Shown here piece after piece: positions 1 through 47,164 of a stretch of 47,164 nucleotides of DNA; the first letter of the stretch is position 1, and each line of letters opens with the position of its first letter. The stretch spans positions 1 through 47,164 of the forward strand of contig MIDA01000048.1 of the NCBI GenBank assembly GCA_001830045.1, written 5' to 3'. The notes beneath the pieces are model-generated. The model made no database searches, was not told the DNA's origin, and saw only the letters and a program-made list of their open reading frames with translations. The DNA comes from Tenericutes bacterium RIFOXYA12_FULL_35_10 (lineage in GTDB: Bacteria; Bacillota_I; Bacilli_A; Acholeplasmatales; Acholeplasmataceae). A program made the position numbers and the translations under genes.

Positions 1-1293
1 ATGAATATTCATAGACATCCACTGTGTGGAAGAAACTTTGAATATTTCTCTGAGGATCCTCTTTTAACAGGATATATGGGAGCAGCCGTAGTAAACGGTC
101 TTCAAAGAGCGGGTGTCACAGGTACCATTAAACACATGGCCTTAAATAATCAAGAATACCGCAGATTTGATAGCGATAGTATCGCGAGTGAGCGCGCAAT
201 TCGTGAAATCTATTTAAAAGGATTTGAGATTGCAGTTAAAAAAGCACATGCAAGAGCCATCATGACATCGTATAACCCGATTAATGGCATTTGGGCAGCA
301 GGAAACTATGATTTAATCGCACGAGTCATTCGTCATGAATGGGATTTTAAAGGGATTGTCATGACGGACTGGTGGGCAAAAATGAATGATGATCAAGAGC
401 CAGGTGAAAGAACTAATATTAAATCCATGATTAAAGCACAAGGTGATTTATACATGGTGGTTGTTGATGCGAAAAGTAATTCTTTAAATGATAATTTTAT
501 GGCATCGATTGAAAATGGTTCATTAACCAAAGCTGAAGCACAAGTGGCTGCTAAAAACATCATCTCATTTATCTTAAATTCATCGATGTATCAAAAATTA
601 CAGGGAAATCCTTTGATCCCTGAACCTAAGATGTTTCCGCTACCCGTTTTAAAGAAAGTCTTTGTTAATGGGATTGAACTAGAATCATTTGATGAACGTG
701 TAACTCATTATCATCTGGATACCTATGATCACTTCAATTTAACCTTTGAATTAGAACCACAGGCATCATACCATGTGAAACGTAATGCACATCAAACGAT
801 TGTTTCACTGCTTTATCATCAAGCTGAAAATCATTACGTGTTTACCAATCGAAAACGATTCGTAAACCGTGAAACCTTTGATTTAAATGAGATTTCACTC
901 GATCATCCATTATCTCTTTTAGATACAGCATGGGGAAGAACACCACTTGATCTCAAGAAACCAACATGGAAAAGTGAAAAAGTACTAATCAAAGATGATC
1001 ACGTGTCTATGGTTAAAGATGGAATACTCTCCTATACAGTAGAGATTAAAACATTTGGAAAATATATTGTTGAATTATCGATTGCTTCAGATGCTTTAGA
1101 ACTTTCTCAATTACCTTTTTCTATTTTGTGTGAAGATGTTGTCCTATCTACATTGACGACAAGAGGTACCGGAGGAAAATGGTTTGATATTGCATCACAA
1201 GTTATTTTAGAACCAGGTATTAAACGCTTAAGCTTTAAAGCACACGCAAGTGGTTTAAACATTAAGCGTATCGACTTAATCAAACATCAATAA
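1..1293 (+). CDS. Glycoside hydrolase family 3 protein, 5' truncated by window edge
   Basis: This is a family 3 glycosidase, probably beta-glucosidase-like, cleaving terminal sugars from beta-glycosides. The first visible residues (NIHRHPLCGRNFEYFSEDP) are the mid-domain GH3 signature that normally lies about 100-150 residues into the protein, so the ATG at base 1 is internal and the real start lies upstream of the window. The substrate-binding KH appears in GTIKHMALNNQE, and the catalytic nucleophile is predicted to be Asp123 in VMTDWW. The GH3 TIM-barrel region ends near residue 200. The remaining 230 residues are a beta-rich C-terminal region that I do not recognise in detail. Substrate specificity cannot be read from the sequence. 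The gene ends at a bidirectional terminator shared with the convergent SRAP gene. Confidence 0.88.
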   Translation: MNIHRHPLCGRNFEYFSEDPLLTGYMGAAVVNGLQRAGVTGTIKHMALNNQEYRRFDSDSIASERAIREIYLKGFEIAVKKAHARAIMTSYNPINGIWAAGNYDLIARVIRHEWDFKGIVMTDWWAKMNDDQEPGERTNIKSMIKAQGDLYMVVVDAKSNSLNDNFMASIENGSLTKAEAQVAAKNIISFILNSSMYQKLQGNPLIPEPKMFPLPVLKKVFVNGIELESFDERVTHYHLDTYDHFNLTFELEPQASYHVKRNAHQTIVSLLYHQAENHYVFTNRKRFVNRETFDLNEISLDHPLSLLDTAWGRTPLDLKKPTWKSEKVLIKDDHVSMVKDGILSYTVEIKTFGKYIVELSIASDALELSQLPFSILCEDVVLSTLTTRGTGGKWFDIASQVILEPGIKRLSFKAHASGLNIKRIDLIKHQ

Positions 1294-1317
1294 AAAAAGA
1301 CCATCAAGGTCTTTTTT
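1293..1317. terminator. Bidirectional intrinsic terminator
   Basis: A 10-bp perfect stem (AAAAAAGACC with GGTCTTTTTT) encloses a 5-nt loop and carries a T-run on both strands. It sits between the convergent GH3 and SRAP genes. The GH3 stop codon ends at the first stem base, and the SRAP stop codon lies in the loop. Confidence 0.9.
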
Positions 1318-2002
1318 GTTCGTATAGTGGCTTTATACAATCTTGTGTCTCATTTTTTGATGAATTAACGATGGCTGATACAGCATATGTTTTCATGGAG
1401 TTTGTTTCATAGGGTCTAAGCAATTTTGAAAGTTCAAAGAGATTAGTTACTCTTGGATTTAGCCATGTCTTCACGGAAGCTTCATCTAAGATGACCGGCA
1501 TTCTTTCATGGATGTCTTTCATCAGTTCATTCGCTTCAGTCGTAATAATCGTGCATGTATGAAGTTTTGTTCCATCTTCTTTAATGAAAGTCGACCATAG
1601 TCCAGCCATTGGAAAAAGCTTTTCATCTTTTTTAAGAATACGCATGGGTTGTTTGGTATCATCTGTCCTTTTCCATTCATAAAAACTATCGGCTAAGATC
1701 ACACATCTTTTGGATGTGAAAGAAGGTAGAAAACTTGGTTTTTGATGAAGTGTTTCCGCTTTTGCGTTAATCATTTGATAGCCTATTTTTTCATCTTTTG
1801 CAAACGATGGAACAAGACCCCATTTGAGAAGTCCTACTCTGTTTTTTGCACCATCGTTAATGATGGTGATCACATCTTGTCCAGGTGATACATTAAACCT
1901 GGGGAGTTCAAAGGCTTGTTTCATCTCATGGATGTCATAGTTTTCTTCTAAATAGACTCTTAAATCTTCAAGGTCAACGGTGATTGTAAAACGTCCGCAC
2001 AT
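1304..2002 (-). CDS. SRAP domain protein (YedK/HMCES family abasic-site DNA-protein crosslinker)
   Basis: This 232-residue protein belongs to the SOS response-associated peptidase family. These proteins form a thiazolidine crosslink with abasic sites in single-stranded DNA through an N-terminal cysteine. The start MCGRF gives the catalytic Cys2 after Met removal. The other family residues are visible: Asn79 in MINAKAET, Glu109 in SFYEWKR and His165 in IHERMP. The start is fixed by an AAGGAGG ribosome site and by the required Cys at position 2. It begins 2 bases after the stop of the upstream nuclease-helicase gene on the same strand, so the two are almost certainly co-transcribed as a DNA-repair pair. 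Length and motifs are normal for the family. Confidence 0.93.
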   Translation of the reverse strand: MCGRFTITVDLEDLRVYLEENYDIHEMKQAFELPRFNVSPGQDVITIINDGAKNRVGLLKWGLVPSFAKDEKIGYQMINAKAETLHQKPSFLPSFTSKRCVILADSFYEWKRTDDTKQPMRILKKDEKLFPMAGLWSTFIKEDGTKLHTCTIITTEANELMKDIHERMPVILDEASVKTWLNPRVTNLFELSKLLRPYETNSMKTYAVSAIVNSSKNETQDCIKPLYEQKRP

Positions 2003-2004
2003 GG

Positions 2005-4350
2005 TTATTCCTCCTTAAACTGATCCCAAAATAAAGATAAGGCTGGTTTTAAATCCTTCGGTTTTTTAATGATTTCATAGTGTTTCCATTCGGGTGGAAA
2101 CAAACTTAAATACGTCTTTGTTGCAAAACGATCATCCATGAGAATAGCGATACCATAATCGCTATCTCTTCGAATAACGCGACCCACCGCTTGAATAACT
2201 TTATTCATTCCAGGATACGTATAGGCATATTCAAAGCCTTTACCAAATGTTTGGTCATAATAGGTTTTAAGTTGATTATTAGACTCACTAATCATGGGTA
2301 GACCAACACCTACGATGATGACACCAGATAACATATCACCCACATAATCAATACCTTCTGAAAACATACCACCCATGACAAAGAATGCGAGTTGAGACCT
2401 TTCAACTTTTTGTTTAAATCTTTCTAAAATGAGATCTCTTAAATGCGGTTCCATGTCACGATGTTGGATGATGAGATCTGCTGGTAAATCTGAGGGAAGT
2501 TCATTAATGATCTGTTGCATATACGCATACGATGGAAAGAATGCGATATAATTACCTTTTTTAGCGTTAATGACTTCTTTAATCGTATCAACAATCTGAT
2601 GTTTAGAACCTTCTCTACTTTGATATCTTGTATTAATACTGTTCATCACAATCAGTTTTAATCGTTTTGGATCAAAGGGTGAACGTATCTTTAAGGTTTC
2701 TCCGTAACCACAGGCAATCAATTCTTTATAATAATCGATGGGGATGAGGGTTGCTGAGAAGAAGACACTGCCATAAGCTTTATTTTTAATGGTGTCGTAA
2801 ATGAATTCGGATGCATCTAAGCATTGAAGTGTTATAGAAAGATCATCATCACCTATTTTTTCGATGTTAGTGACATAGGTATCATTATAAAATTCATGAA
2901 TGATGGAAAAACTTAAGAGTTGAAGATAAACATCCATGACTTCTGTTTTTCTGGGGTATTTCGGCATTTCCTTTAAGGCGTTTTCAATTTTCTTCATTAA
3001 ACCATAGACATCTTCCAAAAATGAATCATCTATACGAGGAAATGAGAGAAATGGTTTTAAGGAGAGTTGTTCTAAGTAACGATCAAAATGATCAAGACAT
3101 TTTTTGACTGCATTACGAATGGTTGGTTTTAGTTTGGAAGCTGCTTTTCTTAAGACAATAAAATCAGATCTGATCAGTGTTGCAGAATACATATCTCTCG
3201 ATCTTGAAATCATGTTATGTGCTTCATCAACTAAAAGAAGTGGTTTAAAGTTAGAATCGTCAAAATATCGAATCAAATGAATTCTAGGATCAAATGCATA
3301 ATTATAGTCACAAATAATGACATCGACATAATAAGAAACGTAAAGTGAAAATTCAAAAGGACATACCGTATGTTTTCTTGCATAGGCTTCAACAACAGAT
3401 CTTGTCATGAGTGTTTCATGATCAAAGATATCTTGCATCGCTTGATTAAGCCTATCAAAGAAGCCTCGCGCAAAAGGACATTTATCTGGATCACATTCCC
3501 TTTTTTCTAAGAAGCATGTGACATCTTTCGATGTAATTTCTAATGTTTTCGTTTGTAAACCTGCTTCATGTAGAATATCCATACTGTCTAATGCGACTTT
3601 TTTTCCTTGTGTTTTTGCAGAAAGATAAAAGATTTTTTGTTGATCATCTGATAATGACTTGAGTGTAGCAAACAGCGATGCCATCGTTTTACCAATACCT
3701 GTAGGTGCTACTGAAAATAAGAGATCTTGATCTTTCATGGTTTGATAAACAGCCGTCATCATTTCTCTTTGACCACGACGATATGTATCAAACGGAAAAT
3801 AAAGTTTTCCTAAGGATTCTCTTTTTCGATCAAGATGGGTATAGAGTTTATCAAGCCAAATAATATAGGTCTTTATCGATTCTTCAAAAAAAGGTTTTAA
3901 GAGGTCAACATCAAAATAGTAGTTGAAGTGTCTCATCTTATAATCAGAAAGTTGAATGTAAGTGACTCTACCTTCAATGTCATCTTGATGTTGGTTTTTG
4001 AGATACATATAAGCATACATCTTTAATTGTGCAAGATGTTCATTATTCACGTTAAATTCATCTATAAAAATAGGAAAACGGGTGGACTTAATTTCCTCAA
4101 TCCATTTTTTTTCATCAAGCGTGATGAGACCATCAATACGCCCTTGAAGTAGGACTTCATAGTCTTCATGTTCGTAAAGATAAGTGATAGTTACCTCTGC
4201 TTCATCGTTTGATCCATATTTAGATTGAACATATTGGTGAGCTTTCGTTCCCTCAAGTAAAGAAACGTTTTGAAACGTTTCTGATGACAAATCACCACTC
4301 GCATATAGGAAGGAAACGAGTTCACCCACACCAACTTTATAACGTTTCAT
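2005..4350 (-). CDS. RecB-like nuclease fused to XPD/DinG-type Fe-S DNA helicase
   Basis: This 781-residue protein combines two DNA-processing activities. Residues 1-115 carry a complete RecB-type PD-(D/E)XK nuclease signature: G34-x3-H38, Asp73 in GRIDG, Glu86-x-Lys88 in EEIKS and Gln108-x3-Tyr112. The helicase follows, with Walker A APTGIGKT at 215-222 and a DEAH box at 375-378. Four cysteines (279, 286, 291, 330) lie between motifs I and II, the pattern of the XPD 4Fe-4S cluster. The C-terminal half carries the second RecA-like domain, including VIQAVGRVIRR. I chose Met23 of the longest frame because it has a ribosome site (ACGAGG), and a TATAAT -10 box lies between it and the upstream ATG at 4416. 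It probably acts in repair of damaged or blocked DNA; the exact substrate is unknown. Confidence 0.88.
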   Translation of the reverse strand: MKRYKVGVGELVSFLYASGDLSSETFQNVSLLEGTKAHQYVQSKYGSNDEAEVTITYLYEHEDYEVLLQGRIDGLITLDEKKWIEEIKSTRFPIFIDEFNVNNEHLAQLKMYAYMYLKNQHQDDIEGRVTYIQLSDYKMRHFNYYFDVDLLKPFFEESIKTYIIWLDKLYTHLDRKRESLGKLYFPFDTYRRGQREMMTAVYQTMKDQDLLFSVAPTGIGKTMASLFATLKSLSDDQQKIFYLSAKTQGKKVALDSMDILHEAGLQTKTLEITSKDVTCFLEKRECDPDKCPFARGFFDRLNQAMQDIFDHETLMTRSVVEAYARKHTVCPFEFSLYVSYYVDVIICDYNYAFDPRIHLIRYFDDSNFKPLLLVDEAHNMISRSRDMYSATLIRSDFIVLRKAASKLKPTIRNAVKKCLDHFDRYLEQLSLKPFLSFPRIDDSFLEDVYGLMKKIENALKEMPKYPRKTEVMDVYLQLLSFSIIHEFYNDTYVTNIEKIGDDDLSITLQCLDASEFIYDTIKNKAYGSVFFSATLIPIDYYKELIACGYGETLKIRSPFDPKRLKLIVMNSINTRYQSREGSKHQIVDTIKEVINAKKGNYIAFFPSYAYMQQIINELPSDLPADLIIQHRDMEPHLRDLILERFKQKVERSQLAFFVMGGMFSEGIDYVGDMLSGVIIVGVGLPMISESNNQLKTYYDQTFGKGFEYAYTYPGMNKVIQAVGRVIRRDSDYGIAILMDDRFATKTYLSLFPPEWKHYEIIKKPKDLKPALSLFWDQFKEE

Positions 4351-4372
4351 TGAATACCTCGTATGTATCTCT

Positions 4373-4378
4373 ATTATA
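4373..4378 (-). promoter_or_regulatory. -10 box (TATAAT) for the helicase-SRAP operon
   Basis: A perfect TATAAT on the minus strand lies about 22 bases upstream of the ATG at 4350, implying a short leader of about 15 nt. No good -35 is visible, so this is only a partial promoter call. It rules out translation starting at the upstream ATG (4416). Confidence 0.55.
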
Positions 4379-4482
4379 CGATAAAAGTAGCTCGCTTGGG
4401 GTTTGATGTGTCCCATTCTTTAAAAATAAAAGGTGTGATCGATATTAATTTTAATTGAAATGAAGTATTCTAATTATAAGGG

Positions 4483-5517
4483 ATGGTGAATGAAGTGAAA
4501 CAACATCAATTAAAAAGTGGACCACTATTAGATGATAAAGGGAATTTAGTGGAAGCTGGTTATGCTACTTCACTGATAAAAAAATATCAACGAAAGATGG
4601 TTAAAGTGAAGGGTATGCGCATCAAAGAATGGGATTATTACTTTATAGGTAATGAGACATATGGGATTGCAGTGACGGTTGCAGATAACAGTTACATGTG
4701 GTTAACTTCGGTGACATTTTTTGATTTTGAGAAAAAGAGTGAAAATACAAAATCACTGATGGGCTGGTTTCCTAACGGGAAACTTCACATGCCTGAGTCA
4801 TCTGAAAAAAGTGATGTCATCTTCAAAAACAAGAAGATGAATATAACGTTTAAACTTAAAGATAAACAAAGATTGATTCATGTTGATGTTAAGGAGTTTG
4901 AAAAAGGTAAGGATTTAACTGCAGATCTTGTTTTAGAACCTACCATGAAACCCTCGATGGTCATTGCAACTCCATTTGAAAAGAAAAGACATTTTTACTA
5001 TAATCAAAAGATCAACTTACTTAAAACACGTGGTGAAGTTTTTGTTGGTGAAAAACGTTATGATTTTAATGATGCTTATGGTGTTCTTGATTGGGGACGT
5101 GGTGTTTGGACGTATAAGAATACGTGGTATTGGTCATCGCTTTCTGGTATTGAAGATGGTCATGCAATCGGTTTTAATTTAGGTTATGGTTTTGGTGATA
5201 CATCAAAAGCATCTGAAAATATGATCTTCTATGATGGTGAATCTTATAAGTTGGAAGATGTCATCTTTGATATTCCACAAAAGCATCAAAAAGATGATTT
5301 TATGTCAACTTGGAAGATCTATTCACAGAGTAAAGATATTGATCTCACATTTAATCCCATCTTGGATCGTCACTCACATTCAAATGTCATACTCATTTCA
5401 TCCAATCAACATCAAGTGTTCGGATACTTCAGTGGGAAGATCAAAATCAAGGATGGTCACATCATTGAAATTAAGAAGATGTTAGGGTTCGCAGAAAAGG
5501 TAGAAAATCGTTGGTAA
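4483..5517 (+). CDS. DUF2804 domain-containing protein
   Basis: This 344-residue protein matches the DUF2804 family by its overall pattern: an N-terminal segment with LLDDKGNLVEAGYA, a central DAYGVLDWGRGVW motif, the following TWYWSS and a late GFGD/FYDGE block. The function of the family is unknown to me; it is a beta-rich soluble protein with no signal peptide or membrane segment here. The start is uncertain. The ATG at 4483 has an AAGGG directly upstream with short spacing, and a GTG at 4495 is an alternative with better spacing. It stands alone between a divergent repair operon and nrdJ, and is followed by a structured, T-rich 3' region. Confidence 0.75.
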   Translation: MVNEVKQHQLKSGPLLDDKGNLVEAGYATSLIKKYQRKMVKVKGMRIKEWDYYFIGNETYGIAVTVADNSYMWLTSVTFFDFEKKSENTKSLMGWFPNGKLHMPESSEKSDVIFKNKKMNITFKLKDKQRLIHVDVKEFEKGKDLTADLVLEPTMKPSMVIATPFEKKRHFYYNQKINLLKTRGEVFVGEKRYDFNDAYGVLDWGRGVWTYKNTWYWSSLSGIEDGHAIGFNLGYGFGDTSKASENMIFYDGESYKLEDVIFDIPQKHQKDDFMSTWKIYSQSKDIDLTFNPILDRHSHSNVILISSNQHQVFGYFSGKIKIKDGHIIEIKKMLGFAEKVENRW

Positions 5518-5550
5518 TGATTTTTTGAAGATGATGATAGACTTACATTT

Positions 5551-5642
5551 GGCTTTCATTGGGGAATACCCCACGGTAAAGCCATTTCTTTTATACGCAA
5601 AATGAAAGCATGATACTTCGTATCAGAGCACTCCTTTTTTTT
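5551..5642 (+). other. Structured RNA element / terminator region after the DUF2804 gene
   Basis: Two hairpins precede a run of eight T (5635-5642). Hairpin 1 has outer arms GGCTTT (5551-5556) and AAAGCC (5578-5583) and an inner stem TGGGG/CCCCA (5560-5564 with 5569-5573). Hairpin 2 is TGATAC/GTATCA (5611-5616 with 5620-5625). GCTTTCATT (5552-5560) is also perfectly complementary to AATGAAAGC (5601-5609), so an alternative fold would compete with hairpin 1. It lies before the nrdJ promoter, so it belongs to the upstream transcript or to an independent RNA. I do not recognise the family. Confidence 0.45.
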
Positions 5643-5667
5643 CTAAAAAAATTTACGTGTTTCATTG

Positions 5668-5765
5668 TTGAATTAGCAATCTAAATGGTTTATAATACAC
5701 GTAAACCGTTTCGTCGGAGACGTTCGGTAGGGGATAGATTTCAAAAAAGAAAAGGGGTTTTTTTT
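5668..5765 (+). promoter_or_regulatory. nrdJ promoter and leader
   Basis: TTGAAT (5668-5673), a 17-base spacer and TATAAT (5691-5696) form a good sigma-A promoter. The leader of about 60 nt contains a 6-bp hairpin (CGTTTC with GAGACG, 5707-5722, one G-T pair) and a purine-rich ribosome site AAAAGGGG before the ATG at 5766. No B12 box is present, so there is no sign of a cobalamin riboswitch here. Confidence 0.75.
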
Positions 5766-7952
5766 ATGAATGTTATCAAACGTAATGGAACAGCAGAGCC
5801 TTTTGATTTGCATAAGATTGCGCAAGCAATGCAAAAGGCATATAAGAGTGTTGGATTAATTTTTTCTGATGAAGAATGTTTAAAACAAGCTCAAGAAATT
5901 ACAAAAGCATATCCAAAGAACGAAGATGTCAGCATCGAAACCATTCAAGATGATGTAGAACTTTACTTGATGAAGAAAAAGCATTATGAAGCTGCACGTT
6001 CTTATATCAAATATCGTGAAAAACAAAAGACAGATCGTGACAATCCATGGGGAGATAACGATGAACGTCAAGACCTCATTTTAAAGAAGTATTTAATTAA
6101 CGGTGAAGATAAGAAAGACTTTATTAAACGTATCGCGTTTGGTAAGTCTTCATTAGAAAAGATTTTTAGACGTAAGGAAGCCATTTTCGGTGGTCGTAAC
6201 CTGTATGCAATCGGTAGAGATGGTAATATTACTGGATCTAACTGTTATGTGGTTAAAGACCCTGAAGATAGTTTAGAAAGCATTTATAAAGTTGACTATC
6301 AAATTGCACGTACCTACTCCTATGGTGGCGGTCAAGGGATGAACTTATCTAAGATTCGTCCAAAGGGTGCAAAGGTGAATAACTCATCGAATACAACACC
6401 TGGTGTCATGGTGTTTGCAGAAAAGTATTCACACACAACATTAAATACACAACAGGATAGTAGAAGAGGAGCTTTAATGCTTGTCTTAAATATTGATCAC
6501 CCTGATATTATTGATTTTATTACGACCAAACTTGATTTATCTAAAGTCAATGGTGCTAACATTTCGATTGCGATTACAGACGGTTTTATGAAGGCTGTAG
6601 AAAACAATGAAATGTGGGTCATGAAGTTTGAAACACCTTATGAACTTATTGAAAAGAAGATCAATGCTCGAGATTTACTCAAACTTGTTGGTTATTCAGC
6701 ACATACCATGGGTGACCCAGGTGTCATCTTCATTGACCATATGAACAATTATCATTTCTTATCAGAATATGATGATGTCAAATTTACAGCAACTAACCCA
6801 TGTGGTGAACAACCTTTAATGCCACACGGTTCATGTAACCTAGGTAGCATTAACCTAAATGCATTCGTGAGAAATGCATTCCAAGAAAATGCAGTTTATG
6901 ACTGGGATCGTTTTGATTTCGTCGTTCAAGAAATGATTGGTGCACTTGATGACTTACTGACGATGTTAGGCGATCGTCATGCTTTACCTGAACAAAGAGA
7001 ACACGTGATTCAATTTAGAGAAGTTGGTCTTGGTGTGATGGGGTTAGCAGACCTTGCACTTTCCATGAGACTTCCTTATGGTAGCGAAGAGTTCTTAACT
7101 TTCTTAGATAAGTTAATGCGCCGCATGCTCAATGCAGCAGCAAAAGCATCTGCACTTAGAGCAAAAGAACTTGGTGCATTCCCACGTTTCGACTATGAAA
7201 AGATTTCTAAATCGAAGTTCTATCAAACGGGTATCGATTCTGAAACAGACGAACTGATTAAACAATACGGTTTAAGAAACTCACGATTATTATCGATTGC
7301 ACCTACAGGATCTATTTCTAATATTCTAGGGGTAAGTGGCGGTGTTGAGCCGTTCTTCCAAATTAACTACACACGTCGTATTGTCTCTATGTTTGAAGAA
7401 GAAAAGACAATTACAATTTGGGAAAAGACACCAGTTGCGCTTGCTAAAGCAATGGGTGTATCCCCAGAACAACTTCCAGAATGGGCTTTAATCACTTCAC
7501 AAAATATTGACTTTATGGATCGTGCACATGTGCAAGCAACCATTCAAAAATATGTAGATACAGCGATCAGTTCAACCTTTAATCTTCATAACAGCGCATC
7601 TGTTGACGATGTCATGGACATTTATAAGACAGCGTGGAAGTTAGGTTTCAAGGGAGCAACCGTTTTTAGAGACCGTTGCGCGAAGATTGGTATCTTAGCA
7701 GGTGTCAACGAAAACACAGAAGATTTAAACCCAGCTACACCACCACATGTTCATTTAGAAGAAAAATGGATTAATAAGAAAACGAATCAAGTTAAAGAAT
7801 ATGTCACACACATTTCAGTTTCTTCATCAGGTCATACACCTGAAAAGATTGAAAAAGAGTTATGTCCACTGTGTGGGGACGTGCTTGTTAAGAAACAAGG
7901 ATGTATCCACTGTAATAATCCAGAGTGTGATTACGAAAAGTGTGCTATTTAA
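5766..7952 (+). CDS. nrdJ: Adenosylcobalamin-dependent ribonucleotide reductase, class II
   Basis: This 728-residue enzyme reduces ribonucleotides to deoxyribonucleotides using adenosylcobalamin to form a thiyl radical, without oxygen. An N-terminal ATP-cone spans roughly residues 1-90. The finger-loop motif NPCGE (Asn344, Cys346, Glu348) supplies the radical cysteine. Cys160 (GSNCYV) and Cys357 (GSCNLGS) are the predicted redox pair, with the spacing of Thermotoga NrdJ. The C-terminus has a Cys-rich zinc-ribbon-like tail (LCPLCG...CIHC...EC). I start at 5766 because the longer frame to 5685 runs into the -10 box. It is one of several B12-dependent enzymes in the window. Confidence 0.95.
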   Translation: MNVIKRNGTAEPFDLHKIAQAMQKAYKSVGLIFSDEECLKQAQEITKAYPKNEDVSIETIQDDVELYLMKKKHYEAARSYIKYREKQKTDRDNPWGDNDERQDLILKKYLINGEDKKDFIKRIAFGKSSLEKIFRRKEAIFGGRNLYAIGRDGNITGSNCYVVKDPEDSLESIYKVDYQIARTYSYGGGQGMNLSKIRPKGAKVNNSSNTTPGVMVFAEKYSHTTLNTQQDSRRGALMLVLNIDHPDIIDFITTKLDLSKVNGANISIAITDGFMKAVENNEMWVMKFETPYELIEKKINARDLLKLVGYSAHTMGDPGVIFIDHMNNYHFLSEYDDVKFTATNPCGEQPLMPHGSCNLGSINLNAFVRNAFQENAVYDWDRFDFVVQEMIGALDDLLTMLGDRHALPEQREHVIQFREVGLGVMGLADLALSMRLPYGSEEFLTFLDKLMRRMLNAAAKASALRAKELGAFPRFDYEKISKSKFYQTGIDSETDELIKQYGLRNSRLLSIAPTGSISNILGVSGGVEPFFQINYTRRIVSMFEEEKTITIWEKTPVALAKAMGVSPEQLPEWALITSQNIDFMDRAHVQATIQKYVDTAISSTFNLHNSASVDDVMDIYKTAWKLGFKGATVFRDRCAKIGILAGVNENTEDLNPATPPHVHLEEKWINKKTNQVKEYVTHISVSSSGHTPEKIEKELCPLCGDVLVKKQGCIHCNNPECDYEKCAI

Positions 7953-7964
7953 AAAGTTTAAAGA

Positions 7965-7986
7965 GATGCTGAAAAGCATCTTTTTT
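7965..7986 (+). terminator. nrdJ terminator
   Basis: A 6-bp stem (GATGCT with AGCATC) around a GAAA loop is followed by six T, with flanking A/T extending the stem. It lies 12 bases after the nrdJ stop. Confidence 0.85.
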
Positions 7987-7988
7987 CT

Positions 7989-8016
7989 TTGAACATCAAA
8001 ATAAATATGATATACT
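7989..8016 (+). promoter_or_regulatory. Promoter of the MFS transporter gene
   Basis: TTGAAC (7989-7994), a 16-base spacer and TATACT (8011-8016) lie just after the nrdJ terminator and upstream of the transporter start at 8047. Confidence 0.65.
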
Positions 8017-8046
8017 AAAATCACGTAAAAAATAATGGAGGTTTTC

Positions 8047-9201
8047 ATGGGAAAAACAAGAAGAATCATTTACGTGATTTCAAGTGTAATGATGATGTTA
8101 ATGATTGGTGCGGTTTATACGTATTCTGTATTTAGACCACATATCGAAATTCTATTTAGTTTATCAACAACCTTAAGTGGTATACCTTATATGACATCAC
8201 TCTTTTTTTATGCGATTTCGATGATGATTACGGGGCGTTTATTTAAAGTAAGAAGAATCACTTTTATTTTAAGTTCAGGATTGGTGTTGATCGCATCAGG
8301 TTGGATGATATCTGCAGTTTCTTCAAGTTTTACGCTATTCACGATGGGTTATGGTGTCTTGATTGGAATTGGTGTAGGTATGGTTTACGGAGTTCCCGTT
8401 AAAGCCATGCAAATTCTATATCCTAAAAAAAGTGGTTTTTTCACAGGTATTATCTTACTCGGTTTTGGTTTATCGACACTGATTATCGCACCTGTATCAG
8501 CTTACTTCATCGAACGTTTAGGTATAAGTCAAACATTTTTATATTTTGGTTTAGCATACTTGATTGTTTTAGTTCCTTTTATTTTAGGAATGAAGTTACC
8601 TCAAGATATTGAGTTAAACGTTTCTCAAGACGATACAGAGAAAAAAGAATTTCCAATATCTTTAAAAAGAATTTATATGTATTTTGTGACTGCTACAACC
8701 ATCGGATTAATGATGATTGGATTATCTTATACCATTGGCGTCAAGACGTATGGTTTTAGTGTATGGCACGTCGCATTTTCTATGAGTTTGTTTGCTTTAA
8801 TGAATGGAATTGCACGACCACTCTTTGGATTTTTCATGGACAAAAAAGGTTTTAAATGGACAGCACTCTTATCGATGAGTTTATGGGTGATCGCAAGCGT
8901 CATCTCCATCATCAATCAAGGTACACATCTCGCTTTGTTTATGGTATCGTATAGTCTTTATTGGTTTAATCTTGGAGCATGGCTTTCTATCATACCTGCA
9001 ACCATTAAATTAAAATATCCGAAAGAAGAATACTCTAAACGGTATGGTGATGTTTTTACAGGTTATGGATTTGGTGCAATCATCGGTACGTTACTTTCGG
9101 GTTTTATTATGGATCTGTTCGGTGAAACCTTTTATTTGTACCTTTTTATTGGTGTTTTAGCAATCTTTTTAATTGTTGAACTTTTACGTTCAAAAGCATA
9201 A
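8047..9201 (+). CDS. MFS transporter, OFA (oxalate/formate antiporter) family
   Basis: This 384-residue polytopic membrane protein has about twelve hydrophobic segments and the layout of the OFA subfamily of the major facilitator superfamily: an early GAVYTYSVF segment, the glycine-rich GVGMVYGVP helix, and a second half with NGIARPLFGFFMDKKG between helices. OFA members exchange small carboxylates such as oxalate, formate or lactate; the substrate here cannot be read from sequence. The start is at 8047 because GGAGG (8037-8041) lies 5 bases upstream; the earlier in-frame ATG at 8035 overlaps that ribosome site. The gene is monocistronic, between two terminators. Confidence 0.85.
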   Translation: MGKTRRIIYVISSVMMMLMIGAVYTYSVFRPHIEILFSLSTTLSGIPYMTSLFFYAISMMITGRLFKVRRITFILSSGLVLIASGWMISAVSSSFTLFTMGYGVLIGIGVGMVYGVPVKAMQILYPKKSGFFTGIILLGFGLSTLIIAPVSAYFIERLGISQTFLYFGLAYLIVLVPFILGMKLPQDIELNVSQDDTEKKEFPISLKRIYMYFVTATTIGLMMIGLSYTIGVKTYGFSVWHVAFSMSLFALMNGIARPLFGFFMDKKGFKWTALLSMSLWVIASVISIINQGTHLALFMVSYSLYWFNLGAWLSIIPATIKLKYPKEEYSKRYGDVFTGYGFGAIIGTLLSGFIMDLFGETFYLYLFIGVLAIFLIVELLRSKA

Positions 9202-9224
9202 AAACCAATATCTTTTCACACAAT

Positions 9225-9256
9225 TGGCACTTTCGTTATGAGATTGCCATTTTTTT
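9225..9256 (+). terminator. Terminator after the MFS gene
   Basis: TGGCA (9225-9229) and TGCCA (9245-9249) enclose a loop with some further pairing, followed by a T-run (9250-9256). The stem is short, so the call is moderate. Confidence 0.6.
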
Positions 9257-9257
9257 C

Positions 9258-9285
9258 TTGACATCTATCTTTTTTTCGATAAAAT
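9258..9285 (+). promoter_or_regulatory. htpG promoter
   Basis: A perfect TTGACA (9258-9263), a 16-base spacer and TAAAAT (9280-9285) form a sigma-A promoter. No CIRCE or CtsR-type repeat is visible around it. Confidence 0.75.
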
Positions 9286-9307
9286 GGTAAATGGAGGCGA
9301 AATCAAT

Positions 9308-11188
9308 ATGGCAAAAACACAAAGCTTTAAAACTGAATCTAAGAAATTGTTACATTTGATGACCCATTCGATCTACACTCAAAAAGAAATCTTTTTGCGT
9401 GAACTGATTTCGAATGCAAGCGACGCAATCGATAAGCGTCATTACGTATCACTAACCGATCAAAGAGTTCCTCAGGATACGTATGCGATTTGGTTAATAG
9501 CCAATGAAAAAGAAAGAACATTAAAAATTAAAGACAATGGGATTGGATTTACCGAAGATGAACTCATTGAAAACTTAGGAACCATTGCCCAAAGTGGATC
9601 GAAAGCATTTATGGAAAAAGTAGATGCCAAAGACTTATCGATTATTGGACAATTTGGTGTCGGTTTCTACTCATCATTCATGGTTTCAAACGAAGTTGTC
9701 GTAGAAACAAGATCACCTTTTAGTGATAAAGGGTATCGCTGGAGTTCAAAGGGTGAAGATTCATACACGATTGAAGAAATCGATAAAAATGACATTGGAA
9801 CTGAAATCACACTTTATCTTCGTGATGATGAACATGATGAAGAAGCAGATGAAGATTTTTCACGCTACTTAAAAGATTATGAACTTCGTACGCTAGTTAA
9901 AAAATATTCAGATTACGTGCGTTATCCCATTAAAATGATGGTCACCATCAAAGAAGATAAAAAAGAAAAAGTTGAAGAACAAACCTTGAACCAAATGATT
10001 CCTATTTGGAAGAAAGCGAAAGCTGAAATCAAAGAAGAAGACATGAATGATTTTTATAAACACCATTTTAATGATTATGAAAATCCATTAAAAGTCATTC
10101 ATACGGATGTTGAAGGGATGTTGACCTATACTGCATTACTCTTTATTCCTAAGAAACCTGCATACGACTTTTATAGCGAACACTATGAAAAAGGATTACA
10201 GCTCTATTCTAAAGGTGTTTTTATTCAAGATAAGAATAAGGACCTACTTCCTGACTACTTTAAATTTGTTAAAGGCTTAGTGGATTCATCCGATATTTCA
10301 TTAAACATTTCCAGAGAACTCTTACAACAAGATAAACAAGTGAAAAAGATTGCATCTCACTTAGAGAAGAAAATCAAAAATGAACTTGAAAACATGCTAG
10401 CTCATGATCGTGAAAACTATATAACATTCTATGATAATTATAAGAATACATTGAAATATGGCATTTACGATCAATTTGGTTTAAACAAAGAAAAACTTCA
10501 AGATCTTATCATGTTTAAAACTTCAAAGAGTGATGATTACATTACCTTAAAAGAATACATCGATCGTAAACCTGAAGATCAAAAATCTATCTATTATGCA
10601 TCTGGTAAATCAAAAGCATCAATTTTATCACTACCACAAATGGATGTCATGAAAGAAAAAGATGTTGAAGTCCTTTTATTAACCGATGAAATTGATGAAT
10701 TTATGATTCAAATGATGCAATCTTATCAAGAGGTTTCATTTAAATCGGTTCAACAAGGTGAAGCTGACTTTGTCGATGAAACCAAGAAGGAAGATTTAAA
10801 GAAAAAGGAAAAAGAAAACAAACATATCATCAAAGCGATTAAAGAAGCATTGAAAGATAAGGTAAAAGATGTTAAACTATCAGCAAGATTGAAAGAATCT
10901 GCCGTCTGTTTAGTATCTGGTGAAGGTTTATCTTTAGAGATGGAAAAGATCCTAAAAACCATGCCTAACCAAACAGATATTAAAGCAGATAAAATCTTAG
11001 AGATTAACCCAGATCACGCTTTATTTAGTGCACTGACCAAAATCTATGAGAAAGATGAGAAAAAGATTGATGATTACGCTTCGATTCTTTATTATCAAGC
11101 ACTCTTGATTGAAGGTTTACCGATTGAAAATCCGATTGAGTTTTCTGATAAACTTGTGAAGCTAATGATTGAATCTTCAACAATGTGA
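9308..11188 (+). CDS. htpG: Molecular chaperone HtpG (bacterial Hsp90)
   Basis: HtpG is the cytoplasmic Hsp90 that remodels client proteins using ATP. The 626-residue length matches E. coli HtpG (624). The N-terminal GHKL ATPase motifs are clear: ELISNASDAID (catalytic Glu and Mg-binding Asn), DNGIGF, GTIAQSG, the GQFGVGFYS lid glycines and GTEITLYL. The middle domain includes the SSDISLNISRE motif with its ATP-sensing Arg. The C-terminal dimerisation domain follows a charged linker (around KKEDLKKKEKENK). The start at 9308 has GGAGG 10 bases upstream; a longer frame from 9284 would overlap the -10 box. ridA follows after one base, so the two genes share a transcript. Confidence 0.97.
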   Translation: MAKTQSFKTESKKLLHLMTHSIYTQKEIFLRELISNASDAIDKRHYVSLTDQRVPQDTYAIWLIANEKERTLKIKDNGIGFTEDELIENLGTIAQSGSKAFMEKVDAKDLSIIGQFGVGFYSSFMVSNEVVVETRSPFSDKGYRWSSKGEDSYTIEEIDKNDIGTEITLYLRDDEHDEEADEDFSRYLKDYELRTLVKKYSDYVRYPIKMMVTIKEDKKEKVEEQTLNQMIPIWKKAKAEIKEEDMNDFYKHHFNDYENPLKVIHTDVEGMLTYTALLFIPKKPAYDFYSEHYEKGLQLYSKGVFIQDKNKDLLPDYFKFVKGLVDSSDISLNISRELLQQDKQVKKIASHLEKKIKNELENMLAHDRENYITFYDNYKNTLKYGIYDQFGLNKEKLQDLIMFKTSKSDDYITLKEYIDRKPEDQKSIYYASGKSKASILSLPQMDVMKEKDVEVLLLTDEIDEFMIQMMQSYQEVSFKSVQQGEADFVDETKKEDLKKKEKENKHIIKAIKEALKDKVKDVKLSARLKESAVCLVSGEGLSLEMEKILKTMPNQTDIKADKILEINPDHALFSALTKIYEKDEKKIDDYASILYYQALLIEGLPIENPIEFSDKLVKLMIESSTM

Positions 11189-11189
11189 T

Positions 11190-11567
11190 ATGAAAAACAT
11201 TCAAACTGAACACGCACCAAAAGCAGTAGGACCTTATAGTCAAGGTGTCCTGATCAAAGACACACTTTATGTCTCTGGTCAAATTCCTTTTAATCCCAAA
11301 ACAAATGCGTTGATCTCAAATGATATTAAAGATCAAACCAAACAATCACTAGATAATATTTTAGCAATTGTTGAAGAAGCAGGGTTAAAAAAAGAAAACA
11401 TTGTCAGATGTACAGTCTTTATGACGAACTTATCTGATTTTAGTCAAATGAATGAGGTTTATAGTTCATTTTTTGGTGAGCATAAACCAGCACGTGCGGC
11501 AGTTGAAGTCAGACGTCTTCCCAAAGATGTCATGGTTGAAATTGATGCGATTGCAGTTAAACCCTAG
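11190..11567 (+). CDS. ridA: RidA family enamine/imine deaminase
   Basis: RidA hydrolyses reactive 2-aminoacrylate and other enamines or imines released by PLP enzymes, giving 2-ketoacids and ammonia. The 125-residue length and motifs are typical: GPYSQG near the N-terminus, LYVSGQIP, the RCTVFMTNLSDF block, and PARAAVEV, where the Arg binds the substrate carboxylate. The start at 11190 matches the family N-terminus and lies one base after the htpG stop. There is no strong ribosome site, so translation is probably coupled to htpG. A role fits here because the window encodes many PLP enzymes that can leak enamines. Confidence 0.92.
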   Translation: MKNIQTEHAPKAVGPYSQGVLIKDTLYVSGQIPFNPKTNALISNDIKDQTKQSLDNILAIVEEAGLKKENIVRCTVFMTNLSDFSQMNEVYSSFFGEHKPARAAVEVRRLPKDVMVEIDAIAVKP

Positions 11568-11593
11568 TGTGGACATAAGTCCGCACTTTTTTT
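11566..11593 (+). terminator. htpG-ridA terminator
   Basis: A 9-bp stem (AGTGTGGAC with GTCCGCACT, one wobble) around ATAA is followed by seven T. It overlaps the ridA stop codon. Confidence 0.92.
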
Positions 11594-11692
11594 CTAAATA
11601 AGGATGTTATTTATCATAAGAAGTCATTTTCGTATTAAGTTATTTAGAATTTGAATTATCTAAAGTAACTCACGGTTTGAAGTGCAAGGCGT

Positions 11693-11721
11693 TTGAGATG
11701 ATTTCATGATAATGCTATAAT
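11693..11721 (+). promoter_or_regulatory. Promoter of the nqrBCDEF operon
   Basis: TTGAGA (11693-11698), a 17-base spacer and an extended TGC-TATAAT (-10 at 11716-11721) lie 64 bases upstream of the first gene. The 218-base gap between ridA and nqrB holds only the terminator, this promoter and a short leader; no nqrA or rnfC is present. Confidence 0.82.
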
Positions 11722-11785
11722 ATGAATGAAAAATACGGTGGTTATATAACTCCATCACATTGACTTTATAGAAAAGGGTGACAAC

Positions 11786-12709
11786 ATGAATGACACGAAT
11801 TTAAATGTTGAAAAGAATGTAGTCAACAAACAACGTGTATATCTATTCTCCTTTACCTTAGTGGTTTTACTCATTATTGGTACGGTGAATTATGGATTAC
11901 ATATTTTGTTGCTAACTGCGGTTTCGTTTGCTGTAAGTTTGATTATTGAATTTGCGTTTGCAAAATTAAGAAAAAAACCATTTGATCCTGAATGGATGAT
12001 TACACCGATGTTGGTGGTTCTTATTTTACCGCCAGGGGTTCCTGCATGGCTTGTGGGAATTGCAGCATTCTTTGCAGTTTTCTTTGGTAAAAATATTTTT
12101 GGTGGAAGTGGTAAATATATCTTTAGTCCTGCACTTGTCGGTGCACTCTTTGTACTGATCTCATTTCCTGTACAAATGTCAACGACATGGTTAAACCAAG
12201 GCGGTGATTTATTTACAGGTGCGACACCACTTTTAAGTTTATTTAGAGGTGTTGATCCTTACCCATTTACGACCATGCAACTTCTTTTAGGAGAAGCTCC
12301 AGGTGTTGTGGGTGAAACCTTTAGACTTGGCGTTTTAGTTTTAGGTGTCATGCTGATGATTTTAAAGGTTAGAGACTGGAAAGTGCCTGCAAGTTATTTA
12401 GGTTTCTTCTTTGTCTTAACAGGTTTATCTTATTTCTTCTTTGATTGGGGTAGAGATCCCATCTTGAGTTTATTAACGGGTGGTATCTTATTTGGTGCAA
12501 TCTTCATCGCATCTGATCCTGTTTTGGCTCCCGAAAATACGAAGGGTAAGATTTTATACGGGTTAGGTCTAGCGTTACTCACCTTTATCATTCGTTTCTT
12601 TGGAACGTATGCAGAAGGTGTCACGTTTGCGATTATTATCATGAGTGCAATTTCACCTTTAATTGATTCTGTAACTATTAAGAAAGCAGAAGAGGTGGCA
12701 AGCATATGA
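11786..12709 (+). CDS. nqrB: NqrB/RnfD family flavinylated membrane subunit
   Basis: This 307-residue membrane protein is the large flavin-carrying subunit of an Nqr/Rnf-type ion-translocating oxidoreductase. It has many hydrophobic helices and the family motif FGKNIFGGSGKYIFSPAL. A TGAT flavinylation site (residues 144-147, in LFTGATPLL) should carry FMN covalently on Thr147, attached by ApbE, which is not in the window. Late motifs IASDPVLAPENT and SAISPLID also fit. The wording of the motifs is closer to NqrB, but the short length is like RnfD, so the exact name is a choice. It is the first gene of a five-gene operon and overlaps the next by 4 bases (ATGA). Confidence 0.87.
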   Translation: MNDTNLNVEKNVVNKQRVYLFSFTLVVLLIIGTVNYGLHILLLTAVSFAVSLIIEFAFAKLRKKPFDPEWMITPMLVVLILPPGVPAWLVGIAAFFAVFFGKNIFGGSGKYIFSPALVGALFVLISFPVQMSTTWLNQGGDLFTGATPLLSLFRGVDPYPFTTMQLLLGEAPGVVGETFRLGVLVLGVMLMILKVRDWKVPASYLGFFFVLTGLSYFFFDWGRDPILSLLTGGILFGAIFIASDPVLAPENTKGKILYGLGLALLTFIIRFFGTYAEGVTFAIIIMSAISPLIDSVTIKKAEEVASI

Positions 12710-13290
12710 AACAAAACTTAAAGATGCTTGTTTTCGTTCTGATTTTAGGGATATTAACTTCAGGGTTACTCGTTGGAATGGATGCTTTAACAAGAGATCG
12801 CATTGTTCAAAATGAATTAGCTCAGTTAAAAGGTGCAATCTTAGATGCAAATGAAGTTAGTTACAATTTTGGTAACATCCACGACGTTTTTGATGAAGAA
12901 GTCGAAGTGATTACCGTTGGTGAATTTACATTTTATCAACATAAGACCACAAATAATGTTTCCTATGAATATACAGGTGGTGGTGTTTGGGGTCCAATTG
13001 CTGGTGTTGTGACATTAAGTCAAGATTTTGAAACGATTGTTGCGATTGCGGTTTTAGAGCAGCAAGAAACACCGGGTTTAGGTGGTATTATTGCTGAAGC
13101 GAAATATTTAGCTAACTTTATTGGTATTAAGATGGTTCCGACTTTAGAAATCAATAAGGATAGTACACCCAATAAAGAAAATGAAATCGATGCGATTACA
13201 GGTGCTACACGTACCTCAGAATCCTTTGAAATCATTATGAATGATAATTATGTAGTATATAAAGCGGCTTGGGAAAGCCGTAATGAATAG
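12706..13290 (+). CDS. nqrC: NqrC/RnfG FMN-binding subunit
   Basis: This 194-residue subunit has one N-terminal membrane anchor (about residues 5-25) and an extracytoplasmic FMN-binding domain. The motif ITGATRTS places covalent FMN on Thr168. The GVWGPIAGVV and EQQETPGLGG segments are typical of NqrC/RnfG. It passes electrons between the 2Fe-2S centre held by the D and E subunits and the flavin of the B subunit. The start ATG overlaps the stop of nqrB, indicating translational coupling. Length is closer to RnfG than to NqrC (about 250), so a mixed Rnf/Nqr ancestry is possible. Confidence 0.87.
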   Translation: MKQNLKMLVFVLILGILTSGLLVGMDALTRDRIVQNELAQLKGAILDANEVSYNFGNIHDVFDEEVEVITVGEFTFYQHKTTNNVSYEYTGGGVWGPIAGVVTLSQDFETIVAIAVLEQQETPGLGGIIAEAKYLANFIGIKMVPTLEINKDSTPNKENEIDAITGATRTSESFEIIMNDNYVVYKAAWESRNE

Positions 13291-13301
13291 GAGGTTGTGC
13301 G

Positions 13302-13925
13302 ATGAACTGGATACGTTTACGTTATACCAAGTGGTTTAACATCTTAAAAGATGGCTTACATCGCAACAATCCGATTGTTGTTGCAGTCTTAGGGATTTGT
13401 TCAGCGTTAGCTGTAACAAACCGTGTGGATAATGCGATTGCAATGGGTTTAGGTGTAACCTTTGTTGTTATGGCATCATCTGCTGTTGTTTCTTTAATTC
13501 GTAACTTTATTCCATCTAAAGTGAGAATGGTGACCTACATGGTTATTATCTCAGCATTTGTTATTGCTGTTCAAATGTTTTTAGAAGCTTTCTTCCCTAA
13601 CATCGCATCAGCATTAGGTGCTTATGTCGGTTTGATTATTACCAACTGTATCGTGATGGGTCGTGCTGAAGCATTTGCTGCGAAAAACCCTGTAAGATAC
13701 ACGTTGGTTGATGGTTTTGCATCGGGTATGGGTTATACACTCGTGTTAGTGGTTGTATCAATTGTTAGAGAACTTCTTGCAACAGGTAGTATCTTAGGTG
13801 CTCCGATTATGCCTGAAACATGGCCAAATTGGGTTGTCATGTCGATGGCTCCTGGTGGGTTCTTCGTGTTAGGATTACTCATTTGGGGTATTCGTGAGTG
13901 GTCTAAGTTTTATGAAACCAATTAG
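13302..13925 (+). CDS. nqrD: NqrD/RnfE membrane subunit
   Basis: This 207-residue, six-helix membrane protein is one half of the NqrD-NqrE (RnfE-RnfA) pair that cradles an iron-sulfur centre inside the membrane. The first-helix motif NPIVVAVLGICSALAVTN matches the NqrD form, with its conserved cysteine in GICSAL. The second conserved cysteine lies in IITNCIVMGRAEAFA. The ribosome site is AGGAGG, 11 bases after the nqrC stop. Its order after nqrC and before nqrE is that of nqr operons. Confidence 0.9.
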   Translation: MNWIRLRYTKWFNILKDGLHRNNPIVVAVLGICSALAVTNRVDNAIAMGLGVTFVVMASSAVVSLIRNFIPSKVRMVTYMVIISAFVIAVQMFLEAFFPNIASALGAYVGLIITNCIVMGRAEAFAAKNPVRYTLVDGFASGMGYTLVLVVVSIVRELLATGSILGAPIMPETWPNWVVMSMAPGGFFVLGLLIWGIREWSKFYETN

Positions 13926-13936
13926 GAGGGTATGAG

Positions 13937-14518
13937 ATGAATAATTTATTAGAACTGATCTTAGCATCGATTTTAAATCATAATATCGCCCTCGTTTATA
14001 TTTTGGGTATGTGTCCGTTAATCGCGATTTCAACCAATGTTAAAAACGCGAAAGGAATGGGGTTAGCAGTTATTTTAGTTGTTACTTTGACAGCGATCAT
14101 TAACTGGCCAATCTATCAACTTCTTCTTGCAACTGGTACCGAAAAATTAGCGTTACTTGTTTTCATTATTACGATTGCTGCTGTTGTGCAATTGTTAGAA
14201 ATTTTCATGGAAAAGTTTGTACCTTCCATGTATAACGCATTTGGTATTTTCTTACCACTGATTACCGTTAACTGCGTGGTTTTAGCTGTCTCATTATTCT
14301 TTGTGAATAGAGAATATACATTTGGCGAAACCGCTGCGTTTGGTTTTGGTTCATCCGTTGGTTGGGCACTCGCCATTATTTTACTCGCAGGTATTCGTGA
14401 AAAGATGGCTAAAATTTCTGATTTACCCAAAGGTTTACGCGGTAAAGGGATTGTCTTTATTATTTTAGGTATTCTCGCCTTAGCATTTATTGGATTTACC
14501 GGATTAGCAAGCATTTAA
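13937..14518 (+). CDS. nqrE: NqrE/RnfA membrane subunit
   Basis: This 193-residue, six-helix protein is the inverted-topology partner of NqrD. Conserved cysteines are in YILGMCPLIAIS and LITVNCVVL. The C-terminal GIREKMAKISDLPKGLRGKG motif is characteristic of NqrE rather than RnfA, which supports calling the whole operon Nqr-like. The spacing of 11 bases from nqrD and the AGGAGG ribosome site fit a single operon. Confidence 0.91.
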   Translation: MNNLLELILASILNHNIALVYILGMCPLIAISTNVKNAKGMGLAVILVVTLTAIINWPIYQLLLATGTEKLALLVFIITIAAVVQLLEIFMEKFVPSMYNAFGIFLPLITVNCVVLAVSLFFVNREYTFGETAAFGFGSSVGWALAIILLAGIREKMAKISDLPKGLRGKGIVFIILGILALAFIGFTGLASI

Positions 14519-14530
14519 AAGGAGGCTACT

Positions 14531-15616
14531 ATGAACTTAATCTATGTTCCTATTGTCTTAATTGGGGTCTTGTTAATCATCGCAGTCATCTTAATTGTAG
14601 TTGAAAAACTGATGGGTGGCGGTGGCGACAAGGTACTCCAAATTAATGACGATAAAATTATTCCTGTGTCAGGTGATGAGACTGTACTCAACACCTTGTC
14701 ACAGCACAAGATCTTTATTCCATCCGCATGTGGTGGGAAAGCAACCTGTGGGTTTTGTAAGTTTAAATTAATCGAAGGTGGTGGTGAAGTTAAACCAACT
14801 GAACTTCCATTCTTAAATGCAAAAGAAAGAGAAGAAGGTATTCGTCTATCTTGTCAAGTTAAAGTCAAAGATAATATGAAGATCGAAATACCTAAAGAAC
14901 TTTTGAATGCGAAAGAGTATAAAACCAAGGTTTCGTATATTGAAGATTTAACGTATGATATCAAATTAGTCAGATTTAAATTAATTGATCCTCAAGTGAT
15001 GGAATTTAAACCAGGGCAATATGCTCAGATTAAAGTACCTGGTATCGATGTGATTAGAGCCTATTCGATTGCATCTCATCCCAAGTTTAATAATGAAATA
15101 GAGCTCATCATTAGACAAGTACCGAACGGGAAAGCAACAACTTATGTTCATAAGGCATTACGCGTAGGTGATAAGGTTATTCTTACAGGTCCATACGGTG
15201 ATTTCTATCTCCAAGAAGAATCAAATCGCGATATGATTTGTATTGCAGGTGGTTCAGGTAAAGCACCGATCAGATCAATTCTTTATTACTTAAGAGATCA
15301 AGGTATGAATCGTAAGGTGAAATATTTTTTTGGTGCAAAATCAAAAAGAGATTTATATTACACTGAAGAATTTATGGAATTATCCAAAGAGTTTCCTAAT
15401 TTTGAATACATTCCAGCATTATCAGAACCTCAACCAGATGACAACTGGAAAGGTGATGTCGGATTAATTACGGATGTTGTTGATCGTCATGTTGGTGATT
15501 TAACGGAAAGTGAAGCTTATTTATGTGGATCACCCGGTATGATTAATGCATGTATTAAAGTTTTAAATAGACATCAAATCAAACAGGAAAACGTCTTCTT
15601 CGATAACTTCTCATAG
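14531..15616 (+). CDS. nqrF: NqrF-like NADH dehydrogenase subunit (2Fe-2S + FAD)
   Basis: This 361-residue subunit takes electrons from NADH into the complex. One N-terminal membrane helix (about residues 5-25) is followed by a plant-type 2Fe-2S ferredoxin domain with Cys67, Cys73, Cys76 and Cys108. A ferredoxin reductase module follows, with the FAD motif RAYSIAS, the NAD-binding AGGSGKAPIRS, a late CGSPGM and an aromatic C-terminus (FFDNFS). Typical NqrF is about 400 residues. It is the last gene of the operon, ending at a strong terminator. Its presence instead of RnfB/RnfC means NADH, not ferredoxin, is the likely donor. Confidence 0.92.
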   Translation: MNLIYVPIVLIGVLLIIAVILIVVEKLMGGGGDKVLQINDDKIIPVSGDETVLNTLSQHKIFIPSACGGKATCGFCKFKLIEGGGEVKPTELPFLNAKEREEGIRLSCQVKVKDNMKIEIPKELLNAKEYKTKVSYIEDLTYDIKLVRFKLIDPQVMEFKPGQYAQIKVPGIDVIRAYSIASHPKFNNEIELIIRQVPNGKATTYVHKALRVGDKVILTGPYGDFYLQEESNRDMICIAGGSGKAPIRSILYYLRDQGMNRKVKYFFGAKSKRDLYYTEEFMELSKEFPNFEYIPALSEPQPDDNWKGDVGLITDVVDRHVGDLTESEAYLCGSPGMINACIKVLNRHQIKQENVFFDNFS

Positions 15617-15630
15617 ACATAGTATAGTAA

Positions 15631-15660
15631 AAGTTAGCACCAAACGTGCTAACTTTTTTT
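15631..15660 (+). terminator. nqrBCDEF terminator
   Basis: A perfect 10-bp stem (AAGTTAGCAC with GTGCTAACTT) with a 5-nt loop is followed by a T-run to 15660. Confidence 0.95.
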
Positions 15661-15720
15661 GTTAGATTTCAATAAAATATGATTAAATATTGATTAAAAT
15701 AAGAAAAATGAAGGATTAAA

Positions 15721-15770
15721 TCAATAAAATTAATGTAAAAATTAATAAAATCAATAAAAATGCAATAAAA
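15721..15770 (+). promoter_or_regulatory. Helically phased A-tracts upstream of a consensus promoter
   Basis: Five A-tracts centred near 15727, 15738, 15748, 15758 and 15768 recur every 10-11 bases, several within the repeated word CAATAAAA. This is the pattern of intrinsically curved DNA and of an A-tract UP element. It ends 4 bases before the -35 box at 15774. A further CAATAAAA copy is at 15670 and another lies in the leader near 15824. Confidence 0.6.
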
Positions 15771-15773
15771 TAC

Positions 15774-15802
15774 TTGACAAACGATATCTATATTAATATA
15801 AT
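15774..15802 (+). promoter_or_regulatory. Perfect-consensus sigma-A promoter
   Basis: TTGACA (15774-15779), exactly 17 spacer bases and TATAAT (15797-15802) match the consensus at all 12 positions. It is the only such promoter seen in the window and drives the 69-residue orphan gene through a leader of about 78 nt. Confidence 0.9.
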
Positions 15803-15886
15803 TAAGGTGTAAATTAAATAAATCAATAAAAATTAAAAATACATGAGAAAAATGAATTTACAAATAAATATAAAGCGGAGGATCGT

Positions 15887-16096
15887 ATGAAAAAGTTTGG
15901 ATTTGTTAAAGGTTTAGCCCCTGTTGATTACAATGTTATATTTGGAAGTTCTGCACATAAAAGCAATGATGATGAATTAATTAATGAAAGAACAGAACGC
16001 TTTTCGAGAGAAAAGATGGTTACCGAAAATTGGATTGATATTAATAACAGTGATGTGAAGTGCTACACCCAACCAATGAAAAAGCTGCGATATTAA
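15887..16096 (+). CDS. Orphan 69-residue protein, strongly expressed by its signals
   Basis: I do not recognise this small protein. It is soluble, charged and without signal peptide or membrane helix. It contains one cysteine (in DVKCYTQ) and one tryptophan, and ends in a basic KKLRY. Support for it being real comes from its signals: a perfect-consensus promoter with phased A-tracts, a GGAGG ribosome site 5 bases before the ATG, and a terminator that begins inside its last codons. It stands alone between the nqr operon and the convergent malic enzyme gene, so context gives no function. It could also be the coding part of a dual-function RNA. Confidence 0.65.
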   Translation: MKKFGFVKGLAPVDYNVIFGSSAHKSNDDELINERTERFSREKMVTENWIDINNSDVKCYTQPMKKLRY

Positions 16097-16109
16097 TTTG
16101 CAGCTTTTT
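16079..16109. terminator. Bidirectional terminator between the orphan gene and the malic enzyme gene
   Basis: A 10-bp perfect stem (AAAAAGCTGC with GCAGCTTTTT) encloses an 11-nt loop containing the orphan gene's stop codon. It has T-runs on both strands, serving both convergent genes. Confidence 0.9.
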
Positions 16110-16115
16110 CATTTT

Positions 16116-17294
16116 CTATTCGTATGTTTTAGGAACATTTGTTTGTATCGCAGTTTCTTTGACTGCTAAAGCAACACGTTCATGAACTTTGGGATCTAAG
16201 GGATTTGGAATGATGAATTCTGTTGAAAGTTCTTCATCAGTAACGGATGATGCAATTGCAAGTGATGCAGCTCTCATCATATCGTGTGTGATATCTTTAG
16301 CATGTGCATCGAGTGTTCCTCTGAATATACCTGGAAACGCAAGTAAGTTGTTGATTTGGTTAGGATATTTGGAAGAACCAGTTCCGATTATAAAGACACC
16401 GGATTCTTTCGCAACTTCTGGTAATATTTCAGGTTCAGGATTTGCCATTGCAAAGATAATCGGTTTATCATTCATTTGAGAAATCATCTCTTTGGTGATG
16501 ACATTTCTAACGGATACACCGATGACAACATCTGCATGCTTCATCGCATCTTTTAGCAATCCTTTTTCTAAGTTCGGATTGGTGAGGTGTGCGAGTGCTT
16601 GATGGGTTGGTGATAAACTTTGATCACCTCTAGTTAAGATGCCATTTTTATCACAAACAACCATATGTTTAACACCTAAAGACATTAAAAAATGTGCAAT
16701 AGAAGTTCCTGCAGCACCTGCACCGTTGATGACAAGTTTGATGTCTTCTATCTTTTTTTCTGCAAGTTTTAAAGCGTTTGTGAGTGCAGCACCAACAACA
16801 ATGGCTGTACCATGTTGGTCATCATGAAAAATAGGAATGTCACATACTTTTTTAAGCTCTTGTTCAATCATAAAACAGCGTGGTGCAGAAATATCTTCTA
16901 AATTAATTCCTCCAAAGCTACCCTGAAGTAATCTAACGGTTTCAATAATCTTTTCTGGGTCTTGTGAATCAATACATAAGGGGATGGCATCAACGCCACC
17001 TAAGAGTTTAAAGAGTATCGCTTTTCCTTCCATGACAGGCATCCCTGCTTCGGGTCCAATATTACCTAACCCTAAGACAGCAGAACCATCTGTAATGACA
17101 GCGATTGTGTTATGTCTTCTCGTGTATGTATACGATAGTTTTTTATCTTTTTGGATTTCTAAACAAGGTTCAGCAACTCCGGGTGAATAAAGAATAGCTA
17201 GATCATCTTTACTTTTTACTTCGGCGCGTGAAACCATTTCAATTTTGCCTTTAAGCTCTTGATGTTTTTTAAGTGATAGTTCGCGGTAGTTCAT
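16116..17294 (-). CDS. Malic enzyme (NAD(P)-dependent, decarboxylating)
   Basis: This 392-residue cytoplasmic enzyme oxidatively decarboxylates malate to pyruvate and CO2. It is the short bacterial type without a phosphotransacetylase domain. Motifs are SPGVAEPC (with the catalytic Tyr expected shortly before), TDGSAVLGLGNIGPEAGMPVMEGK with the catalytic lysine, the metal-binding PIFHDDQHGT, and a Rossmann NINGAGAAGTS-like glycine loop (INGAGAAGTS). The ATG at 17294 has GGAGG a few bases upstream. Cofactor preference is not certain. It is monocistronic, convergent with the orphan gene and divergent from tnaA; it may feed pyruvate or set NAD(P)H balance during amino-acid fermentation. Confidence 0.93.
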   Translation of the reverse strand: MNYRELSLKKHQELKGKIEMVSRAEVKSKDDLAILYSPGVAEPCLEIQKDKKLSYTYTRRHNTIAVITDGSAVLGLGNIGPEAGMPVMEGKAILFKLLGGVDAIPLCIDSQDPEKIIETVRLLQGSFGGINLEDISAPRCFMIEQELKKVCDIPIFHDDQHGTAIVVGAALTNALKLAEKKIEDIKLVINGAGAAGTSIAHFLMSLGVKHMVVCDKNGILTRGDQSLSPTHQALAHLTNPNLEKGLLKDAMKHADVVIGVSVRNVITKEMISQMNDKPIIFAMANPEPEILPEVAKESGVFIIGTGSSKYPNQINNLLAFPGIFRGTLDAHAKDITHDMMRAASLAIASSVTDEELSTEFIIPNPLDPKVHERVALAVKETAIQTNVPKTYE

Positions 17295-17321
17295 AATATT
17301 TCCTCCATGATTACTGTATTT

Positions 17322-17349
17322 ATTGTATCATAACAAACTTTGTTTGATA
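17322..17349 (-). promoter_or_regulatory. Malic enzyme promoter with palindrome
   Basis: An extended -10 (TGA-TACAAT, hexamer 17322-17327 on the minus strand) lies upstream of the malic enzyme start. Directly upstream is the palindrome AACAAACTTTGTT (17332-17344), flanked by TATCA and TGATA arms. Its place between -10 and -35 suggests a repressor operator, but no regulator can be named. Confidence 0.45.
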
Positions 17350-17384
17350 TTTTCATGTAAGCAATGTGCAAAAAACGTGAAAAT

Positions 17385-17434
17385 ATAAAGCGCTTTCATA
17401 AAATGTTTATTTTTCTCTCCTTATTATGTATAAT
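17385..17434 (+). promoter_or_regulatory. tnaA operon promoter with cre-like site
   Basis: The 14-mer at 17385-17398 (ATAAAGCGCTTTCA) matches the CcpA cre consensus TGWNANCGNTNWCA except at the first two positions, and shares AGCGCTTTCA with two other sites in the window. A TATAAT -10 lies at 17429-17434 with only a weak -35 near 17406 (TTTATT). The cre therefore lies just upstream of the -35 region. Confidence 0.6.
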
Positions 17435-17462
17435 AAGTGTATCAAGCACAAGGAGACGTTTC

Positions 17463-18845
17463 ATGAACAGAAAATATATGGCAGAGCCATACCGCATTAA
17501 GATGGTCGAACCCATCCGCGAAACCACGAAAGAAGAACGCATCACGTTGTTAAAGAATGCGGGGTATAACCCTTTTTCTTTGAAGAGTGACGATGTTTAT
17601 ATCGATTTATTAACAGATTCAGGCACTGGCGCGATGAGTCAAGACCAGTGGGCAGCGATGATGATTGGAGATGAAGCTTACGCGGGCAGTCGTAGCTTTT
17701 ATCGCTTAGAATCCGTTGTTAAAAACATTACAGGATATGAATATTTTATTCCAGTTCATCAAGGGCGAGGTGCAGAGAAGGTCTTTTTACCACAACTCGT
17801 CACAAAACCAGGAATGTATTACATCTCTAATATTCATTTCGATACAACAAGAGCGCACGTTGAACTAGCAGGTGCGCGTGCATTAGATTGCGTTGTACCA
17901 GATTGTTATGACATTGAGCATTGGCATGATTTTAAAGGTAATATGTGTCTTGAGTGTTTAGAAAATACTATTTTAGAAAAGGGTAAAGACAATATCTGTG
18001 GTGTGATCATGACGATCACGAATAACTCAGCGGGTGGACAGCCTGTTTCCATGGAAAACATGAGAGAAACCAAAAAGATTTGTGATAAATATGGCATTAA
18101 GATGATTATTGATGGTGCACGCTATGCTGAAAACTCATTTTTCATTAAGGAAAGAGAAAAAGGGTATCAGGATAAAGACATTGTTGATATTGCAAGAGAA
18201 ACATTTAGTTATGCAGATGCATTTTTAATGAGCGCGAAAAAAGATGGGTTAGTCAATATGGGTGGCGTGATTGCCATTAAAAATGATCGTGAATTATTTG
18301 ACAAATGCCGTACGTATGTCGTACCCTATGAAGGGTTCCCCACCTATGGTGGCCTTAATGGACGCGATATGGATGCACTTGCTGTTGGCTTAATGGAAGC
18401 TCTAGATATAAGATATTTAACACATCGTATTGATCAGGTTCGTTATTTAGGCGATCGTCTTCATGAAGCAGGCGTCCCCATTCAGTATCCTGTTGGAGGA
18501 CATGCTGTTTTTGTCGACTGTAAAGCATTCGCTCCACATATTCCTTATGATCAATTTCCAGCCTTATCTGTAACGAATGCGATTTATATTGAAGCGGGTG
18601 TCAGAGCGGTTGAAATTGGATCTCTTCTTTTAGGTCGAGACCCAGACACACTTAAAAACCGTGAAAGTAAAATGGAATTGATGCGATTAACGATTCCAAG
18701 AAGACTTTATACATACAACCATTTAGATGTGGTTGCTGATGCAGTGATTCATGTGTATGAACATCGTCATGAATTAAAAGGTTATCAGTTTGATTATGAA
18801 TCAAAGATTTTAAGACATTTTACATCAACATTTAAACCTATTTAA
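17463..18845 (+). CDS. tnaA: Tryptophanase
   Basis: This 460-residue PLP enzyme splits tryptophan to indole, pyruvate and ammonia. The TnaA/TPL family is clear from [40 protein letters not shown] and the PLP lysine in SAKKDG (predicted Lys260). Specificity residues favour tryptophanase over tyrosine phenol-lyase: HFDTT has Asp where TPL has Thr, and [13 protein letters not shown] has Ile where TPL has Arg. The start at 17463 has AAGGAG 7 bases upstream; longer frames have no ribosome site and cross the promoter. No TnaC-like leader peptide is evident. It heads an eight-gene operon with buk, ptb and the histidine genes. Confidence 0.88.
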
Positions 18846-18860
18846 ACAAAGGAGAATTTT

Positions 18861-19931
18861 ATGCCGTACCGTATTTTAGCGATTAACCCAGGTTCAACAT
18901 CAACTAAACTTGCCATCTATGAAGATGAACGTTGTGTTTTTAAAGCGAGTGTTAAACATGATTCTGATGTCATTTTGTCGTTTAATCACGTGATTGACCA
19001 ATATGATTTTAGAATGAAAGCCATCTTAGAAGAACTTGAAAAAGACAACATCGATTTATCGACATTAAGTGCTGTTGTTGGTCGAGGCGGTATGTTAAAA
19101 CCCATTCCGAGTGGCACCTATGAAGTTACCGAAAGAATGCTTTTAGACATGAAAGAAGCTAAGCGCGGAGAACATGCATCTAATTTAGGTTGTCTTATTG
19201 CAAAACATATTGCAGATCAGTATCACCTACCCAGTTTTATTGTAGACCCCGTAGCAGTGGATGAAATGGAAGATATTGCACGTTTTACGGGTATGCCAGA
19301 AATTAAAAGAGATAGTTTATTTCACGCTTTAAACCAAAAAGCCGTTGCAAGAAAAGTTGCTAAAGACTTTAATAAACCTTATGAATCTCTAGATTTAGTG
19401 ATTGCACATCTTGGTGGCGGTATCAGTATTGCAGCACATCATTTTGGAAAAGTAATCGATGTCAATAACGCACTTGATGGTGACGGTCCAATGTCACCTG
19501 AACGTAGTGGTGAAGTTCCGATGGGACCTCTTTATAAGATGGCATTATCGGGAAAATACACGTTAAGAGAAATCCAACGTAAAAATTACGGACAAGGTGG
19601 GCTGGTTGCATATCTTGGTACCAATGATGGTGCAACCATTATGAAGCGAATTAACGAAGGCGATGAAAAAGCACGTTTTATCCATGAAGTGATGTGCTAT
19701 CAAATTGCAAAAGAAATTGGTGCCTATGCAACTGTATTAAAAGGACATGTGGATGGCATTGTTTTAACCGGTGGACTTGCATATAATAAGTTAACTGTTG
19801 AACTCATTAAAGAAAGAGTTCAATTTATAGCACCTGTGTTAGTTTATCCAGGCGAAGATGAAATGGAAGCTTTAGCTTTAGGTGCACTTCGTGTACTTCA
19901 AGGCGAAGAAGTAGCTAAGAAATACGAATAG
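18861..19931 (+). CDS. buk: Butyrate kinase
   Basis: This 356-residue acetokinase-family enzyme makes ATP and butyrate from butyryl phosphate. The phosphate-binding N-terminus is AINPGSTSTK. Further family motifs are GRGG, the central AHLGGGIS, DGDGPMSPERSG, and GIVLTGGLAYN. It lies 15 bases after tnaA with an AAAGGAG ribosome site and is followed by ptb, its usual partner. In this genome context it would finish butyrate formation from crotonyl-CoA produced in lysine fermentation. It could also act on branched or other short acyl phosphates. Confidence 0.93.
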   Translation: MPYRILAINPGSTSTKLAIYEDERCVFKASVKHDSDVILSFNHVIDQYDFRMKAILEELEKDNIDLSTLSAVVGRGGMLKPIPSGTYEVTERMLLDMKEAKRGEHASNLGCLIAKHIADQYHLPSFIVDPVAVDEMEDIARFTGMPEIKRDSLFHALNQKAVARKVAKDFNKPYESLDLVIAHLGGGISIAAHHFGKVIDVNNALDGDGPMSPERSGEVPMGPLYKMALSGKYTLREIQRKNYGQGGLVAYLGTNDGATIMKRINEGDEKARFIHEVMCYQIAKEIGAYATVLKGHVDGIVLTGGLAYNKLTVELIKERVQFIAPVLVYPGEDEMEALALGALRVLQGEEVAKKYE

Positions 19932-19942
19932 GAGGTTGTAAC

Positions 19943-20848
19943 ATGATTCGTACTATGCTAGATTTAGTCAAACGTGCTGAATTGTTAAAGCCGAAAGTGA
20001 TGGTGGTTGCTGCTGCACACGACCATCCTGTTTTAGAAGCGGTTGTGATGGCAAAAGATGCAAAACTAATTGAACCGATTTTAATTGGTGACAAACAAGA
20101 AATCGAAAAGATTTTGCATGAACTCCATGCCAAAATGAGCGACTATCAAATCATTGATGAAAAAGATCTCGTTAAAGCATCAGAAGAAGCAGTTAAACTC
20201 GTCTCTTCGGGTAAAGGCGATATTTTGATGAAAGGTTTTGTTGATACATCAGTGATTTTAAGAGCTGCATTAGATAAAGAGTTTGGCTTAAGAACCCCAA
20301 ATCGCATCTCACACGTTAGTGTGATGGAAATCCCTGCGTATCATAAATTACTGATGATGTCAGATGGAGCGATGAATATTGATCCAAATGTTGATATTAA
20401 ACAAGAAATTATCGAAAATGGTGTTGAGGTGTTACACGCGATTGGCGTGAAACACCCTAAAGTAGGCATGATTGCAGCTATAGAAAAAGTGAATCCAAAG
20501 ATGCAAGCCACTTTAGATGCCGTTGAACTCATTGAAAGAAATCGTAATGAACGCATTAAAGGATGTACGATTGGTGGACCATTTGCATTAGATAATGCGA
20601 TTAACCAAGAAGCAGCAATGCACAAAGGTGTAACTGATCCGATGGCAGGTGATGTCGATTTCATCGTCATGCCACAAATCGAATCCGGAAATGTTTTTTA
20701 TAAGAGTATGATGTTTTTAGCTGGTGCAAAAAGTGCTTCAGTTATTGCAGGTGCGAGAAAACCCATTGTTTTAACGTCACGTGCAGATTCTAAAGAATCT
20801 AAATTTTATTCCATCGCTCTTTCTTGTCTGATTGCAGAAGCGAAGTAG
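19943..20848 (+). CDS. ptb: Phosphate butyryltransferase
   Basis: This 301-residue enzyme converts butyryl-CoA and phosphate to butyryl phosphate and CoA, feeding butyrate kinase. It belongs to the phosphate acetyl/butyryl transferase family: early PKVMVVAAAHDHPVLEA, central DILMKGFVDTS, VSVMEIPAYHKLLMMSDGAMN and a C-terminal AGARKPIVLTSRADS. Its 301 residues are typical of Ptb, shorter than most Pta. The order buk-ptb is the reverse of the common ptb-buk order in clostridia. It has an AGGAGG ribosome site 11 bases after buk. Confidence 0.92.
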   Translation: MIRTMLDLVKRAELLKPKVMVVAAAHDHPVLEAVVMAKDAKLIEPILIGDKQEIEKILHELHAKMSDYQIIDEKDLVKASEEAVKLVSSGKGDILMKGFVDTSVILRAALDKEFGLRTPNRISHVSVMEIPAYHKLLMMSDGAMNIDPNVDIKQEIIENGVEVLHAIGVKHPKVGMIAAIEKVNPKMQATLDAVELIERNRNERIKGCTIGGPFALDNAINQEAAMHKGVTDPMAGDVDFIVMPQIESGNVFYKSMMFLAGAKSASVIAGARKPIVLTSRADSKESKFYSIALSCLIAEAK

Positions 20849-20860
20849 TGAGGATATAAC

Positions 20861-22378
20861 ATGATTATACTGGATGGCGTATCACTCTCATTATCCGATT
20901 TAAAACGTATTGCCGATGGAATAGAAAAAGTAAGTATACACCCTGACAATTTAATTAAAGTAAGAAAATCAAGAGATATTGTTCGAGACATGTCAAACAA
21001 TGATGTAGCGGTTTATGGTGTTAATACGGGGTTTGGTCATTTATCAAGCATTAAAATCGATAAAAAACAATTATCTGAAGTACAAGCCAATTTACTGATG
21101 AGTCACGCATGTGGAATGGGAGAACCACTTGCGAAACAAACCGTTAGAGTCATGATGGCTTTACGCGTTAATGCTCTGATTCAAGGATATAGTGGTCTTC
21201 GCGAGGAGACCGTTTTGAAATTGGTTGAGTATTTAAATGAAGATTTAATTCCTGTTGTCTATGAAAAGGGAAGTTTAGGAGCGAGTGGTGATTTAGCACT
21301 ACTTTCGCATATGAGTCTACCTCTCATTGGACTTGGAGAACTCAGCTACCAGGGAAAAAATTATCAAGCAAAAGAAGCTTTAGCCTTAGCCAACGTTAAA
21401 CCCTTAGATGGTCTTAAAGCAAAAGAAGGTTTAAGTTTAATTAACGGTACACAAGCGATGTCTGCCATCGGTGGATTGGTTTTATATGATGCATATCGTT
21501 TACTTGATTATAGTAATTTAGCACTATCTTTAACGATGGAAGCTTTAGAAGGTATTACAGATGCCTACGATTCAAGAGTTCATCACGCACGAAAACAACT
21601 GGGTCAAATTGAAATTGCAAAACGTATATTAAATTATTTAGAGGGCAGTGAAATGACAACAAGACAAAATGATAAGCGTGTTCAAGATGCCTATTCGCTG
21701 CGCTGCGCACCTCAAGTGCATGGTGCGACACTCGATGCACTTGAACATGTTAAAGTCGTTTTAGAACGTGAAATGAATGCTGTGACAGATAATCCACTGA
21801 TCTTCATCGAAACAAACGAAGCGATTAGTGCAGGAAACTTTCATGGTGAACCCTTAGCCATGGTTTTTGACTATTTAGGCATTGCACTAAGTGAACTTGC
21901 AAGTATTAGTGAACGTCGTATTGAACGTATGGTTAATCCACATCTATCATGTGGTTTACCACCTTTTTTAGCAAAACAATCAGGTTTAAATTCTGGGTTT
22001 ATGATTATGCAATATACGGCAGCTTCACTCGTTTCTGAAAATAAAGTTTTCGCACATCCTGCATCTGTTGATTCAATCCCATCTTCAGCAAACCAAGAAG
22101 ATCATGTATCGATGGGATCTATTTCTGCACGAAAAGCAAAGATGATTTTAGAAAATGTAAGAAAAGTGGTTGCGATTGAGTTGATGACTGCATGTCAGGC
22201 TATTGATCTACGTGGTAAGAAGAAGTTAGGTCAGTATACAAACAAAGTCTATGATAAGATTAGAACCTTTATTCCTTTCTTTGAAAAAGATGACATGTTA
22301 TTTCCCTATATGCATGAAATGGAGAGAAAACTAAGTGAAGATGGATTCTATGAAGCCATTTTTAAGGAGGAGAAGTAA
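20861..22378 (+). CDS. hutH: Histidine ammonia-lyase
   Basis: This 505-residue enzyme removes ammonia from histidine to give urocanate. The self-formed MIO cofactor derives from Ala141-Ser142-Gly143 in GSLGASGDLA. Other family motifs are YGVNTGFG with the catalytic Tyr, TDNPL, GNFHGEP and the late SSANQEDHVSMG. Its ribosome site GAGG lies just after ptb. The stop overlaps the first base of hutU (TAATG), so the two are coupled. It is the first step of the histidine branch in this operon. Confidence 0.96.
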   Translation: MIILDGVSLSLSDLKRIADGIEKVSIHPDNLIKVRKSRDIVRDMSNNDVAVYGVNTGFGHLSSIKIDKKQLSEVQANLLMSHACGMGEPLAKQTVRVMMALRVNALIQGYSGLREETVLKLVEYLNEDLIPVVYEKGSLGASGDLALLSHMSLPLIGLGELSYQGKNYQAKEALALANVKPLDGLKAKEGLSLINGTQAMSAIGGLVLYDAYRLLDYSNLALSLTMEALEGITDAYDSRVHHARKQLGQIEIAKRILNYLEGSEMTTRQNDKRVQDAYSLRCAPQVHGATLDALEHVKVVLEREMNAVTDNPLIFIETNEAISAGNFHGEPLAMVFDYLGIALSELASISERRIERMVNPHLSCGLPPFLAKQSGLNSGFMIMQYTAASLVSENKVFAHPASVDSIPSSANQEDHVSMGSISARKAKMILENVRKVVAIELMTACQAIDLRGKKKLGQYTNKVYDKIRTFIPFFEKDDMLFPYMHEMERKLSEDGFYEAIFKEEK

Positions 22379-24387
22379 TGAGAAGTATAACCCTAAAGGA
22401 TATCTTTCAAACATTACCAGAACCTATTGTTTTTGATCAAAATTTAAGAAGAGCACCTAAACGAACTGCATCATTATCAAGTCATGATATTGAGCTTGCT
22501 TTAAAGAATGCACTTCGTTATATTCCACAAGAATGGCAAGACGAACTCATTCCAGAATTCTTAACAGAACTCATGGAAAGGGGTCGTATTTATGGGTATC
22601 GTTTTAGACCAAAAGAGTTAATCTTTGGTAAACCGATTGAATCTTATCAAGCGAGCACCTTAGAAGGTAAAGCGTTTATGGTCATGATTGATAACAATCT
22701 AGACCCTCAAGTCGCTTTATATCCATATGAACTTGTCACATATGGTGAAACCGGACAAGTCTGTCAAAATTGGATGCAATATCATTTAATAAAAAAATAT
22801 TTAGAAATCATGACACATCAGGAAACATTAACTGTGATGTCAGGTCATCCTCTTGGGTTATTTGATAGTCACGAAAGAGCTCCAAGGGTCATCATTACAA
22901 ATGGTCTGATGGTTGGTATGTATGATCATCCAACCTCTTTTGAACGTGCACAAGCACTAGGTGTTGCTAATTATGGACAAATGACTGCAGGTGGCTGGAT
23001 GTATATTGGTCCTCAAGGCATTGTTCATGGAACATATTCGACACTACTTAATGCAGGAAGACTAAAACTGGGAATTTCAAATAATCAAAACTTAGCAGGA
23101 AAACTCTTTGTATCTTCTGGTTTAGGGGGTATGAGCGGTGCCCAGGGTAAAGCGATACACATTGCGGGTGGTGTTGGTATTATTGCAGAAGTGGATATGT
23201 CACGTATAGTAACACGACTTAAACAGGGTTGGATAGATCGTGTTACAGATAATCAAGAAGAAGCATTTCATCTTGCAAGAGAAGCTCAAATCAAACAAGA
23301 AGCATTAGCCATTGCCTATCATGGTAATATCGTTGATCTTTTAGCATGTGCGTGTATGAATCATGTAAAAATCGATTTATTAAGTGATCAAACATCATGT
23401 CATGCGGTTTATGAAGGTGGTTATTGTCCGTATCAACTTTCATTTAGCAAACGGACTGAGATGCTTAAGCATGATCAAGAAAAATTTAAAGCATTAGTCA
23501 ATGAATCTTTAATCAAGCACTATCATTACATTGAAGAACTTGTATCAAGAGGAACCTACTTTTTTGATTATGGGAATGCCTTCTTAAAATCAGTTTATGA
23601 TGCAGGTGAAACATCCATGTGTAAAAATGGCGTTAATGATTTAGAAGGCTTTAATCAACCATCTTATGTCGAAGAGTTGATGGGTCCACTTTTATTTGAT
23701 TATGGTTATGGTCCATTCCGTTGGGTATGTTTATCTGGAAAACAAGAAGATCTTGACTTAACCGATTTAGAAGCGATGAAACTCATTCCAAAAGACAAAC
23801 GTTTCCAAGATTATGATAACTATATGTGGATTAAAAATGCTAAAGACAATGCGTTAGTTGTTGGTACAAAAGCACGTATTTTATATCAAGATGCAGAAGG
23901 CAGATTAAAAATTGCACTTAAATTTAATGAACTTGTGAGAGAGGGTCTTGTGGGTCCAATCATGTTAGGTAGAGACCATCACGATACGGGTGGAACAGAT
24001 TCACCTTTTAGAGAAACAGCAAACATTAAAGATGGTTCAAATATTATGGCCGATATGGCAACCCATGTTGCCTTAGGAAATGCAAGTCGCGGCATGAGTT
24101 TGGTTGCACTTCATAACGGTGGTGGTGTTGGTGTTGGTAAATCCATTAATGGTGGCTATGGCATGGTCTTAGATGGATCTTTAAGAGTTGATGAGATTTT
24201 AAAAGAAGCGATGATCTATGATGTGATGGCAGGCGTTTCAAGACGTGCTTGGGCGACGAACGATCACGCGATTGAAACTGCATTAACATTTAATCAAAAT
24301 CAAGATAGAGCAACCATTACCATTCCTTTTTTAAGTGATGAAGAAAAGATTAAACAAGCGATCAAAAACTACAAGAAGGGAAATTAA
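22378..24387 (+). CDS. hutU: Urocanate hydratase (long form)
   Basis: This 669-residue NAD-dependent enzyme hydrates urocanate to imidazolonepropionate. Family motifs include SGHPLGLFDSH, GQMTAGGWMYIGPQGI, the NAD-binding GLGGMSGAQGKA and the late GRDHHDTGGTDSPFRET with HNGGGVGVGKS. It is about 110 residues longer than the 555-residue Bacillus or Pseudomonas enzyme, with extra sequence in the N-terminal and C-terminal parts; I infer this is the longer variant seen in some anaerobes. It starts on the last base of hutH and uses a GGAGGAGAAG ribosome site. Confidence 0.94.
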   Translation: MRSITLKDIFQTLPEPIVFDQNLRRAPKRTASLSSHDIELALKNALRYIPQEWQDELIPEFLTELMERGRIYGYRFRPKELIFGKPIESYQASTLEGKAFMVMIDNNLDPQVALYPYELVTYGETGQVCQNWMQYHLIKKYLEIMTHQETLTVMSGHPLGLFDSHERAPRVIITNGLMVGMYDHPTSFERAQALGVANYGQMTAGGWMYIGPQGIVHGTYSTLLNAGRLKLGISNNQNLAGKLFVSSGLGGMSGAQGKAIHIAGGVGIIAEVDMSRIVTRLKQGWIDRVTDNQEEAFHLAREAQIKQEALAIAYHGNIVDLLACACMNHVKIDLLSDQTSCHAVYEGGYCPYQLSFSKRTEMLKHDQEKFKALVNESLIKHYHYIEELVSRGTYFFDYGNAFLKSVYDAGETSMCKNGVNDLEGFNQPSYVEELMGPLLFDYGYGPFRWVCLSGKQEDLDLTDLEAMKLIPKDKRFQDYDNYMWIKNAKDNALVVGTKARILYQDAEGRLKIALKFNELVREGLVGPIMLGRDHHDTGGTDSPFRETANIKDGSNIMADMATHVALGNASRGMSLVALHNGGGVGVGKSINGGYGMVLDGSLRVDEILKEAMIYDVMAGVSRRAWATNDHAIETALTFNQNQDRATITIPFLSDEEKIKQAIKNYKKGN

Positions 24388-24390
24388 ATC

Positions 24391-25350
24391 ATGAAAATTG
24401 TACAATGTGTCCCCAATATCAGTGAGGGTAGAGACTTACAAAAAATTGAAAGAATCATAGAACCATTAAGACATCAAGAAGGCTTTAAACTGATTAGTTA
24501 TGAACCCGATAAAGATTATAATCGTACGGTGATTACACTAATTGGTGATCCAGATAAAATGATTATTCCATTGATCAACTTTGTTCAAAAAGCGATGGAA
24601 GAAATTGATATGAATCAACATCACGGAGAACACCCAAGAATGGGTGCGGTTGATGTCATTCCATTTATTCCTATCCAAGAGATGACACTTGATGAATGCG
24701 TCAACTATGCGAAATCCCTTGCAGATCATGTATCATTCATGTATCAGATTCCAGTCTTTCTTTATGCGAAAGCAGCACAAGTAAAAGAAAGAGAAAGCTT
24801 ACCTGAAATCAGACGTGGCGAATTTGAAGGGATGAAAGAAAAAATTCAAGATCCGATGTGGAAACCAGATTATGGTCCTTCATTTATTCATCCTACATTT
24901 GGTGTCGTTGCTATAGGAGCAAGACTTCCACTCATTGCATTTAATATCGATTTAAATACGATGGATGAAAAGATTGCGTCTGCAATCGCAAAAGCAATCA
25001 GACAATCTTCTGGTGGTTTTCAATATATCCAAGCAGGACCAGCAACACTTGTTGAAAGAGGTCATGTTCAAGTCACGATGAACATTTTAGATTATAAAAA
25101 GAATCCGATATACCGTATTTTAGAAACGGTAAAAATGGAAGCTAAACGGTATCAAGTCAATGTGATGAGTTCGGAAATCGTGGGGCTTTTACCAAAAGAA
25201 GCTATCACGGATTCTCTTAAGTATTATTTGCAAACTGAGAAGATCACATTTGATAAAAATATGTCTTTTGAGACGATTGTAGAACTCGTTAGAACCTATT
25301 TATTATTTAGAGATTTTGACATCGAAAAAATGATTGAAGCCAATCTTTAA
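24391..25350 (+). CDS. ftcD: Glutamate formimidoyltransferase
   Basis: This 319-residue enzyme transfers the formimino group of formiminoglutamate to tetrahydrofolate, releasing glutamate. It is the N-terminal half of the mammalian bifunctional FTCD. The motif VPNISEGRD is at the N-terminus; HHGEHPRMGAVDVIPF contains the catalytic His region. The C-terminal subdomain is present (VMSSEIVGLLP). Its partner cyclodeaminase is encoded separately two genes on. It lies 3 bases after hutU. This route ends in glutamate and methenyl-THF rather than formamide. Confidence 0.95.
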   Translation: MKIVQCVPNISEGRDLQKIERIIEPLRHQEGFKLISYEPDKDYNRTVITLIGDPDKMIIPLINFVQKAMEEIDMNQHHGEHPRMGAVDVIPFIPIQEMTLDECVNYAKSLADHVSFMYQIPVFLYAKAAQVKERESLPEIRRGEFEGMKEKIQDPMWKPDYGPSFIHPTFGVVAIGARLPLIAFNIDLNTMDEKIASAIAKAIRQSSGGFQYIQAGPATLVERGHVQVTMNILDYKKNPIYRILETVKMEAKRYQVNVMSSEIVGLLPKEAITDSLKYYLQTEKITFDKNMSFETIVELVRTYLLFRDFDIEKMIEANL

Positions 25351-25364
25351 AAGGAGGAATCATC

Positions 25365-26627
25365 ATGCATGCTGATCGTATTATTTATCATATTAAATCG
25401 ATATATACATCCGAACAAGTGCCACCTGTTAAAGGAAAGAGCATGTCTTTGATCAAAGAGATTAAGGATGGATTTATCGCAATTAAAGATGGAAAAATAA
25501 TCGGTATCGGTGAAGGTGAAGGAGATTCATATATTCACTCTGAAACAGAACTGATTGATGCACATCAGATGATTATGATTCCTGGTCTAATCGATTCACA
25601 CACGCACCTTGTTCATGGTGGCTCAAGAGAATATGAGTATGAAAAACTTCAAAAAGGAACGCCTTACTTAGAGATTTTAAATCAAGGTGGTGGCATTTTA
25701 GGTACCGTGATGCATACCAGAAATGCAAGTTTTGAAGAACTCTATCATAAGGCTTATCACTCTTTAGATCTGATGATGACTTACGGTGTAACAACGGTTG
25801 AATCAAAGAGTGGTTATGGCCTATCTTTTGAGCATGAAACCAAACAACTGAGAGTGAATCAAAGACTTAATGATCATCATCCAATCAGAGTTTTATCAAC
25901 CTATATGGGTGCACATGCTGTCCCCAAAGAATATATAGGTAGAAAAAACGAATATATGTTATCGATGATGGAAGATATCAAAAAAATAAAGGATTTAGAA
26001 CTTGCAGAAGCGGTTGATGTTTTTTGTGAAGAAGGTGTTTTTTCGGTTGATGAGACAAACATGATTTTAGAACATGCAAAATCATTAGGTTATCAGATCA
26101 AGATGCACGCAGATGAAATACATCCACTCGGTGGTGCAGGACTTGGTGTTAAACTTGGGTGCAGTTCAGTTGATCATTTAATGGCCATCAAAAATGTAGA
26201 TATTGATCTTCTAGCGCAATCGAATACGGTTGCTAATGTCTTACCAGGAACGTCATTTTATTTAAAAAAAGGATATGCGAAGGCAAGAGAAATGATTGAT
26301 AGAGGTGTCGCATTATCTATTGCGGGGGATTATAACCCTGGATCTTGTCCGACAGAAAATTTTCAATTGATCATGCAACTCGCATCGAATCAAATGAAAC
26401 TGACTCCAGAGGAAGTTTTAACTGCTGTCACAATCAATCCCGCTTATCATTTAGGTTTATCATCATCTAAAGGTTCTTTAGAAGTTAGCAAGGATGCAGA
26501 TTTCGTCTTGCTTGATATCCCTAATTTAACGTATATGCTTTATCACTTTGGTATCAATCATACAAAAGATGTTTATATTAAAGGTAAAAAAGTGGTCAGT
26601 GACCAGAAAGTGGTGAAAAGTTTATGA
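25365..26627 (+). CDS. hutI: Imidazolonepropionase
   Basis: This 420-residue metal-dependent amidohydrolase opens imidazolonepropionate to formiminoglutamate. The metal-binding HxH is in IDSHTHLVHGG, followed by SREYEYEKLQKGTPY, a substrate-contact segment of HutI. Further metal ligands are in MHADEIHPLGGAGLG and the catalytic Asp in SIAGDYNPGSCP. It has an AAGGAGG ribosome site after ftcD, and its stop TGA overlaps the ATG of the cyclodeaminase gene (ATGA). Biochemically it acts before ftcD although it is encoded after it. Confidence 0.96.
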   Translation: MHADRIIYHIKSIYTSEQVPPVKGKSMSLIKEIKDGFIAIKDGKIIGIGEGEGDSYIHSETELIDAHQMIMIPGLIDSHTHLVHGGSREYEYEKLQKGTPYLEILNQGGGILGTVMHTRNASFEELYHKAYHSLDLMMTYGVTTVESKSGYGLSFEHETKQLRVNQRLNDHHPIRVLSTYMGAHAVPKEYIGRKNEYMLSMMEDIKKIKDLELAEAVDVFCEEGVFSVDETNMILEHAKSLGYQIKMHADEIHPLGGAGLGVKLGCSSVDHLMAIKNVDIDLLAQSNTVANVLPGTSFYLKKGYAKAREMIDRGVALSIAGDYNPGSCPTENFQLIMQLASNQMKLTPEEVLTAVTINPAYHLGLSSSKGSLEVSKDADFVLLDIPNLTYMLYHFGINHTKDVYIKGKKVVSDQKVVKSL

Positions 26628-27274
26628 GTAAGCTTATTGATTTATCGGTTCAATCATTTATTCATGAAGTTGATTCTAAATCACCGGCTCCAGGTGGTGG
26701 TAGTGTATCTGCACTGATGTCAGCTATGGGAGTTGCCCTCATGCGCATGGTAGGACACTTATCTGTTGATAAAAAGAAATTTTTAGCCTTAGATTCCAAA
26801 ATTCAATTTGAATTTAAAGATGTTGTAGAGTCACTTGAAGTTGTTAAAGAAGAGTTTATGCATCTGATCGATCAAGATACAGAAGCATTTAACCTCATTG
26901 TTAAAGCATATCAAATGCCAAAAAATACTGAAGAAGAAATCACAATGAGAAAAGAAAAAATTCAAGAAGGAACGATGAAAGCCATTATGGTTCCTCTAAA
27001 AGTAGCTACACTTTCTTTATCAGCTTTACATCAATTTGATTATATTTTAACTTATGGTAATAAACAAACCATTTCTGATTTAGGTGTCGCTACACTCTCA
27101 CTTTCTTCTGGCGCACTAGGTGCCATCATGAATGTGATGATTAATCTTCCAGGACTTGATGATGAGATTGCAAAAAAACAATTTTTATTCCAAGTTGAAG
27201 ACTTGAAACACAAGGTTGAAGAAGCAAGAGAAGATCTTCTTAAAAAGGTTTATCTTTCGCTTAATTCAAAGTAA
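26624..27274 (+). CDS. fchA: Formimidoyl-THF cyclodeaminase
   Basis: This 216-residue protein is a stand-alone version of the C-terminal half of FTCD. It converts 5-formimino-THF to 5,10-methenyl-THF and ammonia, so one-carbon units from histidine enter folate metabolism. The key motif is SPAPGGGSVSALMSAMG near the N-terminus; the rest is helical, with DQDTEAFN in the substrate region and a late DLGVATLSLSSGALGA segment. It overlaps hutI by 4 bases and is the last gene of the operon. No clear terminator follows; only a short stem without a T-run is seen. Confidence 0.92.
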   Translation: MSKLIDLSVQSFIHEVDSKSPAPGGGSVSALMSAMGVALMRMVGHLSVDKKKFLALDSKIQFEFKDVVESLEVVKEEFMHLIDQDTEAFNLIVKAYQMPKNTEEEITMRKEKIQEGTMKAIMVPLKVATLSLSALHQFDYILTYGNKQTISDLGVATLSLSSGALGAIMNVMINLPGLDDEIAKKQFLFQVEDLKHKVEEAREDLLKKVYLSLNSK

Positions 27275-27319
27275 GAAAATAGATTCATTCTAAATAAGAA
27301 ATTTAGTCAAGATATAGCC

Positions 27320-27348
27320 TTGAACTAAACCTATTCATACCGTATAAT
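27320..27348 (+). promoter_or_regulatory. Promoter of the cobalamin riboswitch operon
   Basis: TTGAAC (27320-27325), 17 spacer bases and TATAAT (27343-27348) lie just upstream of the riboswitch. The -35 is inside an inverted repeat (TTAGTCAAG at 27303-27311 with CTTGAACTAA at 27319-27328, one bulge), which could be an operator or chance. Confidence 0.82.
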
Positions 27349-27359
27349 AAAGTTAATCG

Positions 27360-27545
27360 AATCGACATGATGGTGCTGATGAAGCCTAACAGGGAATCAA
27401 GTGATAATCTTGAGCTGTCCCAGCAACCGTGATACGGACGAAATGCGAATGACCACTGCTAAAGCGGGAAGGTGCAGAGTAGGATGATGTTAAGCCGGGA
27501 GACCTACCACATATGTCAAAGCGAGTCATCTTCTGGGGTTGAGAA
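27360..27545 (+). ncRNA. Cobalamin riboswitch
   Basis: The conserved B12 box GCCGGGAGACCTACCAC is at 27494-27510. Upstream elements of the class are present in order: GGTGCTGATGAAGCC, GGGAATC, GAGCTGTCCCAGCAACCGTGA with the core, and GCGGGAAGG. The RNA precedes three genes that look like cobalamin uptake. A downstream TGGGGT (27534-27539) is complementary to ACCCCA (27577-27582) inside the terminator, giving a likely antiterminator, so B12 binding should reduce expression. Confidence 0.95.
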
Positions 27546-27572
27546 GGACAAAAATCCTCTTTTTGTCTATTT

Positions 27573-27597
27573 CCATACCCCAAAGGTATGGTTTTTT
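27573..27597 (+). terminator. Riboswitch-controlled terminator
   Basis: CCATACC (27573-27579) and GGTATGG (27585-27591) form a 7-bp stem followed by six T, upstream of the lipoprotein gene. A second hairpin, GACAAAAA with TTTTTGTC, lies just before it (27547-27567). Confidence 0.88.
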
Positions 27598-27619
27598 ATT
27601 TGAGAAAAGGAGAATTTAC

Positions 27620-28813
27620 ATGAAAAGATTAGGTTTTGTTGTCTTATTTTTCTTAAGTATCGTGCTTCTTGCTGGTTGTCAGGAAGCAACTCCAACAGGC
27701 GATACGTTTTTAGTTGAAGTGAAAGGTATTTCAGGTGAAGTTTTACTGAGTGAAGATGTGGTTTATCCAGAAAACACCGAACTTAGTTTACTTGAAATCA
27801 TTGATGAAGCTATTGATTTAGATTATGAGTTAAGTCAATATGGTGCATTTATTAAAGGTGTTGGTGGGAATTACCCCAAAGAATATGGGATCACCTTTAA
27901 CTATTGGTGGGGCCTCTATGTGAATAACGAAATGAGTATGACGGGTCTTGATCAAATCACTTATGAAGAGGACATGGTGATTGAATTTAGAGAGTCAACG
28001 ATGTTATCCGCATTCGACTTAGAAATGAACGCATATATTGATACATTTTTAGAAAATTTAACAGATGATTATTTAAATGAAACTGTGATGAGCCAACATG
28101 TGCTTGCAGCAATTAAACAGCTCGGATTTTATGGTTATGACATTCCAGATTTAACAGCAATAACCTACCCAACATTTGATGATTCAACGATTGGTAATGC
28201 ATTTAAATCAGCTTTAGTGATGCATGCTAAAGATCAAACACCAAGTGTATCATTTTTAAACACATTTTTAGGATTCCAAGTGACAAATCCATATGATGCA
28301 GTGACTTATTTAAATGCATTTGATGTGCTATATAAAACGATTGAACACGAGAGAAGAGATGCTGTTGTTTCTTATCTCTTAACAGAAGAACCAAGTTTTA
28401 TGGATGCAGATTATGCTGCCATGGCATTAACAGCTGTATCTTCTGTAAGAGAAAGTGAAAATGGAACTCAAATTATTAATGCAATGGTTACTTATATTAA
28501 AGACAGCATGAGTAAAGATGGCGTCGTTTCTTGGGGAAATGCAAACGCATCTTCAACAGCTGCAGTTATCTTAGGACTTTTAGCCATTGGAGAAGATCCT
28601 CGTAGTGAAGCATACACAGTAGATGGTGTTGATTTGATGGAAGCATTAATGCTTTATCAAGGAGATGCAGGATTTAAATATTTACAAGCAGATACAAATG
28701 ATGATCTCGCATTCTCAACACCTCAAGCATTTGCAGCACTTGTCGCTTATAAAATTGTTAGAGATCAACTGGCTTATTCAACCCACCAACTCAATTTATG
28801 GGTGATTGAATAA
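27620..28813 (+). CDS. Transcobalamin-like lipoprotein (DUF4430 + alpha/alpha-toroid)
   Basis: This 397-residue protein is exported and lipid-anchored: a hydrophobic signal ends in the lipobox LLAGC (Cys21). Residues about 30-135 form a DUF4430 domain, related to the C-terminal beta domain of transcobalamin and intrinsic factor, with FNYWWGLYVNN. Residues about 140-390 look like an alpha/alpha toroid: the late SSTAAVILGLLAIGEDPR, LMEALMLYQG and GFKYLQ segments resemble the other half of those proteins. The domain order is reversed relative to the animal proteins. With a cobalamin riboswitch upstream and an ECF S component downstream, it is inferred to capture cobalamin at the cell surface. 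The start at 27620 has AAAGGAG upstream; the longer frame crosses the terminator. Confidence 0.82.
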   Translation: MKRLGFVVLFFLSIVLLAGCQEATPTGDTFLVEVKGISGEVLLSEDVVYPENTELSLLEIIDEAIDLDYELSQYGAFIKGVGGNYPKEYGITFNYWWGLYVNNEMSMTGLDQITYEEDMVIEFRESTMLSAFDLEMNAYIDTFLENLTDDYLNETVMSQHVLAAIKQLGFYGYDIPDLTAITYPTFDDSTIGNAFKSALVMHAKDQTPSVSFLNTFLGFQVTNPYDAVTYLNAFDVLYKTIEHERRDAVVSYLLTEEPSFMDADYAAMALTAVSSVRESENGTQIINAMVTYIKDSMSKDGVVSWGNANASSTAAVILGLLAIGEDPRSEAYTVDGVDLMEALMLYQGDAGFKYLQADTNDDLAFSTPQAFAALVAYKIVRDQLAYSTHQLNLWVIE

Positions 28814-28832
28814 AGATAAAGGATGTGATGGC

Positions 28833-29300
28833 ATGAAACCTATACAATTAAAGATATTGATTTCAGCCATCGTTATCATCGTTGGTGTGGTTTTAATCAG
28901 ACTCTTTCTTTTTGAAAATCGCGCTGACCAAAGTGGAACTATCTATCTTACAATCACTGGAGAAAATGAAGAAATCGTATATGAAGGTGAATTGGAATTT
29001 ATCGAAGGTGATTCATTCTATGATGTTCTTGATAGACATTTTGAACTCACCTGTGCAACTGCTACCTATCAACCAGATGAAGGATGTAACTATACATTTA
29101 ACAGTATTCTTTATCAAGGTAAAGTGATTTTAGGTATTAAGAATGATGACTTTGAACTTATGACAAACTGGTCTGATACCTTTTTATCCTTTTATTATAT
29201 GGAAAATGGCGAAAAAAAATTAGCCACCGTTGGACCAAGTCGATTAGCGTTTGAAGATCAAGATGAAATTTTAATACACTATGAAAATGCGTGGGAGTGA
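28833..29300 (+). CDS. Membrane-anchored DUF4430 protein, predicted cobalamin-binding
   Basis: This 155-residue protein has one N-terminal hydrophobic anchor (about residues 7-27) and an external DUF4430-like domain (YEGELEFIEGDSFYDVLDRHF and, later, NDDFELMTNWSDTFLSFYYMENG). Two cysteines (in LTCAT and EGCNY) could form a disulfide or metal site. It lies 19 bases after the lipoprotein gene and is inferred to pass cobalamin from the lipoprotein to the membrane transporter. The start at 28833 has AAAGGA 9 bases upstream. Its TGA stop is in frame with, and two codons before, the TTG start of the ECF gene. Confidence 0.75.
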   Translation: MKPIQLKILISAIVIIVGVVLIRLFLFENRADQSGTIYLTITGENEEIVYEGELEFIEGDSFYDVLDRHFELTCATATYQPDEGCNYTFNSILYQGKVILGIKNDDFELMTNWSDTFLSFYYMENGEKKLATVGPSRLAFEDQDEILIHYENAWE

Positions 29301-29306
29301 TTTCGT

Positions 29307-29855
29307 TTGAGCATAACACAGAAAGCAATTAAAGATGTTGCACTGATTGCCATTTGTTCGGCAATTCTTTTCGTGCAACAACTTGCACTTTCTGTGCTTC
29401 CTAACATTCAGTTTTCGACGTTGCTTGTTGTTTTATATGCGAAAGTGTTAGGGTTTAGAAGAACATCACTTATTATTACAATTCATGTAATTACCTATAA
29501 TGTTTTATCACCTTTCGGATCAGTTATTCCAACATATTTACCCTTCATGTATGCAGCTTGGATGCTTATTCCCATTTTTCTTTCAACTGTATTTAAAAAG
29601 GTTGATTCTGCATTTGGACTTGCTGTCATTGGTTTTTTCTTTGGATTTGTTTACGGATGGATGTTTATTCCCGCGGCGGTCTTTTTAACAGATGCACCAT
29701 TTCTTGCGTACTTAGTGATGGATATACCCTTTGAAATCATGATGGCATTATCAAACTTCATTACGATTTATTGGTTATTTGAGCCACTGAAAAAAGTTTT
29801 AAGTGAACAATTAGCACGTTACGAACATAAACAAAAAAATGGCGATTCAATTTAG
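29307..29855 (+). CDS. ECF transporter S component, predicted cobalamin-specific
   Basis: This 182-residue protein has five to six membrane helices and the general look of an ECF substrate-binding S component, including a conserved early LAIICSAI-like helix (ALIAICSAILF) and a PFEIMMALSNF segment. S components bind vitamins and use a shared energising module (EcfA, EcfA', EcfT) encoded elsewhere. Placement in a cobalamin-riboswitch operon behind two DUF4430 proteins makes cobalamin the likely substrate. Translation appears to start at a TTG with GGGAG 9 bases upstream, partly inside the end of the previous gene. Confidence 0.8.
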   Translation: MSITQKAIKDVALIAICSAILFVQQLALSVLPNIQFSTLLVVLYAKVLGFRRTSLIITIHVITYNVLSPFGSVIPTYLPFMYAAWMLIPIFLSTVFKKVDSAFGLAVIGFFFGFVYGWMFIPAAVFLTDAPFLAYLVMDIPFEIMMALSNFITIYWLFEPLKKVLSEQLARYEHKQKNGDSI

Positions 29856-29866
29856 AATCGCCATTT
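29837..29866. terminator. Bidirectional terminator
   Basis: A 12-bp perfect stem (AAATGGCGATTC with GAATCGCCATTT) encloses a 6-nt loop holding the start of the ECF gene's stop codon, with A/T-rich flanks on both sides. It serves the cobalamin operon and the convergent small membrane gene. Confidence 0.88.
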
Positions 29867-29875
29867 CATTTTTAA

Positions 29876-30103
29876 TTATGCTAACCAAACGAGTTTCTTG
29901 TAAAGGATTAATGAGATTGTATCAACAATCATAAAGAAGAAACCAAATGGGAAAACCAAGATACCAATAATGATTAATACGACATTATTTGTATCGATAC
30001 CTTTGACAATACGGTAAATACCCCAATACACACCCCATAATAGTGCAAGAAGAATCTTAATGATTAATGGTAAATCATCACTAAACTTGATAAAACTTTT
30101 CAT
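29876..30103 (-). CDS. Small two-helix membrane protein of unknown function
   Basis: This 75-residue protein has two hydrophobic segments (about residues 13-33 and 40-68) joined by a short polar loop with KGIDTNN. I do not recognise a named family; it is somewhat like small Pmp3/YqaE-type proteins but lacks their clear motif. It has a strong AGGAGG ribosome site, its own promoter and a terminator, so it is a genuine monocistronic gene. Confidence 0.7.
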   Translation of the reverse strand: MKSFIKFSDDLPLIIKILLALLWGVYWGIYRIVKGIDTNNVVLIIIGILVFPFGFFFMIVDTISLILYKKLVWLA

Positions 30104-30135
30104 TCGTTTATTCCTCCTATGTTCTTTATAACACT

Positions 30136-30164
30136 AGTATAGTCCTATTTTCTTAATTTGTAAA
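30136..30164 (-). promoter_or_regulatory. Promoter of the small membrane protein gene
   Basis: On the minus strand TTTACA (30159-30164), 17 spacer bases and TATACT (30136-30141) lie 33 bases upstream of the ATG at 30103. Confidence 0.75.
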
Positions 30165-30226
30165 TTGTTTAAACTGAAGATGAACAATCATCATTCACTT
30201 ACTTTCAGTAAAAGTTCGAAAAGTGA

Positions 30227-30256
30227 TTGACAGCGCTTTCATCGTTCGATTATAAT
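30227..30256 (+). promoter_or_regulatory. Lysine operon promoter with embedded cre site
   Basis: TTGACA (30227-30232), an 18-base spacer and TATAAT (30251-30256) form a consensus-hexamer promoter. The 14-mer TGACAGCGCTTTCA (30228-30241) matches the CcpA cre consensus TGWNANCGNTNWCA at every fixed position and overlaps the -35. CcpA binding here would block RNA polymerase, giving catabolite repression of lysine fermentation. Confidence 0.85.
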
Positions 30257-30262
30257 GAATAT

Positions 30263-30436
30263 AGATACGATACAGAGGTGCGATCTATTGTGTATGCCAT
30301 CAAATAAAGGAAGGGATATCCGCTTGATGGTTGAAGGAGTATGTCGCCGAAAGCTTAATGTGCATCCCCACATTAACCTTGATGATTGAGGAAACACCTC
30401 CTTCATTGCCATTTTAAACATAAATGGAGAGCTGTC
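30263..30436 (+). ncRNA. Lysine riboswitch (L box)
   Basis: The conserved L-box words occur in order: AGAGGTGCG (30274-30282), GGAAGGG (30309-30315), GTCGCCGAAAGC (30343-30354) and TGGAGAGC (30425-30432). Stems are visible: GCCATCAA/TTGATGG, TTAATGTG/CACATTAA, GAGG/CCTC and CCATTT/AAATGG (30409-30414 with 30422-30427). The weak closing stem would pair ACAG (30272-30275) with CTGT (30432-30435). It precedes lysine-degradation genes, and its 3' strand is shared with the terminator that follows. Confidence 0.88.
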
Positions 30437-30461
30437 CTTGACAGTGCTCCTATTTTTTTTT
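30426..30461 (+). terminator. Riboswitch-controlled terminator overlapping the aptamer
   Basis: GGAGAGCTGTC (30426-30436) pairs with GACAGTGCTCC (30440-30450), 11 positions with one mismatch and one wobble, followed by TA and nine T. Its 5' arm contains the conserved GGAG of the lysine aptamer and the 3' strand of the closing stem, so the aptamer fold and terminator are mutually exclusive. Confidence 0.85.
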
Positions 30462-30478
30462 GAAAAGAGGTTAGATGA

Positions 30479-30898
30479 ATGATTAAAAAATTTAAGATTG
30501 GTGACCAAAAAAGTTATGAACGCGTGATTACACAAGAAGAAGTTACGCAATTTGCAGCGATTACGGGTGATTTTAATTTAGCGCATTATGATGAAGATTT
30601 TTGTAAACGAACGATCTTTAAAAAGCCGATTGTTCACGGTATGTTTGTCGGATCTTTGTTTTCTAAAGTGTTTGGTATGGAATATCCAGGTGGAGGTATG
30701 ATTTATTGTACACAGAATTTAAAGTTTTTAAAACCTGTTTATCCCGACACAATGCTTAAAATTGTGATTACAGTGAAAGAGATTATTTTAGAGAAAAATC
30801 GCGTGATATTTACGACGGAAGTCTTTAACGATCTAGGTGAATGTGCAGTAACCGGTGAAGCCATGATGATGCCACGAAAAGAAAGCGACTGCTTATAG
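30479..30898 (+). CDS. MaoC-like (R)-specific enoyl-CoA hydratase
   Basis: This 139-residue hotdog-fold protein is of the PhaJ/MaoC type, which hydrates crotonyl-CoA to (R)-3-hydroxybutyryl-CoA. The catalytic dyad Asp31 and His36 is present in [10 protein letters not shown], at the same positions as in the Aeromonas enzyme. The following KKPIVHGMF segment is also typical. It is the first gene after the lysine riboswitch, with an AGAGG ribosome site 8 bases before the ATG. Because the lysine pathway makes crotonyl-CoA, it may divert some to 3-hydroxybutyryl-CoA; this role is inferred. Confidence 0.85.
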
Positions 30899-30917
30899 CA
30901 TTAAAGGAGAAGAAAAT

Positions 30918-31310
30918 ATGATGAAAGTTACACATAAATTAAGATTATCTGAACATGATGCACATTATGGTGGTCATTTGGTTGATGGAGCAAGAGTTTT
31001 AGGTTTATTTGGTGATGTTGCGACTGAAATACTAATCAGACATGATGGTGATGAAGGTCTATTTAGAGCGTATGAAAAAGTTGATTTTTTAGCACCACTT
31101 TATGCAGGTGATTTTATTGAGGTTGAAGCAGAATTGATTTCAGTTGGAAAATCATCAAGAAAAATGCATTTCAAATGTTTTAAGATTATTACTGCAAGAC
31201 CAGATATCTCAGCATCAGCAGCGGATTTACTTGCTGAAAAGATTTTAGTCACTGAAGCGATTGGAACGTGCGTAGTTTTAGTTGATAAGATGAGAGGTCA
31301 TCATGAATAA
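30918..31310 (+). CDS. kal: 3-aminobutyryl-CoA ammonia-lyase
   Basis: This 130-residue hotdog-fold enzyme removes ammonia from L-3-aminobutyryl-CoA to give crotonyl-CoA, a late step of lysine fermentation. Signature segments are [26 protein letters not shown] and [13 protein letters not shown]. It overlaps kce by 8 bases. The ribosome site AAAGGAG precedes two adjacent ATG codons, and I use the first. Context within a full kam operon makes the call firm. Confidence 0.93.
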
Positions 31311-32127
31311 ACTGATCATTACATGCGCGATTTCTGGTGCAGAAGTGACCAAAAAAGATAATCCATATGTTCCATATACGATTCAAGAGATGGCAGAGGA
31401 AGCTTATCAGGCTTATAATGCAGGTGCAGCGATCATCCATCTACATGTAAGACATGATGATGGAAGACCAACACAAAGCAAATTACGCTATGAAAAAGCG
31501 ATTAAAGCGATTAAAAAGCGTTGTCCAGATGTCATTATTCAACCATCAACGGGTGGTGCTGTTGGGATGTCTCGTGATGAAAGACTAAAACCAACACTTT
31601 TGTCACCTGAAATGTGCACACTTGATTGTGGGACACTCAATTTTGGTGGTGATGATATCTTCGTCAATACTGAAAACGATATTAAGTATTTCGCACATCG
31701 CATTTATGAAAAGAGTATATTTCCTGAACTAGAGTGTTTTGAAAAAGGGCACATCGATTTAGTTTTAAGGCTTCATAAGAAAGGTTTTATAAAGACCCCC
31801 ATGCATTTCTCCTTTGTCTTAGGTGTTAATGGTGGAATGACAGGCGAAGAAAGAGATTTTCATTTTATGCGAGAAAGTATTCCTATGGATGCGACCTACA
31901 GTGTTGCAGGTATAGGGAAATATGAATTTTCTCTTGCAGAACTTTCTATCAAATATGGTGGTCACGTTCGCGTAGGATTAGAAGATAATTTATATCTTGA
32001 AAAAGGTGTTTTAGCAAAAGGTAATCAAGAACTGGTTGAAAAAGTTGTACAGATTGCAAAATCATATGGCAGAGAAATTGCTACACCTGATGAAGCGAGA
32101 CAAATCTTAGGATTAAGGAGAATATGA
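31303..32127 (+). CDS. kce: 3-keto-5-aminohexanoate cleavage enzyme
   Basis: This 274-residue zinc enzyme of the BKACE (DUF849) family reacts 3-keto-5-aminohexanoate with acetyl-CoA to give acetoacetate and 3-aminobutyryl-CoA. The metal-binding HxH is in [14 protein letters not shown], followed by [22 protein letters not shown] and HVRVGLEDN. The order kal-kce-kdd-kamA is that of lysine operons in Fusobacterium and related anaerobes. Its stop overlaps the kdd start by 4 bases (ATGA). Confidence 0.94.
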
Positions 32128-33161
32128 AGATGGCAGAATCACGTTTTGGTACACATCGCGTCATTGAACCTAAAGGAAGTTTACCGCAAGCTGCATTTTG
32201 TATTGATGCAACTCCAGTTTGTGGGGATACAGAGATTTTGATCGATGTCGATGTATTAAATATTGACAGTGCATCCTTTCATCAACTTAAAGAAGCTTGT
32301 AATCATGATGTTGATAAAATGAAACAGATGATTAAAGATATCGTTAAAGCACAGGGAAAAATGCAAAATCCAGTGACTAAAAGTGGGGGGATGCTCATTG
32401 GTACAGTAAGACAAGTGGGAAAACTTCACCATGATCAACATCTTCAAAAAGGGATGAAGATTGCTACATTGGTCTCTTTATCTTTAACACCGCTTTATAT
32501 TGAAGATATTCATGAGATTAACTTAACTAATGAACAGGTAAGTATCACTGGACAAGCTATTCTTTTCGATTCAGGAATCTATGCAGTGATACCTGATGAT
32601 ATGGATGAAAAACTTGTTTTAGCAGCACTTGATGTGTGCGGTGCACCTGCACAAGTGAAAAAACTTACAAAGTCAGGACAAACCGTGTTTATCATAGGTG
32701 CAGCAGGTAAATCAGGACTACTTTGTAGTTATGTCGCTAAAAAACAAGTGGGCAAAAAAGGTAAAGTCATCGGTTTAGTGAATGAAGAATCTCAAGTTAA
32801 ACTCTTAAAAGAGTTAGGCTATGTGGATGAGATCATTATGGAAAACGCACTAAACAGTGTTTCAGTTTATGAGCACATGATTAACATCACTGATGGTAAA
32901 TTGGCAGATTTAACCATCAATGTTGTTAATGTTCCTTCAACAGAAATGACATCGATTCTAGCAACCAAAGATGAAGGGATTGTTTATTTCTTTAGTATGG
33001 CAACATCATTTACAAAAGCAGCTTTAGGAGCTGAAGGCGTTGGAAAAGATGTCACCATGATGATTGGTAATGGATATACCAAAGATCATGCTGAAATCAC
33101 CTTAAATTTATTTAGAGAAAATAAACAACTCTACGATTTATTCATGAAGAAATACGCATAG
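32124..33161 (+). CDS. kdd: L-erythro-3,5-diaminohexanoate dehydrogenase
   Basis: This 345-residue NAD(P)-dependent enzyme oxidatively deaminates 3,5-diaminohexanoate to 3-keto-5-aminohexanoate. The N-terminus FGTHRVIEPKGSLPQAA is characteristic. An alcohol-dehydrogenase-like Rossmann segment VFIIGAAGKSGLLCSYVA lies in the middle. The N-terminal catalytic domain contains ATPVCGDTEILIDVDVLNID. It is coupled to kce by a 4-base overlap and followed by kamA after 10 bases. Confidence 0.94.
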   Translation: MKMAESRFGTHRVIEPKGSLPQAAFCIDATPVCGDTEILIDVDVLNIDSASFHQLKEACNHDVDKMKQMIKDIVKAQGKMQNPVTKSGGMLIGTVRQVGKLHHDQHLQKGMKIATLVSLSLTPLYIEDIHEINLTNEQVSITGQAILFDSGIYAVIPDDMDEKLVLAALDVCGAPAQVKKLTKSGQTVFIIGAAGKSGLLCSYVAKKQVGKKGKVIGLVNEESQVKLLKELGYVDEIIMENALNSVSVYEHMINITDGKLADLTINVVNVPSTEMTSILATKDEGIVYFFSMATSFTKAALGAEGVGKDVTMMIGNGYTKDHAEITLNLFRENKQLYDLFMKKYA

Positions 33162-33171
33162 GGAGAGACGT

Positions 33172-34437
33172 ATGAAATTAAATTTAAACGAAAGTTATTT
33201 AGCACGAAAAAAAGCTTATTTTGGACACGTCAGTGAAGAAGAATGGAATGACTGGAAATGGCAGACAGCACATCGCATTCGTAACGCTGAAGAGTTAAAA
33301 AAATATGTTCCATTAACTAAGGATGAAGAAGATACGATTCATCGTATTTTAGGCCATTTAAGAATGGCGATTACACCTTATTATTTAACTCTAATTGACC
33401 CTGAAGATCCAAGTTGTCCGATCAGACAACAAGCTGTTCCTTTTAGCGGTGAACTAATTCAAGGAAAAAATGATTTACTTGATCCACTCCATGAAGACCA
33501 TGATTCACCCGTACCTGGATTAACACATCGTTATCCTGATCGCGTTTTATTTTTGATTACAGATATGTGTTCGATGTATTGTCGTCATTGTACAAGAAGA
33601 CGATTTGCTGGTCAAAAAGATGGTGAAATGAAGTTAGAAAATATTGATCGAGCAATCAACTACATTAAAGAACACGAAGAAGTCAATGACGTTTTACTTT
33701 CTGGTGGGGATGCGTTTATGGTAAGTGATGAACGCATTGAATATATTTTAAAAAAATTAAGAGAAATCGATCACGTGCAAGTGATTCGTTTTGGTACAAG
33801 AACACCCGTTGTTATGCCACAAAGAGTTACTGATAAGTTAGTCGATATGCTTAAAAAGTACCATCCTATTTGGGTTAATGTTCATTTTAATCACCCGAAT
33901 GAGATCACACCCGAATCTAAAGCAGCAATTGATAAGTTAGTCAATGCGGGCATTCCTGTAGGTAATCAATCAGTTTTACTCAAAGGGGTTAATGATTGTG
34001 TGCATATTATGAGAAAACTGGTTAAAGGATTAATAGCTATCCGAGTAAGACCATATTACATCTATCAATGTGATTTATCCTTTGGTATTGAACATTTTAG
34101 AACAAGTGTCTCTAAAGGTATTGAAATTATTGAAGGTTTAAGAGGACACATTTCAGGTTTAGCAATTCCAACGTTTGTTGTTGATGGACCTAATGGCGGT
34201 GGAAAGATTCCTGTGATGCCAAACTATGTGATCTCACAAGCACCTGGTAAAGTTGTACTTAGAAACTATGAAGGTGTGATGACCACGTACAGTGAACCAG
34301 ACACTTATATTTCAGAATGTCAATGTGAGGATTGTAAAAAAGAAAAGCTCGATGGAATTAGTGGCATGTTACAGGGTAACCGTATTTCAATGGAACCTGA
34401 GTTTTTAAAACGTAAAGATCGGATGAAACATGATTAA
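33172..34437 (+). CDS. kamA: L-lysine 2,3-aminomutase
   Basis: This 421-residue radical-SAM and PLP enzyme converts L-lysine to L-beta-lysine, the first step of lysine fermentation. The radical-SAM cysteines are Cys133, Cys137 and Cys140 in DMCSMYCRHCTRR. Substrate and PLP elements include LLSGGDAFM, the GTRTPV motif and YIYQCDLSFG. The C-terminal CQCEDC motif is the usual zinc-binding tail. Length matches clostridial KamA (416). It overlaps kamB by 8 bases. Confidence 0.97.
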   Translation: MKLNLNESYLARKKAYFGHVSEEEWNDWKWQTAHRIRNAEELKKYVPLTKDEEDTIHRILGHLRMAITPYYLTLIDPEDPSCPIRQQAVPFSGELIQGKNDLLDPLHEDHDSPVPGLTHRYPDRVLFLITDMCSMYCRHCTRRRFAGQKDGEMKLENIDRAINYIKEHEEVNDVLLSGGDAFMVSDERIEYILKKLREIDHVQVIRFGTRTPVVMPQRVTDKLVDMLKKYHPIWVNVHFNHPNEITPESKAAIDKLVNAGIPVGNQSVLLKGVNDCVHIMRKLVKGLIAIRVRPYYIYQCDLSFGIEHFRTSVSKGIEIIEGLRGHISGLAIPTFVVDGPNGGGKIPVMPNYVISQAPGKVVLRNYEGVMTTYSEPDTYISECQCEDCKKEKLDGISGMLQGNRISMEPEFLKRKDRMKHD

Positions 34438-35419
34438 CCTTTTAGGTCACTGCAAGACAATAGGTATTGTTGGTCTTGCAAAAAATACGGGTAAAACAAC
34501 AACACTCAACTATTTGATTCAAAACTATCAACACCAGATTCTTGGCTTAACTTCGATCGGTTTAGATGGAGAAGAAATCGATCAAGTTAACTTTCTTCCT
34601 AAACCTCGAATTAAGGTTTTTCCTGGAATGGTGGTTGCAACTTCAGCTGAGTGTTTAAATCAAACAGACGTTTCTTTTCAAGTGATTAAAGAGACATCTT
34701 TTCAAACTGCATTGGGTAAAGTCTTTATGGTAAAGGCTTTAACAGAAGGTTTTATCATGCTAGCAGGACCAACAACCAATAAAGAACTCAACCAGTTGAT
34801 TGAGATGATGAAACTCTATACAGATATGATCTTTGTCGATGGAGCATTATCTAGAATGACATTTTCTGCAATCTCTGAACTTGATGGTATCGTGTTAGCA
34901 ACAGGTGCAGCTTTCTCAGAAGAAATGTCAGAAACCATCATGAAGACAGAGCATGTCATCAAAACGTTTAGTTATGATCTTACGCAAAGAGATATCAATG
35001 ATAAATTCTCGTTTTTTGCAGAATGCGATCATGAATCTTATCCGTTGGCCCATAAAAAATATGAGGAGATAAAAGGTATATTGCATCAGATAAAAGATAG
35101 GGTAAAGTGGGTATACATTAAAGGTGCAATCACTGAAAAGATGATTCAAATGTTCATCGATCTTAGAATTAATCATTTTGAACTTGTTATTGACGATCCA
35201 GCAAAACTTTTATTTCATCATCACTATGCAGATGTATTTGATAAACTCCATATACATGTAACTGTAAGAAAGAAATGTCCTCTTGTCTTGATCACGGTAA
35301 ATCCGTATCGACCTGTAGGAACATCCTATGATCCTTTTGTATTTGAAAAAATGATTAAAGCATTAACCGATATCAATGTCATCAATGTGAAGCGCGTGGA
35401 GGTAAACAATGGAAAATAA
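34430..35419 (+). CDS. kamB: KamB, predicted lysine 5,6-aminomutase reactivase subunit
   Basis: This 329-residue protein occupies the kamB position between kamA and kamD. It has a P-loop near its N-terminus (VGLAKNTGKTTT) and a Walker-B-like MIFVDGAL. In known kam operons KamB acts with an ATPase, KamC, to renew the damaged B12 cofactor of lysine 5,6-aminomutase. Here no kamC follows; kamD starts directly with an 11-base overlap. The family assignment rests on position and P-loop rather than on long motifs, so confidence is moderate. Confidence 0.8.
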   Translation: MINLLGHCKTIGIVGLAKNTGKTTTLNYLIQNYQHQILGLTSIGLDGEEIDQVNFLPKPRIKVFPGMVVATSAECLNQTDVSFQVIKETSFQTALGKVFMVKALTEGFIMLAGPTTNKELNQLIEMMKLYTDMIFVDGALSRMTFSAISELDGIVLATGAAFSEEMSETIMKTEHVIKTFSYDLTQRDINDKFSFFAECDHESYPLAHKKYEEIKGILHQIKDRVKWVYIKGAITEKMIQMFIDLRINHFELVIDDPAKLLFHHHYADVFDKLHIHVTVRKKCPLVLITVNPYRPVGTSYDPFVFEKMIKALTDINVINVKRVEVNNGK

Positions 35420-36977
35420 ACTATTATTAAATCAAGAAACGATTGCATCATGTAGAAAAGATGCAAAAAAGATTGCAGATCAAGTTCAATCTTATATTGA
35501 TAAGCATACAACCGTTGCTGTTGAAAGAACGGTTTTAAGATTGCTTGGTATTGATGGTGTTGATGAATTTGGAAGACCACTCGTCAATGCGGTCATTGAT
35601 CACATTGTCGAAAAGGCAGACCTTTCTTTAGGTGTATCTCACTACATGCATTATGCAGTTAAAGAAAGTGAAGAAACACCACAAGAAATCAGTCGTAGAA
35701 TTGCTAATAAAACACTAGACTTATCCGTATATCAAACGTATTCACCAGTAATCAAACACGATGCTCTTCAACCTTTTATCGAAAAAACATTAGCTAGAGT
35801 GGATGCGATGAAAGAGTTAAGAAAAGGCTGGATTGAAAGAACAGGAAAAAAAGATACACCGAGTAAATATGTGATTGTAGCAACAGGTAATATCTATGAA
35901 GATATGAAACAAGCCGTATCAGCAGCTAAAAAAGGTGCTGATATCATTGCGGTCATCAGAAGTACTGGACAATCACTTTTAGACTATGTTCCCTTTGGAG
36001 CAACCACAGAGGGCTTTGGTGGAACATATGCAACTCAAGAAAACTTTAGATTAATGCGTCAAGCATTAGATCAAGTATCTGAAGAAGAAAATCGTTATAT
36101 CAAACTTGTTAATTACGCATCCGGATTATGCATGCCTGAAATCGCTGCGATGGGTGCAATTGAACGTCTTGATATGATGTTAAATGATTCTCTATATGGC
36201 ATTATTTTTAGAGACATTAATATGAAAAGAACTTTAGTCGATCAATATTTTTCGCGGGTGATTTCAAGTTACGCTGAAATTATCATTAACACCGGAGAAG
36301 ATAATTATTTAACGACGTCCGATGCATTTGATCACGCGCATACCGTTTTAGCATCACAGTTTATTAATGAACAGTTCGCTAAAAATGCAGGTATGAAAGA
36401 ATCACTGATGGGTTTAGGACATGCATATGAAATTGATCCAAATATGGAGAATAGTTTTTTATATGAACTGGCTCAAGCTGAAATGGCAAGAGAAATCTTT
36501 CCAAATTCTCCTTTAAAATATATGCCACCAACAAAACATATGACTGGTGATATTTTCAAAGGATGTGTTCAAGATGCACTTTTTAATGCAGTATCTGTAT
36601 CTACGAAACAGTCCATACATTTACTGGGTATGATGACAGAAGCGATTCATACGCCGTTTATGAGTGATCGTGCGATTGCTTTAAATATTGCATCCTATAT
36701 TGAAAAAGCGTTTAAAAATTTTGGTGACGATATCCAATTTAAACCAGATGGTATCATTGTTAAACGTGCACAAGATGTTTTATCTAAAGCATGGCATCTT
36801 CTTAAGGAAATTAAGGAAGAGGGATTGTTTAAAGCTTTAGAAAAAGGACGATTTGCAGAGATTTCTCGCAAAGAAGATGGAGGAAAAGGGCTCCATGGTG
36901 TTTTTTTAAAACATCAAAACTACCAAAACCCAATCCTTGACTTACTTAAATCGCGTATGAAGGAGGGATCAAGATGA
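35409..36977 (+). CDS. kamD: Lysine 5,6-aminomutase alpha subunit
   Basis: This 522-residue subunit forms the TIM-barrel catalytic part of the B12- and PLP-dependent aminomutase that turns beta-lysine into 3,5-diaminohexanoate. Family segments include TVAVERTVLRLLGIDGVDE, IAVIRSTGQSLLDYVPFGAT, the YIKLVNYASGLCMPEIA block and MPPTKHMTGDIF. Length agrees with the clostridial alpha subunit (about 516). The ribosome site is GGAGG. It overlaps kamE by 4 bases, fitting a fixed stoichiometry. Confidence 0.96.
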   Translation: MENKLLLNQETIASCRKDAKKIADQVQSYIDKHTTVAVERTVLRLLGIDGVDEFGRPLVNAVIDHIVEKADLSLGVSHYMHYAVKESEETPQEISRRIANKTLDLSVYQTYSPVIKHDALQPFIEKTLARVDAMKELRKGWIERTGKKDTPSKYVIVATGNIYEDMKQAVSAAKKGADIIAVIRSTGQSLLDYVPFGATTEGFGGTYATQENFRLMRQALDQVSEEENRYIKLVNYASGLCMPEIAAMGAIERLDMMLNDSLYGIIFRDINMKRTLVDQYFSRVISSYAEIIINTGEDNYLTTSDAFDHAHTVLASQFINEQFAKNAGMKESLMGLGHAYEIDPNMENSFLYELAQAEMAREIFPNSPLKYMPPTKHMTGDIFKGCVQDALFNAVSVSTKQSIHLLGMMTEAIHTPFMSDRAIALNIASYIEKAFKNFGDDIQFKPDGIIVKRAQDVLSKAWHLLKEIKEEGLFKALEKGRFAEISRKEDGGKGLHGVFLKHQNYQNPILDLLKSRMKEGSR

Positions 36978-37729
36978 GTTCTAAATCAACATGGGTACGT
37001 CCTTATGGGGATACCGAAAATGATGGAAAAATTCAGATTTCATTTTCACTTCCAGTACCAGTATCACCACTAGGTGAAGAGGCTGCTAAAAAGATAGCTT
37101 TACAAATGGGGATTCATGATCCGAGTGTCGTTCATTATGAAGCATTATCAGATACGTTTAGTTTTTATATTCTCTATGGTAGAACGGAACATCAAGTAGA
37201 CATTGCGAATTTAAATGTGGTTGAAGTAGACCATCATACGATGAGTAAAGAAGATGTTGAGGTATACATTGAAAAAAATTTCACTGAACCACTCGTTTTT
37301 GTAGGTGCATCAACAGGAACTGACGCACACACGGTTGGTATTGATGCCATCATGAATATGAAGGGCTACAATGGTCATTATGGACTTGAACGCTATAAAG
37401 GAATTAAAGCGTATAATTTAGGTGGACAAGTTGATAATGAAACACTTTTAGAAAAAGCGATTGATTTGAATGCAGATGTGATTCTTATTAGTCAGACAGT
37501 AACTCAAAAAGATGTTCACATTGAAAACTTAACCAAATTCATTGAATTACTCGAAGCTGAAAATAAACGAAACGACTTTGTTGTTATCATTGGTGGTCCA
37601 CGTATTCATCATGGACTTGCAAAAGAATTAGGTTATGATGCTGGATTTGGTCCGAAAAAATATGCTTTTGATGTCGCTTCATATGCGGTTCAATACTTAT
37701 ATGAAAAAGGTGTGAAGGTTAAAAGATAG
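36974..37729 (+). CDS. kamE: Lysine 5,6-aminomutase beta subunit
   Basis: This 251-residue subunit carries the Rossmann B12-binding domain and the PLP lysine. The cobalamin motif D-x-H-x-x-G is Asp117, His119 and Gly122 in TGTDAHTVGIDAIM, followed by KGYNGHYGLERYKG and the late VVIIGGPRIHHGLAKELGYD. The N-terminus contains WVRPYGDTENDGKIQISFSL, typical of KamE. It ends the contiguous lysine cluster; the next gene starts about 60 bases later. Confidence 0.96.
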   Translation: MSSKSTWVRPYGDTENDGKIQISFSLPVPVSPLGEEAAKKIALQMGIHDPSVVHYEALSDTFSFYILYGRTEHQVDIANLNVVEVDHHTMSKEDVEVYIEKNFTEPLVFVGASTGTDAHTVGIDAIMNMKGYNGHYGLERYKGIKAYNLGGQVDNETLLEKAIDLNADVILISQTVTQKDVHIENLTKFIELLEAENKRNDFVVIIGGPRIHHGLAKELGYDAGFGPKKYAFDVASYAVQYLYEKGVKVKR

Positions 37730-37791
37730 TTTGAGTCATTTTGAGGTATGGTAAAATAGAGATATACCTCATCAGGAAGTGGGGATGTTTG

Positions 37792-38388
37792 TTGAAACGT
37801 ATATTACACTTTAAAGCGTTTATCATACCTGCGATCTATTTTGTGGTGATGGCAGAAATAGCCACATGGAACTCGCCGGAACTTTTTTCACGTGTTCATC
37901 ACACATTTTCGGTTTTAGGTGCACAAGCATTCGATCAAGCGTGGCTGATGAATACGTGTTGGATTGGCTTTGGAGTGTTAGTTTTGATCATAACATCGAT
38001 GTATCACCAAAAAGAAGATCTACCACTTGCGATTACCTATCCCATTATTGCTTTTGCGATTTCTGTTATTTTGATTGGTATTTGGCGAAGTGATTCTGGT
38101 TTAGTCCAAGCATCGACTGATATTGATGAAGCTAAAGACCACCTCATTTTCTATACGATTGGTTTAGGATCAATCATACTTGGCATCATTTTACATGCAC
38201 TCATGTCCCAATCTAAAAAAATGAAGTATATGCATCTTATGTTTGGCATTCTGATGGTGATATTGATGACATTACTTTATGCAACCTCACACTACCAAGG
38301 TCTATTTGATCGATTATTGTGGGCAGTCATTCTGGTATGGCTTTCCTCTATGTTTGGAAGGATGGAAACACATGGCAACCTCAGTTGA
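37792..38388 (+). CDS. DUF998-like membrane protein
   Basis: This protein of about 198 residues has five to six hydrophobic helices. The layout, with an early NSPELFSRVHHTFSVLGAQ and a later GIWRSDSGLVQAS, resembles DUF998 integral membrane proteins of unknown function. The start is uncertain: I favour the TTG at 37792 with GTGGGG 7 bases upstream. A TTG at 37741 would add 17 residues and overlap a TAAAAT that looks like a -10. It overlaps the next gene by 17 bases. Confidence 0.6.
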   Translation: MKRILHFKAFIIPAIYFVVMAEIATWNSPELFSRVHHTFSVLGAQAFDQAWLMNTCWIGFGVLVLIITSMYHQKEDLPLAITYPIIAFAISVILIGIWRSDSGLVQASTDIDEAKDHLIFYTIGLGSIILGIILHALMSQSKKMKYMHLMFGILMVILMTLLYATSHYQGLFDRLLWAVILVWLSSMFGRMETHGNLS

Positions 38389-38698
38389 TTTTAAAGATTA
38401 TATGGAAGATCAATGTAGGGGTCTTGGTGATGTCAGATTTAAAAAAATGTTTGGTGAATATGGACTTTTCTACAGAGAAAAAATGGTTGGTGTTTTAGCA
38501 GACAATAAGCTCTATATAAAACCTACGGATGAAGGTAAAACATTAGTAAAAGATGTTGTTATGGAAAAGTTTTATGAACAAGGAAACCCCTATTTTTTAA
38601 TTGAAGATACTGATGATCGTGATCTTTTATGGAAACTGATCATCAAGACATATGAAGTATTACCAGCACGAGTTGAAAAGAAAAGGAAAATGAGGTAG
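38372..38698 (+). CDS. TfoX N-terminal domain protein
   Basis: This 108-residue protein matches the TfoX_N family by VRFKKMFGEYGLFYREKMVGVLADNKLYIKPT and a C-terminal segment in which PYFLIEDTDDRDLLWKLI replaces the usual end. TfoX proteins are linked to competence regulation in some bacteria, but single-domain versions are widespread and their role is not known. The start at 38372 overlaps the membrane gene and has GGAAG about 11 bases upstream. pduO follows after 4 bases. Confidence 0.78.
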   Translation: MATSVDFKDYMEDQCRGLGDVRFKKMFGEYGLFYREKMVGVLADNKLYIKPTDEGKTLVKDVVMEKFYEQGNPYFLIEDTDDRDLLWKLIIKTYEVLPARVEKKRKMR

Positions 38699-38702
38699 GC
38701 AT

Positions 38703-39203
38703 ATGAAGATCTATACAAAACGAGGAGATCAAGGACAAACAGATTTATTTAATAAACGCGTTAGTAAAGCGGATTTACATATCATGGTTAACGGTTCAAT
38801 GGATGAAGCAATGGCGTTTTTGATCATGGGTAAACATTACATGAGAGTACCTGAAGTCATTTCAGACATTGATACTATTCACGGTCATTTATTTTCTATT
38901 GCGCATGAGATTGCGTTAAACGATCCTGCGAAAGCAATCACAAAAGAAAGTGATGTTTTGTGGTTAGAAAAAAGATTGGATCATTACGATTCATTTTTAG
39001 AACCGCTCACCAAATTTATTAAACTTGATCAAACGAAAGCAGCATCTTGGCTTAACCTAGCAAGAGTGACTGTAAGACGCGCTGAAAGAGAACTCGTCAT
39101 GCTTGCTCATGAACAAGATATCAATACGTATACACTTCAATATATCAACCGTTTATCTGACTATTTATTTACGGTAGCTAGATACTTCGATGAAGTCAAA
39201 TAA
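38703..39203 (+). CDS. pduO: PduO-type cob(I)alamin adenosyltransferase
   Basis: This 166-residue enzyme transfers the adenosyl group of ATP to cob(I)alamin, making the coenzyme needed by KamDE, OraSE and NrdJ. Motifs are the N-terminal KIYTKRGDQGQTDLF with RVSKAD, the central TVRRAERELV with its conserved arginines, and the C-terminal YINRLSDYLFTVARY. The N-terminal half is divergent: the usual YGxVDELNS segment reads NGSMDEAMAFL. It lies between the lysine and ornithine clusters, the two local users of its product. Confidence 0.88.
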   Translation: MKIYTKRGDQGQTDLFNKRVSKADLHIMVNGSMDEAMAFLIMGKHYMRVPEVISDIDTIHGHLFSIAHEIALNDPAKAITKESDVLWLEKRLDHYDSFLEPLTKFIKLDQTKAASWLNLARVTVRRAERELVMLAHEQDINTYTLQYINRLSDYLFTVARYFDEVK

Positions 39204-39215
39204 AGGAGGGATGTC

Positions 39216-40259
39216 ATGAATAAAATTAGAGTTATTATTTGGGGATTTGGTGCCATGGGCAAGGGCATGGCTCAAATGCTTCTCATGAAAAAAGGTGTTG
39301 AAATCGTTGGCATCTGTGATTTAAATCCAAGTTTAATTGGTAGAAATTTTGCGGATGTCCTTGAAGTTCAAACAGATCATCCTAAAGTTTATATTTCTGA
39401 TCAAATCGATCTTTTACTACAACATCAAAAAGCTGATATTGTCTTACTTTGCACAGATAGCTTTGTTAAAGGTGCTTTCGAAAAAATAAAGAAGATTGTT
39501 ACGTACAAAGTGAATGTGATTTCTACTGCAGAAGAAATGGCATATCCCATGGCTTCAGAACCTGAACTCGCTAAACAGATTGATCATTTAGCGAAAGCTT
39601 TTGGTGTCACAGTTTTAGGTACAGGTATAAATCCAGGATTTATTATGGATTTATTAGTAGTTGCACTCACAGGAACCATGGTTGATGTCAAGTTTATTGA
39701 AGCGAAAAGAATTAACTCACTATCACCTTTTGGACCCACAGTGATGAGGGAACAAGGTGTTGGTGATTCACTGGATGAATATCATCATCGAGTTGCTGAA
39801 AAAGAACTCGCTGGACATGTTGGATTTAATGAATCAGTTCATATGATTGCGGATGCTTTGGGTATTAAACTTGACGAATTTACACAACAGATGGAGCCTA
39901 TCGTAACTGAGATTGACCGTAAGAGTACTTATGGTGAAGCTAAAGCAGGTCATTTAGCAGGCATTAATATGACGGGTCAAGGATTGGTGAATGGGGATGT
40001 ATTCATTAACATGATTCATCCGCAGCAGATCGAACCTGAATCAGCAGGTATTCAAACAGGCGATTACATCAACTTAAAAGGTACGCCAAACATTCATATG
40101 TCGATCACACCAGAGATTAATGGTGGTGTTGGAACGATTGCGATGTGTGTGAATATGATTCCCCATGTTTTAAACGCGAAACCAGGTTTGAAAACGATGA
40201 TTGATCTACCCGTACCACGTGCTATTTTAGGTGATATGAGAGATTTACTCGATCGTTAA
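39216..40259 (+). CDS. ord: 2,4-diaminopentanoate dehydrogenase
   Basis: This 347-residue NAD(P)-dependent enzyme oxidatively deaminates 2,4-diaminopentanoate to 2-amino-4-ketopentanoate in ornithine fermentation. It has an N-terminal Rossmann motif (IIWGFGAMGKGMA), and the middle domain contains LGTGINPGFIMDLLVVALTG, diagnostic for this family of dihydrodipicolinate-reductase-like dehydrogenases. It has an AAAGGAGG ribosome site 12 bases after pduO. It is separated from ortA by a terminator and a new promoter, so it belongs to the transcript ending pduO-ord. Confidence 0.93.
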   Translation: MNKIRVIIWGFGAMGKGMAQMLLMKKGVEIVGICDLNPSLIGRNFADVLEVQTDHPKVYISDQIDLLLQHQKADIVLLCTDSFVKGAFEKIKKIVTYKVNVISTAEEMAYPMASEPELAKQIDHLAKAFGVTVLGTGINPGFIMDLLVVALTGTMVDVKFIEAKRINSLSPFGPTVMREQGVGDSLDEYHHRVAEKELAGHVGFNESVHMIADALGIKLDEFTQQMEPIVTEIDRKSTYGEAKAGHLAGINMTGQGLVNGDVFINMIHPQQIEPESAGIQTGDYINLKGTPNIHMSITPEINGGVGTIAMCVNMIPHVLNAKPGLKTMIDLPVPRAILGDMRDLLDR

Positions 40260-40274
40260 TAGCAGCCATCTTTG

Positions 40275-40306
40275 AAGGAAATCTATAATAAAAGATTTCC
40301 TTTTTT
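40275..40306 (+). terminator. Terminator after ord
   Basis: A 9-bp perfect stem (AAGGAAATC with GATTTCCTT) around a 10-nt loop ends in a run of T (40301-40306). Confidence 0.88.
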
Positions 40307-40309
40307 GTT

Positions 40310-40354
40310 TTTTTAACCGATAGTCTATACAAAATCGGTTAAAAATGATATCAT
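40310..40354 (+). repeat. Inverted repeat plus palindrome upstream of ortA
   Basis: A perfect 12-bp inverted repeat (TTTTTAACCGAT at 40310-40321, ATCGGTTAAAAA at 40334-40345) with a 12-base spacer is followed directly by the palindrome ATGATATCAT (40345-40354). No T-run follows, so it is not a terminator. Its place just upstream of the ortA promoter suggests a regulator site. Confidence 0.6.
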
Positions 40355-40382
40355 TGAGATAGGTAAGCGCTTTCAATTTATG
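40354..40382 (+). promoter_or_regulatory. Putative ortA operon promoter with cre-like site
   Basis: GGTAAGCGCTTTCA (40362-40375) fits the cre consensus TGWNANCGNTNWCA except at the first base. It lies within the spacer of a weak promoter candidate, TTGAGA (40354-40359), 17 bases, TTTATG (40377-40382). The arrangement resembles the lysine promoter, where cre also overlaps the core promoter. Confidence 0.55.
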
Positions 40383-40418
40383 GGTTCCTTTTTTTATGTG
40401 TAACGGAGGAAATAAATC

Positions 40419-40715
40419 ATGATTGATCAAAAAACATATGTCGAGATTTATCGCATCATACTACCGATTGAAGAAAGATCTTCAAATCTACCGAGTGATA
40501 CAAAACGGGTTCCTTTTGAGATGAGATTAAGAGGAAGACTTGTTTCTCCAGCGGAACTGGGTGATATGGTTGAAATTGAGACAGCATCAAAACGCATTGA
40601 AAAAGGGATTTTGGTTGCAGTGAATCCCTTCTTTAACCATAACTATGGGCATTATGTTTTGATGTTAACTGAAGTTCGTGATGTCATTTTAAGCGAAACG
40701 GAGGATCTTATATGA
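40419..40715 (+). CDS. ortA: 2-amino-4-oxopentanoate thiolase alpha subunit
   Basis: This 98-residue small subunit works with OrtB to cleave 2-amino-4-ketopentanoate with CoA into D-alanine and acetyl-CoA. Family features are the N-terminal YVEIYRIILPIEERSSNLP, KRVPFEMRLRGRL and the G-rich DMVEIET region, with NPFFNHNYGHYV near the end. The ribosome site is GGAGG. It overlaps ortB by 4 bases. The order ortA-ortB-oraS-oraE matches clostridial ornithine clusters. Confidence 0.92.
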   Translation: MIDQKTYVEIYRIILPIEERSSNLPSDTKRVPFEMRLRGRLVSPAELGDMVEIETASKRIEKGILVAVNPFFNHNYGHYVLMLTEVRDVILSETEDLI

Positions 40716-42109
40716 GCTACCAAGATGTAATGAATCAAAAAAATGAGATCATGCGCAAAGCTTTACAGATGAACTATGATCAGTTTGAAGGACCAGGCAT
40801 TGGTTTTGATTATGAGAAGATGATGGCATCTTCTGGGTATACCTTAGAAGATGTGATTCGAATTCAAAAAGAAAATAACATTGGTAGTACACCAATGATT
40901 GAGTTAAAAAGACTATCTGCATACGCTAGAAAGTTTGCAAAACCAGGATATGGGGCACGTATATTCTTAAAAGATGAATCTCAAAATTTATCGGGTTCAT
41001 TTAAAGCAAGAAGAGCTGCGATGTCCATCTATCAAGCAAAGAAACTGGGATTTAAAGGCGTGATTGCTGCTACATCAGGAAACTATGGTGCTGCAGTTGC
41101 TGCACTAGCAGCACGTCAAGGTTTGAAATGTATTATCGTGCAAGAATGCTACGATTCAAATGGGGTTGGACAACCTGAAATCATTGAAAAAGCGAGAGCT
41201 TGTCAAGCATATGGTGCTGAAGTGGTTCAGCTATCGGTGGGACCTGAACTTTTTTATCAGTTTTTAGTGCTATTAAAAGAAACAGGTTATTTTAATGCAT
41301 CCCTTTACTCTCCTTATGGTGTTATGGGTATTGAAACGTTAGGTTATGAAATTGCGAAAGATATGCATGAAAAAGAAGGAAAATATCCTGAAGCTGTTAT
41401 TTGTACGAATGCCGGTGGTGGTAATTTAACAGGTACAGCAAGAGGACTTAAAAAAGCTGGAGCTACTGATACAAAGATTATTGCAGCAAGCGTAGATTTA
41501 TCCGGTCTTCATATGGCATCCGATCATGATTTCAATTTAAAATCATTTACAACTGGTCATACAGGATTTGGTATTCCTTTTTCAACATTTCCAGATCGAA
41601 GCGATGTTCCCAGAAGTGCTGCAAGACCCTTAAGATATATGGATTATTACGGGTTAGTCAATCAGGGATCAGTATTTTTTATTACTGAAGCGTTAGCGAT
41701 TTTAGAAGGTATGGAAAGAGGTCCAGCAGGTAATACGAGTTTAGCACTTGCCTTTAGTCTTGCTCAAGAAATGAAAGATGATGAGATCATTGTCGTACAA
41801 GAAACAGAGTATACAGGTGCTGGTAAACATATGAATGCTCAAATCTCATTTGCGAGTGATCGTGGTGTTGAACTTCTTATGGGTAACCCTTTAGATGAAA
41901 AACCAGGAAAAAACTTGATCTTTCCTTCATCAGGAGCAATGTTAAAACATAAGGAAGTTTCACTAGATCATTTGAGAACAAGTTATTTAAAACGATATCA
42001 AGAGACGATGCTATTTCACTCAGATTATGAATACCTTGCACTTGAACTTAAAACAACAATAGAGCACGTTAAAAAACTCATGGAGGACTTAAATGAAGCC
42101 AAGAATTGA
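40712..42109 (+). CDS. ortB: 2-amino-4-oxopentanoate thiolase beta subunit (PLP-dependent)
   Basis: This 465-residue subunit is a fold-type II PLP enzyme related to threonine synthase. The PLP lysine is expected in SGSFKARRA, with a TSGNYGAAVAA phosphate and substrate loop and the glycine-rich NAGGGNLTGTARG. With OrtA it performs a thiolase-like cleavage unusual for PLP enzymes, giving D-alanine and acetyl-CoA. Its 3' end overlaps oraS by 17 bases, so the genes are coupled. Confidence 0.94.
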   Translation: MSYQDVMNQKNEIMRKALQMNYDQFEGPGIGFDYEKMMASSGYTLEDVIRIQKENNIGSTPMIELKRLSAYARKFAKPGYGARIFLKDESQNLSGSFKARRAAMSIYQAKKLGFKGVIAATSGNYGAAVAALAARQGLKCIIVQECYDSNGVGQPEIIEKARACQAYGAEVVQLSVGPELFYQFLVLLKETGYFNASLYSPYGVMGIETLGYEIAKDMHEKEGKYPEAVICTNAGGGNLTGTARGLKKAGATDTKIIAASVDLSGLHMASDHDFNLKSFTTGHTGFGIPFSTFPDRSDVPRSAARPLRYMDYYGLVNQGSVFFITEALAILEGMERGPAGNTSLALAFSLAQEMKDDEIIVVQETEYTGAGKHMNAQISFASDRGVELLMGNPLDEKPGKNLIFPSSGAMLKHKEVSLDHLRTSYLKRYQETMLFHSDYEYLALELKTTIEHVKKLMEDLNEAKN

Positions 42110-42452
42110 TGACTTTAATGAACGAAGAAAACACTTAGCAAAGATGAGTGATGCTGAACTGAAAGCTTATTTTGAAAAACTTACGGATCAAATGATTGAT
42201 CCACTTTTAGAACTCGCATATACGCATACGACACCAGCGATTGAACGAAGTGTATTGATGCGTATGGGTTTTTCAAGCTTAGAAGCAAAAACGTTAACTG
42301 AAAAAATGATGGATTATCATCTTTTAGAACATGGTGTAGGTCATGTTGTTATGCGTTATGCAACATTACATGGTTTATCTATGAGAGATGCAGGTTTAAA
42401 ACTGATTGAAGATAGCAACGAACTAAACAAACTTGCGGAGGCATTTAAATGA
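42093..42452 (+). CDS. oraS: D-ornithine 4,5-aminomutase S subunit
   Basis: This 119-residue small subunit pairs with OraE. Recognisable segments are DFNERRKHLAKMSDAELKAYFE, ERSVLMRMGFSS and LLEHGVGHVVMRYA. Its length agrees with the clostridial OraS (about 121). It has a GGAGG ribosome site inside the end of ortB and overlaps oraE by 4 bases. Confidence 0.93.
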   Translation: MKPRIDDFNERRKHLAKMSDAELKAYFEKLTDQMIDPLLELAYTHTTPAIERSVLMRMGFSSLEAKTLTEKMMDYHLLEHGVGHVVMRYATLHGLSMRDAGLKLIEDSNELNKLAEAFK

Positions 42453-44647
42453 ATATTAACGATAAATTAGATATCCGTAAGATCTTATTAGACCTAGAGA
42501 ACTATCGTCCTCGAAGAAGAGGTTGGATTTGGCGAGATCAATCACCTATTGATATGGGTCCATTTCACTATGTTCAAGCAAGTTCTCCATTAAAAAATAG
42601 TATTCCTCTTCCTTCAGCAAGACATTTAGGAAACATTGACCCACAACCGGATGCAACCATCACAACAGAGATTGCATCAGGTCGTTTTGAAGATGATATC
42701 AGAAGAATGCGTATGGCAGCATGGCATGGTGCAGATCATATCATGGTGATTCGTACAGCAGGACAATCTCATATGGATGGTCTGTTAGAAGGAACACCAC
42801 AAGGTGTTGGTGGTGTGCCGATCACACGTAAACAAGTACGTGCACAGCGTAAAGCACTTGATTTCATTGAAGATGAAGTGGGAAGACCCATTAATTATCA
42901 TTCTTATGTATCTGGTGTTGCTGGTCCTGAGATTGCAGTGATGTTTGTTGAAGAAGGGGTGAACGGTGCACACCAGGACCCTCAATATAATGTTTTATAC
43001 CGAAATATTAATATGATCAGAAGCTTTGTTGATGCAGCTGAAAGTAAAAAGATTATGGCTTATGGTGGTTTAGCACAAATCGATGGTGCACATAATGCGA
43101 ATGCAACTGCAAGAGATGCATGGAAGGTTATGCCAGAACTTTTAGTTCAACATGCCATTAATAGCAGAATGAGTGAAAAAATAGGTATTCCTCCAGATTT
43201 AATCTGTCTATCAACAGTTCCACCCGCTGCACCACCATCACCAGATTTAAAACTGAATTTACCGTATGCAGTTGCCTTAAGAGAACTGATGTCACGTTAT
43301 AAGATGAGAGCACAGATGAATACGAAATACATGGATTCGTCAACCAGAGAAGCAACCGTTACTCACGTCTTAAACTTACTCATCTCAAGGTTAACGTCTG
43401 CAGATATACAGTCAACGATTACACCAGATGAAGGTAGAAACGTGCCCTGGCATGTTTATAATGTTGAAGCATTAGATACTGCAAAACAAGCCATGATGGG
43501 GATGGATGATCTTTTAAGTATGTTAGAACTTAAAAAAGATGGTTATCTCTATGATAAAAAAAGAGAAATTCAAGAACGTGCGATTTTAATGATGGAAGAA
43601 ATTATTGAGCTCGGAGGTTATTTCCAAGCAGTTGAAGCAGGTATGTTTGTTGATTCTGGATGTTATCCTGAACGCATGGGCGATGGTATTGTTCGTCATA
43701 TGGAAGGTGGAATTGGCGCACAGACGATTATAAAAAGAGCCCATGATTATTTAGCACCAGTGACTGCGCATTATGGCTATAATAACGTAGAACAATATGA
43801 TAAATCAGTAAAAGATGATCCTTCTAAGTTGATAGGTGGCTGTAGTTTTGAAAAACCGGAACTGATTCAATATATTGATGAACTCGATGAAAATGATAAT
43901 GTCAATAACCGTTTAGATGAAACTGAGAAGTATCGTCAAACCTCACTTTTGAAACCTGAAGTTCAATGGTTAGGTGATGGCGTGATCACCTTAGACTTAT
44001 TTTTCCCAACCGATGAAAGAACAGCTGAAGCTGCTGGTTTAGTGGTTGCTAAAAAACTTAATTTAACGAATGCTGAAGTCATTCATAAAGAAGTTCTTCA
44101 TCCAAGTGAAGGTACGCGTATTCAGCTTAAAGGTCAAGTGGGATTTGATATCGATATACGTACACTCGTTTTACCAGAAAAAGAAGAATTGATGGCTGAG
44201 GAAACCATTTTTGAATATGTAAAAAATCATCCCATCAAAGTGATTGCAGGTACCGGTGGTTCAGATGAACACAGTGTGGGTATGCGAGAAGTTTTAGATA
44301 TCAAACATGGTGGTATCGAAAAGTATGGCATTTCATATATTTATTTAGGCACAAGTGTACCTATCGAAAAGTTTGTTGATGCAGCTATTGAAACAAATGC
44401 TGATGTTATTATGATTTCACTCATTATTTCTCATGATGATGTCCATTATAAAAATATGGAAAAACTTCATCATTACGCTATAGAAAAAGGTGTAAGAGAT
44501 AAACTGATTTTACTCGCTGGTGGCACACAAGTCACACCAGAACTTGCAAGATCTCATGGTATGGACCAGGGATTTAGTCGTGGAACGAAAGGACGTCATG
44601 TCGCTTCATTTATTGTGAAACGTCATCAAAAGATGTATGAGGATTGA
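42449..44647 (+). CDS. oraE: D-ornithine 4,5-aminomutase E subunit
   Basis: This 732-residue B12- and PLP-dependent catalytic subunit moves the terminal amino group of D-ornithine to give 2,4-diaminopentanoate. It has a TIM-barrel N-terminal part (IMVIRTAGQSHMDGLLEGTPQGVGG; the key motif is short here) and a C-terminal B12 domain with Asp606, His608 and Gly611 in GGSDEHSVGMREV. The PLP lysine should lie shortly after, in the DIKHGGIEKYG region. Length matches the Acetoanaerobium enzyme. It overlaps the MutL-like gene by 11 bases. The adenosyl cofactor would come from PduO. Confidence 0.96.
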   Translation: MNINDKLDIRKILLDLENYRPRRRGWIWRDQSPIDMGPFHYVQASSPLKNSIPLPSARHLGNIDPQPDATITTEIASGRFEDDIRRMRMAAWHGADHIMVIRTAGQSHMDGLLEGTPQGVGGVPITRKQVRAQRKALDFIEDEVGRPINYHSYVSGVAGPEIAVMFVEEGVNGAHQDPQYNVLYRNINMIRSFVDAAESKKIMAYGGLAQIDGAHNANATARDAWKVMPELLVQHAINSRMSEKIGIPPDLICLSTVPPAAPPSPDLKLNLPYAVALRELMSRYKMRAQMNTKYMDSSTREATVTHVLNLLISRLTSADIQSTITPDEGRNVPWHVYNVEALDTAKQAMMGMDDLLSMLELKKDGYLYDKKREIQERAILMMEEIIELGGYFQAVEAGMFVDSGCYPERMGDGIVRHMEGGIGAQTIIKRAHDYLAPVTAHYGYNNVEQYDKSVKDDPSKLIGGCSFEKPELIQYIDELDENDNVNNRLDETEKYRQTSLLKPEVQWLGDGVITLDLFFPTDERTAEAAGLVVAKKLNLTNAEVIHKEVLHPSEGTRIQLKGQVGFDIDIRTLVLPEKEELMAEETIFEYVKNHPIKVIAGTGGSDEHSVGMREVLDIKHGGIEKYGISYIYLGTSVPIEKFVDAAIETNADVIMISLIISHDDVHYKNMEKLHHYAIEKGVRDKLILLAGGTQVTPELARSHGMDQGFSRGTKGRHVASFIVKRHQKMYED

Positions 44648-45980
44648 TGTTTTAGTTGCAGAAATTGGATCAACAACAACGGTTGTTAATGCATTTTCAA
44701 TCCATCAAAAACCGGTGGCCTTTTTAGGTAGAGGTATTCACCAGACGACCGTAGATACGGATGTTCGAGAAGGTTTACAAGGTGCAATTGATGATTTAAA
44801 GAAGAATTTAGGTGTCGATGAGTTATCCTATGATGAACTTTATGCATCTTCATCTGCAGCAGGCGGTCTTAAAATGACGGTTCATGGTTTAGTTTATGAG
44901 ATGACAGCAAAAGCTGCAGAACAAGCTGCACTGAATGCTGGTGGAAATATCCATTTGATTACTGCAAATAGAATAGAACAATCAGATGTTGAAAAAGTGA
45001 AGAACTTAAAACCTAACATCATTGTTGTCAGTGGGGGAACTGATTTTGGTGAAAAAGAGGTTGCATTTGAAAATTTAAAAGATTTAGCAGTGTTAGGTAT
45101 TCCTTTGATCTACACAGGTAATAAGGTCAATCATGAACGCATTAAAGCGTTGGGATATGATCATATAAGAATCGTTGATAATGTTTATCCGAGAGTAGAT
45201 GATTTTAATATCATGCCTTTGAGAGAAGCGATTTATGAAACATTTGAAAAACATATCATACACGCTAAAGGGATGAAGTATATTTTTGAAATGGTTAATC
45301 ATGGAATCATACCAACACCAGGCGCAGTGATGGATACCACATTACTCCTTGATGAGATGTTTGATGGCGTCATGACCATCGATGTTGGTGGGGCAACCAC
45401 CGATGTTCATAGTGTTTGTGAACCTAAACCTGAATATCAAAGAATGCTAGAAGGTCAACCTAAAATGAAGAGAACGGTTGAAGGTGATTTAGGGGTTTAT
45501 ATCAACAGACATAAAGTCTTATCCACATGGAAAGATGAAGACTTTAGTAGAATCTTTGGTCTATTCGCAAGTGATGTTAAACACATTTTAAATGAAGAAC
45601 CATTTATTCCTCAGACAGATAAAGGTAAGATGATCATCGACCGATTAACAGAACGTTGTGTTGAACTCGCTCTTGATCGGCATGTTGGAGATTTAAAACG
45701 TGTTTTTACAACAAACGGTTATAAAGTGATTCCTGATGGTAAAGATACAACACAAGTGAAAGCCATCTTTTTAACGGGTGGTGCACTGCTTTATGCCAAT
45801 CATCCCGATAAAATGATTAAGAGTTATTTAAGTCATAAAAAAACAAAACTTATTCCTGATGAACAAACACCCATCTATATCGATAAACACTATATATTCG
45901 CATCAATAGGCGTCTTATCACGGATTTATCCAGAAGAAACAAAAGCTTTAATTCATGATTCAATGAAGAAAGTAGGTTAA
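44637..45980 (+). CDS. MutL/GlmL-like ATPase, predicted aminomutase reactivase
   Basis: This 447-residue protein is an actin/Hsp70-fold ATPase of the GlmL/MutL type found beside B12-dependent carbon-skeleton and amino mutases. The N-terminal phosphate loop is VAEIGSTTTVVNAF, and a second phosphate motif TIDVGGATTDVHS lies near residue 245. Such proteins are thought to exchange damaged cobalamin on the mutase. It is coupled to oraE by an 11-base overlap, without its own clear ribosome site. It may also serve KamDE, since kamC is missing. Confidence 0.9.
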   Translation: MRIDVLVAEIGSTTTVVNAFSIHQKPVAFLGRGIHQTTVDTDVREGLQGAIDDLKKNLGVDELSYDELYASSSAAGGLKMTVHGLVYEMTAKAAEQAALNAGGNIHLITANRIEQSDVEKVKNLKPNIIVVSGGTDFGEKEVAFENLKDLAVLGIPLIYTGNKVNHERIKALGYDHIRIVDNVYPRVDDFNIMPLREAIYETFEKHIIHAKGMKYIFEMVNHGIIPTPGAVMDTTLLLDEMFDGVMTIDVGGATTDVHSVCEPKPEYQRMLEGQPKMKRTVEGDLGVYINRHKVLSTWKDEDFSRIFGLFASDVKHILNEEPFIPQTDKGKMIIDRLTERCVELALDRHVGDLKRVFTTNGYKVIPDGKDTTQVKAIFLTGGALLYANHPDKMIKSYLSHKKTKLIPDEQTPIYIDKHYIFASIGVLSRIYPEETKALIHDSMKKVG

Positions 45981-45985
45981 CCCTC

Positions 45986-47038
45986 ATGTACCCCAAATTA
46001 ACGATTAATGTAGCCTATTACAAAGATAATTTAAGATATATGCATAACTTACTTAAACGTCATCACATCAAGCTTGTACCTGTAACAAAGGTTTTTAGAG
46101 CGGATGATGTGTTGATGGATTTGATCAATCAATCAGATATTGATACGGTTGCTGACTCGCGTATTGGTAACTTAAAAGCGATGAAAACAACGAAGAAAAA
46201 AATGCTTTTAAGAATACCGATGATGTCTGAAGTTGAAGATGTAATCAAGTATGCAGATATTTCATGTAACTCAGAAATCAATGTCATTGAAGCATTAAAT
46301 CATGAAGCAAAAAAACAAAAGAAGAGACATGAAATTATCATCATGTATGATATTGGTGACTTAAGAGAAGGTATTTATTATAAAGCGGATGATCTTGGTT
46401 TCATTGAACGGATTAAAGCATTAAAACAGATACATATTCTTGGTATTGGGACAAACTTAACGTGCTATGGCGGTGTGATACCGACCCAAAAGACCTATCA
46501 AAAATTAAAAGAGATTAAAGAAAGAGTTGAAAAAATTCTTGGGTATCCACTCGAAGTTATATCTGGGGGAAACTCATCTTCACTTCCTTTGGTGATGGAT
46601 GAGAAGTTACCCAAATATATTAATCAGCTTAGAGTTGGTGAAGCGTTAGTGTGTGGTAGAGAAACAGCCTATGGTCATGACATTATTGGGATGCACCAAG
46701 ATGTCTTCACGCTATCTGCAGAGATTATTGAACTTAAACTTAAACCATCTAAACCAGAAGGAAAGATTGGTGTTGATGCCTTTGGTCATCGCGTCAGATT
46801 TCAAGATCGCGGGATGATTAAAAGAGCCATTCTTGCTTTAGGTAAACAAGATATTGCATTAGATCAACTGACACCACCCGCAGGTGTAACTATCTTAGGA
46901 TCTTCATCAGATCATTTGATTGTAGAACTTGATAATGATTCGTATAAAGTGGGAGATAAGATCCAGTTTGGATTAACTTATGGTGGGATTTTGTCATTGA
47001 TGACCTCGCCTTATGTGGAGAAAAACTATGTTCTATAG
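45986..47038 (+). CDS. orr: Ornithine racemase
   Basis: This 350-residue PLP enzyme of the alanine-racemase-like family is predicted to convert L-ornithine to D-ornithine, the substrate of OraSE. The PLP lysine lies in LVPVTKVFRAD near residue 37. Other family segments are DTVADSRIGNL, MYDIGDLREGI and the phosphate-binding ISGGNSSSLP. Substrate assignment rests on operon position next to oraSE and ord. It lacks a strong ribosome site and starts 5 bases after the reactivase gene. Its end overlaps the alanine racemase start by 11 bases. Confidence 0.9.
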   Translation: MYPKLTINVAYYKDNLRYMHNLLKRHHIKLVPVTKVFRADDVLMDLINQSDIDTVADSRIGNLKAMKTTKKKMLLRIPMMSEVEDVIKYADISCNSEINVIEALNHEAKKQKKRHEIIIMYDIGDLREGIYYKADDLGFIERIKALKQIHILGIGTNLTCYGGVIPTQKTYQKLKEIKERVEKILGYPLEVISGGNSSSLPLVMDEKLPKYINQLRVGEALVCGRETAYGHDIIGMHQDVFTLSAEIIELKLKPSKPEGKIGVDAFGHRVRFQDRGMIKRAILALGKQDIALDQLTPPAGVTILGSSSDHLIVELDNDSYKVGDKIQFGLTYGGILSLMTSPYVEKNYVL

Positions 47039-47164
47039 ACCGACATGAATTGAAATTGATTTAGATAAACTGATTTCTAATTATCGTTTTGCTGAAAACA
47101 AAATCAAACCTAAAAAGGTTATTCCCGTAATCAAAGCGGATGCCTATGGTCATGGTGCTGTTGA
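47028..47164 (+). pseudogene. alr: Alanine racemase start, with in-frame TGA at codon 7; 3' cut by window edge
   Basis: A frame from the ATG at 47028 reads MFYRPT, then TGA, then IEIDLDKLISNYRFAENK and on to VIPVIKADAYGHGAV. This is the N-terminus of alanine racemase, with the PLP lysine in IKADAYGHG. In the family a Trp occupies the TGA position (xxTWxEIDL). The start has GGAG 7 bases upstream and overlaps orr. Since TGA is a stop elsewhere in the window, the gene is interrupted here by a nonsense codon, a sequencing error or a recoded UGA. Alanine racemase fits the operon because the pathway makes D-alanine. Confidence 0.75.

Follow-up and report, generated by a model that had tools for sequence, protein, structure and literature searches.

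Organisation of the locus

The window analysed here is the whole of contig MIDA01000048.1 (47,164 nucleotides), one of the 106 contigs in the 2.05 Mb draft genome of Tenericutes bacterium RIFOXYA12_FULL_35_10. A lysine riboswitch was identified on its forward strand, followed in the 3′ direction by genes in the order maoC-kal-kce-kdd-kamA-kamB-kamD-kamE. The genes and the element that closes the unit were located as follows.

30479–30898, + strand: maoC-like hydratase, first gene (PF01575, 72.5 bits)
30918–31310, + strand: kal, 3-aminobutyryl-CoA ammonia lyase (NF052388, above cut-off)
31303–32127, + strand: kce, 3-keto-5-aminohexanoate cleavage enzyme (NF052387, above cut-off)
32124–33161, + strand: kdd, 3,5-diaminohexanoate dehydrogenase (NF052381, above cut-off)
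33172–34437, + strand: kamA, lysine 2,3-aminomutase (TIGR03820, above cut-off)
34430–35419, + strand: kamB, reactivase subunit of lysine 5,6-aminomutase (NF052386, above cut-off)
35409–36977, + strand: kamD, lysine 5,6-aminomutase alpha (NF052384, above cut-off)
36974–37729, + strand: kamE, lysine 5,6-aminomutase beta (NF052385, above cut-off)
37741–40259, + strand: DUF998, TfoX_N, cobalamin adenosyltransferase and ord (family searches)
40274–40303, + strand: terminator-like hairpin

From kal onward, the family matches identify these as predicted lysine-fermentation genes, in agreement with the initial annotation, which had taken the downstream genes to degrade lysine. Among the matches listed, the closest named kce genes belong to Acholeplasmataceae assemblies. 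The DUF998, TfoX_N, cobalamin adenosyltransferase and ord genes are probably co-transcribed with the kal operon, the spacing being consistent with a single transcript, and the hairpin at 40274–40303 likely marks the end of the lysine-fermentation transcription unit. The ornithine-degradation genes ortA, ortB, oraS, oraE, or-4 and orr come after this unit.

Amidohydrolase and formiminotransferase-cyclodeaminase genes were found upstream (25365–27274) and ornithine-degradation genes downstream (39216–47038), which suggests that the locus is an amino-acid fermentation island. A cobalamin riboswitch (84 bits, window positions 27354–27524) was observed 5′ of a gene for DUF4430 and one resembling an ECF transporter (below cut-off). 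It neighbours the B12-dependent lysine and ornithine aminomutase genes, and the same riboswitch was present upstream in 5 of the 9 loci scanned. In the relative L074 (2155–3499), two CoA-transferase subunit genes, which the window does not have, are situated between maoC and kal; similarly sized ORFs occupy the maoC-kal gap in L078, L063, L066 and L073.

Promoter and aptamer

The leader ahead of maoC contains the following features.

30227–30256, + strand: sigma-70 promoter TTGACA-N18-TATAAT (12 of 12 hexamer matches)
30228–30241, + strand: cre-like site TGACAGCGCTTTCA, overlapping the −35 box (match to TGWNANCGNTNWCA)
30265–30442, + strand: lysine riboswitch aptamer (RF00168, 71.5 bits)
30272–30275, + strand: P1 5′ strand, ACAG (RF00168 alignment and MFE)
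30426–30450, + strand: intrinsic terminator hairpin (−13.9 kcal/mol including the two bases after it; in the MFE structure of RNA 30263–30452)
30432–30435, + strand: P1 3′ strand, CUGU, common to aptamer and terminator (RF00168 alignment, terminator fold and MFE)
30453–30461, + strand: terminator T run of nine T (sequence)
30465–30470, + strand: likely ribosome-binding site AAGAGG (sequence, by eye)

The RF00168 match was full length (model positions 1–182 of 182) and far exceeded the gathering score of 30. The alignment ends the P5 3′ strand at 30427, assigns 30428–30431 (AGAG) to J5/1 and gives a closing stem P1 of four base pairs (ACAG/CUGU), the two outer pairs of the model being mismatched (model 3′ strand 30432–30437); a stem of about 4–5 bp had been estimated initially. 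The five-helix fold closed by P1 was the MFE structure of RNA 30263–30437. The segments AGAGGUGC and GCCGAA were intact, while conserved model positions were altered at two places (UGG to UGA, and the internal-loop AGUA to UGUA). A plasmid search with the leader returned no match.

The region contained three promoter-like sites, which does not exceed the mean of 3.4 in shuffles; the promoter hexamers and their spacing were identical in 29 of 29 homologous leaders. Transcription would start at about 30263. As the promoter ends at 30256, there is almost no RNA 5′ of the aptamer and thus no space for an antiterminator upstream.

Terminator and the two folding states

The terminator 5′ arm (30426–30436) consists of GGAGAGCUGUC, which comprises the last two P5 bases, the whole of J5/1 and the P1 3′ strand. 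It is followed by a loop (30437–30439) and a 3′ arm (30440–30450) with one A-G mismatch and one G-U pair, so that the RNA reads GGAGAGCUGUC-CUU-GACAGUGCUCC, then UA and nine U. The inner part of this hairpin (30431–30445) was the sole terminator-like site reported by the scanner in 29900–30700 (shuffle mean 0.3), and no later, separate terminator after the aptamer was reported in that interval. The terminator thus uses the 3′ strand of the aptamer as its own 5′ arm, whereas in an OFF-type L box this strand would pair with the 5′ arm of a separate terminator farther downstream; the closing stem and the terminator use a common strand, as in an ON-type switch, and exclude each other because the terminator 5′ arm includes the P1 3′ strand.

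Folding of successive transcripts gave both states. In RNA ending at 30437 the MFE structure was the L-box fold with P1, and in RNA ending at 30452 it was the terminator, with P1 and P5 lost. When the pairs were enforced, the P1 state was ahead by 2.1 kcal/mol at an RNA end of 30443 and the terminator was ahead by 2.7 kcal/mol at 30445 and by 7.8 kcal/mol at 30452, in energies that exclude tertiary contacts and lysine. The switch would therefore decide while only a few bases are being added, and this indicates that it may be under kinetic control. Given the lead of the terminator at 30452, lysine would have to work kinetically or through contacts outside the model, and the switch could leak or respond sluggishly. 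The initial annotation had proposed that a terminator arm at 30426–30436 takes up the 3′ strand of the closing stem. These limits proved exact, the RF00168 alignment places the paired P1 3′ strand (30432–30435) inside them, and the terminator replaces P1 on extension of the RNA.

Translational control was also considered and is unlikely, since the likely ribosome-binding site, as judged by eye, falls outside both hairpins.

The second lysine riboswitch of the genome

The genome encodes a second lysine riboswitch (RF00168), here called L002, which precedes an ABC transporter binding protein. Its first gene matched SBP_bac_3 above the cut-off, and the best NCBIfam match was a lysine/arginine/ornithine binding protein, below the cut-off. 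In the free fold of L002 (−63.8 kcal/mol) the terminator 5′ arm is occupied by the aptamer GGCGCU; enforcing P1 (−55.6 kcal/mol) lets the terminator form. These modelled folds are those of the classic OFF design, and the predicted logic is opposite to that of the window riboswitch.

Leaders of the operon in related genomes

Of 150 related genomes, 110 gave an RF00168 match in a search with a quick filter, whose misses are no evidence of absence, and 30 gave a KCE match, the source genome included. A total of 136 riboswitch sites were parsed, and 21 of them precede the lysine-fermentation operon. For nine of the 30 kce genomes no riboswitch was initially reported, an artefact of the search filter: eight of the nine do have it, and in the ninth (G019) kce lies at a contig edge. 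The aptamer was accordingly present before the operon in 29 of 29 related genomes with upstream sequence. In one of these (G018) the riboswitch and maoC are on a different contig from kce, and another (G011) has a run of N in the expression platform and was excluded from the terminator counts, leaving 28 readable leaders.

Each site was examined for a terminator that uses the aptamer 3′ end as its 5′ arm; a strict rule further limited the hairpin to at most 36 nt with few bulges. The comparison set comprised 115 other lysine riboswitches, which are the sites detected by the search rather than all that exist. Under the loose rule the overlap was seen in 28 of 28 operon leaders (20 + 8) versus 11 of 115 others (Fisher 4e-21), and under the strict rule in 27 of 28 (19/20 + 8/8) versus 0 of 115 (Fisher 3e-28). 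The sole strict-rule miss, L072, has a hairpin extended to 37 nt. The hairpins of the 11 loose-rule positives were all 42–49 nt long (an earlier version of the rule flagged eight); a separate compact terminator is additionally present at six of these sites and, by the rule, absent at five. We read these hairpins, by eye, as putative antiterminators above a small terminator. A shuffle test for OFF-type antiterminators was weak, with 40 of 118 sites standing out.

The first genes of the other 115 riboswitches were sorted into clusters, of which one member each was searched by family. Fifty-nine cluster with the L002 ABC binding protein, 52 with lysA (member searched 427.5 bits, above cut-off) and four were unread. 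Judged from the leaders, expression platforms within one genome group split near-perfectly by gene function.

Covariation of the shared strand

Across 49 leaders with an overlapping hairpin, P1 was present in the MFE structure of the aptamer alone in 40 (absent in nine), and the terminator appeared once the hairpin was added in 45 (absent in four). At position −9, the shared strand has G in 37 leaders and A in 12, and the P1 pair shifts from C-G to U-A accordingly; the terminator pair at this position was G-C in 33, A-U in nine and other or unpaired in seven. At a J5/1 position not included in P1, 33 leaders have A and 16 have C; the terminator base opposite is U (32) or G (13), with four unpaired. 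The pair partners in these 49 leaders were taken from the folds, and the pairing is therefore partly by construction. When 43 distinct ACAG-type hairpins were aligned, 95.6% of the cells paired versus 92.4% in the best of 1000 shuffles; two hairpin pairs were changed on both sides, a number reached by 497 of the 1000 shuffles.

Distant leaders

KCE was detected in 24 of the 392 genomes of a phylum sample, 17 of them new, and an RF00168 match lay upstream of kce on the same strand in 15 of the 17. Near kce of G169 Rfam gave no RF00168 match, but a riboswitch can be seen by eye in its sequence L336. Named kce loci numbered at least 80 among the matches listed, and 50 were searched. RF00168 was found in 34 of these 50 named genomes and not found in 16, which include Bacteroidales, archaea and some Clostridia. 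By coordinates, 21 named matches were taken as upstream of kce; one (L255) was removed because its match was on another contig, and the remaining 20, together with the 15 from the phylum sample, formed a distant set of 35 leaders.

The terminator overlap was present in 29 of these 35 leaders by the loose rule and in 23 by the strict rule (absent in 6 and 12, respectively). The strict rule detected it in none of 14 other lysine riboswitches from the phylum sample, and the loose rule in three. Some Clostridium leaders appear to pair the P1 3′ strand with a segment that could influence a later terminator, which would also give ON logic.

In the Clostridia leaders L293 and L277, the cassette of P5 3′ end, J5/1, P1 3′ strand and terminator appears, by eye, to be present twice in tandem, and it would seem as if the polymerase must pass two terminators. 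In L279, a second CAUGAAGCGCUAUUG segment pairs with P1 better than the choice of the model, again by eye; this leader may have a P5 insertion, in which case P1 and the terminator would overlap there as well.

A cre-like site at the promoter

The sequence TGACAGCGCTTTCA matches exactly TGWNANCGNTNWCA, which we take to be the cre consensus. It is the sole match in the window (0.25 expected), and since at least one match occurred in 23 of 100 shuffles, the evidence for the site rests on its conservation. All 29 leaders carry the 14-mer at the −35 box (27 identical, two with one change), and the other spacer bases vary. A match occurred in 1 of 128 other lysine-riboswitch promoters with readable upstream DNA and in 14 of 34 distant kce leaders. 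The genome encodes an HPr kinase (346.6 bits, above cut-off); the best CcpA-like protein scored 289.7 bits, below the cut-off of 442.35, and the next match scored 163. The position of the site on the −35 box in every leader points to a combined input, and suggests an operon that is on when lysine is present and no preferred sugar is.

Proposed mechanism and alternatives

The window element is very likely a lysine-ON transcriptional riboswitch. The analysis shows the anatomy, the mutually exclusive predicted folds with their conservation and the contrast to leaders of uptake and synthesis genes; from these we infer that lysine is the ligand, as well as the direction of the response, the kinetic control and the binding of CcpA. 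The polymerase would start at about 30263 and transcribe the aptamer first. Without lysine, the newly made 3′ arm would capture GGAGAGCUGUC, the terminator would form and transcription would stop at the T run. With lysine bound, the binding core and P1 would retain the same segment, the terminator would be blocked and the polymerase would continue into the lysine-fermentation operon. In the presence of preferred sugars, the promoter would probably be repressed through the cre-like site by a CcpA-like protein. Since P1 and the terminator exclude each other and upstream RNA is nearly absent, lysine should turn on maoC-kal-kce-kdd-kamA-kamB-kamD-kamE. The initial annotation had predicted an ON switch, and this interpretation is supported by the two-state folds, the near-absent RNA before the aptamer, the lysine-fermentation genes and the strict-rule overlap in the operon leaders against none elsewhere in the related genomes.

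Lysine riboswitches usually work as OFF switches, and the fold predicted for L002 is of this type. An ordinary lysine-OFF switch, in which an unseen antiterminator keeps the terminator open until lysine binds, is nevertheless highly unlikely here: the RNA between promoter and aptamer is almost nil, lysine binding would consume the terminator's own arm, the free fold of the full leader contains the terminator and no antiterminator, and the downstream genes degrade lysine. Equally improbable is an ON switch of the same mechanism whose ligand is not L-lysine but a relative such as beta-lysine or some other intermediate. The kal operon produces such intermediates and the aptamer differs at the conserved UGG and AGUA positions, but it still scores 71.5 bits to RF00168 with AGAGGUGC and GCCGAA unchanged. 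A constitutive terminator behind a decayed aptamer, with expression set by the promoter alone, would fit the short P1, the far greater stability of the terminator in the model and the near-invariant cre-like site, but is scarcely credible, as an aptamer without use would decay and this one is full length in 29 of 29 relatives (G011 partly N) and precedes kce in 15 of 17 further genomes of the phylum sample.

Beyond the lysine-ON riboswitch itself, we favour with moderate confidence a natural and conserved two-input gate, in which CcpA-like repression under sugar is combined with a lysine-ON riboswitch whose terminator takes J5/1 and the P5 end, in a genome whose second lysine riboswitch has the opposite sign.

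Comparison with known systems

Barrick and Breaker (2007) state, citing Rodionov (2003), that certain lysine riboswitches of ON logic bury pieces of the terminator stem, and in Mukherjee (2017) the kal/kce genes that follow lysine riboswitches are classed as positively regulated. From these statements, the lysine-ON kind is already known as a prediction; the ON logic of glycine and adenine riboswitches is likewise in print. The predicted kal/kce riboswitches of Clostridium sticklandii, Fusobacterium nucleatum and Thermoanaerobacter share the aptamer class, the gene function and the proposed logic with the window element. They belong to other lineages, and the published passages name no Acholeplasmataceae case, no comparison of opposite logics in the same genomes and no cre-like site. 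In the literature searched, which includes passages of PMC5584792, PMC2258182, PMC9337991, PMC3766115, PMC11477304, PMC7160235 and PMC7707468 and covers subscription papers thinly, neither an experimental test of a natural lysine-ON riboswitch nor a cre site beside one was found.

The initial annotation had missed two points, namely that ON-type lysine riboswitches were already published and that the promoter carries a conserved cre-like site, which is an addition to it. New here are the near-perfect split of platforms by gene function in one genome group, the conserved cre-like site and the extension to the Acholeplasmataceae. The anatomy allows the sign of lysine control to be deduced and compared with 115 lysine riboswitches that precede other genes in these genomes, so that the old lysine-ON prediction becomes directly testable on a short template. 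The two logics in one genome illustrate the reuse of an aptamer with only the downstream part changed, and a natural lysine-ON part could double as a lysine sensor.

The classic OFF L box is of the B. subtilis lysC type. L002, as an example of it, has the same aptamer class (RF00168) as the window element; in L002, however, the aptamer GGCGCU is predicted to form an antiterminator with the terminator 5′ arm, whereas in the window P1 and the terminator compete directly. In the adenine pbuE and glycine ON riboswitches, ligand binding withholds a strand of the terminator. The window element is alike in this respect, while the aptamer, the ligand and the genes differ.
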